From Cymodocea nodosa (taxonomy: Eukaryota > Streptophyta > Magnoliopsida > Alismatales > Cymodoceaceae), in the NCBI GenBank assembly GCA_036874045.1, contig CM072345.1, positions 1,885,501 to 1,949,500 on the forward strand: a stretch of DNA of 64,000 bases, written 5' to 3'. Below, one piece after another: positions 1-64,000 of this stretch; positions within the stretch are counted from its first letter, which is position 1, and each line of letters opens with the position of its first letter. A program made the position numbers and the translations under genes. The notes beneath the pieces were generated by a model. It was not told the DNA's origin. It did no database searches and worked only from the letters and a program-made list of their open reading frames with translations.

Positions 1-591
1 AAAAATGATATACAAAAACATCATGAAAGTAATGAAAATCTGGAAGATGTATGTGTAACATTAAGATCAGGAACTGATATACCACCAAGAACTCAAAATG
101 AAAATGATATGAAGGTGGATAAGAGTAAAAATCAAAATGATAATGAAAATGTAATAGCTGAAAATCTAGAAATCACTGAAGAACAATCTGAATCTGCGAA
201 TGAAGCTAAAAATGATTAAACAAATCAACTGAAAGAAAAAGAGTCTTTGAAATCAAAATCTTTAGCACCCTATCCTGAAATATTATAACAAACAATACCT
301 AAAAGACAAGAGAAAATCAGAGAAATTTTTGAAAAAGTACAAGTTAACATTCCTTTGTTAGATCTATTGCAGAAAATGCCACCTTGTGCTAAATTTCTTA
401 AGGATTGGTGTACTAAGAAAAGAGAGCGAAAAGTTCTTAGAAAGGTCTTTTTAGTTAAGCAAAGTAGTTCCCTATTTTTGCCATAAATTCCTAAAAAGTT
501 ATCTGATCCTGTAATCCCTATTATATCATGCACCATAAGAAATACTATTCTAGAAAGAACCTTAATAGACTTAGGTGCAGGTATAAATGTT
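1..591 (+). pseudogene. Athila gag C-terminal tail, broken
   Basis: Frame 1 reads from the first base through a lysine/asparagine/glutamate-rich Gag tail. It includes VTLRSG followed by PYP and a segment ending MPPCAKFLKDW, the usual Gag-to-protease transition of Athila/Tat elements. Three in-frame TAA codons (near 217, 286 and 484) align with CAA glutamine codons in the nested relative at 5981, 6049 and 6242, so each is a C-to-T change. The upstream zinc knuckle seen in the nested copy lies just outside the window. Confidence 0.8.
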
Positions 592-1095
592 ATGCCAAGT
601 GATATATTTGCATCCTTAGGATTAGAAGGCTTAATTCCTACTAGTATGGTTATTCAATTAGCTGATAGAAGTATAAGATACCCTAGAGGAAAAATAGAAG
701 ATGTCTTAATTAAAATCAAGAATTTTATATATCCTATTGATATTGTAATTTTGGATTCCCAACAAATTAAGCATAAAAATAGTGATACATCTTTAATTTT
801 GGGAAGGCCATTTTTAGCAACATCAGGGGCTGTTATAAATTGTAAAATTGGAGTAATGAAGTTATCATATGGTAATGAGGATACTCAATTAAATATTTTC
901 AAACCAGAAAGGTTTGAAGAGTTAGAAATGTCCTTGCATACCATAGACTTTTTAGAGGATGAAGGAGATATGTTAGATGATGTGATTCAAGAAGAATTAA
1001 ATAGGCAAATCAATTCTGAAATTTTAGAAGAAAGTGGAAGCATAAATATAGAAAGAGATATGGAAGAAATTAATTTAAAAAATGATGATGTTTAG
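530..1095 (+). pseudogene. Athila retropepsin-like aspartic protease domain
   Basis: Frame 1 encodes TLIDLGAGINVMP, the DLGA-type catalytic loop of plant Ty3 proteases. It is followed by the usual LGL / ADRSIRYPRG-KIEDVLI strand pattern and LGRPFLATSGAVINC. The domain is collinear with the downstream RT in the same frame. An acidic tail ends in TAG at 1093-1095, after which the frame stays open toward RT. It would release the polyprotein domains by cleavage. The protease motif itself looks intact. Confidence 0.85.
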
Positions 1096-2640
1096 TTAGG
1101 AGCTCTAGCTTCTAATGGGCAACATTTAGAATTAAAACCTTTACCTCCTGAATTAACCTATATATTTTTGGAAGATAAACAAACCTATCCAATCATTATT
1201 GCTTCAGATTTAAAACAGGATCAAATAACTAAATTAAAAGATGTAGTAAAAAGTTATAAAGAAGCAATAGGATGGACTATGACTGATATAAAAGGGTTAA
1301 GTTCAACTTTATGCTAGCACCACATATATTTAGAAGAGAATGCTAAACCTGTTAGAATTCCTGAGAGGAGATTAAATCCAAACCTTAAAAAAGTAGTCAG
1401 GAAAGAAATAGTTAAATGGTTAGATAATGATATAATTTATCCGATTTCTGATAGCTCGTGGGTTAGTCTAATCCATGTAGTTCCCAAGAAATCAGGATTA
1501 ACAGTTATTAGGAATGAAAGTCAAGACTTGATACCTACTAGAATTCAATCAGGCTGGAGAGTATGTATACACTATAGAAAGTTGAATGTTGTGACTAGGA
1601 AAGATCATTTACCCTTACCTTTTATAGATCAAATGCTGGAAAGATTAGCAGGGCAAGAATATTTTTGTTTCCTAGACGGGCATTCAGGGTATAATCAAAT
1701 TCCAGTAGCATTAGAGGATTAAGAGAAAACAACTTTCACCTGTCCTAATAGAACTTATGCTTTTAAGAGAATGCCATTCGGATTATGCAATGCGCCAGCT
1801 ACCTTTCAAAGGTGTATGCAGGGCATATTTACTAGAATTACTGAAGACTTTTTAGAAATATTTATGGATGATTTTACTGTATATGGCAACTCATATGAAG
1901 TGTGTTTAAGCAATTTAGACCAAATATTAAAACGTTGTGTGGAAAAAAATTTGGTTTTAAATTGGGAAAAATGTCACTTCATGGTTAAACAAGGAATAGT
2001 CTTAGGGTTGGAAGTAGATAAAGCTAAAATAGAAGTAATTTCTAATCTACCAGAACCTAAATCAGTAAAAGATATTAGATCATTTCTAGGACATGTTGGT
2101 TTTTATAGAAGATTTATTAAATACTTTAGCAAGATAGCTAGACCTTTAACTAATCTATTAAAAGATGTCCCATTTAACTTTGATAAAAATTGCAAAGAAG
2201 CATTTTTCAGACTTAAAACTAGTTTAATTTCAACTCCTATAATTCAAGCACCTAATTGGAACCATCCATTTGAATTAATGTGCGATGCTTCTGATTTTGT
2301 TGTAGGAGCAGTGTTAGGACAGAAGATATAAAAATCTCCTAGAGTGATTCATTATGCAAGCAAAACCTTAAATGATACTCAAGTTAATTACACAACTACT
2401 GAAAAAGAATTATTAGCTGTTGTGTTCGCTTTAGAAAAGCTTAGATCATATCTTATTGGAACTAAAGTAATAGTATACACGAATCATTCAACTCTAAAAC
2501 ATCTAATAAAGAAAAAAGAAACTAAACCTAGATTGATTTGATGGATATTATTATTACAAGAATTTGATCTAGAAATTAAAGACAAAAAAGGTTGTGAGAA
2601 TGTAGTAGTAGATCATTTATCAAGATTACAAGTAGAAAAA
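1096..2640 (+). pseudogene. Athila reverse transcriptase and RNase H, stop-interrupted
   Basis: Frame 1 runs through RT. A thumb-proximal YLEENAKPVR region is followed by FLDGHSGYNQIPVA (first catalytic Asp), MPFGLCNAPATFQR and FMDDFTVYG (the xMDD box), then the connection LVLNWEKCHFMV. RNase H follows with CDASDFVVGAVLG and [14 protein letters not shown], then [10 protein letters not shown], where the family norm is TDH, so a catalytic Asp appears changed to Asn (G-to-A). Stops: TAG near 1315 (expected Gln), TAA at 1720 (expected Gln), TAA at 2329, and TGA at 2539 (expected Arg). There is no frameshift. The copy is dead, but its frame is fully preserved. Confidence 0.9.
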
Positions 2641-3103
2641 TCAAATATTAAAATTAAGGATAATTTTCCTAATGAACAATTAATGACCATCAACACAATA
2701 CCTTAGTATGCAGACATAGTTAATTATTTAGTTACTGGTTTAACACCTAAGGATTGGAGTAGACAGGATAAGAAATTATTTTTCTCAAGAGTAAAATATT
2801 ACTATTAGGAAGACCCATACTTATTTAAGAAATGTCCTGATCTAGTTTTAAGGAGGTGTATTCTAGAAACTGAATATTCGAGCATGTTGTCTTTCTGTCA
2901 TGACCAAACTTGTGGAGGACATTTTGGTTCAGGGAAAACTACTGCAAAAATTCTGCAATGTGGGTTTTATTGGCCAACACTATTCAAAGATGCTCATAAA
3001 TATTGCTTAAGTTGTTTAAGATGTCAACAAATACGAAGAATATCAAAGAGGAATATGATGCCTCTTAATCCTATTGTTGAGGTTGAAATCTTTGATGTGT
3101 GGG
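2641..3103 (+). pseudogene. Athila integrase, N-terminal zinc-binding part
   Basis: This continues frame 1 from RNase H. The H2C2 zinc-binding module is visible as CHDQTCGGHFG...YWPTLFKDAHKYCLSCLRCQQ, ending VEIFDVW. Stops at 2704 (TAG, expected CAG) and 2806 (TAG, expected TGG) interrupt it. The reading frame is cut at 3103 by the nested element and resumes at 6672 in the correct codon once the insertion and its 5-bp duplication are removed. Confidence 0.88.
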
Positions 3104-4965
3104 CGTTTAGAATGAAAAAGTACATATTATTAACGGTTAAATGATGGTTAATTGCATAATATTTAGCTTATCATTTGAGAATTAAGCCATTATGTTATAA
3201 TTGCACTATTATATGCTTTAATTGAAGAATCTGCTTAATTTTGGGGAATTAATGTTAATTTAGTACATTTATGAACTGTCGATAAATTACAGGCTGTGAA
3301 ATTCTTAAGTATCCGAAAATGCATCTGAGCATCAGATAGTTATACCTGTAACTCTCCGAAATGTTATTTTATGTTTAAACTGCTGTTGACACGTATTGAG
3401 AGCTAGTAGATTTACTTACGTTATAACTCGTTAAGTTAGTATAACTGCACGTGTTGAGTTACATGAAAATACACTAAGGCAACGCATTAGGTTAGTGTTA
3501 TAAACTTAAGTTGTTATTTTTGCACGTATTTTATAGTTAAATCAACGAAGGAAGTCCGTTGAGTTATTTGTAACTCTACGGACTATATATTTTCTAATAT
3601 GCCACTGTAGCGGTTGCAGGAACAGATAGTTGGAAGGAAAAACCACGTTCGCACGTATCACGCAGAAATTCAATCGCGTAGGGAGAAAGAAATCATCGCC
3701 GTTGATTTGAAGGAAGGAAATCCAACCGATCATTTAAGTAGAAGCAGTTACCACTGAAGAAATATAAAAGAAAAGAAGAAAGAAAGAAAGAGTGTGATCG
3801 ATGGACGGCCAGTGTATACAGAAGAGGAGCAGCGAGCTTTCTGTAGACAGTATCGACAATTCTTCGAAGTATCACACCAACCATCGTATCACCACCATAG
3901 TCACCAATCTTTGGAGGTCTGTGAGGATACTTGCCTGATGTCGGGTTGATTCTAAGCAAAACACAGTGCCTGACAACCACTGTGAGGAGTGATCGCGTCA
4001 CGGGAAGGGAAGGCATTTTCACCAAGCGCCGACTCATATTTCAGGAGATCATAAAGCTTTTAGCCTTGGCTTCAGGTTGATGCCTGTATGCTGAAGTGGA
4101 GATCATCTTGCAATTCTGGACTCACGATTCTATAGGGAGAGGAAACAGAATTGTAAGTGGTTCAATTTTCAGTGGTGTAATCGCATTGCAAGTAGTGTCA
4201 GAAGTATTTAATGTCAAGTGAAATTACTTTACATTTCACCTTTCGCCCATTTCCATGTTCACATAAAAACAAAAATACCAAAAACAATTTATCTTTGTTT
4301 GTATGTTGTATTTGAGTGTTGTATTGTTTGTGTTGTATCGTGATTAATGTTATCTGTATCAGTTTTATGATTGTTTTATGTTAGTTTTAATTTTACAGTT
4401 TACTGAAATTGGTTCGTACAAAACAACTTAAAGATTTTAATGGTTACTGTTTGAATCATCTGAATGTTAGTATTGCATAATGATAAATCCAATGTTAACT
4501 AGCATTAAAAAGCTTAATTGATGTTATTTACAATCTGTGGAATCGCCCAATGGTTGGCCGAATTCCTCTGTAAATAGTAGTATTATAAAGATGAGATAGG
4601 CTCGTGGAGTTAACTTAAGTCCATAAGGATAGTCCGTTGAGCTAGCCATAACTCAACGAACTTAGTCTGTTGAGTCAATTGTAACTCAACAAAGTGCTTA
4701 TTGAATATAAATTTGAATTGTTCACAATCAAACATTTCTTAAATTCGTCAGCAATTCCCTGTGCGATCGACTTGTACTTGCACACTAATACAATAGACAC
4801 TGTGCACTTGCAGTTAAAGTACAAATTGGAATTAATATCTAAATTGTATTAAAGGTTGTTTGTTTACTTCTAAAAGAAAGAATAGGCATAAAGATAAATT
4901 AATTAAGTAAAAATAGAAGTAACAAATCCAAGTTTTTCTAGTGTAGTGCTGGGAAAACACGAACA
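3104..4965 (+). repeat. 5' LTR of nested Athila-family element
   Basis: The boundary is set by the target duplication on the left and by the GAACA end before the primer site on the right. At 1862 bp it is about 330 bp shorter than the sister LTRs at 17378 and 52673. The missing part lies between two copies of the TATCCGA word, suggesting recombination between repeats. It contains the dyad-plus-TATA promoter unit at 3555-3593 and a 104-bp block (3424-3527) also present in a Ty1 LTR. Confidence 0.9.
3555..3593 (+). promoter_or_regulatory. Dyad repeat abutting TATA box in Athila LTR
   Basis: TCCGTTGAGTTA (3555-3566), a 4-bp spacer and TAACTCTACGGA (3571-3582) form a dyad with one mismatch, and TATATATTTT starts at 3584. 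The same arrangement recurs at 18182-18220. The likely role is the core promoter plus a dimeric factor site driving genomic RNA. CCGTTG fits the plant MYB core CNGTTR. The function is inference. Confidence 0.6.
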
Positions 4966-4972
4966 AGTTTTA

Positions 4973-4990
4973 TGGCACCGTTGCCGGGGA
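4973..4990 (+). other. Primer-binding site, aspartate-tRNA type
   Basis: TGGCACCGTTGCCGGGGA lies 7 bp after the 5' LTR. It matches the TGGCGCCGTTGCCGGGGA site typical of Athila/Tat elements except for one G-to-A change. It primes minus-strand DNA synthesis. Confidence 0.88.
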
Positions 4991-5075
4991 ATTGAATTGA
5001 ATTGAATTGAATTGAATTGAACTGAATTGAATTGAATTGAATTGAATTGAATTGAACTGAATTGAATTGAATTGA
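4991..5075 (+). repeat. ATTGA pentamer tandem repeat in the element leader
   Basis: There are seventeen consecutive 5-bp units directly after the primer site. Fifteen are ATTGA and two are ACTGA (5021 and 5056), exactly 35 bp apart, so a seven-unit block was duplicated. It lies in the untranslated leader just ahead of Gag. Confidence 0.97.
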
Positions 5076-5140
5076 GGCAATTGTTAAAGGTGTTTCATTT
5101 TAATAGTCAGAGTTGTGTGTTTTCTTCTGTAATTGAGAAT

Positions 5141-6390
5141 ATGGCATATGCTTATGCTCAAAGATTTCTGAAACCTTTAATTAGCATATGTGAATTTTGC
5201 AATTCTGAAGGACACGACATTTCTAATTGTTTGAAATTGAGACATTTACAGATTGATAGATCCCATGAACAACAAATGAATTATCCTCAATATAATAGAG
5301 TCGAGTATGAGAATCCTATAGTTTACCCAACTGATGGTCAGTATAGAATGTGTAATATGATGAGAGACACTAAAGTTTGGGATAGCTATGACAGACTGGA
5401 GCATAGTATAGAGCAAAATCTGGACAAACTGGAATACTTTGTGTGTCAACAACAAGAAGTCAACCAATTAAACTATAATGAGGCATATTCAGAACCTAAA
5501 CAGGATATAATTTACGAAACTGAAAAAGTCAAAAAGAAAATTGATCAAAAATTGAATGCAATGAAATTAGATGATCTAGAAACAAAATTAAAAGCATTAG
5601 ACAAAAATGCAATGAAAATACAAGTTTTACAACAGGACAATGAAAATTATAATGTTATAAACCTACACAACTTGCAAAATATACAACAAACAGAAAACAC
5701 AAATGTAAGAGAATTTAAAGAATGCACTTTAAAACTAAAAACAATTGAAGATCATAATCACGAAAATGATATACAAAAACATCATGAAAGTAACAAAAAT
5801 CTGGAAGATGTATGTGTAACATTAAGATCTAGAACTGATATAACACCAAGAACTCAAAATGAAAATGATATGAAGGTAGACAAGAGTAAAAATCAAAATG
5901 ATAATGAAAATGTAATAGCTGAAAATCTAGAAATCACTGAAGAACAATCTGAATCTGCAATTGAAGCTAAAAATAATCAAACAAATCAACTAAAAGAAAA
6001 AGAGTATTTGAAATCAAAATCTTCAGCACCCTATCCTAAAAGATTACAACAAACAATTCCTGAAAACAAGAAAAAATCAAAGAAATTTTTGAAAAAGTAC
6101 AAGTTAACATTCCTTTTCAGATCTATTGCAGAATATGCCACCTTGTGCTAAATTTCTGAAGGATTGGCGTACTAAGAAAAGAGAGCGAAAAGTTCTTAGA
6201 AAGGTCTTGTTAGCTGAGCAAAGTAGTTCCCTATTTCTGCCACAAATTCCTAAAAAGTTATCTGATCCTAGAATCCCTATTATATCATGTACCATAGGAA
6301 ATACCATTCTAGAAAGAACCTTAATAGACTTAGGTGCAGGTATAAATGTTATGCTAAGTGATATATTTGTATCCTTAGGATTAGAAGGCT
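5141..6390 (+). pseudogene. Athila Gag tail (zinc knuckle) and protease start, nested copy
   Basis: I choose the ATG at 5141 (MAYAYAQRF) because everything upstream is leader repeat. A CCHC zinc knuckle, CEFCNSEGHDISNC, sits about 20 residues in. A lysine-rich coiled-coil-like region and the VTLRS...PYP tail follow. A frameshift near 6100 moves the frame, and protease (LIDLGAGINVM) resumes in frame 3 until the deletion point at about 6390. There is no capsid domain: the ORF starts at the nucleocapsid. A capsid-type Gag is instead found 3' of integrase in the outer element. Confidence 0.82.
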
Positions 6391-6392
6391 AT

Positions 6393-6666
6393 GAGTGCTT
6401 ATTGAATATAAATTTAAATTGTTCACAATCAAACATTTCTTAAATTCGTCAGCAATTCCCTATGGGATCGACCTGTACTTGCACACTAATACAATAGACA
6501 CTATGCACTTGCAGTTAAAGTACAAATTGGAATTAATATCTAAATTGTATTAAAGGTTGTTTGTTTACTTCTAAAAGAAAGAATAGGCATAAAGATAAAT
6601 TAATTAAGTAAAAATAGAAGTAACAAATCCAAGTTTTTCTAGTGTAGTGTTGGGAAAACACAAACA
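6393..6666 (+). repeat. 3' LTR remnant of nested element
   Basis: It matches the last ~275 bp of the 5' LTR (from GTGCTTATTGAATATAAA onward) and ends AACA next to the second GTGGG. The 5' part of this LTR and most of the interior were lost in one deletion whose junction is at 6390-6393. Confidence 0.9.
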
Positions 6667-6671
6667 GTGGG

Positions 6672-7540
6672 GAATAGATTTTATGGGTCCATTTCCTATG
6701 TCTAATCAATTTAATTACATATTGTTGGGGGTGAATTATGTATCTAAATGGATAGAAGCTATTCGTATAAAAACTAATGATAACAAAGTGGTAATACAAT
6801 TTATAAGAACAAATATCAGTGATAGAGGAACTCATTTCTGTAATAGAAGTTTTGAAGCCTTAATGAAGAAGTATGGAGTAAACCACAAAATTGCAACATC
6901 ATATCATCCGCAAACAAGTGGACAAGTAGAAAGTGCAAACAAACAAATTAAATTAATCTTGGAAAAAGTAGTAAATCCTACCAGAACAGATTGGGCTAAT
7001 AGATTGATAGATGCACTTTGGGCTTATAAAACTACTTATAAAACAAGCTTAGGTATGTCACCTTTTAGGCTAGTATATGGTAAAAGTTGTCATTTACCAG
7101 TTGAAATAGAACATAAAGCCTATTAGGCATTAAAAACTCTGAACACTAATTTAAATCAAGCTGCTAAAAATAGAAAAATGCAACTAATTGAATTAGAAGA
7201 ATTTAGAAATGAAGCTTTTTCGAAGACTGTAAGAGAAAAAGAGAAAATTAAATTCTAGCATGATAGAAAAATTATTCCTAAAAGCTTTGAAATAGGACAA
7301 GAATTATATCTTTATATGGCTAGACTCCATAACCATCCAAGAAAATTAAGATCTAGATGGGCAGGACTTTACATAGTTCGAAATGTTTATCCTTATGGAG
7401 CTATTGAAATTGAAAATCCTAAAAATCAAAATATATTTAAAGTAAATGGACAAAGACTTAAACCTATTCTGAAAACACCAAAAAGCTCCTTTGGAATTAT
7501 AGAAGAAGTTAGAGTAGGGGACTACTCGAGCTTTAGTTAG
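6672..7540 (+). pseudogene. Athila integrase catalytic core and C-terminal domain
   Basis: This resumes integrase: GIDFMGPFP (first Asp), [15 protein letters not shown] (second Asp; the usual SDGG is SDRG here) and [18 protein letters not shown] (Glu). The core is followed by [31 protein letters not shown] and a C-terminal GQELYLY...RWAGLYIVRNVYPYGAIEI module. TAG codons at 7124 (expected Trp in HKAYWALK) and near 7257 (expected Gln) break it. No frameshift is present. The product would join element cDNA to host DNA. Confidence 0.9.
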
Positions 7541-8125
7541 TAAGAAATCAGTTTTTATGTTTATATATATATATAAAAAATTTAATTAAAAATATATATA
7601 AAACATAAAAATAGTTGCGGTTCAACCGATTGGATCCATCGGTATGACCGGAACATAAAAAATTGTATATTAATTTTCAGGAAAAAATATTGGTTTTACC
7701 GAAACATAGTATCGATTAAACCGAAAGAAAAATAAAAAAATAAAAAATATTTAGGTTTGATCGAAAGAAAGTATCGGTTAAACTGGTAAAAAAATAAAAA
7801 AACTATTCTCTGTAATATTTTTATTATTATATTTGGTTGTACGAGGAGTCCGTTGAGTTACACTTAACCCAACGAGCTTACTCCATTGAGTCTTGAGTTA
7901 GTCAACGAGCTTATTCCGTTGAGTTAACTGTAACTCAATGGAGTACTGTAACTAAGACCGCAGATAAAATAGTAATAGTTGGTTCGGGAAATGACCCGAT
8001 TACCCGCCTAAACTTAGGGCTTATTTAAACTAAAACCTAAGGTTTTGGAGGCATTATCCGGCAAATCATTTAGAATCTAGAATAGTAAAAATCAGAGCGA
8101 TTCCATGCTATTGTGTAACTCCACG
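7541..8125 (+). other. Spacer between integrase and ORF X, with dyad repeat
   Basis: This AT-rich stretch holds an AT microsatellite (7561-7610), several copies of a CGGTT/AACCG word (7617-7790), and a dyad cluster at 7846-7945. The clearest dyad is TCCGTTGAGTTA at 7915-7926 with TAACTCAATGGA at 7931-7942. No LTR boundary is visible, which argues that the downstream ORFs belong to the same element. Confidence 0.6.
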
Positions 8126-10384
8126 ATGAGAAAGATGACGCTTGAATTCTAGGAAGAAGTTGTTGATACATCAGAATTTCTGAAGGAATCAGAAGAGTGG
8201 CACACGTGGTAGAAGATCAGAAATACGACAAGAGAGAAAGAGTTACAAAAGGTAGAATTAGAACTTTTCAATTTCAAAAGAGATTTAGTAAATTTGGGTA
8301 TACAAATACCTCAAATAATGGAAACACGAATCAGAATAGCAACAGAAATAGCTGTAAGCAAGGAAAGACAAATAAGGCCAAGTAATGAAGTTGTCCTAGA
8401 ATTAATCCAACGTAAGTCCCGGCTCTGGTTCAAAAGACGAATCTGTAAATGAGCTAAATGGGCGATTTGGGAGTAAGAAAGGAAACAAAATGAAGAAGAG
8501 GCAACTGAAGGACAAGAGGAGCCGACTACTGAAAGACCTATTCCTGAGGAGCAGTTGCTTGGACCTTCAGTTCCACCATTTAAGTCGTTGGCACAAGTAG
8601 AAATGATGGAGCCTTCGACTAAAGAAGAAATAAGAGAATTTGCAGAACTAGTTCAAGTTGGGAAGAACCAAGGAGAATTAGAAGACTTGGTAGTGGCCAA
8701 AGCCCACCTAGTGTTTGATGCACTTTACAAAAAGAGGGCTACAGAAAAGTTGAAAGCCCAATATAAAATCAAAGTGGAACAACATCACAAAGCTACTGCT
8801 AGAACTACTGTTAGATATGTTGCAAAAGAAGCTGAAGTTGGTCTTTCAAGACCAGCAATTATTGGAAGAATTAAACAGGAAGAGCTAGTACCTATGGCTC
8901 AAAGGCCTGCAGAGCCTATTTTTGTGGATTTAATTTCAGAAGATGAAGAGGAAGAATAGGTACAACTACTCAGAAAAAGGAAAGGAAAAGAAAAAGTGCC
9001 TGAATATGAAGAAATTAAATCTGAAGTACCAATTTTTACAGGGCCTGTTGAGCAGATTTTTATTAACCTACTATTTGATTCTGAGGAGGAGCAGGAGGAG
9101 CAAAGAAAAGAAGAAAATCAGGCTGAAATTAGTCTACAGCCTGTACAAGAAGAAATAGAAATTAGGGCAGAAACTGAATTGCTCGTGACTCCATCCCAAT
9201 CTGTTACAGAATCAGAAAGAATAGTAACAGAACAGATTGATAGTTAGGAGGAAGAAGAAAGAGTAGAAAATGAAGAGGCTGAAAGAAGCCATTTGGACAA
9301 AAATAATTTCACAGATTCCACTGAAGAGTAAGAAACTCTTTAGCAAATTATGGAAAGAATTCAAGACAGAGTTGAGAGTTCTGTCGGTTCACCACCACAG
9401 ACAAAAGCAAAAGCAAAAATTCAAGAATCTGAAGAGAATGTTCAAATGCAGCCTATGCTAAAGGAAGATCAAGTACAAACCCCTCTAGAGCAACAAAGTC
9501 ACCTTCCTGACCTGATTGAAACAACAATTTTGAATGAAGTACACTTTAGTAGTCAGGAAGCTTATACTAAATATCAAGAAATAAGGGGTTACGATATTAT
9601 TTATAGTAGACCAGTAAATTGGGATGGAATGCAAGAAATCAAAGAATTATTTGAATTCCAATGTCTACTACAATTTATATCTCAAGAAAGAGGGCATGCA
9701 GTATATGAGAATTTAATGCCCTGTTTCTATGCAAATTTAAGAGAAGGAGAAGGAGGATTAATTTCAAATGTGGAGGAAGCTGATGTAAGAATAACACTAG
9801 AGCTTCTCCACAACATTTTTGGTTTAAAGAATGAAGGAATGAAAATTTTGGAAGATACAACTACAGTTGAATGGACTGAGCAACAAATTAAGGATTGTTT
9901 AGCTATCAATCCTGGTGTGCCATTATTAAACAGATTGAAGTATTTAAATGGTAAAGCACACATGGTAGCTAACATTCTGATTAAGAATGTCTATCAACGA
10001 TAGGGCCATGATATAGAATTAAGTCAATTTGTCAAATGGGCCACATATATAGTTGTAAATAAGATCCAAATAAATTGGTCTACAGTTTTTATCTCTAAGC
10101 TAAAAACAGTGAAGAAGAAATTATTTTATGGAGATTTGATTCCACTGCTGATGGTGGACTGTATTGATTTCACGAAATGGACATCAAAAAGGATCAGATC
10201 TAGAACCATTTCAGTGAAAGAATACAGGAATTTTGTAGCTGCAGAACTAGTTGTACCTTCTGGAGGAATTTCGGGAGTAGTAGAAAGGATAAATCAATTA
10301 GAGCAACAATTAGAAAAACTTCAGAAGGAAGTAGATGAACTTAGGAAATTGAAATTACATTGTATTATTCGTCTACATGTGTAA
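8126..10384 (+). pseudogene. ORF X: unidentified element-borne protein with C-terminal coiled coil
   Basis: From the ATG at 8126, frame 2 stays collinear for about 750 codons to the stop at 10384. It is interrupted only by in-frame stops (TAG near 8150, 8210, 8957, 9245, 9341 and 10001; TGA near 8451; TAA near 8475 and 9329). Its parts are an N-terminal basic region, an acidic Glu/Gln-rich linker with two short repeats of an IFVDL-SEDEEEE / IFINL-DSEEEQEE type, a globular region with FYANLREG (about 9727), and a heptad-patterned end (RINQLEQQLEKLQKEVDELRK). The FYANL segment recalls the putative plant transposon protein domain seen in Athila/Tat elements, but that is from memory. It occupies the place of the env-like ORF in Athila. 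I see no membrane segment. Confidence 0.65.
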
Positions 10385-11454
10385 AATTGTATGATGTACT
10401 TATAATGTAATTGATTCATATTAATGAATATAATTTTTCAGATGCAATTTTCATACGTGTTTTGGATGTGAAATGAATGGAATTTATTGAATATTATGTA
10501 ATTTGTGGAACTTTATGAATGAATATGTAACATATTTACAAATTGCTGAATGACAAGATAATTGCTTAAAAATTTTTGCATGTTGTAAGGTAAAATGTAA
10601 ATTCTGTATAACATAAAATGACCTGCAAGTTAAATCTTTATATAATGTTCAAATTTAAATGTATTTTAATCAAAATGATGCATTAATGACATAGATTTAA
10701 CTTTATTACAGTTAGCAGAATGACAAAAAAAAAAAAAAACAGAATAGAAACACTTACGAGAGTGAAGCTTAGAAGTTACTAAGTGTTAACTCAACGAAGT
10801 AAGTCCGTTGAGTTAACCGTAACTCTACGAGGTCAGTAATATAATATAAGGTCACTCCATTGAGTTATCTGTAACTCAATGTAGTTAGTCTGTGGAGTTA
10901 TCAACAGTAACCGACTGTGTTCTGTTAAGTAATCTGTAACTCAACGAGGTTAGTTCGTGGATTAAGCAGAACAGTTATTCTTTTAACCACAAACGAAACT
11001 TCATCGGTTTAGTAGTTACCAAAATTTGAAATTAGTAGTGGTACACGTACTCATAAAAGCAGGAACCACGATGCACGTTACAAGACACGTTCTTGCAATG
11101 AGATTTATTCACTTTATCAATATGCAGTATATATATGAAACATAATGTTATTTACAAGTTACCAGCACTTTTAAAAGAAAGGAGAATGCATTGGAGGAAC
11201 TGGAAGGAGAAGCAGCTGATTCAACTTCATCCGACAACAAATATTTATAGAATGGAAAGCTTCGGACTAGTATGTAATTAATTTTCTGCTATTTATTTAT
11301 GAGCACATGGACTTGTTCTCTAAGCACTAAACGATTAGTAAGAACACCTACCTAGGAATTTTCATTGTAGAGGAGTACTAAAAAATTTTCTGAATTGAAC
11401 TTTAACGAAATTCTTTGGGGTGTAGCTAACCTTTCTTTAAAAGAGAACGTAGAG
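10385..11454 (+). other. Spacer between ORF X and downstream gag, with dyad cluster
   Basis: Non-coding and AT-rich. A dyad cluster runs over 10790-10960, with the best unit at 10804-10831 (TCCGTTGAGTTA ... TAACTCTACGA), a sequence family shared with the LTRs. A poly-A run of 14 lies at about 10726-10739. No gene is supported. Confidence 0.6.
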
Positions 11455-12641
11455 ATGGCTTCTCTAGTAGAAAAACCATTAGGAGAGATTCTGTATCCTG
11501 AATTAATTGATGAACATTCATGTATTCGATTGCCAAACTTTGAGGGAGATAGGTTTGAACTGAAATCTAATTATATTAGTCAATTACCACATTTTCATGG
11601 ATTAGAAAGAGAGGATGCCTATTATTTCCTTAGAGAATTTAACGAAGATTGTCAAATGATGAAAATGCCGAACATGAGTATAGATGCTATTAAACTTAGA
11701 TATATCCCTTTTTCTTTAAAAGATACAACTAAGAGATAGTTATATACTCTATCGCTTGATTCAATTTCTACATGGATTGAATTTTTCTCTATTTTTCTGG
11801 AAAAATATTATCCAACACATCAAACGATTAAAAAGAAGAAAGAAATATTAATGTGTAGCCAAAACAGGGTGAATCATTCTGGAAATATTTTGAAAGATTT
11901 CAAGATTTACTAACTCAATGTCCACATCATGCATTGAGTAAAGCACAATTAATAGGTATAATTTATGAAGGCATAGATGCTTCAACGAAATCTTTATTTG
12001 AATTTACTTGTCAAAATGGATTTTTAAAATTATGTAGTGAAGAAGCATGGGCATATTTAGAAAATTTTGCAAAAAGAACTGCATAGTGGGAAAATTCGGT
12101 TGAAGCTATTGCAAATAAAAGAATATTGCCAAGAGGAATGCATAAAATAGATTTCAATACTATGCTTGAGGTGAAATTAAATGAATTAACAAAGAAAATA
12201 GAAGAGTTATCATTAAATCAAAAGCTAGCAGAAAAGAATGCAAACATAAATGACTTAGATATTATTTATGCTAGAAACTAGAGAGATAACTTGGGAAATT
12301 CTTATCATCCTAATTGGAGAAGTCACCCGAATTTATCTTGGAGAAACAACAATTTCCAGGGAGGAGAAAATATAAATGATAAGAACATAAGTTATGAAGT
12401 ATTAATTGAACAAGGAGCTAGAATAGAGAAATTAGAAAAGATAATCCAACAAGTAAACAATCGTCTAGAATTTATATTTGGAAATGCTGCAATTCAAAAT
12501 CAGAATAGAAATATATCACTTAGACAGAAGGAACCAATGGAAGTTAGACCTACTAGAGGATTGCCAATACACACTATACCTAATCCTATCAATAGAACGA
12601 CTAATGAAATTGATACCTCTTCTAGGAGGGCAGCTGAATGA
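11455..12641 (+). pseudogene. Gag capsid-type domain located downstream of pol
   Basis: From the ATG at 11455, frame 1 gives an N-terminal linker and PHFHGLEREDAYYFLREF, then SISTWIEFFSIFLEKYYPTH, the pattern of plant retrotransposon Gag. A frameshift near 11855 moves to frame 3, which continues GESFWKYFERFQDLLTQCPHH, EAWAYLENFAKRTA and, after a coiled coil, NWRSHPNLSWRNN, the Athila Gag signature. In-frame TAGs occur at 11737, near 12085 and near 12279. No zinc knuckle follows, whereas the zinc knuckle sits alone before protease in the sister copy. Gag thus appears divided on either side of pol. Confidence 0.8.
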
Positions 12642-12699
12642 AGCAGCATATCTAAAGCAACTATCTGTATGTATATATGTTTCTTTTTTTTAGTTAATA

Positions 12700-12831
12700 G
12701 TATCGTAGAGTTAATTTTTAACTTAACGAACTTTGTCCGTTGAGTTATGCCTTAACTCCATGAGGGTGTGCAGTAGTTATGTTAATTTTTGTTTCTACTA
12801 AATTTTAGTTTGTGTTATACAGAATCGACAA
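12700..12831 (+). promoter_or_regulatory. Dyad repeat and 3' splice-site-like sequence before F-box ORF
   Basis: A dyad unit lies at 12736-12764. It is followed by TTTCTACTAAATTTTAG, which contains a TACTAAAT branch-point-like word, then a T-rich stretch and ATACAG ending at 12822, ten bases before the F-box ATG. This looks like a splice acceptor that could place the F-box ORF on a spliced subgenomic RNA. The function is inferred from sequence only. Confidence 0.45.
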
Positions 12832-13971
12832 ATGGAACTAATGCAATTACCATTGGATGCACTAAGGGAAGTACTAAGTAACTTGTCAGCTAAAGATCTG
12901 TGCAGGCTGTGTTGTGTATCAAAGGAAATTAAAGACTGTATTGAACAAAAATATTTTAAAGGACTACAAGCTGCAAAAATGACTAAGATTAGAGATGGAT
13001 TCATATGGAGGTCATTTAATCGTAGTTCAAATACTCATGAATATCTGGCTATGGAAGAAACTATTGGAATTCCACCCAATGCATTAGAAGGAATAAATTA
13101 TATTATGGGGATAGATGAAGGATTAATCATATACAAGACTAGACTAAGGTATGCAAGTTTATTATTACCTAATACTTTGATAAGAAATCCTATAACAGGA
13201 GAAGAATGGAATATAGGAAGACCTAATAGATTTGAAGCACCAACTGTAAATTGTGGGTCAACTTTAATATTTTCTAATAAAAATTTTGCAATTCCTGAAA
13301 AATTATATTATTGGAGACCTACAGGAAATTGGGGTAAAGATTTACGCTTAAGTGTGTATAATTTTCTGAATAGATCTTGGAATGAAAACATTATAATATA
13401 TCTAGGACAAAAATCATTAATTAACCAAACACATGTCATACTTGATGGATATATCTATTTAGTCACAGAGATATCAATAGCATATAGATCTGATTTATAC
13501 ATAGTGAGCATAGACAGTTATGATGATTATATAGAAATTTTACTTGTACCGAGTGAAATAGCTAAACCACCATCTCCAGAATTTAATGAAATTCAAATAA
13601 GAATGTGGTATAATGAAGAAGATGATCCTACTTTATGTCTGATAAGATGGTGGGATGAACTGATGAAATTTCAAATATGGATTATGGAATGCATGAATGA
13701 ATGGAAGTGGGAAGAGGAGTATGTTGAAATAGATGTAGAAATAGAAACTACTACATTACCTTGGAACCAAAAAGGATCCCTTTCTGCATTACATATCATT
13801 AATGATAATACACTCGTATTTGGAATTTATAATATATTGCATGTTTACAAATTAAGAAGGAACAAGAACTGCATTAAAATAGAATTAATAGCAAGAAGAA
13901 CTATGCCTAAAAAGTTTGCTTGGACTGATACATTTATTCCATTTGTTTTTACTTTTCAATCATGTTCTTAA
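12832..13971 (+). CDS. F-box protein, intact ORF inside the Athila element
   Basis: A single open frame of 379 codons runs from ATG to TAA without introns. Residues ~5-40 form an F-box (LPLDALREVLSNLSAKDL, then CRLCCVSKEIKDCI), which by family knowledge binds SKP1 in an SCF ubiquitin ligase. The rest is the kind of beta-rich region found in plant F-box proteins with an associated interaction domain; NPITGEEWNIGR near residue 120 is the typical N-P-x-T-G-E motif. It lies between the downstream gag and the element's polypurine tract, on the element's strand. It is the only long ORF of the element with no stop or frameshift. The substrate is unknown. It could be a captured host gene under selection, or a recent capture not yet decayed. 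Confidence 0.85.
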   Translation: MELMQLPLDALREVLSNLSAKDLCRLCCVSKEIKDCIEQKYFKGLQAAKMTKIRDGFIWRSFNRSSNTHEYLAMEETIGIPPNALEGINYIMGIDEGLIIYKTRLRYASLLLPNTLIRNPITGEEWNIGRPNRFEAPTVNCGSTLIFSNKNFAIPEKLYYWRPTGNWGKDLRLSVYNFLNRSWNENIIIYLGQKSLINQTHVILDGYIYLVTEISIAYRSDLYIVSIDSYDDYIEILLVPSEIAKPPSPEFNEIQIRMWYNEEDDPTLCLIRWWDELMKFQIWIMECMNEWKWEEEYVEIDVEIETTTLPWNQKGSLSALHIINDNTLVFGIYNILHVYKLRRNKNCIKIELIARRTMPKKFAWTDTFIPFVFTFQSCS

Positions 13972-14398
13972 GTTGTGATTTTGTGTGTTTAATGTTGTGT
14001 ATTTTGCATTTTTTTTTAGAAAAAAAAAAAGAAATTTTGAAGTTTTCATGTTCATTTTATAAAAAAAAACAAACAAAACAAAATATCAATCTAGTTTGTT
14101 GGTATTTGTTCTAGGAAACCAACTAGCTTGCTTGTGAGCCACCAAAGGCATAGGAGCCTAGGTTCCACACAAGACGCTGATTTATTAATATCTATTAAAT
14201 GTTATTTTGTTATATATTTTGTGTTTATTTGGGAATGAAAAGTTTTCTAGAATCAAAAATCGGAATATGCAGAAGGAGATACAAATGGAACAAGGTATGT
14301 AACCAATTACTTATCCTGAATTTTAAATCAAACAAAATTGTATTCATGCCTGCTACAATTACTGTATTTATTGTCAAATCTATTACATTGAGGACAAT
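13972..14398 (+). other. 3' flank of F-box ORF
   Basis: Homopolymer-rich AT sequence follows the F-box stop (runs of T and A at 14010-14080), then a unique stretch ending TTGAGGACAAT at 14388-14398. When the solo Ty1 LTR is removed, this joins to GCAAAATGTGGGTATGGGGGGGAGG at 16047. The combined motif resembles the GAGGACAAT...GTGGGGG signature I associate with the 3' region of Athila/Tat elements. No gene is seen. Confidence 0.5.
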
Positions 14399-16041
14399 TG
14401 TTGAGTATTTTTGTTTTGATGATGTGTGCTGAATGAAAATAATCATATTTGCTCAATTACTATTGCTTGTGAAAAGAAATTAAAATCATCAATTAATACA
14501 GAAAAAGCTTACTGATATAAATACTTGTCTGTATTAGATCTGAAGTTAATAACTAGTCGTTTCGTTGTATTAATTTCTCATTTAGCTAAACGTTAAGTTA
14601 ACGTGTGTTTTTATTGAAAAGCATGATATGTTTTAATGTTATATCTTCTGTATCATGAACAGTGCACGTTTAGACAACTCGTTAAGTTAGAGTTTTTTGT
14701 ATAGAGGTCACGTGAGAACTCGTTAAGTTAGAGGCTTAAAGGTTAAAATAGGTCACGTGATAACTTGTTAAGTTAGTGAGTAAAAGAAGAGACGAACTCG
14801 TTAAGTTAGTGTTATACACGTGGTGAAATTATAAGTTATGAATGTTGTATTGTATCACGTGAGGTGTACATGTTTAACTCGTTAAGTTAACATAACTAAA
14901 CGCGTTGAGTTGCTATATTAAACACTAAGGCAACGCGTTAGGTTAGCATTATAAACTTAAGTTGTTATTTTTGCACGTGGTAAAATTCTTATTATAAAAA
15001 CATTTGTTTATTACTGGTTCGTTGAGTTATCATAACACAACGGAGATGGTTCATTGAGTTATCATAACGCAACGGAGATGGTTCGTTGAGATATCATAAC
15101 ACAACGGAGATGGTTCGTTGAGATAGCATAACACCACAGACATAGTTCGTTGAGTTAGCTACAGTACTTGTCACGTGAAATAGCACATGAGGAACTCGTT
15201 AAGTTAGAAACGTTAAGTTATATATATACTTGTGTTACTCGTTTAGTTAACATTAAAGTAACGACTTCTTATTACACTAATGAAAAACTTTTGGACGAGA
15301 AAGTTTATTTTGCAGGAAATTTTTCAGAGATCCAAGACTGATGATTAAAGAAAATTCAAAATATAAATGTGGGTTAGAACGTGTGTGTTTTGATGAAGGA
15401 AAAAGAAAAGACGTGGAGAAGTGGAAACCTGGTGGTGGTTAAACGTGAAGGATATGCATGAAATGAAGATACAGTATAAAAGGCATGGAATTCTCGTTGA
15501 TCAATTTATCCTTGCATATAAAACGAAAAATCTTTTCAAGGATCAAACCATCCCTGCACACCAAAAGAAAAATCTTTTTCAGGGATCAAAAACACTTCTT
15601 CGAGAAAAATCTCTCAAGTAGAAGAAAGTTCAGTGAAGCATAAAAAGGTAAGATTTTCGTCACTGAAGATTTGAAGTATCAGAAGAAAGCAAATTCGATG
15701 AAGCATGAAAAGACAAGATATTCGTCATTGAAGAATTGCTGAAGAAGAAAAAGAAGAAGAAGAAAGATCTCAAATAGGGAGAAAAGTTTTAAATTCTGCA
15801 AATTAATTTTCTCTGTTTGTAGTTATAAAATTGTTTAGATGATACATGGTATCGAAATATAATTGCATCTACAATTTCTGAGGAGAATTGAATTGTATAT
15901 TGTAATTGAAACCTTGAATAAAAATGATTTTATGAAAACAATGTATCGACTTGTTTTTGAGTTTTAAAGTTTCAATTATATTTCAGAAAATATTAAAGAT
16001 ACACAATTCACCCCCCTCTTGTGTAGCTGTACGATCTTACA
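14399..16041 (+). mobile_element. Solo Ty1/copia (Sirevirus-like) LTR
   Basis: This 1643-bp LTR starts TGTTGAGTATTTTTG and ends CACCCCCCCTCTTGTG...GATCTTACA, as in the copia A LTR. A perfect 5-bp duplication ACAAT flanks it (14394-14398, 16042-16046). It contains many AACTCGTTAAGTTAG words alternating with CACGTG G-boxes (14690-14900, 15170-15240), a 32-bp tandem array, and a TATA-like TATATATATAC near 15217. It was left by recombination between the two LTRs of a former insertion. Confidence 0.93.
15015..15160 (+). repeat. 32-bp tandem repeat within Ty1 LTR
   Basis: Four full units and one partial of a 32-bp unit beginning TGGTTCGTTGAGTTATCATA and carrying CAACGGAGA. Each unit is itself an imperfect dyad (GTTGAGTTAT / ATAACACAAC). 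The array lies about 60 bp upstream of the TATA-like sequence, where an enhancer would be expected. Confidence 0.9.
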
Positions 16042-16046
16042 ACAAT

Positions 16047-17377
16047 GCAAAATGTGGGTATGGGGGGGAGGTAATTAAAGTAACAGCCATGTAAGTTTGT
16101 TAATTAAAGGAATTAAAATGGTACTGCAAAGTTTTGAGGAAATTGAAAATTTTTATGAACTTGTTGTAACTATCTGATAATTGAGACTGTAAAATTTTTA
16201 TAAATTGCTTGAATGTTATATTTAGAAGGCTATAGAAGATGCTATAGAATTTATTATTTATGTAAATCTAGATATAGTATCTTATGTTTTTTCTGAAGTT
16301 CATGAGTTTAACAGTTTCACGATTTTAAAATGAAATCAGAATACTTAATGCTTAATCAGAAAATTATCTGAAGTCCTAAAGGAGCTGAAATGTGAATTCT
16401 AGATTAAATGAAACACATATGATTAAAGATACATTTAATTTGATCGATTGAACTTGTAGAATGATTTATGTGTAGATCTTATTAAACTACAAAAAAAGTA
16501 TGAGCTTATTGTTATGGATTCATATTTTCAGTAAATGATAGAAACAAGATTATATGAGATTGGCGTTTTACTTCATCTGTATTAATGAAATACATACATA
16601 TACAATATGTGATTAAGGTTTTGTGTGTATTTTGATTGAAAAAAGAAAGGAAAAAATAAATAAATAAATAAATTTCGAGAGTTTATTGACTTATTTGATC
16701 ATGAGCCTTTTGTACTTGAGCAGATAGGTATGTAAGGATTGTTGACCTGAAATAGGACTATTCAAATCTGGCAACCTAAGATCCTAATCAGATCTGGGAT
16801 TGTTGACTGAAAGCTCATTACATAGGTACATTAGAAAGCTATTGTATGATTCAAGCTTGTCAAATTAATTCTTAAAGAAAGAAAAAAAAAGAAAAAAAAA
16901 TATACTATTCTGAAAAGATACAAGTGTTTTGTGAAATACAGATATCTTATGAATTGAGTATATTTTCTGTTATCTAGAATTGCTGAAATATGAATATGAA
17001 ATTGACTTTTGAAGTTGTTTAATGGAGATACAATTCTTTATTCTACTTGTCTTAATCAGATTGAATTGGATTGTACTTTGATTCGTATGTTGTTGAAATT
17101 TCTTCTAGAAATCTTATTGGAAAATTCAGGATGACAGATGATGAAAAGAAGAACAAACGATAATATAATTAACACCTATATGATGATGATATACTTTGTA
17201 TATAATTTACATATATTCTAAGTATCTTTGCAGGTTGATTACTGAAACATACAGAATATATTTTTATGCTAAATAGAAGAAAAACAAAAGGGGAAGAATT
17301 AATTCTAGCACTTTTAAAAACCAATTAATTAGATCTTAGTTTGCTAAGGGACTAGCAAAATTTAGGTATGGGGGAAG
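16047..17377 (+). other. 3' internal tail and polypurine tract of the giant Athila element
   Basis: No ORF is supported. A G-rich tract TATGGGGGGGAGG lies at about 16060-16072. The terminal polypurine tract GGTATGGGGGAAG (17365-17377) ends at the first base of the 3' LTR and would prime plus-strand synthesis. The interval also has A/T-rich simple sequence (for example, AAATA repeats at about 16653-16672). Confidence 0.75.
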
Positions 17378-19563
17378 TGTTTAGAATGAAAAAGTGTATA
17401 TTATTAACAGTTAAATGATGGTTAATTACATAATATTTAGCTTATCATATAAGAATTAAGCCATTATGTTATAATTGCACTGTTATATGCTTTAATTGAA
17501 GAATCTGCTTAATTTGGGGGAATTAATGTTAATTTAGTACATTTATGAACTGTCGGTAAGTTGCAGGCTATGAAATTCTTAAGTATCCGAATTTTTTGAT
17601 ATTTCGGACAGTTATGTTTAACATACTGAACATATTTTGGATAGTTATGTTTAACAAACTGAATATGTCGGATAGTTATGTTTATATTGCCGAATAGTTA
17701 TGTTTTGAAAGAATATTTTATTATTTCCAGAAGTACACGTGTCGAAACTAGAATAAATGACTTAAGTGAACTTTCGGTGAGTTATATATAACTATCCGAA
17801 ATTGCAGCTAGGCATCAGATAGTTATCCTTGTAACTCTTTGAAATCTCTTTTTATTTATAAAATAGCTGAGGACATGTGTCATGTTCTGGGAAAGTGACT
17901 TAAGTAGATTTTCGGTGAGTTAGCTATAACTATCTGAAATGCATCTGAGCATCGGATAGTTAGATCTGTAACTCTTCGAAATGTTATTTTATAATTAAAA
18001 CTGCTGTTGACACGTGTCGAGATCTGGTAGATTTACTTAAGTTATGTATCGGTGAGTTATTTGTAACTATTCGAAATGCATCTGAGCATCGGATAGTTAA
18101 GTTCTTAAGTATCCGAAATGCACCTAAGCATCAGATAGTTAAATTTATGCACGTGTTTTATAGTTAAATCAACAAAGAAAGTCCGTTGAGTTATCTGTAA
18201 CTCCACGGACTATATATTTTCTAATATGCCACTATAGCGGTTGTAGAAACAAGACAGTTGGAAGGAAAAACCACGTTTGCATGTATCGCGTAGGAGAAGG
18301 AAGCATCGCCGTTGATATGAATGAAGTAAATCCAACCAATCATTCAAGCACAAGCAGTTACTACTGAAGAAATATAAAAGAAAAGAAGAAAAAAAGAAGA
18401 AAGTGTGATCAGTGTGTGATTGATGGACGGACAGTGTGTGCAGAGGAGGATGAGCGTCACAATTCTCTAAAGTACCACACCAACCATCATCACCACCATA
18501 ATCACCAACCATCGGAGGTTTGTGAAGATACTTGCCTGATGTCAGGTCAATTCCGAGCCAAACACAGTGTCTAACAACCACTGTGAGGAGTGATCGCGTT
18601 GTGGGAAGGGAAGCCATTTTCATCAAGCGTCGACTCATATTTCAGGAGATCGTAAAGCTTTTAGCCTTAGCTTCGAGTTGATGCTTGTATGCTGAAGAGG
18701 AGATCATCTTGCAATTCTGGACTCGCGATTCTATAGGGAGAGGAGACAGAATTGAAAGTGGTTTAATTTTCAGTGGTGTAATCGCGTTGCAAGTAGTGTC
18801 GGAAGTATTTATTGTCAAGTGAGATTACTTTACATTTCAACTTTCGCCATTTCCATGTTCACATCAAAACAAAAATACCAAAAACAATTTATCTTTGTTT
18901 GTATGTTGTATTTGAGTGTTGTATTGTTTGTGTTGTATCATGATTAATGTTATCTGTATCAGTTTTGTGATTGTTTTATGTTAGTTTTAATTTTACATTT
19001 TACTTAAATTGGTTCGTACAAAAGACTTAAAGATTTTAATGGTTACTATTTGAATCATCTAAATGTTAGGATTGCTTAATGATAAATCCAATGTTAACTA
19101 GCATTAAAAATCTTAATATATGTTATTTACAATCTATGGAATCGCCCAATGGTTGGCCGAATTCCTTTGTAAATAGCAATATTATAAAGAAGAGATAGGC
19201 TCGTGGAGTTAATTTAAGTCCACGAGGATAGTCCGTTGAGTTAGCCATAACTCAACGAACTTTGTCTATTGAGTTAACTGTAATTCAACGGAGTGCTTAT
19301 TGAATATAATTTTGAATTCTTAACAATCAAACAGTTCTTAAATTCGTCAGGAATTCCCTATAGGATCGACCTATACTTGCACACTGATACAATAGACACT
19401 GTGCACTTGCAGTTAAAGTACAAATTAGAATTAATATCTAAATTGTATTAAAGGTTGTTTGTTTACTTCTAAAAGTAAGAATAGACATAAAGATAAATTA
19501 ACTAAGTAAAACAAAAGTAACAAATCCAAGTTTTTCTAGTGTAGTGCTAGGAAAACCCAAACA
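17378..19563 (+). repeat. 3' LTR of the giant Athila element
   Basis: This 2186-bp LTR begins TGTTTAGAATG right after the polypurine tract and ends AAACA. U3 carries several AACTATCCGA...TCGGATAGTT dyads (17807-18130) and the dyad-TATA promoter unit (TCCGTTGAGTTA at 18182, TATATATT at 18211). A second dyad cluster is at 19200-19300. It is nearly the same length as the independent solo LTR at 52673, which confirms its limits. Confidence 0.94.
18182..18220 (+). promoter_or_regulatory. Dyad-TATA promoter unit, 3' LTR
   Basis: TCCGTTGAGTTA (18182-18193) and TAACTCCACGGA (18198-18209) form a dyad with a 4-bp spacer and one mismatch. TATATATTTT starts one base later, at 18211. The same unit occurs in the nested 5' LTR and, decayed, in other family LTRs. 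It is the likely core promoter of the family. Confidence 0.6.
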
Positions 19564-20047
19564 ATGTGCAACTCATGTGATACACTATAACATTCGTAAA
19601 CTTTAATTTCACCATGTGTATAATACTAACTTAATGAGTTCGTCTCTTCATTTTAACCTTTTGTTCACTAACTCAACAAGTTTTCATATAACCTATTTTA
19701 ACCTTTAAGCCTATAACTTATTGAGTTTTCACGTAACCTTTATACAAATAACATTGAGTTGTCTTAACGTGCACTGTATACGATATAGAAAATATAACTT
19801 TAAAACATATCATGCTTTACAATAAAAACATACGTTAACTTAACGTTTAGTTAAATGAAAAATTAGTATAACTTAATGACTAATTATTTATTTTAGTATA
19901 ATCTCATATCCATTACAAATAAGTATTTATATCAGTAAACTTTTTCTGTATTAATTGATGTTCTTAATTTACTTTTATAAACAATAGTAATTAAGTAAAT
20001 ATGATTACATTCGTTTAGCGCACATCATCAAAACAAAATATTCCACA
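19564..20047 (-). repeat. Minus-strand Ty1 LTR fragment (target of the giant element)
   Basis: The reverse complement matches the first ~480 bp of the Ty1 LTR at 14399, including the start (TTTTGTTTTGATGATGTG word) and the CGTTAAGTTAG words, with moderate divergence. The giant Athila element inserted into this LTR; its other part should lie beyond the left edge of the window. Confidence 0.85.
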
Positions 20048-21288
20048 ATTAGTTAAAGATTTACTAACAATTTCAACTTCTTCTATAACACATAAACAAA
20101 CATTTAGTATTAATGGTGATATATTAAATAATAGGATAATAATGTTAAAATATGATATTCTAAAAGCTTTAATGTGTACTACAGATTAGAAGTTTACTCT
20201 AAACAATAGTAAGAAGATTTTGTAGATGAATTTGGAAATTCAAACATTTCAACGTAATTATGTAAATCAAATGTAAAAATATCTAATATAATATTTATGT
20301 CATAACAAGTTAAATGTAATATTAATTTTAATTCATAATAAAATAATTTATTATAACTTTATAACTTGTGTTTGAATGTGTTAATAAATGATAACTTGAT
20401 GTGTTGATGTATTTATAAATAAAATAAAATAATTTATTTCTTTAATGTTGATATGTTTAAATATTATGATTTGCTAATATTTAAATTTAATTTAATATAT
20501 TTACTAAAAAAATATATAAAATATTTGAAAAATTGACTCACAAGTAACCAACTTGTGGGCCAACCAATTCTACAAAATTTTAATTTTTGCAAGTTAGCCC
20601 AACTTAGCCCATGGTCCATATGGGCTTTTACTTTGTAGGCTAGGTTGGCTTGACCCAACCCACTTACATTTCTACCCTCATTTTTAGTCTAATTAAAAGA
20701 GGAAAAGTACCATTCGTCAAAGACTAAAAGAAATGTTATTTTATGAAGTTGATTAAATATGTTGGAAATAATTCTACGTTAAATAAGTGAAGATTAAACC
20801 TGACTTTATATATATTAATTCGTTTCATTTAATCTTTTTTTTAATATAAAGCCAAGAAATTTAACTGAGTGCGAATTCGAGGATTCAAACTTACGTTGGT
20901 AATACGATAGAAGTTTTTTGCCACTATTAAGATATAGAATTTTAACATGATATCAGAGTCAATTCACGTGCATCTATCAGTAGACATTTGTAAGTGCATA
21001 AATAAACTACAAGCAAAAAAAATGTAAATTTTTTTTTCACGTTGATAAAAATAAGGATAAAATTATGTTTTATATATGATGAACTCTTTCACTTATTATC
21101 AATTGATTTTAAGATAAACTTTCGACAAAATAGAATCTAGTCAGCATTATTAAAAATTGCAATCAACTCATTACAGTAGGAAGCAGAGTAAGATGGAACA
21201 AGAACATTCAGTGAAAGAAGATGATGGAAGAATTTGTTGATTCAATGTAATCAAACGACTTGGCCAATTCAACGCGTGGCTTATACCT
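20048..21288. other. Intergenic, AT-rich
   Basis: No gene is supported. A stretch at about 20530-20690 rich in TTGGGC/GCCCAA and GACCCAACCCA words resembles debris of a small DNA transposon, but I cannot find clean ends. The right end should include the 3' UTR of the minus-strand gene that stops at 21289. Confidence 0.5.
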
Positions 21289-24223
21289 CTACAGCAAAGA
21301 TGAATTATGGCTCGTTTCAAATGTTAATTTAACACCATATTCGAATGAAACTGGGGTAAAACCAAGAGTCTCAACCAGTTTGCTTATATCCATTGATATG
21401 TCAGGAGGGGATACAACTCCACGGTTTACCTGTAATACATAACAAGATGTAATTGATCAGCTAATAATACCATGCATCAAACAAGTTGAATATCAAATTC
21501 CCACATAAGAACAGGGAGAAGGCATTTGATAACTATGACAAGCATAGTGGAGGTTGCACAGTATACTACAGTATGACGACAGAACTCAAGCATGTAGACA
21601 CCACTGTAAAGTGGCACAAAAAAAAAATGGTAAATAGATGCCAGAATTTATATGCTTTTAGAGATTAGACTGGTTCAATGGTAGTATGGTGATAAAAACT
21701 ACTTGGTAGTCAGCGCACTCTGAAACTTCTAATGAGGGCACAACCACACTCATGAAGCAGGATACTTTTAGAGTCTCTTACAGTTAAGTTCGAAGTTGAA
21801 GAAAATTAGAGAAGTGTGTTTACCGATGATGCAGGGACTGATTTAATCATCGAAGTCCCGTGGCTTCTAATAACTGCTACATTTTCAGCCATTTGCAAGC
21901 GTGAAACTCTGCTTGATCCGCCAATATTCAGAAGTAACTGTATTTGTCCACCGTCTGATCAAATGAGAAAAACAATTAAATCAGAGCATCTTTGAAAGAA
22001 ATGAAGAAATGTCTATGAGAAATAAGAAAGTCAAAAATTCTGATTCCCTCGCAAATGGGAAAAAAAACAACTAAAGTATCATTCAGAGAAATTGGAAGAA
22101 ATATAAAGGTAGCCAAGAAGATATCGAACCAAGAAAAGTATGAAGCAACCTGCTCATTCTAAAATTATTGGTATTTTATTAAAGATACAGAGAAAGTACA
22201 GTTGAATCCGAATGTAATTAGTTGCCTGAAGAAGATACTAGATAAGTAAAAAGATGGATACTGAAAAATTGTAGATATTCTGTGCATCTGACACAACAAC
22301 TATGTACAAGCAATCTGAAAAAAAAAGGATGTAATACTTTTGCGGTTCTTTCATCCATCACACTCTCAGAATTTCATCAAACTAAAATAAGGACTAAGGA
22401 AAAACAATACCTGTTATACCTTTTCTAGCCAAGATTAATATAGCCTTGACCACATCTTTGACATATACTGGGCAGCGAAACTCATCAAAGAAAAATTCAA
22501 CTTCATGGTCACCTGATAAAGCGTTGTCGATCGACTACAGAATTAATCACACAAATCAATTAGAACATATACATTTTTCCAATTAATTTAATGAGAAGTT
22601 GGTTCATCTTGATGACTGTCAAAGCCTAAAGGTAACCTTTTGAAAGTAACAAAAAGGATTCATATGGGACAAAAGAGTATATGTTCCAGGCTGAGAACTC
22701 TGAAGGTATTAACATTTTGAATTCAAACATGAGCGTTACAATTGAAAAAGTCATGAGTGTGTATTTTTTTTATGCTTTCCAAAGCTTAACAAAAGAAACT
22801 GGAAACCTTAGTCTCTCCACATGCACCTGAATCGGAAGAGATTTCATAACAGGTGAAAAAGTCTGTGGCCCGTAGATTATACTGCTCCGCAAGATAGCAA
22901 AATTTGAGTAATTGGTGGAAATGAAATTTTCTGCTGCTAGTTTTGATTTTCCATACATATTCACAGGAACTGTCTCGTCTTCTTCCTTGTAAAATGATTT
23001 CACCCCTTCATAAACTGATAACAACAACAGTTAGACTTTTATTGCCTAGCTTAAAATTGAAGATATCAACTGATACAACTAGTGACAGTACGCCTAAAAT
23101 GATGCTTTTAACTAAATAAATGCATTCAAAATCTCAAGTTGCCACTTGTATTGTATCTATATTTCAAACTCAGGAAAACCAAATTGATGTTCGTGATGAG
23201 TATATTCCACCGCCTTAATCCACTTTTCTATAACTTTTATGTCATTGAATTTCCTAGCATGTTAAAAATCATTCACCCCTATCTCTTGGCAAGAAAGCAA
23301 GTGCCTACCGAGCCTATCTTACAATTTGGAATCTATGGTTCATCTTCATAGCTCCCAGTCGAACATCAGCTTTGACCAACCAAATGTGCGTAATTTCTTA
23401 TATAATTAGGGACAGGGAAAAAATGCTTGATAAATTTCAACAATGCACACATTGCAGAAAGGGGGCTTTCATGGAAGAAAATCAGGTGATTATTGTAACG
23501 CATACATTTGGCCAACTAGTGTCCGACATGACGGCTACTTTGTTTTATCGAGTATTCAGCGTGCAAATACCTTGATCAGTCGACAGATGAACAAGTAAGG
23601 TAGAGCCGCCGGTGAAGCTTGACAACCAATTGATAAGAGAAGAAGGTACATTGGTAGCCATAGCAGCTGCAGGGTCCAGTTCACACACTCGTGGAACCGA
23701 AATCGCGGCACAATTCACGACGACATGAGGCTGTCGACAAGCAAAAGGAAGCAGAAGTCAGGCCTACTGTCCAGGGAGTAGCACGATTTCAGCCCAAACC
23801 AAGAAGGCTCCTCATACATGTACTTTACGAAGAAGTCTTCGATTTCAAATTCAATTTTTCACCAATTTTTGCGAGGAATGACGAGTTGATGATGACCACT
23901 CGCCAGAAAGACCAACAAAAAGGGAATTTTTTTTCCTTTGAGGATCCGACTCTGACCTGACCGAACGTGTTGGTGATCGCCTCGAATCCCTCTCCCGTCT
24001 TCAAGTCGACATGGAAGGGTAGAACCGGGGAGACGGCGTCCACCAGCTCCGGAGGAGGGACCGGTCGGTAGTGCGTGAATGCTAGATCCCACGACGGCGG
24101 ATCTGCCTCCTCCTCTCTGTTCCTCCTCCTCCTCTCCCTCTCCTTCGCAAAGCCGTCAAGGACGTGCTGGCCAAGGTAGCCGCTTCCTCCGACCACCAGC
24201 ACCCGCTTCCCTGTGGAGGCCAT
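21289..24223 (-). CDS. RmlD/MAT2B-like NAD(P)-binding protein, six exons
   Basis: Six exons splice into an open 333-codon frame with GT-AG introns: 24223-23957, 23730-23571, 23014-22827, 22534-22420, 21954-21824 and 21429-21289 (phases all agree). The protein starts MASTGKRVLVVGGSGYLGQHVL, a Rossmann fold with GGSGYLG at residues 12-18. It continues with HVVVNCAAISVP, LVHLSTDQVYEG, the short-chain dehydrogenase-type YGKSK (Tyr163, Lys167), LRSSIIYGP, and FFFDEFRCPVYVKDVVKAI. This order is that of RmlD / dTDP-4-dehydrorhamnose reductase-like proteins, including the beta (regulatory) subunit of methionine adenosyltransferase. Plants keep such a gene, but its exact reaction is less certain. Exon 1 is strongly GC-rich. 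It appears intact and is probably a functional host gene. Confidence 0.9.
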
Positions 24224-25129
24224 CGCCGATCGAGTGCGTCGTAGAATCGGTAGTGATTTATTTTCATTAGTTTGTCAAAAAATAAAAAGTCACTCTATTT
24301 CTGTCTGTTTTCTTTTGCCTTTTCACTTAAATTTAAGCTTAATACATAAAATTATTTATTTACGTAAATATTTATATGAATGGTTTTTCGGAACCTGGAT
24401 CTCCCTTTCGTCCTCGGCCTTCAAGGGAAAGGGGATTGTCGGTTCATCACAAATCTGGTCCTTCTCCTTCTGTCTTGAAGCTGCTCAATGGAGAAAGAAA
24501 CGTTATCTTCCTCCTCGTTAAATTCTGCTTCTCCCTCACTTCAAACTCACTTATTTCTGTAGGGGCAGGCGTGACTCCATTCTGACTCATTAGTTGGAGA
24601 TATCGAAAGAGCTCTGGGTGAAAGAATGAAAATAAGATTGATCTTTCACTTCCTTTTACCATATATTGAAGCCCCTAAATAAAAAGTTGCAACTTAGGTT
24701 GCGGAAGATGACCTCTCCTCTTCCAGTAAGCTATCTGATGTTAACTACAATTGCCATGTTGTTAAAATTTCACATTCTCATTCTCCTGGCTCTATCGTGC
24801 ATGATTTCTTAATTCATAATTTTGAAGATGATGTTGGTTTTTCTTTCTCTGTTTTAGATAACTCTGGTTTGCAATCTTCGGCTGATTCTTTATTTGAGCA
24901 TTCCTTGTCTTCTGATAAAATCAGCCCATTGAATGATATCCTCTCTTGGAGTTGTACTTTTGATTTTTTTCAGTTTTCTAATGAACTGGCTATTTGTACT
25001 GATGAGACTTGTGCTTTTAAGATCCTCTTTTACCTTACAAATATTTTCGGTCTTCCTCTTCATCCTGTTTTAGAGGAAGACCTACCTCAGATGGGTTCTA
25101 TTAACTTATTCTAGGTGCTTCTTGTTCCT
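24224..25129. other. Upstream region of MAT2B-like gene; unassigned
   Basis: The first ~80 bp should hold the promoter and 5' UTR of the minus-strand gene. From about 24376, moderately GC-rich plus-strand sequence and a 105-codon open stretch (24797-25114, serine/phenylalanine rich) lead into LINE sequence. They may be a decayed 5' portion of that LINE, but I recognise no domain. Confidence 0.4.
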
Positions 25130-26530
25130 TTGCTGGTTTTTATGTTCTATTAGTCATGAAGAGGATTATTGATTGGTTGGAATAGTGTTTCTCTAATTAA
25201 ATTGAATGTTGTCAAGAGAAACTTCTCTATAACCATTAACTTCTCTAGTAGTGTTGATAGTTTCAATTGATTTTTCATGGGTGTTTATGGATCCTGTCTC
25301 TTTGACATGAAATATGTTTTTCTTGAAGAGCTACATGAATTTTGCTTCCTTGGTTAACGAAAATTGGGTAGTAGGCGGACATTTCAATTGAATCAAATTT
25401 TCGTATGACAAATCCTTTGGTATTTGTCAAACTCATCTGATGAGTGAACTTAATCACTTTATTAGTAGGCATAATCTCCATGACTTTGCTCCTAATAATT
25501 GTAAGTTTACTTAGATTAATTTTCAAACAAATCAAATTCAACTAAAATTAGATAGATTCCTGATCTCTCCTAACTGGGAGGCTTATCATCCTAAAACTAT
25601 CTACTTAGGCCTTAGTCACTCTATCTTTGATCATGCCCCTATTCTCCTTACTTCTCTAAATTAGGGTATTGTTTCTTTCAAACTCTATAAATCCTAATGG
25701 CTGAAAGATGATTTCTGTCCAATTATTCAGGAAATTGGGATCTATTATTCCTTGAAAATCCCTTCTCAAGACAATCTCCAAAAAATTGAGAAGGATCTGC
25801 ATGGTCTTGACCTAAAAGCTAAACATGTCCCTTTGAGCCTCAATGATAGGGTTTAAGCATATCTAAAAAGGGCGCATTATTGTCTCTTGCTTGAGCAAGA
25901 GATGGATTGAAAGCAGTGCTCTAGAATTCTTTAACTTAAATTAAATTTCTAGTGCTCATTTTAGAAAAAACTATATATCCTCTTTTTTTTTTTTAAACGA
26001 CAAGGTTGTTAATTCAAAAATTTTAATTGTGCTTCATCAATCATTTTAAAGGCTTATTTAATAATGACAATAACTTTTCAATAAATTTGGATTGGAATAA
26101 AATTTTCCCCAATAAAGTTGAGAATCCTAACTCCTTAGAAGTTCCCTTCAATTTAGATGAAATCAAAAGGGCCACATTCTTCTTGGTAGGGAATAGGTCT
26201 GTAAGCCTAGATGACTTCCTAATTTGCTTCTTCCAAAAGTATTGGGAGCTCATGAAGGATGAATTATTGGCCTTAACAAATTGTTTTTTTAACAATTGTT
26301 ATTTAAACCTTCTTAAACCAATTAATAACGTCTTCATTGTTTTAATCACCAAGAGAAAGGATAATCCTCCAATTATAAACTTATTAGCCTTCTTAATAGT
26401 TTCTATAAGATTCTTTTTAAAAGCCTTTCGAACATATAGACTTGCTCTTGTCCTCAATAGCTTAATTGAAAGAAATTAGTGTACCTTTTTAAGGGGAAGA
26501 ATGTTAGGACTAAGATACTTCACTAGATGA
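25130..26530 (+). pseudogene. L1-type LINE relic: endonuclease and partial RT
   Basis: Plus-strand translation shows an AP-endonuclease tail: VVGGHFN (family GGDFN, so the catalytic Asp appears lost), HDFAPNNCKFT*INFQTNQ, LDRFLISPNWEAYHP and FDHAPILL (family SDHAPI). After more stops, 26027-26479 is open and carries the start of RT: FNLDEIKRATFFL, a degraded SLDDFLICFFQKYW (PGPDGF.F.QK.W-like) and INNVFIVLITKRKDNPP. The stop at 26477-26479 fits CAG-to-TAG. The copy ends before the FADD box, next to an LTR. Confidence 0.8.
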
Positions 26531-26553
26531 AGGTAAATAATAAACCTTATAAA

Positions 26554-27285
26554 TTGTAGGACTATAGTATCACAAGAGGGGGGTGAATTATGTCTTTAGA
26601 ATTTAAAAGTTTTAACTGATAAAACAAGAGCACAAAACACTCGCTATTTGTAATTCTAAACTTTTTATTGATAAAGTAAGAATTTATAGTCGTTTATAGC
26701 ATAATTCCCTACTTGTTGGTTATGATACAATTTTTCCAAGATATAATTCAAATGAAAAACTAAAATAAACCTTATTTTAACCTTGATTAAAATGTATTTT
26801 TAAAACCTAAGCTTTTACACAGTTTCTAATTCTTTTGACTCTTTGCTCTACTTCTATATTTCCTTGCTTCTTTCTATGAATATTTGAGACTTTGTTGAGA
26901 TAAATATTTCTCTGTATTTATTGGTATTTTTCTGTATAGGTTGGATATCTCTTTTTCTTGGTTGGGATTCTTCTGTTTGGTGTAGGAATTAATGAAGTGT
27001 AGCTCGTATCCTTTATTTCTAGTAGTAAAACTGTGATTTTACGTTTAACATGTTCATTTACTTAATCCATAATTCATGATCCTATGTACTAATTCAAATT
27101 TAAATTATCCATGTTCTCCATTGTCTTTTTGAATTTTCATGATCTCTATTTTCTTTTTGAATTTCCACGATCCCCAATCGTAGAATAATAAAAAATCTTC
27201 TTTTTGGAGAACTGTAGAATATATCTTCTAAGTTGCTACTTTAGTTGAACATTTATCCTTTAAGATTTTTAAATTAAGATTTCAA
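26554..27285 (-). repeat. Ty1 LTR fragment, minus strand
   Basis: The reverse complement ends CACCCCCCTCTTGTGAT...GTCCTACA and matches the 3' part of the copia A LTR (45251-46492) and of the solo LTR at 41073. It is joined on its upper side to an Athila LTR segment. Confidence 0.8.
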
Positions 27286-27289
27286 AGAT

Positions 27290-28125
27290 TTATATTAACT
27301 AGTTTAAACATTTAGTAATATGATTTTCTATAGCTAAAATGAAATAAACACAAAACATTCAATACTACTAATAATACAAATACAAATGATACAACATAAA
27401 TTTGATAAGCATAAAAATATATAATGAGTTTTGTTTCGTTCCTTTAGATGAGCGAGTGATGAAAGGTAAAATTCTCTATTGATAGTAAAAAACTTTTGTC
27501 ACTACATACAATGCGATTATACTATTGAAAACTTAACTACTTATTGTCAAGCGCTCCTCTCCCTACTAAATTATGAACCTAGACTTTTGTAAGTTGATCT
27601 TCTCTTCAGCAAAACAGCATCAACTTGAAACCAAGGTTAGAAGCTTTACTATCTCCTAAAAGATGATTTAGTGCTTGGTGAAAATATCCTTCCTTCCTAT
27701 GACGCGATCACTCTTCATAGTGGTTGTCAATCACTATGTTTGGCTCGAAATCGACCTAACATCTGGAAAGTATCCTCATAGACCTCTGATGGATGGTGGA
27801 TGGTAGAATTGGTGGGAGTTCAAAGAACTTCCGATGCTTTCTATAGTTAGCATAGTTCTCCACACCCCTTTTTTGTTCTTTTTCTTTTATATTTCATTTA
27901 GTAATAATTGTTTTTGCCAAAATCACTAGTTAGATTTTCTTCCTTTGCATTAACGATAATGATTACTTCTTCATTCCACGATTTAGACCATGGTGTGATT
28001 CGTGCAACGTGATTTCCTTCGAATTTCCTACAACTACTCATAATTGAATATTAGAAAATAATTGGTCCATGTAACTTAATGGACTTACTTCGTTGATTTA
28101 ACTATAAGCTTAACTCAATGGACTC
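27290..28125 (-). repeat. Athila LTR segment, minus strand, fused to Ty1 LTR
   Basis: The reverse complement matches the middle of the Athila LTR, from the dyad-TATA region (28100 side) through the CTTTCGCTCATC word to about 27300. It lacks both LTR ends. Direct joining to Ty1 LTR sequence on one side recalls the chimeric LTRs of copia B. Confidence 0.75.
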
Positions 28126-28159
28126 ATCTAGTTCTGTAGTTTAGTAAAAAAAATATTTA

Positions 28160-29295
28160 TATAACATTTAACACTATTAGGACCAAATGGCTTACTAGAG
28201 GAGGGGTGAATGGTAATTTTCAATTATGTTAACAGTGTATTTTAATTTGTAGGAGTATGATTACTAATTATACTAAAATATAATTGGATCAATTAACTAA
28301 AACGTGATAGAGTAAAGATAAATGAAACACATAGAAAATTTTTAGGTGGTTCACCACTAATGACTAGTCCAACCCTAAGGATTACTTAAGCTTCACTAAG
28401 TATTTCCAAAACTTATAATCACTTGCTTTAAGGTCAAAGCAAGAACTAATCATTTACTTGAGTTTTCTAGTTGTAGCTCTAACCAACCAATTCTCAGAAG
28501 TTTTAAGGTTGAAACTTTAGCAAACCAACAGTTTGAATAAGAGATTTTGGCGTAGAGAGCTTTTCACTTGTATTTGCACTTGTTGAATCTGAAATAATTT
28601 TGTAATTTCTGAATAGCTATATGTATATATGTGTATGATAATCGTTATCCTTTCTTTCGTCTGTTGTTCATACTTATATCAAGAGATATAATAATCATAT
28701 TTCTCACAAGGGTATTTGTCCTTTTGTACTTATTAACTTGCTAGTCTCAAATATAGTAAATTATCGTTCTACACATTGTTTTTATAAAACCTTTCAATTC
28801 TATTTGATTTTTGGATAGTTTCATTTGAAACCTTTTAAAAAACTCTTTCAAAGTATCTAATGTTTTTGCACCTTTATTTTTGCTTTATCACGTGAGTCAT
28901 TAAGTTCTTCACACAAGTCCTCTTAGTTTTGGATAGTTTGCTTGAAAAACCTTTTGAAAACTCTTTCAAAGTATTTGATATTTCTACTCCTTTATTTTTG
29001 CTTTATCACGTGAGACTTTAAGTTCTGCACGTGAGTCCTCTTAGTTTTGGATAATTTGCTTAAAAGCCTTCCAAAAACATTTGTCTTTTGAATAGTTCTT
29101 CCTGAAACCTTCTGAAACTTTCCTTCTGACCTACTACTACTTAAATTTTGCTTTTGAATAGTTTAAATTGAAACTTTCCAAAAATACTTGTCTTTCGGAT
29201 AGTTTCTCTTTGAACCTTCCAAAGCTTTTCTTTTCTTCTAGTATGTTTTACCTTGATGTTATTTTTGAAGTATATTTGTAGGGGGAGGAATTACA
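28160..29295 (-). repeat. Probable Ty1 LTR relic
   Basis: The reverse complement ends CATTCACCCCTCCTCTAGTAAG, a Ty1/Sirevirus-style LTR end, and a plausible start (TGTAATTCCTCCCCC) lies at about 29295. The interior has three spaced copies of a CTTTCGAATAGTTT-like word (28800-29180). Duplications were not found, so the limits are approximate. Confidence 0.5.
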
Positions 29296-29544
29296 ATGTC
29301 CAAAATAGATTAATATCATTTAAAATATAAACCTTAGTTAATTTGAGTTTGGTAAACCTTAGTACTCTTAAAATCTTGACGAAATAATTTAACAAATAAA
29401 CAAACTATTTTAGGTATATAGAAAGAATATTAGAATAGTTTATAGTATTCTCAAGCTAATATTTTCTATAAGTTACTTACAGATTGTAAGTTGTTTTCGG
29501 GAAAATATGTTGTTACTTACAAATTATTTGCCTGTTTAGAATAG

Positions 29545-30285
29545 TTTGTTCTTGTCCACCTTCACATTACTTTCTTTTTGAATTCTTGGTGGTATATCAA
29601 TTCCAAATCTTAATATTATACATACATCTTCTAGATTTTCATTACTTTCATGATATTCTTGTATTTCATTTTCTTGATTTTGATCTTCAATTATTTTTAG
29701 TTTTAAATTACATTCTTTGGTATTTTCTTTTGTCTGTATGTCTTACAAATTATGCAAATCTATAACATTAAATTTTTCATTTGTATTTTCCTGTTTCATA
29801 ACTTGTAATTTCTTTGTAAATTCATCCAATGCTTTTAGCTTTCTTTCAAGATCATTTAGTTTCGTTGCATTTAATTTTTGATCAATTTTCATTATGATTT
29901 TTTCTGTTTCATATGTGATATCAATTTTAGGTTTTGAATATTCTTCCCTATAATTCAATTGATTGACTTCTTGTTGATGATACATTTATTATTCCAGTTT
30001 ATCCATGTTTTGCTTTAAGCTACGCTCTAGTCTGTTATACCTATCCCAAACTTTTTTATCTTTCAACATATTACTTGTTTTAAACTAACCATTAGTTGGG
30101 TAAACTATAGGATTCTTATACTTAGTTCTATTATATTGAATATAATTCATTTCTTGTTCATGTGATCTAATCATCTGCAATCATCTTAGTTTCAAACAAT
30201 CATAAAGGTCACGACCTTCCAAATTGCAGAATTCACATATGCTAATTACGGGTTTCAGAAATCTTTGAGCATAAGTATATGCCAT
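29545..30285 (-). pseudogene. Athila Gag tail fragment, minus strand
   Basis: From a minus ATG at 30285 it reads MAYTYAQRFLKPVISICEFC, collinear with the nested-copy Gag at 5141. The zinc knuckle reads CEFCNLEGRDLYDC, so the His ligand is replaced by Arg. A coiled-coil-like QKLNATKLNDLERKLKALDE follows (29743-29985 is open). The fragment stops near 29545 inside the Gag tail. A degenerate primer-site-like sequence lies at about 30370-30392. Confidence 0.85.
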
Positions 30286-30429
30286 ATTCTCAATTATATA
30301 ATAAAAACACATAACACTCCTTTTACTATTAAAACAAAATAACACTCATAGTTGCTTAGCTTCTCGATACCTAGCAATGACACTAGAAAACTTGTATTGT
30401 TATGAAAAGTTAAATTAGAAACTTGTCTA

Positions 30430-32413
30430 TTAGGCGATGCTAGAAAACTTGTTTGATTTGTTTTTGTGTTTATATTAATAAATTCTTTTAGGAGTAAACA
30501 AACAACTTTTCACACAAATTAGATATTAAGTTTAATTTGTATTTTTAATTGCAAGTGCATAGTGTATATTGTATTTGTGTGCAAGTACAAGTCGATCTCA
30601 CAAAGATTGAGTAAGAATTGTGTACTATTTTGATTTTTATATTGGAGTTTATGTGTGTTTAGTTAAGGACTTCGTTGAGTTACAGTTAACTCAACGGACT
30701 TAGTTCGTAAAGTTATGGTTAACTCAACAGACTAACCTCATGGACTTAAGTTAACTCCACGAGCCTACCTTTCCAATTAAATACTGTTATTCACAAGGAA
30801 ATTCAACTAACTATTGGGCAGTTTTATAGAATGTAAATAACATCAATTAAGTTTTTTAATGTTAGTTAATATTAGATTTGTCATTAAGTAATACTAATAT
30901 TTAAATATTTCAAATAGTAATCATTAAAGTCTTTAAGTATTTGAAACGAATTAATTTTAGTAAATAATAAATCTATTTTCTATTTTCTGAATCAAATAAA
31001 CATAAAACATTCACATACTGACAATGATAATATTAATCATGATACAAAACAAACAATACAACACTTTAATACTAAATGTAAACATAGATAATTAATTGGT
31101 TTTGGTATTTTTGTTTTGATATGTTCCTGAAGATGAGCGAAAGGTGAAATGTAAAAATCTCTATCGATAGTAAAAAATTTTGTCATTACATGTGACGCGA
31201 TTACACCACTGAAAATTTAATCACTTACAATCTTACCTCCTCTCCTTATAGAATCGCAAACTAAGAATTGTAAGTTGATCTCCTCTTTAGCATACTAGCA
31301 TCAACTCGAAATCAAGGTTAGAAGTTTTATGATCTCCTGAGATATGAGTTGATGCTTAATGAAAATAGCTTCCCTTCCTGCGATGTGATCACTCTCATAG
31401 TGATTGTCAGTCACCATGTTTTGCTCGGAATCAACCCGACATCCGGAAAGTATCCTCACAAACCTCCGATAGTTGGTAATTTTGGTGGTGGTGTGGAGAC
31501 TCAGGGAACTTTCAACGCTTCTTGTAGTTAGCGCGGTTCTCCACCTCTCTTCCCACACACTTTCTTCGTCTTTCTCCTCTTCTTTTATATTTCTTTCAGT
31601 AGTAACTGTTTCTGCTTAAATGATCGATTGAATTTCTTTCATTCATATCAACGATGGTGATTTCTTCTTCATTCCACGAGTGAATTCCTATGTGATACGT
31701 GCAATCGTGGTTTTCCTTCGAATTTCCTATTTCTGCAACTGCTACAGTGGTATGTTAGAAAATAAATGGTTCATGGAGTTAGTGTAACTCAACAGACTTA
31801 CTTCGTTAATTTAACTATAAAACACGTGCAATAAAGAAATAACTTATAAGCTTATAATACTAACACAACGCGTTACCTTAGTCTATATTCAAGTAACTCA
31901 ACGTGTATAGTTATGCTAACTTAATGAGTTATATATGTGCAGCTCATGTGACATAATAAAATATTTAAATTCAACACGTGCATAATTCTAACTTAACGAG
32001 TAAAAGTATATTTCAGATACTTACAAACCTAACTATCCGATGCTTAGATGCATTTTGAATAGTTATCAAATAACTTATCGAAAATCTACTTAAGTCATGC
32101 ATTAAGGTTTCAACACGTGTACTCTAAGAAATAATAAAATATTCTTTTAGCATTTAAAATATAACTGTCCGGTATATGAAATATAATTCTTCAAAATATT
32201 AAACAATTCGGAGACTTAGGAATTAAAAAGCCTGTAATTCTTCGATAGTTCAAAAATGTACTTAATTAATGCTAATTCTTTGAAATTATGTAGATTATTT
32301 CATTAAAGCATATAACAATGCAATTATAACATAATTTCTCATATGATAAGCTAAATATTATGCAATTAACCATCATTTAACCCTTAATTTTATGCACTTT
32401 TTCATTCTGAACA
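30430..32413 (-). repeat. Athila 5' LTR, minus strand
   Basis: Read on the minus strand it begins TGTTCAGAATGAAAAAGTGC at 32413 and ends near 30430 ahead of the Gag fragment. It carries the dyad clusters (30675-30765) and CGTTAAGTTA words of the family. With the Gag fragment it is a 3'-truncated Athila copy inserted in a Ty1 pol. Confidence 0.85.
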
Positions 32414-32764
32414 TATACCTATTTAGAAAAATAGTTTTAACATCCATTTGATATAACTTAAAATTCATATAACAAGCAAAAACTAACAAAATTCGTATAG
32501 ATTATAGTCTAGTAACAAAAGCAAATGTTTCATCATAATCAATTCTTTTCTCTTGTTTATCAACTAATTTAGCTTTATTTTTAACTATATGATCATCTTG
32601 ATCTATTTTGTTTCTAAATACCCACCTTGTTCCTATAATAGATTGATTTTCCAATGGTGATACTAGATCTCATACCTCATTTTCTTATAAATTGATTTAG
32701 TTTATCTTACATAGCTAAATACTAAAATTCATCTTCTAAGGCTTCCTCTATTTTTTTTAGCTCT
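32414..32764 (-). pseudogene. Sirevirus-like Ty1 RT fragment, minus strand
   Basis: The reverse complement aligns with copia A at about 50190-50530, covering [27 protein letters not shown] and [13 protein letters not shown] equivalents, with several stops. It lies between two head-to-head Athila LTRs and is the middle part of one broken Ty1 element whose integrase part is at 34755. Confidence 0.82.
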
Positions 32765-34745
32765 TGTTTAGAATGAAAAAGTGCATAATATTAACGGTTA
32801 AATGATGGTTAATTGCATAATATTTAGCTTATCATATAAGAATTAAGTCATTATGTTATTATTGCACTATTATAAGCATTAATGAAAGAATCTACATAAT
32901 TTCAAGGAATTAATGTTAATTTAGTACATTTCTGAACTGTCGGTAAATTGCAGGCTGTGAAATTCTTAAGTATCTGAATTTTCTATTATTTCAGAGAGTT
33001 ATATTGCATGTACCAGATAATTATGTTTTTAATGATAAAAGAATATTTTATTATTTCCTAGAGTACACATGTTGAACCTTAACGCATGACTTAAGTGGAT
33101 TTTTAGTAAGTTATCTGTTAACTATCCGAAATGCATTTGAGCATCAGATAGTTAGGTTTGTAAGTGTTCGAAATATCTGAACTTGTTAAGTTAGAATTAT
33201 GCACGTGTTGAATTTAAATGCTTTAGTATATCATGTAAGATGCACATGTTTAACTCGTTAAGTTAGCATAACTATATGCATTGAGTTACATGAATACACA
33301 TTAAGGTAACATGTTATGTTAGTAGCTTATTTCTTTATTGCACGTGTTTTATAGTTAAATCAATGAAGTAAGTCCGTTGAGTTATCTATAACTCCACGAA
33401 CTATTTATTTTCTAATATGACACTATAGCGGTTATAAAAATAGGATAATCGAAGGAAAACCACGATTGCACGTATTACATAGGAATTCACTTGTGGAAGG
33501 AAGAAGAAATCACCATCGTTGATATGAATGAAGGAAATCCAACCGATCATCTAAGCAGAAGCAGTTACTACGGAAGAAATATAAAAAAAGAGGAGAAAAA
33601 TGAAGAAAGTGTGGTTGTCAGTGTGTGTAGAGGTAGAGGACCGCACTAACTATAGGCAGCGTTGGAAGTTCATTGAAGCTCCACACCATCACTAAAAATC
33701 ACTAACATCACCAACCATCGGAGGTCTGTGAGGATACTTTCCTGATGTTGGGTCGATTCCGAGCCAAACATGGTGCCTGACAACCACTGTGATGAGTGAT
33801 CATGTTGCGAAAAAGGAAGCCATTTTCACCAAGCATCGACTCATATCTCAGGAGATCGTAAAACTTCTAGCCTTGGTTTCAGGTTGATGCCAATATGCTG
33901 AAGAGGAGATCATCTTGTAATTCTAGACTTGCGATTCTATAGGGAGAGGAGGCAGGATTGTAAGTGATTAAATTTTCAGTGGTGTAATCATGTCGCATGT
34001 AGTGACGAAAGTATTTACTATCGATAGAGATTTTTACATTTTACCTTTCGCCTATTTTCATGAACACATCAAAACAAAAATACCAAAAACAACAACTTAT
34101 CTGTGTTTATATTTAGTATTTAAGTGTTGTATTGTTTGTTTTGTATCGTGAGTAATGTTATCATTGCTAGTATTGTGAATATTTTATGTTGTTTGGTTTT
34201 TAAAAAAATAGAAAATAGTTTTACAGTTCACTGAAATTGATTCGTTCTAGATACTTAAAGATTTTAACGGTTACTGTTTGAAATATCTGAATGTTAGTGT
34301 TGCTTAATGGTAAATCTAATATTAACTAGCATTAAAGAGCTTAATTGATGTTGTTTATAATCTATGAAATCGCCTAATGGTTGGTCGAATTACTCTGTAA
34401 ATAGCGGTATTTAACTGAAAAGATAGGCTCGTGGAGTTAACTTAAGTCCACGAGGTTAGTCTGTTGAGTTAGCCATAACTCCATGAACTTGGTTCGTTGT
34501 ATTAACTATAACTCAACAGAGTGCTTACTAAACGTAAAAATTCCATTATTAAAACCGGAGCAATACACAATTCTTACTCAATCTCTGTAGGATCGACCTG
34601 TATTTGTACACAAATACAATATACACTGTGCATTTACAGTTAAAATACAAATTAGAATTAATATCTAATTTGTGTGAAAGTTTGTTAGATTACTTTTAAA
34701 AGTAATTATTGATATAAGCTTAAAGACAAATTAAACCAGTTGTCT
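32765..34745 (+). repeat. Athila LTR, plus strand
   Basis: It begins TGTTTAGAATGAAAAAGTGC at 32765 and follows the family LTR, including two CGTTAAGTTAG segments (33180-33290) and a dyad cluster (34430-34515). The usual AACA end is not found; homology fades near 34740. It is inserted into the minus-strand Ty1 pol. Confidence 0.82.
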
Positions 34746-34754
34746 TACCTAACC

Positions 34755-35200
34755 TTTCACATCAATACAGCTTTAATAAAGAAACAAAAGATTACCTTCA
34801 TCTAATTTGAATTTGAATTTGTCTCTACATTTCTTAGTGTTTAATATAAAACAATTGTAGCCAAAGTATTTCAAATAATTAATTTTGGGAATCTTATTAT
34901 ACTATATCTCATATAGAGTTTTATTCATAATAAGTCTTAGATGTATCCTATTTATAACATAATATGTTGTATGGATTGTTTCTACCTAGAAAAATATGGT
35001 GACTTATTTTCATTCAATATGATTCTAGTTATTTCCTGAAGTGATTTATTTTTCCTTTTTATTGTTTGATTTTGTAAAGAAGTTTTAGAAAATGAATACT
35101 TATGATATATACCTAATTCTTCACAAAAGATATCTATTTGATTATTATTAAATTTTGTATCATCATCACTTTTAAATTTTTAATCTTAACATTATGCTTA
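34755..35200 (-). pseudogene. Sirevirus-like Ty1 integrase fragment, minus strand
   Basis: The reverse complement aligns with copia A at about 49420-49800, covering the catalytic-core end, the Trp-to-TAG site (34986-34988), the HTAYVINRVHLR-like region and the GYSCF-like region. It is heavily decayed. Confidence 0.8.
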
Positions 35201-36928
35201 TTCTAAATCTTATCGTATAATACCATAAGTAATAGATCATAAATATAAGATCGTTAATTAGTTTGTAAAAGGAATGTATGGAAAAGTGAGAACTGAAAGC
35301 AGTGATGTATAGTAAAGCGCATGGGTGGAAGATCGTGGGGAATGCATGTGAAATTTATGCAAAAACATGAAAACCTTTAACACACACGTGAAACTTATTA
35401 TAGTATAATAAATTTTAACAATAAGAACACTTTATTATTTATAATACCTCATCATATATTTAGGTTTACAAATGATTCTAGTGTAGTGTTTAATGGTATT
35501 TATCATCCAAGATGGTCAAAACTGTTCGTCCATAGTGTTTGACATAAACAACGGCATGATTGCAAAGAAGCACAAGGTGTCCCTTACTGTGGGTTGACTT
35601 ACAGAAAAGTATTTACATCGCATCTGTTACACTTTGACAAGGTATTTTCAATACATTTAGTCATAGTCCAATACATGTATCTATACACAACTAACTTTTC
35701 AAAGATTGTGTGAAGTATTGGATAGGTGATAATCTCTATGGAGCAAATCTATAATAACAATTTACGAAAATTACATATATAAATTTATAAAAACAAAGAG
35801 CAAAAGTACAAAGGAAGAATAAGATTGTAAAGGTAACATAGGAAAATTTATTCCGTGGATGATAGAGAAGAAAATTAACGACCTCTTCATGGGCTTGCCT
35901 TGTTTTCTGTTGGGTTTCTTGTTTAAGGCCATTTTGTTGAAACATTTGTTTACTCTCGTGACTCTCCTTTCAAGTTGTAATTTCATAATCAAGATGCTAA
36001 ATTTAGTTTTATACTTGTAAGTTGCAAAAAAGAACATAAGCTGATTTATTAAAATAATTTTAAAGTTACATACGTGGATTTATAAAACTAACATAGATAA
36101 AATGTTTTAAGATTAACATGACATACGTTTTCTAGTCGTACAAATGCCCTCTGTAATATAATATAAGGTAAGGTAAGGCGAGGAAAATTTAGAAGCTCGA
36201 GACGATGCATGTCTTACATACGTCAATATATGGTAAAATGGAATGACAGGAGGAAAAAACTACACGTGATAAAAAAAGGGAGACGGAAAGTGGGAACGAG
36301 TCGCAGTGAACCACATGTGAAGCACTCGCACGGATGCAACCTGTGGACCTACGGCGTCCGTCCGCTTTGTATCTTTCCGCAGCGGAATCCACCACCGCTA
36401 CGGTCCCTTTCCGATTTATCGTGTTATTAACAGAGATTGAAGTTGTTAAGCTTATAATTATGGTTAAATTTCTTACTTTATGTAGAAAGAACAATCCCTT
36501 CTCTGGCTATCTCTCTCTTTCCACGAGTGCGTTTGTTTGCATCTACTTCTGCTCCACACAAGGTGCGAGCATTTTCTGCGTCATTTCCTACGGTAAATGT
36601 GAACGCGGAGTGGACGGCGGCGGCGAGAAAAAAGGTTGCAGCAGAAGAAGAAGAAGAAGACGGGTTTTCTTCTTCTTCTTCTTGGGCTATTAAATCTTGT
36701 GCACGGGGGCACCCGTGGCAAGAACGACGGTAGCACCGGCAGGGAGAGAGAGCGAAGGGGCCTTCAGCTATTCCGTCCGTCTCTTGCATTTCATGATTTC
36801 TATAATACAGCTTGTGAAGATTGATTGATTTCTATGGGCCTTATTTCATTTGCATTAATTGTGACAGTGTTAGAATCGAACACAACAGCTTTGGTTTGCT
36901 GCATCGAAGGAGCTGAGCTGCAGAATCA
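35201..36928. other. Upstream region of threonine aldolase
   Basis: The first kilobase is AT-rich and has no supported gene. From about 36280 the sequence becomes GC-richer and contains the GAA/TTC inverted repeat (36644-36684) and a TATA-like TATAATA near 36799, 130 bp before the ATG. This is the likely promoter and 5' UTR. Confidence 0.5.
36644..36684. repeat. GAA/TTC triplet inverted repeat
   Basis: Five to six GAA units are followed, after a short CGGGT loop, by six TTC units, so the two arms are perfectly complementary over about 17 bp. It sits 250-285 bp before the threonine aldolase start codon. Confidence 0.92.
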
Positions 36929-38918
36929 ATGGCGAAGCAGAGGACGGTGGACCTGCGGTCGGACACGGTGACGAGGCCGACGGAGGCGATGAGACTGGCG
37001 ATGGCGAGCGCGGAGGTGGACGACGACGTGTTGGGGCGGGACCCGACGGCAAGCCGTCTGGAAGCCGACGTGGCGAGGCTGTTAGGTAAAGAGGCTGCTC
37101 TGTTCGTGCCGTCAGGCACCATGGGTAACCTCATCTCCGTCCTCGTCCATTGCGAGACCCGGGGGAGCGAGATCATCTTGGGGGATAATTCCCACATCCA
37201 CATCTACGAGAATGGTGGAATCTCCGCAATCGGCGGCGTCCATCCCAGGACTGTCAGGAACAACCCCGACGGCACCATGGACGTGTCCCTCATCGAGGCC
37301 GCCATCCGGCACCCGGACGGCGACCTCTACTACCCGGCCACCAGACTCATCTGCCTGGAGAACACGCAAGCCAAGTAGGATTAGCACCACTCCTCCCTCC
37401 TATATATGCATGTCTTCTCTTCCGATCCTCTTCCTAATTTCTTTACGACAAAAACCCTTGCCGACGCGCAGCTGCGGCGGGAGGTGCATATCGGTGGACT
37501 ACACGGACAGAGTAGGGGAGATTGCCAAGAAGCATGGGCTGAAGCTCCACATCGACGGAGCCCGCATTTTCAACGCTTCCCTTGTGAGTCTACTTCTGAA
37601 TCCTGTCGACAAAACAAGCGCTTCATGCTCCTACGTTTATATATTGATCAAACCACGCTTGTTGCAGGCTTTGGGAGTTCCCGTTCATCGCCTTGTCCGG
37701 GCTGCCGATTCGGTCTCGGTATGCAGGACGCCTCGCCGCTACCATCGCATTTTGGCAATGTATGTGGTCGTGACGCTTTCGAAATGCTTTTTGCTTGTGA
37801 TTCCAGGTCTGTCTGTCCAAAGGGTTGGGAGCTCCGGTGGGTTCCGTCGTCGTCGGCTCCGAAGGCTTTATAATCAAGGTGCGTGCGTGCGTGCTTGTGT
37901 GTCTGTGTGCTTGGTCCTTTATAAGCAAGGGTATTTGTTTGGTTTTCAAAGGCAAGAAGGGTTCGGAAGATGCTGGGTGGGGGGATGAGGCAGATTGGCG
38001 TCCTGTGTGCTGCTGCTCAGGTTGCCCTGCGTGATAACCTCGTCAAGCTTGAGGACGATCACAGGAACGCCAAGTTGTTTGCAGGTGCGCTCCCTCTCTC
38101 TCTCTCTCTCACAGACACATATGCAGGGATTTAGATATATATATATATATATGTTGGTGGTAGTAGTAGTAGTAAACCACCCACCACACATGAATGACGA
38201 TTTCTTTCGTTCTGTAGAAGGACTGAGCCACATCAAAGGCTTGGTGGTGGATCCTTCTTCGGTGGAAACAAATATGGTCAGTCTTGTGACAAGCTAGCTA
38301 GTCATAATCTTCTCTTTTCCAAATAAATGCGGGTTCATTCATTCATTCCCCTTACTTGGGATCATGTATTTTTAGGTGTTCTTTGATTTTGAAGAGGGCT
38401 TGGGCTTCACACCAGAAATGCTCTGTGAGAGCCTGGCAGAACATGGGGTGCTTGCCATGCCAATAAGCTCAACCTGGTTAAATTAATCTCCATCTCTGAT
38501 GTATTTACTATTCTGTTGATTCATCACATATTCCGTCCGAACTTATAAGCGAAGGCTTTCATTGTTGATGACGACGAATTCAAACCTTACATTTGCTCCT
38601 CTCTCCATTCTCCCAGCATCAGGCTTGTCCTCCATCACCAGACCTCCGAAGATGATGTGCACTTTGCCCTATCTTGTTTCAAGGTACGTATACATACACG
38701 CCCTATTCCAATTCCCATGGTCTCCGGCAAAGTTGAATGAAAGCTTGACGATTCCACAGCAATCCGTTGATCGGCTTTCGACTGGCGGCGGTGTTGGTGG
38801 CCGGGAAAATGGCGGACCAACTCCGCTAGCGTCTCCGAAGGCGATGTGCAAGGACGCGACCCCTTCTCTTCGCGAGAATCTGCCCTGCTGCACTCAACTC
38901 AACGAAGCAAAGCATTGA
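36929..38918 (+). CDS. THA: L-threonine aldolase (PLP enzyme), nine exons
   Basis: Nine exons join into 399 codons with phase-consistent GT-AG introns: 36929-37374, 37472-37583, 37668-37718, 37807-37878, 37952-38084, 38218-38276, 38376-38476, 38617-38683 and 38760-38918. The protein begins VDLRSDTVTRPTEAMR and carries FVPSGTMGNL, LHIDGARIFNAS and SVCLSKGLGAPVGS, where Lys208 is the expected pyridoxal-phosphate Schiff-base lysine. Next come MLGGGMRQIGVLCAAA and FALSCFK near the end. It splits threonine or allo-threonine into glycine and acetaldehyde. Exon 1 is very GC-rich. Plant homologues are near 360 residues, so the 53-codon last exon (Gly-rich, then Cys/Pro-rich) makes a longer tail than I expect; that exon is the least certain. 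No break is seen. Confidence 0.93.
38094..38174. repeat. Intronic microsatellites (CT, AT, GTA)
   Basis: A CT run (38094-38110), an AT run (38135-38152) and a GTA/TAG run (about 38158-38174) lie in the intron between exons 5 and 6 of the threonine aldolase gene. Confidence 0.95.
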
Positions 38919-39453
38919 TGCAAGCAAAGCTTCCAATTCAGGTCTGCATGCGTCTCTGTGAATTTCACCTTCCAACTAATCTCAGAAAGTTGACGTCCAT
39001 ATTCGGCCGATGTAGTGATTCATAATCTCAGATCTTGAAGGACTGAATTATCCTCATCATCATCATCATGTCTTCTTGAACTCCTACGATAGTGTAATCA
39101 ATAATTATAGTGTTAAAAACAATTCATCGGCTACAAGCTCCTGCATTTTACATCGTTTCTAATGAAAACTAGGTAGGGCCTACTCGGGTTGGCTCAATTT
39201 GATTTCAATGTAGTTTTTTTTTTAATTATGTCGAGCTGCTCCTCGGTAGTATTTGATCTGACACGAGCAGTATTTAAGTTTGAAGTTGAGTCATACTGAC
39301 ACAACACGGTCTCTTAACAAATATCTTCGTTCTACGCAAAATTTGATACAAAGAAAATCGTTGAATTTATTATTAGTTATCATATATATTATATTTCGTT
39401 TCAGATGAGAATAAATGAGTTTGACATAGAAAGCTAGCAGTAAATGATAATTC

Positions 39454-39484
<31 letters not shown>

Positions 39485-41072
39485 ATTCAATACTTTAAAT
39501 AAGTCTTTATTGCATTATTTAGTATAGTTATTATGTGAGATAGGTAATATAATTATTCTATCAATGTTAATATAGTACAATTATAATATTATGATTATAC
39601 TAAACAATATAAATTATATGTTAAACTAATATTAATCAACAAAATAATTAATATTATTTGATATTAGCAAGCCATTGATATTAATATAATACCATTAAAT
39701 ATCATGATCATGTTAAACGATAAACACCAATCATTGAAAGATAATATAAATTAATATTATTTCAATAAGATCTGGAGGGTATTTTCGTCATCACCTCGCA
39801 GTAATTTCCTTACAAATATTGGGTAGACTCCGTGAAAATTGGCATTTCGAATCAATCTCTGAATGTTCGTAACATTTGATTTTGATGAGATTCGCAATTA
39901 AAAAAGACGATGAGAGATTTCTTCACCATTTAGATATACGATTCCGTGTAAGAAATGTTAAGGTTTTCGGTGAGATGGATCATTGTGAAGTATTGCAGTT
40001 CAAACAATCTTGTTCTTTCCAAGATGGATTTCTTAAGAACCATGGGAAACTATAGAAATATTCATTAAGAGTTGGGCATTAGTGCGCTAACTTATAAATT
40101 TTCTTTCTTGAGTTAAATGCGTTGGAGGAAGAACATGCAATCCCAACACATTTAACTCAAGTAAGAATATCTATACATTAGCATGTTAATGCAAAAGGAA
40201 ATTGTAAAAACTTTGAAAATTGACCAATTAAGGACTGCGCACGGTTCGGTTTTAATTTTAACCATGAATTAATTGAATCATATTTATTTATCGATTTTTA
40301 ACGTATTAGAATCGAACCGAATAATTTATAAGTTTGGAATCAAACCGGACCAAATCATCAAAATTATCACTTTTTGTCACGATAATTTTTTACTATTACA
40401 AAAGACTAAGATATATTGATTATCACGAAAGATATGCCTATAGTGACGATTCTAACTGGCACAAAATATAAAAATATATATTAACAAAATATTCATAAAT
40501 TTTATGAAATGAGAAGCATTACTTTAGGACTTGTATATATACTTGAAAAAATATAGAAATTTGTGTAGGTAAAAAATAATTTCAATAAATTTGAAGTGCC
40601 CAATACTAATTAAATAAATTATATTAGAAATTTTTACAATCAAAATATTTTTACAATTGAAATGTTCTTATAATCAAAATGTTTTTAATCATATTCCTTT
40701 AAAAAGAAGTTCATCCTCTTCCTTTGACAAAACATTAATTTTCCTCATTTAACAACTCAAATCTTCCTTAAATCTTCAATTTCCTAAAGTCAAAACCATC
40801 TTCATTCGATTAAGAGTGACTTCCACATACATAGATAAGGAAAAAAAAATCATAATTAGAAAAGATAATATGACAACTTTGATATGTAAGAACAACAATT
40901 TTTATTAAGAAAAAATTAATTTCTCAACAACCAACACAAGAAGACTTATTTTTTTACAAGAAGTAAATTTCATATATAAAAGCTCTATTAAAAAAAAAGG
41001 CAGCTGAAAAATAGAATACAATGCATTTATTGATTTTTATTCACCCATTTGTGCACACATTGCCTACCTCTC
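38919..41072. other. Intergenic AT-rich region
   Basis: No gene is supported. It contains the aldolase 3' UTR, an AT/GT microsatellite (39454-39484), a foldback (40076-40192), and a stretch at 40250-40345 with CGGTTCGGTTT / AATCGAACCGAA words that looks like the decayed end of another small element. Confidence 0.6.
40076..40192. repeat. 117-bp foldback (MITE-like or hairpin-RNA-like)
   Basis: Two 50-bp arms (40076-40125 and 40143-40192) are inverted repeats with about 10 mismatches around a 17-bp loop. The inner 19 bp (CTTGAGTTAAATGCGTTGG) pair with one mismatch. It could be a tiny MITE or a small-RNA precursor. No coding capacity. Confidence 0.75.
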
Positions 41073-42277
41073 TGTAGGATCATCTATATCACAAGAAGGA
41101 GGGTGAATTATGTCTTTAGTAATTAAATACTAGTGGATAAAATAATAACACAAAACACTCTTGAATGAAATTCTATTCTTTATTTAAAGATAGAATTTAC
41201 AATATCTTTTCAGCTCAATTCCCTTCTTGAAGGTTTTGATACAGTAATGTTTAATATACAATTCAAATAGAGAAATAAAGCTCTTATTCAAAATTAATTT
41301 TGAATTGTATAAAACCTGATCTTTATGCACACAGTTTCTTTCTTTCTCTTTGCTCAGCTTCTATATCTCTTCTTCTCTAGTTGTCGAATTTCCAAACTTC
41401 TTGCGTTTGCAGCTCCTTTTTTAAAATTGCTTGGAATTTTGAACTTCTTCTGATGTTGGAGAACTTTTCAGAATATGAATATTCAAACTTAACTTTTCAA
41501 TTAGGGATCCAGATTGAATATTCAGACTTAGTTTTCGAGATTGGGATCCCTTGCTGTAATGTAGCTCGTACTCTATTTGTAGTCGAACTCTGTTGTCTTT
41601 CACGTTCAGCATGTTCATCCACTTAATCCACAATCCATAATCTATAATCCACGTACTAATTTTTTCTTTAATCTAAATTACTATCTTTTTGAGTTTCCAC
41701 TTTCTCCACAATCATTTTAAATTTCCAAGATCTCCACTCGTAGATATATCAAGACTTTTATCTTCCTAGAGTTTTGTAGAATATCTTCTAAGTCTTCGAT
41801 TTAGTCGAACACTTATCCTTTAAGTCCTATAAAAACTTGAACACTTATCAGTAACTCTTCGAGTTTTTGTACTTGCAAAACACATGACTAAACAAGGAAA
41901 CTTATCTATTTGTTAGTCATTTTATAAAACTCGAATAGTTATCTATCCATGCGTCTAAAAACTTGAACAGTTATCTAACTATTCCATTTTTCATTACAGA
42001 ACGCACATGGAAAACACGTGACAACTTAAAACATTAAAAACACACGTGCAGATAACTTAACTATACGAGTTTTTAATATAAAGTATTCGACAAAAATGAA
42101 ACGTTAACTATCCGAAAGTTTAACTATTGCAAATCTAACTCTTTGGAAATCTTTAATTTATCTGATATAAAAATGAAACTTTCTGATAATCTATTAACTA
42201 GTATACTTAGAGAATATTATGTAGACTTATTTAAAAATGTTAATAAAGCATATATCATCAAAATTAAATACCTAACA
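41073..42277 (-). mobile_element. Solo Ty1 LTR of the copia A family, minus strand
   Basis: On the minus strand it starts TGTTAGGTATTTAATTTTG at 42277 and ends GATCCTACA at 41073, matching the copia A 5' LTR along its length (1205 versus 1242 bp). The flanks CTCTC and ATCTC agree at 4 of 5 positions and are probably the decayed target duplication. Confidence 0.88.
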
Positions 42278-42638
42278 ATCTCTAATCATATATGGAACAG
42301 ATGAAGCAATAATTGTAGACTTCTGAAAGCCATCTTCACCAAATATGTGTCACATATTTGCATAAGATATTATCAGAATATCACAAGATTCTTTTGATTT
42401 TATTTCTCTCCTTCCTAACTTTAGAATGACACAATGTTGACTTTAAAAGAATGAGTTTACCACCTAAAAGAGAATTCTACTAATCCAATTTTCCAATCTA
42501 TTGTTAACCCAAAGCTCTTCCTTTTATAAATAGCACCATGAAATCAACTATAATAACTTAATTAGTTGAAACTAGGATTCATAATTTAGTGACCTTTTTG
42601 TACGAATTGTTGATTTGATATCTTAAGCAAGGAAATAA
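42278..42638. other. Spacer, AT-rich
   Basis: I see no gene or element end in this stretch between the solo Ty1 LTR and the short LTR that starts at 42639. Confidence 0.5.
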
Positions 42639-42892
42639 TGTTGGAATGTGGTCGTAATGACCATCAACATATTCGTGTGTTACATAATGCATGGATGGCG
42701 AGCGCTACACATGCTCGGCCATGGAACGTAATGGATGACATCAGGGAGCCATTGGAGGGGCAGAGATGAAGGTGAGGAGGCTCCTAGCTATAAGAAGAGA
42801 GGTGGGAAGAAGATAGACATCAATAAAAAAAACCTTGAACTCACCTTCATCGGAGCTCGTCGCGTCGACGCATCGCCAGTTGCAATCCAACA
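42639..42892 (+). repeat. Short (254-bp) copia-like LTR
   Basis: It begins TGTTGGA and ends TCCAACA, a perfect 7-bp terminal inverted repeat. A TATA-like CTATAAG and an AATAAA-type signal lie inside in the proper order. It is followed at 42894-42905 by TCGTATCAGAGC, an 11/12 match to the initiator-methionine tRNA primer site of Ty1 elements. No partner 3' LTR is found in the window. Confidence 0.72.
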
Positions 42893-43586
42893 ATCGTATC
42901 AGAGCCTCAAATGTTGTGCACCACCACGTCGAACGCCTGTCGCTCGCTCACGTTCATCTCTGCTTGGATATTCCAACGAAGCTTGTTTGCACCTATACAC
43001 CGATTGTCCTCCTACGCGGAATCGCCTTCGTTGAGTACACCACGCGCTGCACCTCCCTCGACGTTGGGGAAATGTCGCTTGCCGCATATCCGCAACTCCC
43101 CGACTCATCAAATCACCACTTGCTTGGCCAGGTTGCGCCTTCGCCGCCCACACGCACGAGTCCTCCACAAATCGTGCATTGCGGCCGCTCCACCCGCTCC
43201 TCCGAAAACGTGCATCTCCGTCACCTCCGCGTGCGATGCTCGCAAGCTCCGCCACTGCACCGTGCGCTCCCCCTTTGTCGTTCGGTCCACTTCCGCGTGT
43301 GCCGCTCGCTCCTCCGTGCACGCACCTCCACCCTAAGCGCACAACCCTCTCTCCCTCCGCTCGTATGTGCGCACTCCTCCACGTCCAAGCTCGCCGCCCC
43401 ACCAGAAAGCTTCTCCTGCTCGCTATCGCACTCGACGATCACCCCCTTTCTTCGGTGGACGTCAAGTTTTTTTCTTGATATGGGTGGGTGAAAATGTTGA
43501 TTCAAATGAAATAAATGCATGTTATAAAAAGAACAAAGGGGTTTTATTTATGAAAATTAAATTTTGATATTATTATTGTTGCATGG
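42893..43586 (+). other. GC-rich interior of the short-LTR element
   Basis: After the primer site there are about 580 bp of strikingly GC-rich, CpG-rich sequence, then AT-rich sequence to 43586. Open frames exist on both strands (up to 218 codons), but they are Arg/Ser/Pro/His-rich with no domain, as expected by chance in GC-rich DNA. The element is cut at 43587 by an Athila LTR. Confidence 0.55.
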
Positions 43587-45250
43587 TGTTTAGAATAAAA
43601 AAGTATATAATATTAATAGTTAAATGATGATTAATTACATAATATTTAGTTTATCATATGAGAATTAAGCCATTATGTTATAATTACACTGTTATATGCT
43701 TTAATGAAAGAATCTGCATAATTTCAATGAATTAGCGTTAATTTAGTATATTTCTGAACTATCGGTAAGTTATCTGCTAGCTATCTGAAATGTGTCTAAA
43801 CACGTATAGTTAGAGTTGTAAGTATCTAAAATATCTTTTTATCATAAAACGACCTAAGGACACGTGTCACGTTCTAGAAACTTAACTTAAGTTATCTTTC
43901 AGAAGTTTAGGTGCTAACTGTCCAAAATGCATATAAGTTTCAGATACTTATAATTATAACTATCTAAAACATTTGAACTCATTAAGTTATTTCTTTATTG
44001 CATGTGTTTTATAGTTAAATCAACGAAGTAAGTCTGTTAAGTAACTTTAACTCCACGGATCATTTATTTTCTAACATGCCATTCTAGTAGTTGCAGAAAC
44101 AAGAAATTCGAAGGAAAACCACGATTACAGGAATTCACTCATGGAATGAAGAAGAAATCACCATCGTTGATATGAATGAAGGAAATCCAACTGATCATTT
44201 AAGAAGTAGTTACTATTGAAAGAAATATAAAAGACAGAAAAAGTGTGGGAAGAGAAGTGGAGAACCGCGCTAATTGCAGGAAGCGTCGGAAGTTCCTTGA
44301 AGCTCCACCACACCACCAAAATCACTAACCATTGGAGGTTTGTGAAGATACTTTTCGGATGTCAGGTCGATTCCAAGCCAAACATAGTGACTGACAACCA
44401 TTGTGAGGAGTGATTGCATTACAAGAAGGGAAGCTATTTTCACCAAGCACCGACTCATATCTCAGTAAATCGTAAAGCTTCTAGCCTTGATTTTGGGTTG
44501 ATGCTAGTATGCTGAAGAGGAGATCATCTTATAATTCTTGATTTGCAATTCTATAGGGAGAGGAAGCAAGATTGTAAGTGATTAAGTTTTCAGTGGTGTA
44601 ATCGCGTCGCATGTAATGACGAAAGTTTTTACTGTTGATAGAGATTTTTACATTTCACCTTTCGCTTATCTTCAAGAACATATCAAAACAAAAATACCAA
44701 AAAAAACTAATTATCTATGTTTACATTTAGTATTAAAGTGTTGTATTGTTTGCTTTGTATCGTGATTAATGTTATCATTGTTAGTATTGTGAATGTTTTA
44801 TATTTGTTTAATTCAAAAAATAGAAAATAGTTTTATTGTTTACTGAAATTGATTCGTCTCAGATATTTAAAGATTTTAATGGTTACTGTTTGAAATGTCT
44901 GAATGTTAGTATTGCTAAATGACAAATCTAATATTAACTAACATTAAAAAGCTTAATTGATGTTATTTACATTCTATGGAACCGTCTAATGGTTGGCCGA
45001 ATTCCCCTATAAATAGTAGTATTTAACTGGAAAGATAGGCTCGTGGAGTTAACTTAAGTCCACAAAGTTAGTCTGTTGAGTTAACCATAACTCTATGAAC
45101 TAAGTCCGTTGAGTTAACTGTAACTCAACGGAGTGCTTAACTGAACACATATAAACTCTAATATAAAAATAAAAATGGTACACAATTCTTACTCAATCTT
45201 TGTGGGATCGACCTGTACTTGCACACAAATACAATATATACTATGCACTT
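43587..45250 (+). repeat. Athila LTR, 5' 1.66 kb, cut by copia A
   Basis: It begins TGTTTAGAATAAAAAAG and follows the family LTR to CTATGCACTT at 45250, where copia A starts. It includes a perfect dyad (TCCGTTGAGTTA 45105-45116, TAACTCAACGGA 45121-45132). The last ~0.3 kb of the LTR is absent from the window. Confidence 0.88.
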
Positions 45251-46492
45251 TGTTAGGTATTTAATTTTGATGATATATGCTTTATTATTGTATTTAAATA
45301 TGTCTACATAATATTCTCTAAGTATATTTCTCTAAGATAAATAGTTAACAGATTATCGGAAAGTTTCATTTTTATGTTGGATAAATTAAAGATTTTTGAA
45401 GAGTTAGATTTGCAATAGTTAAACTTTCGGATAATTAACATTTCGGATAGTTAAACTTTTGGATAGTTAACGTTTCGTTTTTGTCGAATACTTTATGTTA
45501 AAAACTTGTATAGTTAAGGTTATCTACACGTGTGTTTTTAATGTTTTAAGTTGTCACATGTTTTTTTCATGTGCGTTCGATAATGTAAAATCGAATAGTT
45601 AGATAACTGTTTGAGTTTTTATACACATGGATAGATAACTGTTTGAGTTTTATAAAAGGACTAACGAATATATAAGTTTCTTTGTCTAGTCACGTGTTTT
45701 GTAGGTGCAAAAAACTTGAAGAGTTAAAAGATAAGTATTCGAGTTTTTACAAGACTTAAAAGATAAATGTTTGACTAAATCGAAGACTTAGAAGATATTC
45801 TACAAGACTCTAGGAAGATAAAATTTCGGTGAATCTATGAAGTGGAGATCGTGGAAATTCAAAATGTTAGTGGAGAAAGTGGAAATTAAAATAGAAAGTA
45901 ATTTGGATTAAAGAGAAAATTAGTATGTGGATTATGGATTATGGATTGTGGATCAAGTGGATGAATATGCTGAAGGTGAAAGACAACAAAGTTCGACTAC
46001 TAATAGAGAGTACGAGCTACATTACAACAGAGGATCCCAATCTCGAAAACCAAGTCTAAATATTCAATCCAGATCCCTAACTGAAATGTTAAGTTTGAAT
46101 ATTCATATTCTGAAAAATTCTCTAACATCAGAAGATGTTCGAAATTCCAAGCAATTTCAGAAAAGGAGCTGCAAATGTAAGAAGTCTGGAAATTCGACAA
46201 CTAGAGAAGAAGAGATACAGAAGCTGAGCAAAGACAAAGAAAAATCAGGTTTTATACAATTCGAAATTAGTTTTCAATAAGTGCTTCATTGTTATATTCG
46301 AATTGTATATCAAACATTTCTGTTTCAAAACCGTTAAGAAGGGAATTGAGTTGAAAAGATATTGTAAATTCTGTCTTGAAATAAAAGAATAGAATTTCAT
46401 TTACGAGTGGTTTGTGCTCTTGTTTTATCCACTAGTATTTAATTGCTAAAGACACAATTCACCCCCCCTCTTGTGATACAGACGATCCTACA
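45251..46492 (+). repeat. 5' LTR of copia A
   Basis: 1242 bp, starting TGTTAGGTATTTAATTTTG and ending GATCCTACA. It is rich in CGGATAGTTAA, AACTATTCG-type and ACACGTG words (45400-45720), the same vocabulary as in the Ty3 LTRs. Confidence 0.93.
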
Positions 46493-46494
46493 AC

Positions 46495-46506
46495 TGGTAT
46501 CAGAGC
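46495..46506 (+). other. Primer-binding site, initiator-Met tRNA
   Basis: TGGTATCAGAGC, two bases after the LTR, is the standard Ty1/copia primer site. Confidence 0.95.
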
Positions 46507-46645
46507 TACTGTTTTTCACTTATTTACTATGATCTGCTACAACTAGTATCAGTGCACTTAAACTGTTTAAAGCATCTGAAAAGCCTTCAATTCTCTATTT
46601 AGGAATCGATTTTTCCTATCATTTACTTCGGATCATCTGTTTAAA

Positions 46646-47616
46646 ATGGACAATTCTGAAATCTTAGTTATGACTGAAGGACAGACCACTAATCGTCCTC
46701 CTATGTTCGAATGTAGCAATTATGGCTACTGGAAATATAGGATGAAAGTATTCTTTCAGTCAATTGATTTCAAACTATGGCATATAATTAGCAATCCTAT
46801 AGTGTTAGTTACGACTCCATATGATACTTGGACTTTTGATGAAAAGAAGCGAATGACACTGAATGTTAAAGGTTTAAACATCTTGTTTTGTGCTTTATCT
46901 CATGATCAATTTAATAAAGTTTCTGCATATCAAACTGCATATAAGATATGGCATGCTTTAGAAGTTGCCAATGAAGGTACTAATCAGGTCAAGGAATCTA
47001 AGATCAATATGTTAGTACATAAATATGAGCATTTTAAAATGCACAAAAATGATGTATCTTTGACATGTTTTCCCATTTTCTTGAGATTGTAAATTCATTA
47101 AAATCTTTAGGCAAGAAATTCGAGGAAAAAGACTTGGTAAGAAAGATCATTAGATCTTTAACTAAAATTTGGGTTCAAAAGACAACATCTATTGAAGAGT
47201 CCAAAGACTTAAATACATATACTCTTGATAATCTCATAGGAAATCTAATAGCCTATGAAGTACAACATTTAGATCCAAAAGGGAAAAATCCTAGAAGGGA
47301 TCTGGCTTTTGAGGTTGATAAAGTCTCAGAAGTCACTAGTGATTCTAACGATGATTTACTGTTGTTGACTAGAAAATTTAGAAATCTATTGAAGAAATGC
47401 AGGAACTTCAGGTCAGCAAAGACATCTGGAGATATGGAGAAGAAGTCATTCACGAAAGACAAAAGTATATACTACAAGTGCAACAGATCGGGTCACTTTC
47501 AAACTGATTGTCCTCTCAACAAAGATAAGAAGAATTCAAGGAGGAATTTTAGGAATAAGAAATTCAGAAAGAGAAGGGCGCTTAAAGTGACATGGGATGA
47601 CACTTTAGCTTCATAA
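46646..47616 (+). pseudogene. Copia A Gag, frameshifted
   Basis: The ATG at 46646 begins MDNSEILVMTEGQTTNRPPM, then YWKYRMKVFFQSIDFKLW and KIWHALEVANEGTNQVKESKINMLVHKYE, the plant copia Gag core. A frameshift near 47080 moves the frame; the tail continues to a zinc knuckle near 47475 that reads YYKCNRSGHFQTDC, so the first Cys of CCHC is Tyr (G-to-A). It would form the particle shell and bind RNA. Stop at 47616. Confidence 0.87.
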
Positions 47617-48610
47617 AGTGAAGAAACAAAGGATTCAACATTAGACAATGAATCCTCATTAACATCAGATTCAGAAGAAAATCTAGTAAATGTATGCTTT
47701 ATGGCAAAATCCAATGAGGTATCCTCTGATCAAAATATTAATTTTGATAATTTTGATGGATTACTTGTTGAATACAATAGACTGGCCAGAAAATATAAGA
47801 AAGTCAAAATAGAAAGAAAGGACACTAGGAAAATGCTAGATGAATTTGAAAATAAGATTGATTTTCTGAACTCTACGTTGAATAAATTTAAAGAAGAAAA
47901 TCAAAGGCATGCCTAGGAAATTTTAAAGTTCACTGCTATAGAAAGAAAATTACATGCTGATTGTGAAAATTTAATTGCTGATAAGAAGAAAATGATCTAT
48001 GAAATTGAAAAACTGGAACTGACTATTAATGATTTAAATTTAGAAATTGATGTGTTAAAGATTAAAGTCTACGATCAAAAGGCTATATTAAGTAAATGGA
48101 ATAATAGTCAAACTATAACAAATGAACTTAGTAGTAAAATATCAAATATAGAAAAACATGGTATTGGTTTACACGATGCATCTTCTGAAAATTATATATT
48201 ACATGATGGTACTGCTAAAAGTAATGTCTTTATTTTCAGTACTAAGAATAGTAAGAGAAAAACTATTCCAGCATATAAATGATAGCACACGATGCAAGAA
48301 TTTCAAAAGAAATCTTCAAAAGAATCAAACTAAGACATTTGAGAATTTTAATATTCTTGATCAATTTTCTTTATATTTAAAGAATATCGGATATTGGAAA
48401 TCAAGTAATGTTAGAAATGAAAATTTTAACTCTAGTTTACATAGAGACAAATGTTCTGATAATTATAACACTAAGAGAAAAGAATGCAAGAATAATTATG
48501 AGAAAATAGATAAGTTGAAGTCTAAAAATATGGATTATTTTGATATGGCTCTCTCTAAAATTCTTGGACCCACACAAAAATGGGTTCCAAGAGATAAAAT
48601 CTCTTTTTGA
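47617..48610 (+). pseudogene. Copia A Gag-protease linker with coiled coil
   Basis: Open stretches (47701-47916, 47992-48282, 48158-48610) encode long Lys/Glu/Asn-rich heptad-like helices, then MALSKILGPTQKWVPRDK. The linker and the GP.K.WVP motif before protease are a Sirevirus trait; copia B has the same (GPKKIWVPK, about 59395). A TAG near 47913 and frame changes break it. Confidence 0.7.
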
Positions 48611-49026
48611 CTATTTTGTAGGTACACAAATCAAAATGGATAATGGATAGTGGAGCATCCAGCCACATGACTAGAGATATACGATTACTTACAGAAATAA
48701 CAAAGACCAAGAACGTACAAGTTACCTTTGGAAATAAAAGCAAAACAAATATCCTTGGGTCTGGCAAGGTTCAGGTAACTGAGAAATGCTTTATAAATGA
48801 TGTTTTATTATTAGAAAACTTAGGTTTTAATTTATTGAGTGTTCCTATTTTAATGAAGATTTACAGAGTAATTTTTGAAAAAGATTCTTGTAAAATTATG
48901 GACATGTCTACAAACGAAATTTTATTCACTACATACAAGAAAAGATTTGTTTGTATTCTAAATTTGCCTTATGATATTATTAAAGACAATGCTTGCTTAA
49001 TTGCAAAATCAGATGAAGTCATTTAT
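48611..49026 (+). pseudogene. Copia A aspartic protease
   Basis: WIMDSGASSHMT carries the intact DSGAS active site at about 48640. The region continues LGSGKVQV and LLSVPILMKIY (family NLLSVSQL). A one-base frame change occurs near 49020, just before the integrase WHRRLGH. Confidence 0.88.
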
Positions 49027-49029
49027 GGC

Positions 49030-49920
49030 ATAGAAGGCTAGGACACTTAAATTTAAAATTATTACAAAAGTTGTCTAAAAAGAATCTAGTTAGTGGTTTA
49101 CTTAGTATTAAGTACTCGAAAGAGTTTATGTGTGATGCATGTCAACTAGGTAAATTACATAAAACATCCTTTAAAAGCTTAAATGAAATAACAAGCAAAA
49201 GAGTATTAGAACTAGTGCATATGGATTTATTTGGACCTACTAGAACAACCAGTCTAGGAGGTAAACATTATGCTTTTGTACTAGTTGATGACTATTCTAG
49301 ATTCACTTGGGTCTATTTTCTAGCTAATAAAACTGAAGTTTTTGAAATATTTAAAATATTCTGTAATAAAGTTTAGAATGAGCAAAATGTTAAAATTCAA
49401 AAACTTAGGAGTGATCATGGTACAGAATTTGATAATGATCAAATGGACGCCTTTTGTGAAGAATTAGGCATAGATCATAGGTACTCATTTCCAAGAGTTC
49501 CTTCACAAAATGGGATAGTAGAACGTAAAAATAGATCACTTTAGGAAATGTCCAGAACCATGTTAAATGAGTATAAGTTACCCCTGTTTCTCTAGGCAGA
49601 AGCAATTCATACAGCATGCTATGTTATAAATAAAGTACATCTAAGACCAATTTTAGATAAAACTCCTTATGAGATATGGTATAATAGGGTTCCCAAAATA
49701 AGTTATTTAAAACCCTTTGGGTGTAAATGTTTTATTTTAAACACTAAGGAACGAAGAGACAAATTTAAAGCCAAATCGGATGAAGGTATTTTTGTTGGTT
49801 ATTCCATTAGAAGTAAAGCATATAGAGTTTATAATAAATCAACAAAAACCATTGAGGAAACCCTACATGTAAAATTTCATGAAAATTCTCATTTGGATCT
49901 AAGACATGCTGAAAACTTTG
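49030..49920 (+). pseudogene. Copia A integrase
   Basis: WHRRLGHLNL and CDACQLGKLHK form the HHCC zinc module. The core has HMDLFGPTRTTSLGG, LVDDYSRFTWVYFL, LRSDHGTEFDN and PSQNGIVERKNR. TAG stops lie at 49374 (expected Gln), near 49541 (expected Gln) and 49593 (expected Trp), and a TAA near 49923. The catalytic D-D-E is readable. Confidence 0.9.
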
Positions 49921-50003
49921 ATTAAGAAATTTTCCCAGAAATAGTACCAAATGATGTTGACAGAGAAATTGATAGATTATCTGACGGAATAAGAAATTTA
50001 AGT

Positions 50004-51210
50004 TTGAATGATGAAAATTTAGAAGAAAATAATGTCATACTTATAGAAAATGTGGAACAACATAGAAATTGGCGTTATGCTTCATCTCATCCTATTGATC
50101 AGATAATAGGCGATCCTAATCAAGGAGTTAGGACTTGGTCATCAATAGTCAACATCTGTGGTGCTTATTCATTTGTTTCTTTGCTAGAACCTAAGAAAAT
50201 TGAAGATGCCTTAGAAGATGAATTTTGGTATTTAGCTATGCAAGATGAGCTAAATCAATTTATAAGAAATGAGGTATGAGATCTAGTTCCACCACTTGAA
50301 AATCAGTCCATAATAGGAACAAGGTGGGTATTTAGAAACAAAGTAGATCAAGATGGACATATAGTTAAAAATAAAGCTAGATTAGTTGCTCAAGGTTACA
50401 AGCAAGAGGAAGGAATTGACTATGATGAAACTTTTGCTCCTATTGCTAGACTAGAATCAATATGAATTTTGTTAGCTTATGCTTGTTATATGGATTTCAA
50501 ATTATATCAAATGGATGTTAAGATTGCTTTTTTAAATGGATATATAAAAGAAGTGTATGTAAAACAACCTCTAGGTTTTGAAGATTCAAAACATCTTGAG
50601 TATGTTTACAGGCTTACAAAGGCACTATATGACCTTAAACAAGCTCCTAGGTCTTGGTATGAAAGATTATCTAAATTTCTTATGGAAAAAGGGTATTCTA
50701 TGGGAAAGGCAGATCACACTTTTTATCAAGAAGATTGAAAAATATATATTAGTAGTTCAAATCTATGTAGATGACATCATATTTGGAGCAACAAATGATA
50801 AATTAGTTGAGTCCTTTTCGAAAGACATGACTAATCAATTTGAAATGAGTATGATGGGTGAACTATCATTTTTCCTAGGCTTACAAATTAAGCAATTAGA
50901 TTAGGGAACTTTTATTTCACAAGAAAAATATACTCAAGATTTATTAAAGAGGTTTGGTTTAGACAACACTAAAACAAAGAATACACCAATGAGTACTATT
51001 ACCAAGTTGGATAAAGATGACTCTAGAAAAACTGTAGATGTAAAACAATATAGAAGTATGATTGGTTCATTACTCTATTTAACAGCTAGTCGACCAGATA
51101 TTATGCTTAGTGTGTGTACTTGTGCTAGATATCAATCTAATCCTAAGGAATCACACCTACTTGCTGTTAAATGAATTTTTAAATATCTATTAGGAACCAT
51201 CAATTTCAGA
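50004..51210 (+). pseudogene. Copia A reverse transcriptase
   Basis: Frame 3 gives [85 protein letters not shown] and [17 protein letters not shown] frameshift near 50735 leads to frame 1 with IYVDDIIFGATN (YVDD box) and MMGELSFFLGLQIKQLD. Stops include TGA for Trp (50277), TGA for Arg (50463), TAG (50902) and TGA for Arg (51172). Confidence 0.9.
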
Positions 51211-51229
51211 CTATTTTACTTAAACACAG

Positions 51230-51713
51230 TTCTTTAAAGTTAGTAGGTTATAGTGATGCTGATTTCGCAAGATGTAAGTTTGAAAGAAAAAGCACCAGTG
51301 GCACTTGTCAATTGTTAGGTAATTCTTTAGTGTGATGGTTCAGCAAAAAGAAAAATTGTGTAGCATTATCTACAACTAAAGCTGAATATATAGCTGCTGC
51401 ACTTTGCTGTGCTCAAATCCTGTGGATCAGACAAATCTTAAAAGATTTTAATTTAGACTATGAACCAACTCAGATTTTCTATGATAGTAGTTCTACAATA
51501 AGTTTATCTGAAAATCCTGTGTTACATTCACGAGCAAAACATATAGAAGTTCGACATCATTTTCTAAGGGATAATGTTATAAAAGGAAAAATAGTATTAA
51601 ATTTTGTTCCTACCACAGAACAATTAGTAGATCTATTTACAAAACTCTTAGATGAAAATACTTTCTCAAAATTACGATTAGAACTTGGTATCTGTAGGTT
51701 ATCTGATATTTAA
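51230..51713 (+). pseudogene. Copia A RNase H
   Basis: GYSDADFARCKFERKSTSGTCQLLGNSL, ALSTTKAEYIAAALCCAQILWIRQIL, FYDSSSTISLSENPVLHSRAKHIEVRHHFLRD and FTKLLDENTFSKLR are the Ty1 RNase H order. The DNSS found in copia B is DSSS here. One TGA lies near 51332. Confidence 0.9.
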
Positions 51714-52672
51714 ATGGTCATGTTCATTGTATTTTGGTTTGTTATAAGGTAGTTTTAGAATTTAATATCTTTATCATTAAAAAAAAAAAATATCTATTTT
51801 CGAATTATAGTTTTCTAGTAGTTAAGAATTTATGAAATTCTAATTTTTATTGAAGTCAATTTATTCAAGAAAAATTCAGAAAAGATTACTTAAGGAAAGT
51901 TAAATTGATTCAATATGAGTGCCAACTATATTTTTATTACTTATGTCTATGCTATTACAGAGATTTTAACAGTAAAATACATAGAAAGTATGTACTTTTT
52001 ATTAAAGGAAAGTTATTAACATTCTATTAGAAAAATTAAGTCTTGTGGTTGCCTCTAATTTAATTTACTGTCTTGTTCTATTTTTTGTTTGTTTTTGTCT
52101 GTAATTACTTGAGTAATTAAGTCTGTTGGGGGATCTTAAACCCTAGTCACTTAAACCAACTCGTTTGGGATGTGCTGACTGAACACTCATTTTGCAAGTA
52201 ATTCAGATTATATTTAAAAAAAAAAAAATACTTGTTCTCACTTGTCATTGAGTAATTGGTTATCTTTCCTCTAAGCAAGGGATTGTGATTACGTAAAAAG
52301 ATGATATTGTGGGAGGTAATACATAAAATATATATATATAAATAAAAAAGAAGAAGGGGGGCAATGTACTCAAGCTTAATTTATCTTTCAAGGTGTTATA
52401 ACAATCCTACCATAATCTATGCATATAATCCTTGTTATTTTTTTGTTATTATCTACTCTTTACACATAATGTACGATATTTATTGTCTTAAAGTTGTGTA
52501 CTCATTATTGAATTCTTTTAAGTTTTTGAAGGTATATCTCTATGAATTATCTTTTGTAAACTGAATAAGATAAAAGCTAGAATGTCTAAATTGTTAACTC
52601 TACTACTTATTTCTGTATTTAATTCAAATTAAAAAAAGAAGAAGGAGAGACTCAAATCTATTTAACGCTTAG
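51714..52672 (+). other. Copia A 3' non-coding tail, part 1
   Basis: AT-rich tail after pol, with purine-rich tracts (for example AAGAAGAAGGGGGGCAATG near 52350). Multiple polypurine tracts before the 3' LTR are a known Sirevirus feature. The tail resumes at 54869 after the solo Athila LTR and contains TGTAGGGGGAGCAA near 54970. Confidence 0.6.
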
Positions 52673-54863
52673 TGTTTAGAATGAAAAAGTGCATATTATT
52701 AACGGTTAAATGATGGTTAATTACACAATATTTAGCTTATCATATGAGAATTAAGCCATTATGTTATAATTGCACTGTTATATGCTTTAATTGAAGAATC
52801 TGCTTAATTTTGGGGAATTAATGTTAATTTAGTACATTTATGAACTGTCAGTAAGTTGCAGGTTGTGAAATTCTTAAGTATCCGAATATTCTGATATTTC
52901 GGACAGTTATGTTTAACATACCAAACAAATTCGGACAGTTATGTTTAACAAACCAAATATGTATCAGATAGTTATGTTTAAATTGTCGAATAGTTATGTT
53001 TTGAGAGAATATTTTATTATTTCCTGAAGTACGCGTGTCGAAACCAGAATGAATGACTTAAGTGAACTTTCAGTGAGTTATCTATAACTATCCGAAATTG
53101 CAGCTGGGCATCGGATAGTTATCCCTGTAACTCTCTGAAATCTCTTTTTATTTATAAAATACCTGGGGACACGTGTCATGTTCTAGGTAAGTGACTTAAG
53201 TGGATTTTCGGTGAGTTAACTGTAACTATCCGAAATGCATCTAAGCATCGGATAGTTAGACCTATAACTCTCCGAAATGTTATTTTATGATTAAACTGTT
53301 GCTGACACGTGTTGAGATCTAGTAGACTTACTTAAGTTATATATCGGTGAGTTATTTGTAAGTATCCGAAATGCATCTGAGCATCAGATAGTTAAGTTTA
53401 TAAGTATCCAAAATGCACCTGAGCATCAGATAGTTAAATTTATGCATGTGTTTTATAGTTAAATCAACGAAGAAAGTCCGTTGGGTTATCTGTAACTCCA
53501 TGGAATATATATTTTCTAATATGCCACTGTAGCGGTTGCAGGAACAGACAGTTGGAGGAGAAAAACCACGTTTGTACGTATCGCCCAGGGAAAGAAATCA
53601 TCACCATTGATACGAATGAAGGAAATCCAATCGACCATTCAAGCAAAAACAGTTACTACTGAAGAAATATAAAAGAAAAGAAGAAAAAAAGAAGAGGTGT
53701 GTGATCGATGGGCGGACAATGTGTGTAGAGGAGGATTGGCGACGCAATTCTCTAAAGTACCACACCAACCACCATCATCACCATCATCACCACCATAATC
53801 ACCAACCATCGGATGTCTGCGAGGATACTTGCCTGATGTCGGGTCGATTCCGAGCCAAACACAGTGCCTGACAACCACTGTGAGGAGTGATCGTGTCGCA
53901 GGAAGGGAAACCATTTTCACCAAGCGCCGACTCATATTTCAGGAGATCGTAAAGCTTTTAGCCTTGGCTTCGAGTTGATGCTTGTATGCTGAAGAGGAGA
54001 TCATCTTGCAATTCTGGACTCGCGATTCTATTGGGAGAGGAGACAAGATTGTAAGTGGTTTAATTTTCAATGGTGTAATTGCGTTGCAAGTAGTGTTAGA
54101 AGTATTTACTGTCAAGTGAGATTACTTTACATTTCACCTATCGCCTATTTCCATGTTCATATTAAAACAAAAATACCGAAAACAATTTATCTATGTTTGT
54201 ATGTTGTATTTGAGTGTTGTATTGTTTGTGTTGTATCGTGATTAATGTTATCTATGTTATTGTTGTGATTGTTTTATGTTTACTTTAGTTTTACAGTTTA
54301 TTGAAATTGGTTCGTTCAAAAGACTTAAAGATTTTAATGGTTACTATTTGAATTATCTAAATGTTAGTATTGCTCAATGATAAATCCAATGTTAACTAAC
54401 ATTAAAGAGCTTAATTGATGTTATTTACAATCTGTGGAATCGCCCAATGGTTGGTCGAATTCCTCTGTAAATAGCAGTATTAAAAAGAAAAGGCAGGCTC
54501 GTGGAGTTAACTTAAGTCCACGAGGTTAGTCCGTTGAGTTATCCATAACTCAACGAACTTAGTCCATTGAGTTAGCTGTAATTCAACGGAGAGCTTATTG
54601 AATATATAAATTTGATTTTTAACAAACGAACAGTTCTCAAGTTCGTTAGCAATTCCCTGTGGGATCGACCTGTACTTGCACACTGATACAATAGACATTG
54701 TGCACTTGCAGTTAAAGTACAAATTGGAATTAATATCTAAATTGTATTAAAAGTTGTTTGTTTACTTCTAAAAGAGAGAATAAGCATAAAGATAAATTTA
54801 CTAAGTAAAATCAGAAGTAGCAAATCCAAGTTTTTCTAGTGTAGTGTTGGGAAAACCCAAATA
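52673..54863 (+). mobile_element. Solo Athila LTR with perfect target duplication
   Basis: 2191 bp, TGTTTAGAATG to AACCCAAATA, flanked by CTTAG at 52668-52672 and 54864-54868. It has a perfect AACTATCCGA / TCGGATAGTT dyad with a 14-bp spacer (53224-53257) and the dyad-TATA unit (53478 on). It is the best reference copy for the family LTR length. Confidence 0.95.
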
Positions 54864-55017
54864 CTTAGCGTCCTCTTTAAGTAAACTATTTAACCTTTTA
54901 AAGCCAAATCTACTTAAGGGCTTGGCAACCCAGATTAAGTACGCCATAGATTCTTTAAACTACATTTATGTAGGGGGAGCAATTTCTCGTATAATAATTC
55001 ATCTCTTATGATCTATA

Positions 55018-55902
55018 ATATGTTTTCATGAAAGAATCTGCATAATTTCAGGAAATACACTTTAATTAAGTACATATCTAAACTGTCAGTGATTTGCAAG
55101 TGTTTTAATTCTTAAGTATCCAAATTTTCTATTATTTTGGCAAGTTATATTGCAAGTATCGGATAGTTGTGTTTTAAAACGTTCAATAGACTATTTTATT
55201 ATTTCCTGAAGTACACGTGTCGAAACCATAATGCATGACTTAAGTGGATTTTCGGTAAGTTATCTGTAACTCTCCGAAATGCATCTAGGCATCGGAAAGT
55301 TAGATTTGTAACTGTCCGAAACATCTCTTTATTATAAAATTGCTTAAGTACACGTGTCGTGATCTGGAAGATTGACTTAAGTTATCTTTCGGAAGGTTAT
55401 CTGTAACTCTCCGAAATGCACTTGAGTATCGGATAGTTAGGTTTATAAGTCTCCGAAACTTTCTGAATACCTTAAGTTCAAATTTTGCACGTGTTGAATT
55501 TCACTGCTTTATAATGTCTCAGTTGAAACTCGAACAATTATGTTTAACTCTTCGACTTTTCACACCTATTCCTTCGAGAAACTCGAACAGTTATCATAAG
55601 TCTTCGAGTTTTCTTACTTTTCACTTAGCCTGAAGTTATTTTCTTTATATGAATAGTTACGCTAAGTATTCTACAACTGTTGGTTGTCAAACTTGTACAG
55701 TTATTGCAAGCACTCAAGTTATTTATTGGTAACGGATCTTATATTTATGATTTCAATGATTGAATCCGTTTATCCATTTATAAACTCTAAGAGTTATAAA
55801 TGTTTTACTAACAACCTTTCATGTTTCTACCTTGGTAAAACCTTAGCTTCACAATCTTTACTTCCACTAAGTTCTACAGTGCAAAGCGAAGATTAATCAA
55901 CA
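55018..55902 (+). repeat. Athila-type U3 fragment and leader before unknown ORF
   Basis: 55018-55490 matches Athila U3 (CATGAAAGAATCTGCATAATTTC, then CTCTCCGAAATGCATCTAGG-type dyads), missing the LTR start. 55500-55890 switches to AACTCGAACAGTTAT / CTTCGAGTTT words more like those of copia A LTRs. No primer site could be recognised. Confidence 0.65.
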
Positions 55903-57515
55903 ATGTCAGGACGTGGAAGAGGACAGGGTAGAATGACAAAAGTGTAGAAAAGAGAGTTGGAACTTCAGAAAATGCAAAATGAAATCAACGACATCTATTC
56001 AAGGTACACTTTTTCAAATGAAATACTGCATGAAATAAGAAAAGCTATTCAAGATGAGAAAAATTTATGTTGGAAATTTATTCAAAATTATGCTGAAACA
56101 CAGTTTAGACTAAAACAGACTGAACTTTCCGCATTGCATTTATGGAAAAGAAACTTACAACCTAACCCTACGGTTGTAAATTCTAGACATGTACTAGAGA
56201 CATCAATACAGTCTATCACTTATTACGGAAAGAAATGGGGACCAATGATAGAACATACAAATAGGGAATTAGAAACATTGTATTCCCAACATTATTTTCC
56301 CCCAGTTGTTTTAGATGATATTCAATAGTATATAGATGAACAGAAAACTACCATTAGCAAAATGGGCCTTCGAAGTGAAGGACAAAGAGTTTATCAACTC
56401 AAAATGGCCGAGGTTGAGAGCTTAAAACTCTATATTCCATTATTACAACCTAGGCATCATGGTGAAGGACCATCAAACCCCAGGTGCCTTTAATAGGAGA
56501 AATTAAGACAATTTTAGAACCTCCTAAACAACCTGAACCACTACAAACATATAGTTGGAAAAAGAAAAAAACAATTGAATATTTTGCACTAACTACAGGT
56601 GTACAAGGAATATTGCAGCAAAAAGAAGAATTAGTTAAAAATGGAAAACTATGTTCCATTGCAGAGGCTGGACAGACATTTGTGTCAGGAATCCCAGCAG
56701 ATGTGACCAATATTGGATTACAAGCATATACTCTAAGGTATTGTGTCACATTAGTGCATAATGTATCTTTTAATACAATGAACAGTTTTTCACAAAATGC
56801 TGCAAGCACACATTCTTTTCATACGGAAAGAGAGAATGTAGGAAATTTTGATGATACATATACAGATGATATCCAATTTGATGATATTTTTGACAACATA
56901 GACACTGAGTTTATGAATTTTAAAGATATTTCATTTGAAGAGGAATGTACAGATATTCTTTCTCTTATTGTATCTCGAACAGAGCCTTTTGAGTTTTGGT
57001 ATAGTTGCTTAAACTACATTTTACATATATGGTTATGTCTGTTACAGTCTAAAGTATACTTGTTGATAAATGTATATAATTAACAACATACATAGTTACA
57101 AATAGAATATGATACTACCAATGTCTCACATATACAAATTTCAGAAATACAAGATGATTCTATTATACCGATAGATATAACACATTCTTTCATACAGAGG
57201 CAGTTAAATAGATCACATATAGATATACATGTTGCTGATATACAGATTGCTACAGAGACTGTTACTACTGAAATGTTTCCAGAAGAACAAACTAAAGAAA
57301 TTCAACAAATTATTGATACAACAATAATAGATATTTTAGACATTTATACAAGTTTTGCTGGCAATTCCACCAGTTCTGAAAGATCTGAAAATATAGATGC
57401 TGCTGATAATATTGAAACAAGTCCTAGATCAGAACATCATGACAGGAAAATACCTGATCCTGAACAGAGTTTAGATGAAAATACATTACTATGGTTCAGA
57501 AATAGTTCCTGTTAA
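55903..57515 (+). pseudogene. Unrecognised element-borne protein (about 530 codons, broken)
   Basis: The ATG at 55903 starts MSGRGRGQGRMTK, an Arg/Gly-rich tip. Frame 1 continues as a helical, Gln/Glu-rich region to about 56470, with TAG at 55945 and 56329. A frameshift near 56470 moves to frame 3, open to 57515 except for TAA/TAG near 57081 and 57093. The second half includes IEYFALTTGVQGILQQKEEL and CSIAEAGQTFVSGIPADV, then an acidic tail with DDIQFDDIFDNIDTEF. I recognise no Gag, protease, RT or F-box motif. An Athila-type LTR start follows at 57582, so it appears to be the cargo of an Athila-LTR element. Function unknown. Confidence 0.6.
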
Positions 57516-57581
57516 GACAAATTTCAGACATATAAAACTTTTGTAGTTTTATATTCAAGACCAGTTAGGTTTGAAGGGATG

Positions 57582-57609
57582 TGTTAAGAATGAAAAAGTG
57601 TATAATATT
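57582..57609 (+). repeat. Start of an Athila 3' LTR, cut by copia B
   Basis: TGTTAAGAATGAAAAAGTGT follows a purine-rich GAAGGGATG. After 28 bp copia B begins. This would be the 3' LTR of the unit carrying the unknown protein. Confidence 0.75.
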
Positions 57610-58860
57610 TGTTAGTACCCGAGTATTTTGATAATGCAAAACCTATGTGAGGAAACATATTATATTTCACAGTTAAGTCTTACTGCATTAGATCAGAAGG
57701 CTGTTAGAACTATTTCTAGGCAGATGAAAAGATCAAGAAGTTTCTAGATGAACAGATCAAGAAGATTCAGCAAAAGCGAACAGTTACAAGTCTAAGTATC
57801 CGAAGAGCAAGTTTAAAGCAGCAGCAATGCTATCGGACAGTTAAAAGAATAACTATTCGATTTTACAAAGCCTTCGGAGAGTTATTTAATCAGACAGTTA
57901 AAGGGATTGAATGATGGGATAGTTAAGGAGATAACTATCCGGAAGCTTAAAGGACTTTTCGGAGAGTTATAGGTATAACTATCCGAAAGTTAAGTCATTC
58001 AATAAACTACGTGCAGAAATACAGAACGGAAGCTTAAAAGGCTTGTTGGAGAGTTAGATAACTATCCGAGTTTTCTTTTCGGAGAGTTAGATAACTATTA
58101 GAGTTTTTTGGTAAGTTATAGGCATAACTTTCCGGAACTTAAGTCATTTTATTACGCACGTGCAAAATGGAGGAAGCTAGCAATTGAAAGTTTAAATGGG
58201 AAAATTGGAGAGTTAGGATAACTATCCGAAATTTAAAAGAGATGGGCAGACAGTGTGTGTAGAGGAGGATCGGTGTCGCAATTCTCTGAAGTACCACACT
58301 AACCATCATCATCACCACCATAATCACCAACCATCGAAGGTCTGTGAGGATACTTTCCTGATGTCGGGCCGATTCTGAGCCAAACACAGTGCCTAACAAT
58401 CATTGTGAGGAGTGATTGCGTCGTGGGAAGGGAAGCCATTTTCACCAAGCGCCGACTCATATTTCAAGAGATCGTAAAACTTCTAGCCTTGACTTCGGGT
58501 TGATGCCTGCATATTGAAGAGGAGATCATCTTGCAATTTTGGACTCGCGATTCTATAATGAGAGGAGACAAAATTGTAAGTGGTAAAATTTTCAGTGGTG
58601 TAATCACGTCGTATATAGTGACGGAAGTATTTACTATCGATTGAGATTACTTTACATTTCACCTTTCGCCCATTTCCATGTTCATATTAAAACAAAAATA
58701 CCAAAAACAACTTATTTGTGTTTGTATTTTGTATTTGAGTGTTGTGTTGTTTGTTTTGTATTGTGATTAATGTTATCTTTGTTAGTGTTGTGATTGTTTT
58801 ATGTTTGTTTTAGTTTTACAGTTTACTGAAATTGGTTTGTTCAAAAGACTTAAAAATTTT
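57610..58860 (+). repeat. Chimeric 5' LTR of copia B
   Basis: 57610 to about 58240 is Ty1-type sequence with ATCGGACAGTTA and ATAACTATCCGA words. From about 58240 to 58860 it matches the Athila LTR interior (compare 53700-54340), including GCAATTCTCTGAAGTACCAC and GTGAGGAGTGATTGCGTCG. The same composite is repeated at 62900-64000, so it is part of the LTR. The exact 3' end is unclear. Confidence 0.82.
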
Positions 58861-59450
58861 AATGTTTGTTTTGCAGCACAAGAGGTATGCTCTACTTCCT
58901 CTAGTTTAGAAAATGAGCATGATGATCTAGACATAAGTAGTCTTTTATCTACTGTAGATAATTTATATGTGAAGTGTAGAGATTTTAAGAAAGAAATTAA
59001 AAGATTAAATCAGTGCTTAGAAAATTCATTTGCTGAATTAGAATCAACTATAGTTGAAAATAGGAATCTAAAATCAAATTTAGATAAGTATAGTTGTGAT
59101 AGCTGTAAATTAAAAGATGAAAATAAAATTCTATCAACTACTATATCAGATTTGAAAAATACTGTATGTAAATTTACTCAAGGACAAAAAAGATTAAATA
59201 AAATAATAGGATCTCAACGATCAAATGGGAATAAATATGGCCTAGGGTATGCTACACCATAGGAAATACCTTATTGTGGTGGAGTGATTCGATCTTATAG
59301 AGATGGCACCACTATGTTTGCCATCAAACGAAGATCAGGTCATATGTGGTTGCCAAGAGGCAATAGATTTAATGTTTTAAGGACTAACTCCTCTGGACCC
59401 AAGAAGATTTGGGTACCAAAAGCTTTAATTTCAGTATGATTTGTAGGGTG
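58861..59450 (+). pseudogene. Copia B Gag-protease linker remnant
   Basis: The frame opens with SSSLENEHDDLDISSLLST and a long heptad-like helix to about 59262, then SGPKKIWVPKALI near 59395-59430. This corresponds to the copia A linker; everything upstream (Gag core, zinc knuckle) is absent. The junction with Athila LTR sequence carries TTTGTTTTGCAG (ending 58876), a splice-acceptor-like word. Confidence 0.65.
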
Positions 59451-59479
59451 ACAAGGAGTTTCAAGCACGTTTAACTAAA

Positions 59480-60835
59480 TGGATTGAGGACAGTAGATGC
59501 TCAAAGTACATGACAGGTAAGAAAAGCTTTCTTGACTTAGTTAAAAACTTAAGTTCAGGATCTGTTAAGTTTGGAAATAATGAAAAATGTAAAATAACTG
59601 TAATATGGAATATTACATTTGAAAATGGTATAATTGAGAATGTCTTGCATGTAAATGGATTGAAATAAAATTTGATAAGTGTAGGACAATTATGTGATAA
59701 AGGCTATACTGTTTCTTTTAATGCTAAAAACTGCTACATTATTGATCCTACCACAAATGAAACAAAATTTATTGGTATTAGAAATTGCTCAATATATACA
59801 TTAAACTTTCCATGTGAAAATTCTGTAAGCAATTCCTGTTTGGTAGCAACTAGTGAAGACGATTGGGTGTGGCATAGAAGACTTGGTCACATCAGCATGA
59901 AGAATATCAGAAAGCTATCCATGGGTGATCTTGTTAGGGGTCTACCTAAACTCACTTTTAAGAAGGATAGAGTGTGCAGTGAGTGTATGCTAGGGAAGCA
60001 GAAGAGAACTGCTCATCACAGCAAAAGTGTTGTTTCCACCGAAAGGCCATTAGAACTGCTACATCTAGATTTGTTTGGTCCTTCTCAAGTATCAAGTCTT
60101 GGGGGTCGAAAATATACCTTTGTTATTGTTGATGACTTCTCCAAATTAACTTGGGTAATATTTTTGACACATAAAAATGAAACTTGCAATGAGTTCAGGA
60201 ATTTCTATATAAGAGTTTAGAATCAAAAGGAACTAGCAGTGAAGAAAATTAGAAGTGATCATGGAGGTGAATTTGAAAACTATGATTTTGAAAACCTCTG
60301 CAATTCATTTGGAATTTTGCATGAATTCTCTTGTCCTAGAACTCCTGCTCAAAATGGAGTTGTGGAAAGAAAAAATAGGACATTACAAGAAATGGCTAGA
60401 ACTATGTTAAGTGACACGAATCTACCTAAATTTCTCTAGGCAAAAGCTGTAGGAACAACTTGTCACATTTCCAATAGAACTCACATTAGATCCATATTGA
60501 ATAAGACACCTTTTGAAATTTGGTTCAATAAAACTCCAAATGTGGGCTATTTTAAGACATTTGGATGCAAATGTTATGTCTTAAATACAGGAAATGCTAA
60601 AAACAAGTTTGATGCTAAGTCTGAACCTACCATACTTGTTGGTTACTCCTCGAGAAGCAAAGCTTACAGAGTATATTTTGCTAGAGATAGAAGAGTGGAG
60701 GAAAGTATAAATGTTCAGTTTGATGAAGATCTGTTCCAGAATTTCAAAAAACTAAAGATTAATGATGATAGTGAAAATGAAGAATTTGAAGATGATAAAA
60801 GCAAGCAGAATACCAATTCACAAGTGTTAGACTAG
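59480..60835 (+). pseudogene. Copia B protease and integrase
   Basis: Frame 2 is continuous. The protease reads WIEDSRCSKYMTG, so the catalytic DSG is DSR (G-to-A type change). Integrase has WHRRLGHISMKN, CSECMLGKQKR, HLDLFGPSQVSSLGG, IRSDHGGEFEN and PAQNGVVERKNR, then the GYSSRSKAYRVY tail. Stops are TAA at 59669, TAG at 60218 (expected Gln), TAG at 60437 (expected Trp) and TAG at 60833. Confidence 0.9.
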
Positions 60836-61018
60836 AATCTCAACCTTAGATATCAGAATCATAACTGTTGGAAGTTTAGATATGATCATCCCGAGGAACA
60901 AATTATTGGAAATATATCCAAAGGAGTACAAACCAGAAGCAAAGTACAAGATATCTGTAATTTTTGTGCATTTGTGTTAGAAATAGAGCCAAAATTAGTA
61001 AATGAAGCCTATAAGGAT

Positions 61019-62515
61019 ACCTACTAGACAATGGCCATGTAGGAAGAATTAAATCAGTTTCAAAAAAACAATGTGTGGGAACTAATAGAAAAACCTGCAG
61101 GAAAATCCATCATTAGAACTAAATGGATTTTCAAAAACAAATTAGACGAAGATGGTAATATTCTCAAAAATAAAGCTCGATTAGTTGCACAAGGCTACAA
61201 TCAGCACGAAGGTATTGACTATGAAGAAACTTTTTCTCCTGTAGCCAGGATTGAAGCTATCAGAATGTTGCTTGCTTTTGCAAGTAGTATGAAGATAAGA
61301 TTGTTTCAAATGGATGTGAAAAGTGCCTTCTTAAATGGAGAAATTCAAGAAGTGTTTGTTAAACAACCTCTTGGATTTGAAGATGAATTCAAGCTAGATC
61401 ATGTCTACAAACTGAGAAAGGCTTTATATGGTTTGAAACAGGCACCTAGAGCTTGGTATGAGAAATTGAAAAGATTTTTAATTGAAAACAATTTTTCTAT
61501 AGGCAAAGTGGACAACACTTTGTTTATCAAAACTTTTGATGTGCACATGTTGATTGTACAGATATATGTTGATGATATAGTTTTTAGAGCCACTTTAGAA
61601 GATCTCTATCATGAATTTCAAAATTTGATGGAAAATAAATTCGAAATGAGCATGATGGGAGAATTGAAGTTTTTCTTGGGATTACAAATTCATCAAATGA
61701 ATAATGGTATCTTTGTCAACCAAGAAAAATACTGTAAAGAGATGTTGAAGAAATTTGGTTATGAAAACATCAAATCTGTAAATACTCCAATGAGCTCAAG
61801 CATTAAAATAGAAATGGATGATTCAAGTGTTGTAGTGGATCAAAGGCAATATAGAGGTATGATTGGATTCCTACTATACCTTTTAGCTAGTAGGCTAGAT
61901 ATTATGTTTAGTGTATGCTTGTGTGCTAGATTTCAAGCATCACCAAAGGAATCACATTTGAAATCAGTCAAAAGAATCTTCAGATATTTACAAGGAACAA
62001 AAGATTTCGTATTATTCTACTCAGTTGACAGTAGTTTAATTTTAACAAGCTATAGTGATGTAGATTATGCAGGGAGTAAATCTGATAGAAAAAGCACTAG
62101 TGGTACTTGTCAATTACTTGGATGTTCTTTAATCTCATGGTTCAGTAGGAAACAAAATTGCATAACTTTATCAACTACTGAAGTCGAGTATATTGCAGTT
62201 GGATTGTGCTATGCACAAATCCTTTGGATGCAGCAAACTCTAGCAGATTATAGACTGAAAATTCAGAATTCAATCATATTTTGTGATAACAGCAGTGCAA
62301 TCAGTCTATCTAAGAATACAGTACTTCATTCAAGAGCCAAGCATATCGAGATCAGACATCATTTTCTAAGAGATCATGTGGAGAAAGGAAACATTTCACT
62401 TAAGTTTGTGCCGACAGAAAATCAACTTGCAGATATTTTCACCAAACCTTTAAATGAATCAACTTTTAATCATATTAGACGAAATCTAGGAATATGTTCT
62501 TTACAAGATCTTTAA
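61019..62515 (+). pseudogene. Copia B reverse transcriptase and RNase H
   Basis: 480 codons are open from 61073: [97 protein letters not shown] (YVDD) and MMGELKFFLGLQIHQM. RNase H follows with YSDVDYAGSKSDRKSTSGTC, LSTTEVEYIAVG, FCDNSSAISLSKN and HHFLRDHVEKG. Just upstream, TAGs near 61024 and 61037 replace Trp and Gln in the conserved AMQEELNQF lead-in. The domain content places it near SIRE/Maximus-type Sireviruses. It is the best-preserved RT of the window. Confidence 0.93.
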
Positions 62516-62899
62516 ATATTTTATTCATCAAGCTCACAATATGGGAGCTTGTTTTTTTGCTAACCTACTCGTGCAGGTTATATCAGTTTTACAGAAAATC
62601 AGTTTTATAGTCCTCACCTTTTTATATAATGACAAAAAGGGGGAGAAGGATTTGGAAATTTGTCAAGTATATGGTCACTCACAGTTTTTCTAGCAATAAT
62701 TAAAAGAGAAAAACTCAGCACACAGATAGGGGGAGAAGTCTGCTCAAAGTCAGGGGGAGGAATCCCTCATTGTCAGTATAGTTTTGTTAATTTCCTGTTT
62801 TATGTTTCTCTATGTGACTTAATGTATAGAAATACACTAGGGAGTGAAATACATGTAAATAATTGTAAAGGTTTTTGTCATTATCAAAAAGGGGGAGAT
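62516..62899 (+). other. Copia B tail with repeated polypurine tracts
   Basis: Four purine-rich tracts occur before the 3' LTR: AAGGGGGAGAAGGA (about 62638), AGGGGGAGAAG (about 62729), CAGGGGGAGGAA (about 62751) and AAAAAGGGGGAGATT (62886-62899), the last abutting the LTR. Repeated tracts of this kind are a known Sirevirus feature. Confidence 0.85.
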
Positions 62900-64000
62900 T
62901 GTTAGTACTCGAGTATTTTGATAATGCAAAACCTATGTGAGGAAACATATTGTATTTCACAGTTAAGTCTTACTGCATTAGATCAGAAGGCTGTTAGAAC
63001 TATTTCCAGGCAAATGAAAAGATCAAGAAGGTTCCAGATGAACAGATCAAGAAGATTCAGCAAAATCGGACAGTTACAGGTCTAAGTATCCGAAGAGCAA
63101 GTTTAAAGCAGCAGCAATGCTATCGGACAGTTAAAAGAATAACTATCCGATTTTACAAAGCCTTCAGAGAGTTATTTAATGTAATAGTTAAAGGGATTGA
63201 ATGATCGGATAGTTAAGGAGATAACTATTCGGAAGCTTAAAGGACTTTTCGGAGAGTTATAGGTATAACTATCCAAAAGTTAAGTCATTCAATAAACTAC
63301 GTGCAGAAATACAGAACGGAAGCTTAAAAGACTTGTCAGAGAGTTAGATAACTATCCGAGTTTTCTTTTTGGAGAGTTAGATAACTATTCGAGTTTTTTG
63401 GTAAGTTACAGGCATAACTTTTTGAAACTTAAGTCATTTTATTACGCACGTGCAAAATGGAGGAAGCCGACAATTTAAAGTTTAAATGGGAAAATCGGAG
63501 AGTTAGGATAACTATCTGAAATTTAAAAGAGATGGGCGAACAGTGTGTGTAGAGGAGGATCGGTGTCGCAATTCTCTGAAGTACCACACTAACCATCATC
63601 ATCACCATCATCACCACCATAATCACCAACCATCGGAGGTCTGTGAAGATACTTTCCTAACATCGGGTCGATTCCGAGCCAAACACAGTGCCTAACAACC
63701 ACTGTGAGGAGTGATCGCGTCATGGGAAGGGAAGCCATTTTCACCAAGCGCCGACTCATATTTCAAGAGATTGTAAAACTTCTAGCCTTGACTTCGGGTT
63801 GATGCCTGTATGCTGAAGAGGAGATCATCTTGCAATTCTGGACTCGCGATTCTATAATGAGAGGAGACAAAATTGTAAGTGGTAAAATTTTTAGTGGTGT
63901 AATCACGTCGTATATAGTGATGGAAGTATTTATTGTTGATTGAGATTACTTTACATTTCACCTTTCACCCATTTCCATGTTCATATTAAAACAAAAATAC
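62900..64000 (+). repeat. Chimeric 3' LTR of copia B (runs off window)
   Basis: It matches 57610-58712 throughout with scattered differences, including the Athila-derived part from about 63530 to the window end. The shared composite structure shows that the Ty1-Ty3 junction predates the last transposition of this element. Confidence 0.88.

Follow-up and report, generated by a model that had tools for sequence, protein, structure and literature searches.

A giant retrotransposon in the genome of Cymodocea nodosa holds an intact F-box gene, which raises the questions of whether the gene belongs to the element and what its protein might do there. The window analysed here is the whole stretch of 64,000 nucleotides at C17:1885501-1949500, in a genome of 374.6 Mb on 28 contigs. 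A first-pass annotation of this window had placed an intronless F-box ORF of 379 codons on the element's strand between the downstream gag and the polypurine tract (PPT), and had read it as captured cargo. The ORF was confirmed at 12832-13971 on the plus strand, where a single frame of 379 codons runs from ATG to stop with no internal stops.

The F-box ORF and its protein

The F-box domain occupies codons 4-42 of the ORF (12841-12957). The Pfam F-box profile (PF00646) matched residues 4-42 at 7.3e-11 and 42 bits, against a curated cut-off of 20.5, and the domain was found in all nine family members scanned. Of the C-terminal F-box-associated domains (PF07734, PF08268), FBA_1 gave 0.072 in one of these nine members and FBA_3 gave 2.5 at best in four of them, both far below any threshold. 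The AlphaFold2 single-sequence model of the protein had a pLDDT of 32 and was unusable; its secondary structure has helices at the F-box and mainly strands beyond it. The protein is most likely a substrate adaptor of an SCF complex.

Homologue searches found no host parent gene. A profile built from nine copies matched no protein at E ≤ 10 in a collection of 5.8 billion sequences, and the window protein matched none at E ≤ 0.001 in the same collection, in a search that detects sequences of similar length with exact words in common. Plant proteins are represented in the collection: the integrase region of the same element matches many of them, for example from Vitis, Malus and Elaeis. An ancient capture of the F-box gene followed by extensive divergence may account for this, or a parent in a lineage outside the collection. 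Of the proposed capture, membership in the element is established by the copies described below, whereas the host origin is presumed.

Structure of the element around the ORF

By comparison with 20 copies (9 kb each), the outer element consists of window positions 1-3103, 6667-14398 and 16042-19563. Its first part (487-3103, plus strand, identified by Pfam and sequence comparison) contains the protease (487-1092), the reverse transcriptase (1318-2328) and the start of the integrase with its zinc-binding region, and it carries stops. The integrase gene is interrupted by a second element of this family, nested within it and internally deleted (3104-6666, plus strand; LTR at 3104-4965, LTR end at 6393-6666), which is bounded by the target site duplication (TSD) GTGGG at 3099-3103 and 6667-6671. 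Since 3104-6666 is this nested element, the 5' LTR that belongs to the outer element has to be located beyond the window's left edge. At 6667-7537 (plus strand) the integrase resumes with its core (rve, 2.3e-08) and its C-terminal part.

Downstream of pol, one or more Transposase_32-like extra ORFs lie in pieces at 8477-10381 on the plus strand (PF20167, E 0.0025 in the relative L013, below the Pfam cut-off). They are followed by a capsid-type gag at 11455-12638 on the plus strand, with a frame change near 11862 in the window copy and a Retrotrans_gag match of 1.2e-20 in the relative L010. Beyond the F-box ORF, another repeat was inserted at 14399-16041, ahead of the PPT; it is absent there from the 20 fetched copies. 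In 19 of them 14398 is directly followed by 16042, and in L020 a longer segment is missing here. On copy comparison, the outer element ends with a PPT at about 17365-17377 and a 3' LTR at 17378-19563, both on the plus strand.

Pieces of the repeat at 14399-16041 recur elsewhere, for example in L010, L014 and L021, and 14396-14875 matches 20050-19559 in inverted orientation. Elsewhere in the window there are a piece of a Beta_elim_lyase gene (PF01212; 36929-37378), Copia-type gag and reverse transcriptase ORFs (46646-47616 and 61073-62515), and two ORFs of 123 and 199 aa beside LTR-like repeats (55957-57083) with no Pfam match above the cut-off.

A pyrimidine-rich stretch on the plus strand (12790-12822), found in the sequence and by copy comparison, ends in an AG (12821-12822) 9 nt before the ATG of the F-box ORF. 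This AG is a predicted 3' splice site that could serve a subgenomic RNA. It is kept in 34 of 39 readable copies (18/20, and 16/19 among gag-anchored copies); the exceptions are L013, which has AA, L028, in which the stretch is deleted, and L058, L061 and L062. In relatives the slot after pol is taken by env-like genes, and related elements make spliced env-like RNAs, as Vicient reportedly described in 2001.

The F-box ORF is a fixed gene of an abundant family

The first-pass annotation had named in advance a test of the ORF's membership in the element, namely whether it occurs at the matching position in other copies. A DNA search with the ORF gave 40 scored matches among 4,368 first-look candidates; all 40 are full length, with the window at 100% identity and the others at 96%. 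The 3' context was the same in all 20 F-box-anchored copies that were fetched. The gag was also used as a search query, which avoids picking copies by the ORF itself. This search scored 40 of 4,140 first-look candidates, one of them the window, and the F-box slot was fetched from the 20 lowest-ranked of the 40. The F-box ORF was present in 20/20, full or nearly so in 16 and partial in four, with 82-95% identity to the window ORF. Hence the test was passed with both anchors.

When the protein of L056, a member of the deeper subfamily, served as the query, 109 of 7,052 first-look candidates were scored. Every one of these copies matched over all or almost all of the ORF, with 86-91% identity to the query (L056 itself aside), and 11 of the 109 had no stops. 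The ORF was intact in nine of 39 copies. To count copies over the genome, we used a 26-base F-box signature that matches 54 of 55 other copies at hand within two mismatches. With up to two mismatches allowed, it gave 3,396 matches in the 374.6-Mb genome, and the reversed control gave 0, which excludes chance. Were each of the 3,396 matches complete, this ORF would by itself account for about 1% of the genome; some share will be partial. A 26-base signature of the gag end gave 1,743 matches, a lower count that may be explained by a less conserved 26-mer alone. On C1 up to 18.5 Mb, 13 of 25 exact gag-end sites among the matches listed had, by eye, an exact F-box site 298-466 bases on along the same strand. 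The F-box ORF is thus a fixed gene of a large and very abundant family with thousands of copies. The description of it as cargo was right in assigning it to the element and understated its place there.

Eleven F-box copies lie on one strand within about 1 Mb at C2:8.75-9.71 Mb, ten with one TAA and one with a TAG and a TAA; they are probably a segmental or tandem array.

Complete relatives and family assignment

Three complete insertions flanked by TSDs carry the F-box ORF. The longest of them, assembled from the two adjoining stretches L029 and L016, which were read apart, is about 16.7 kb long with the TSD TTATG. Its order is 5' LTR, primer binding site (PBS), CCHC knuckle, protease, reverse transcriptase, integrase, Transposase_32-like ORF, capsid gag, F-box, PPT and 3' LTR, the Transposase_32 and gag domains having been scored in the relatives L013 and L010. 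Its LTRs show 62 mismatches over 1,879 alignment columns, 46 gaps among these; at a substitution rate of 1.3e-8 per site per year, this divergence dates the insertion to roughly 1.3 million years ago. The other two insertions are shorter elements, L019 (TSD TGGTT) with an intact F-box ORF and L026 (TSD TCTAC) with one stop in it. L015, L016 and L017 look like duplicates of one insertion because their 3' flank is common to all three.

Gag, the Transposase_32-like part or the bulk of pol is missing from several of the 20 copies. In L011, L020, L026 and L027 the usual 5' part of gag-pol is missing, with junctions in common that match the window at about 5041/7585 in all four and also at 7959/10300 in L011, L020 and L026, and the F-box is kept. 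These four look like non-autonomous derivatives amplified in trans.

LTRs, PBS, PPT, TSDs and pol domains in the order protease, reverse transcriptase, integrase place the family in Ty3/gypsy, and in the integrase region it shares 62-66% identity with many plant proteins of this group. In L029/L016 and in the window, the capsid part of gag is found only downstream of pol, and the CCHC knuckle is still 5'. The gag of this family is thus split and permuted, and the family departs from the Athila arrangement, in which gag stands at the 5' end of gag-pol. We call the family Athila-like, a label resting on the PBS and gag motifs, which we take to be of Athila type, and on the weak Transposase_32 match (E 0.0025, below the cut-off).

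Selection on the ORF

The first-pass annotation had suggested selection from the lack of breaks in the ORF, and had named dN/dS on aligned copies as a check. The intactness of one copy is weak evidence, but the comparisons between subfamilies supported the suggestion. The window ORF and four deep copies differ with a dS of 0.25-0.31 and a dN of 0.11-0.12, giving dN/dS of 0.40-0.45, and L056 gave 0.26 and 0.23 against L051 and L053, respectively. Pooled over 18 open copies, four of which were fetched without the final stop codon, pairwise dN/dS was 0.75 within the young subfamily, 0.34 within the deep copies and 0.39 between the two (81 pairs). The codon model gave an omega of 0.394 for 19 copies (2 delta lnL 102.2 against omega 1), 0.418 for the 18 copies without internal stops (86.6) and 0.319 for seven mostly deep copies (82.3). 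In neutral simulations, none of 1000 replicates reached the observed synonymous share for L056 and the window or for L056 and L053. Ten of the 20 gag-anchored copies, being partial, frameshifted or gapped, were left out of the pairwise, simulation and 19-copy codon-model sets.

Inside the young subfamily the picture is near neutral. For two pairs, 131 and 675 of 1000 simulations reached the observed synonymous share, and the codon model for nine young copies gave an omega of 0.66 (2 delta lnL 4.7 against omega 1). Most differences are private to one copy: among 34 copies, using two-letter columns only, there were 114 nonsynonymous (N), 35 synonymous (S) and 16 stop singletons, against about 118, 34 and 13 expected. 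Variants common to at least three of the 34 copies were N34 and S17, or 0.72-0.89 of the neutral ratio. Fixed differences between the 34 young and four deep copies were N18:S16, against N114:S35 for the young singletons (Fisher p 0.010); singletons among the four deep copies were N53, S42 and stop 2. The near-neutral differences inside the young subfamily are attributed to decay after insertion, as expected. As such post-insertion changes are included in all these figures, stronger constraint would be expected on the source lineages themselves. The stops mostly do not follow the tree, and the stop at codon 43 occurs in three places on it; a stop common to L032 and L034 may be shared by descent, and the C2 copies share one stop through duplication.

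Copies whose ORF was not 1140 bases long were left out, namely two of 20 in the first analysis of the young subfamily and L013, L022, L033 and L046 of 39 in the singleton and shared-variant counts and in the comparison of stops with the tree. L015 and L017 were dropped as duplicates of L016 from the singleton counts, the fixed-difference and simulation tests and the comparison of the ORF with the 3' noncoding part. In this last comparison the ORF was less diverged (3.3%) than the noncoding part (5.8-5.9%); it was set aside as evidence of selection because those copies had been picked by ORF similarity, and the gag-anchored set was taken instead.

Between subfamilies, dN/dS was 0.16 in the F-box (dS 0.475, dN 0.077, 39 codons) and 0.44 after it (dS 0.249, dN 0.109). 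The lower value is a hint, not proof, that constraint is strongest in the F-box, since it comes partly from a high dS over few sites. These comparisons show purifying selection on the F-box ORF between subfamilies, which we assign to the lineages from which the subfamilies arose.

Proposed function of the F-box protein

We consider the ORF to be an established gene of an Athila-like family for a selected F-box protein, which would work through SKP1 and SCF on a host target, and we give this reading a probability of roughly 0.6. The protein would be translated, perhaps from a spliced subgenomic RNA that uses the acceptor-like site before the ATG. Its F-box would bind host SKP1 and so enter an SCF ubiquitin ligase, and its C-terminal part would recruit a host protein that the element gains from removing. 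Our first guess for the recruited protein, a factor in silencing, chromatin or antiviral defence, has, given the rest, somewhat less than an even chance of being right. The complete proposal, in which a conserved accessory SCF adaptor of the family marks such a factor for degradation, is accordingly speculative and, taken whole, rather unlikely. Amino acids change faster in the C-terminal part, as they would if the host target were moving, and equally if this domain were less constrained.

The main rival to a host target is that the protein acts on the element's own products, setting the levels of Gag, integrase or the polyprotein via SCF and thereby copy number or particle composition. The F-box gene comes directly after gag, itself out of place beyond pol, and the two may share an RNA and a role; in L028, however, the F-box is open although gag is deleted, and we regard this explanation as unlikely.

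The protein could also be selected for a role that involves neither SKP1 nor ubiquitin, such as a structural one or one in RNA export, and have retained an F-box-like fold. A tryptophan is usual near the end of F-boxes, and the window ORF has an isoleucine in its place; many F-box columns are also variable among the 18 open copies. Against this, the Pfam F-box match is well above the cut-off and dN is smaller within the F-box (0.077) than outside it (0.109), which makes such a role improbable.

That the ORF is a functionless passenger amplified with the element would agree with the near-neutral variation inside the young subfamily and with the broken state of most copies (9/39 intact, 11/109 without stops), but the constraint between subfamilies and the mostly off-tree stops leave it very little probability. 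An unrelated host F-box gene, split off and placed beside the element by rearrangement, is refuted by the same element flanks in 20/20 copies, the three TSD-flanked insertions and the 3,396 matches.

Comparison with known systems and significance

To our knowledge, few of the anti-silencing counter-measures that transposons are expected to evolve are known in plants, and we know of no F-box link for VANC of the VANDAL transposons. VANC is reported to counter silencing and, like the F-box protein, is an accessory protein of a plant transposon; it differs in belonging to another transposon group and in being a set of sequence-specific anti-silencing proteins (PMC10398659, PMC5735166). Suppression of RNA silencing through AGO1 is the hallmark of the P0 protein of poleroviruses. 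Like the F-box protein of this family, P0 is encoded by a parasite; it has an F-box-like motif and may engage host SKP1 (PMC6593998). P0 comes from an RNA virus, and the parallel is one of analogy.

Closer in element type are Ty3/gypsy elements of Phalaenopsis, whose additional ORF has an AlkB (m6A demethylase) domain, was kept over several replication rounds and is active in vitro (PMC9289625). Here too a large plant Ty3/gypsy family holds a host-type domain in an extra ORF, but the product is described there as an RNA demethylase, with no F-box and no SCF link (PMC9289625). Athila elements have 3' additional ORFs, env-like and Transposase_32, between pol and the 3' LTR (PMC11728184, PMC1142308, PMC7264820). 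The present family shares this extra gene slot and, by a weak match, the Transposase_32-like ORF; the Athila ORFs, in the accessible parts of these articles, are env-like or without an assigned function, and none is an F-box. The string 'f-box' occurs 0 times in PMC7264820 and PMC11728184. A description of an F-box gene in an LTR retrotransposon was not found in one library of open PMC papers, including the available parts of PMC7602945 and PMC6338049, which is no proof of absence from print; the name 'Pusofa' (pineapple) occurs 0 times in the eight papers listed for it. Additional ORFs in plant retrotransposons are already known, one with a host-type enzyme domain tested in vitro. Within the limits of what this one open library shows, an F-box gene has not been among them and adds a new type.

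The displaced capsid gene of this family is a further oddity, relevant to the question of how Gag and Pol come to be produced in unequal amounts by plant retroelements. An ORF kept by selection suggests that the element exploits the host ubiquitin machinery, and a selected ubiquitin-ligase adaptor in an abundant retrotransposon is a concrete, testable candidate for counter-defence, whose protein could be used as bait for the host factor. If the proposal is true, F-box counter-defence, a transposon-encoded kind that we did not find reported, may have helped the family to reach thousands of copies.
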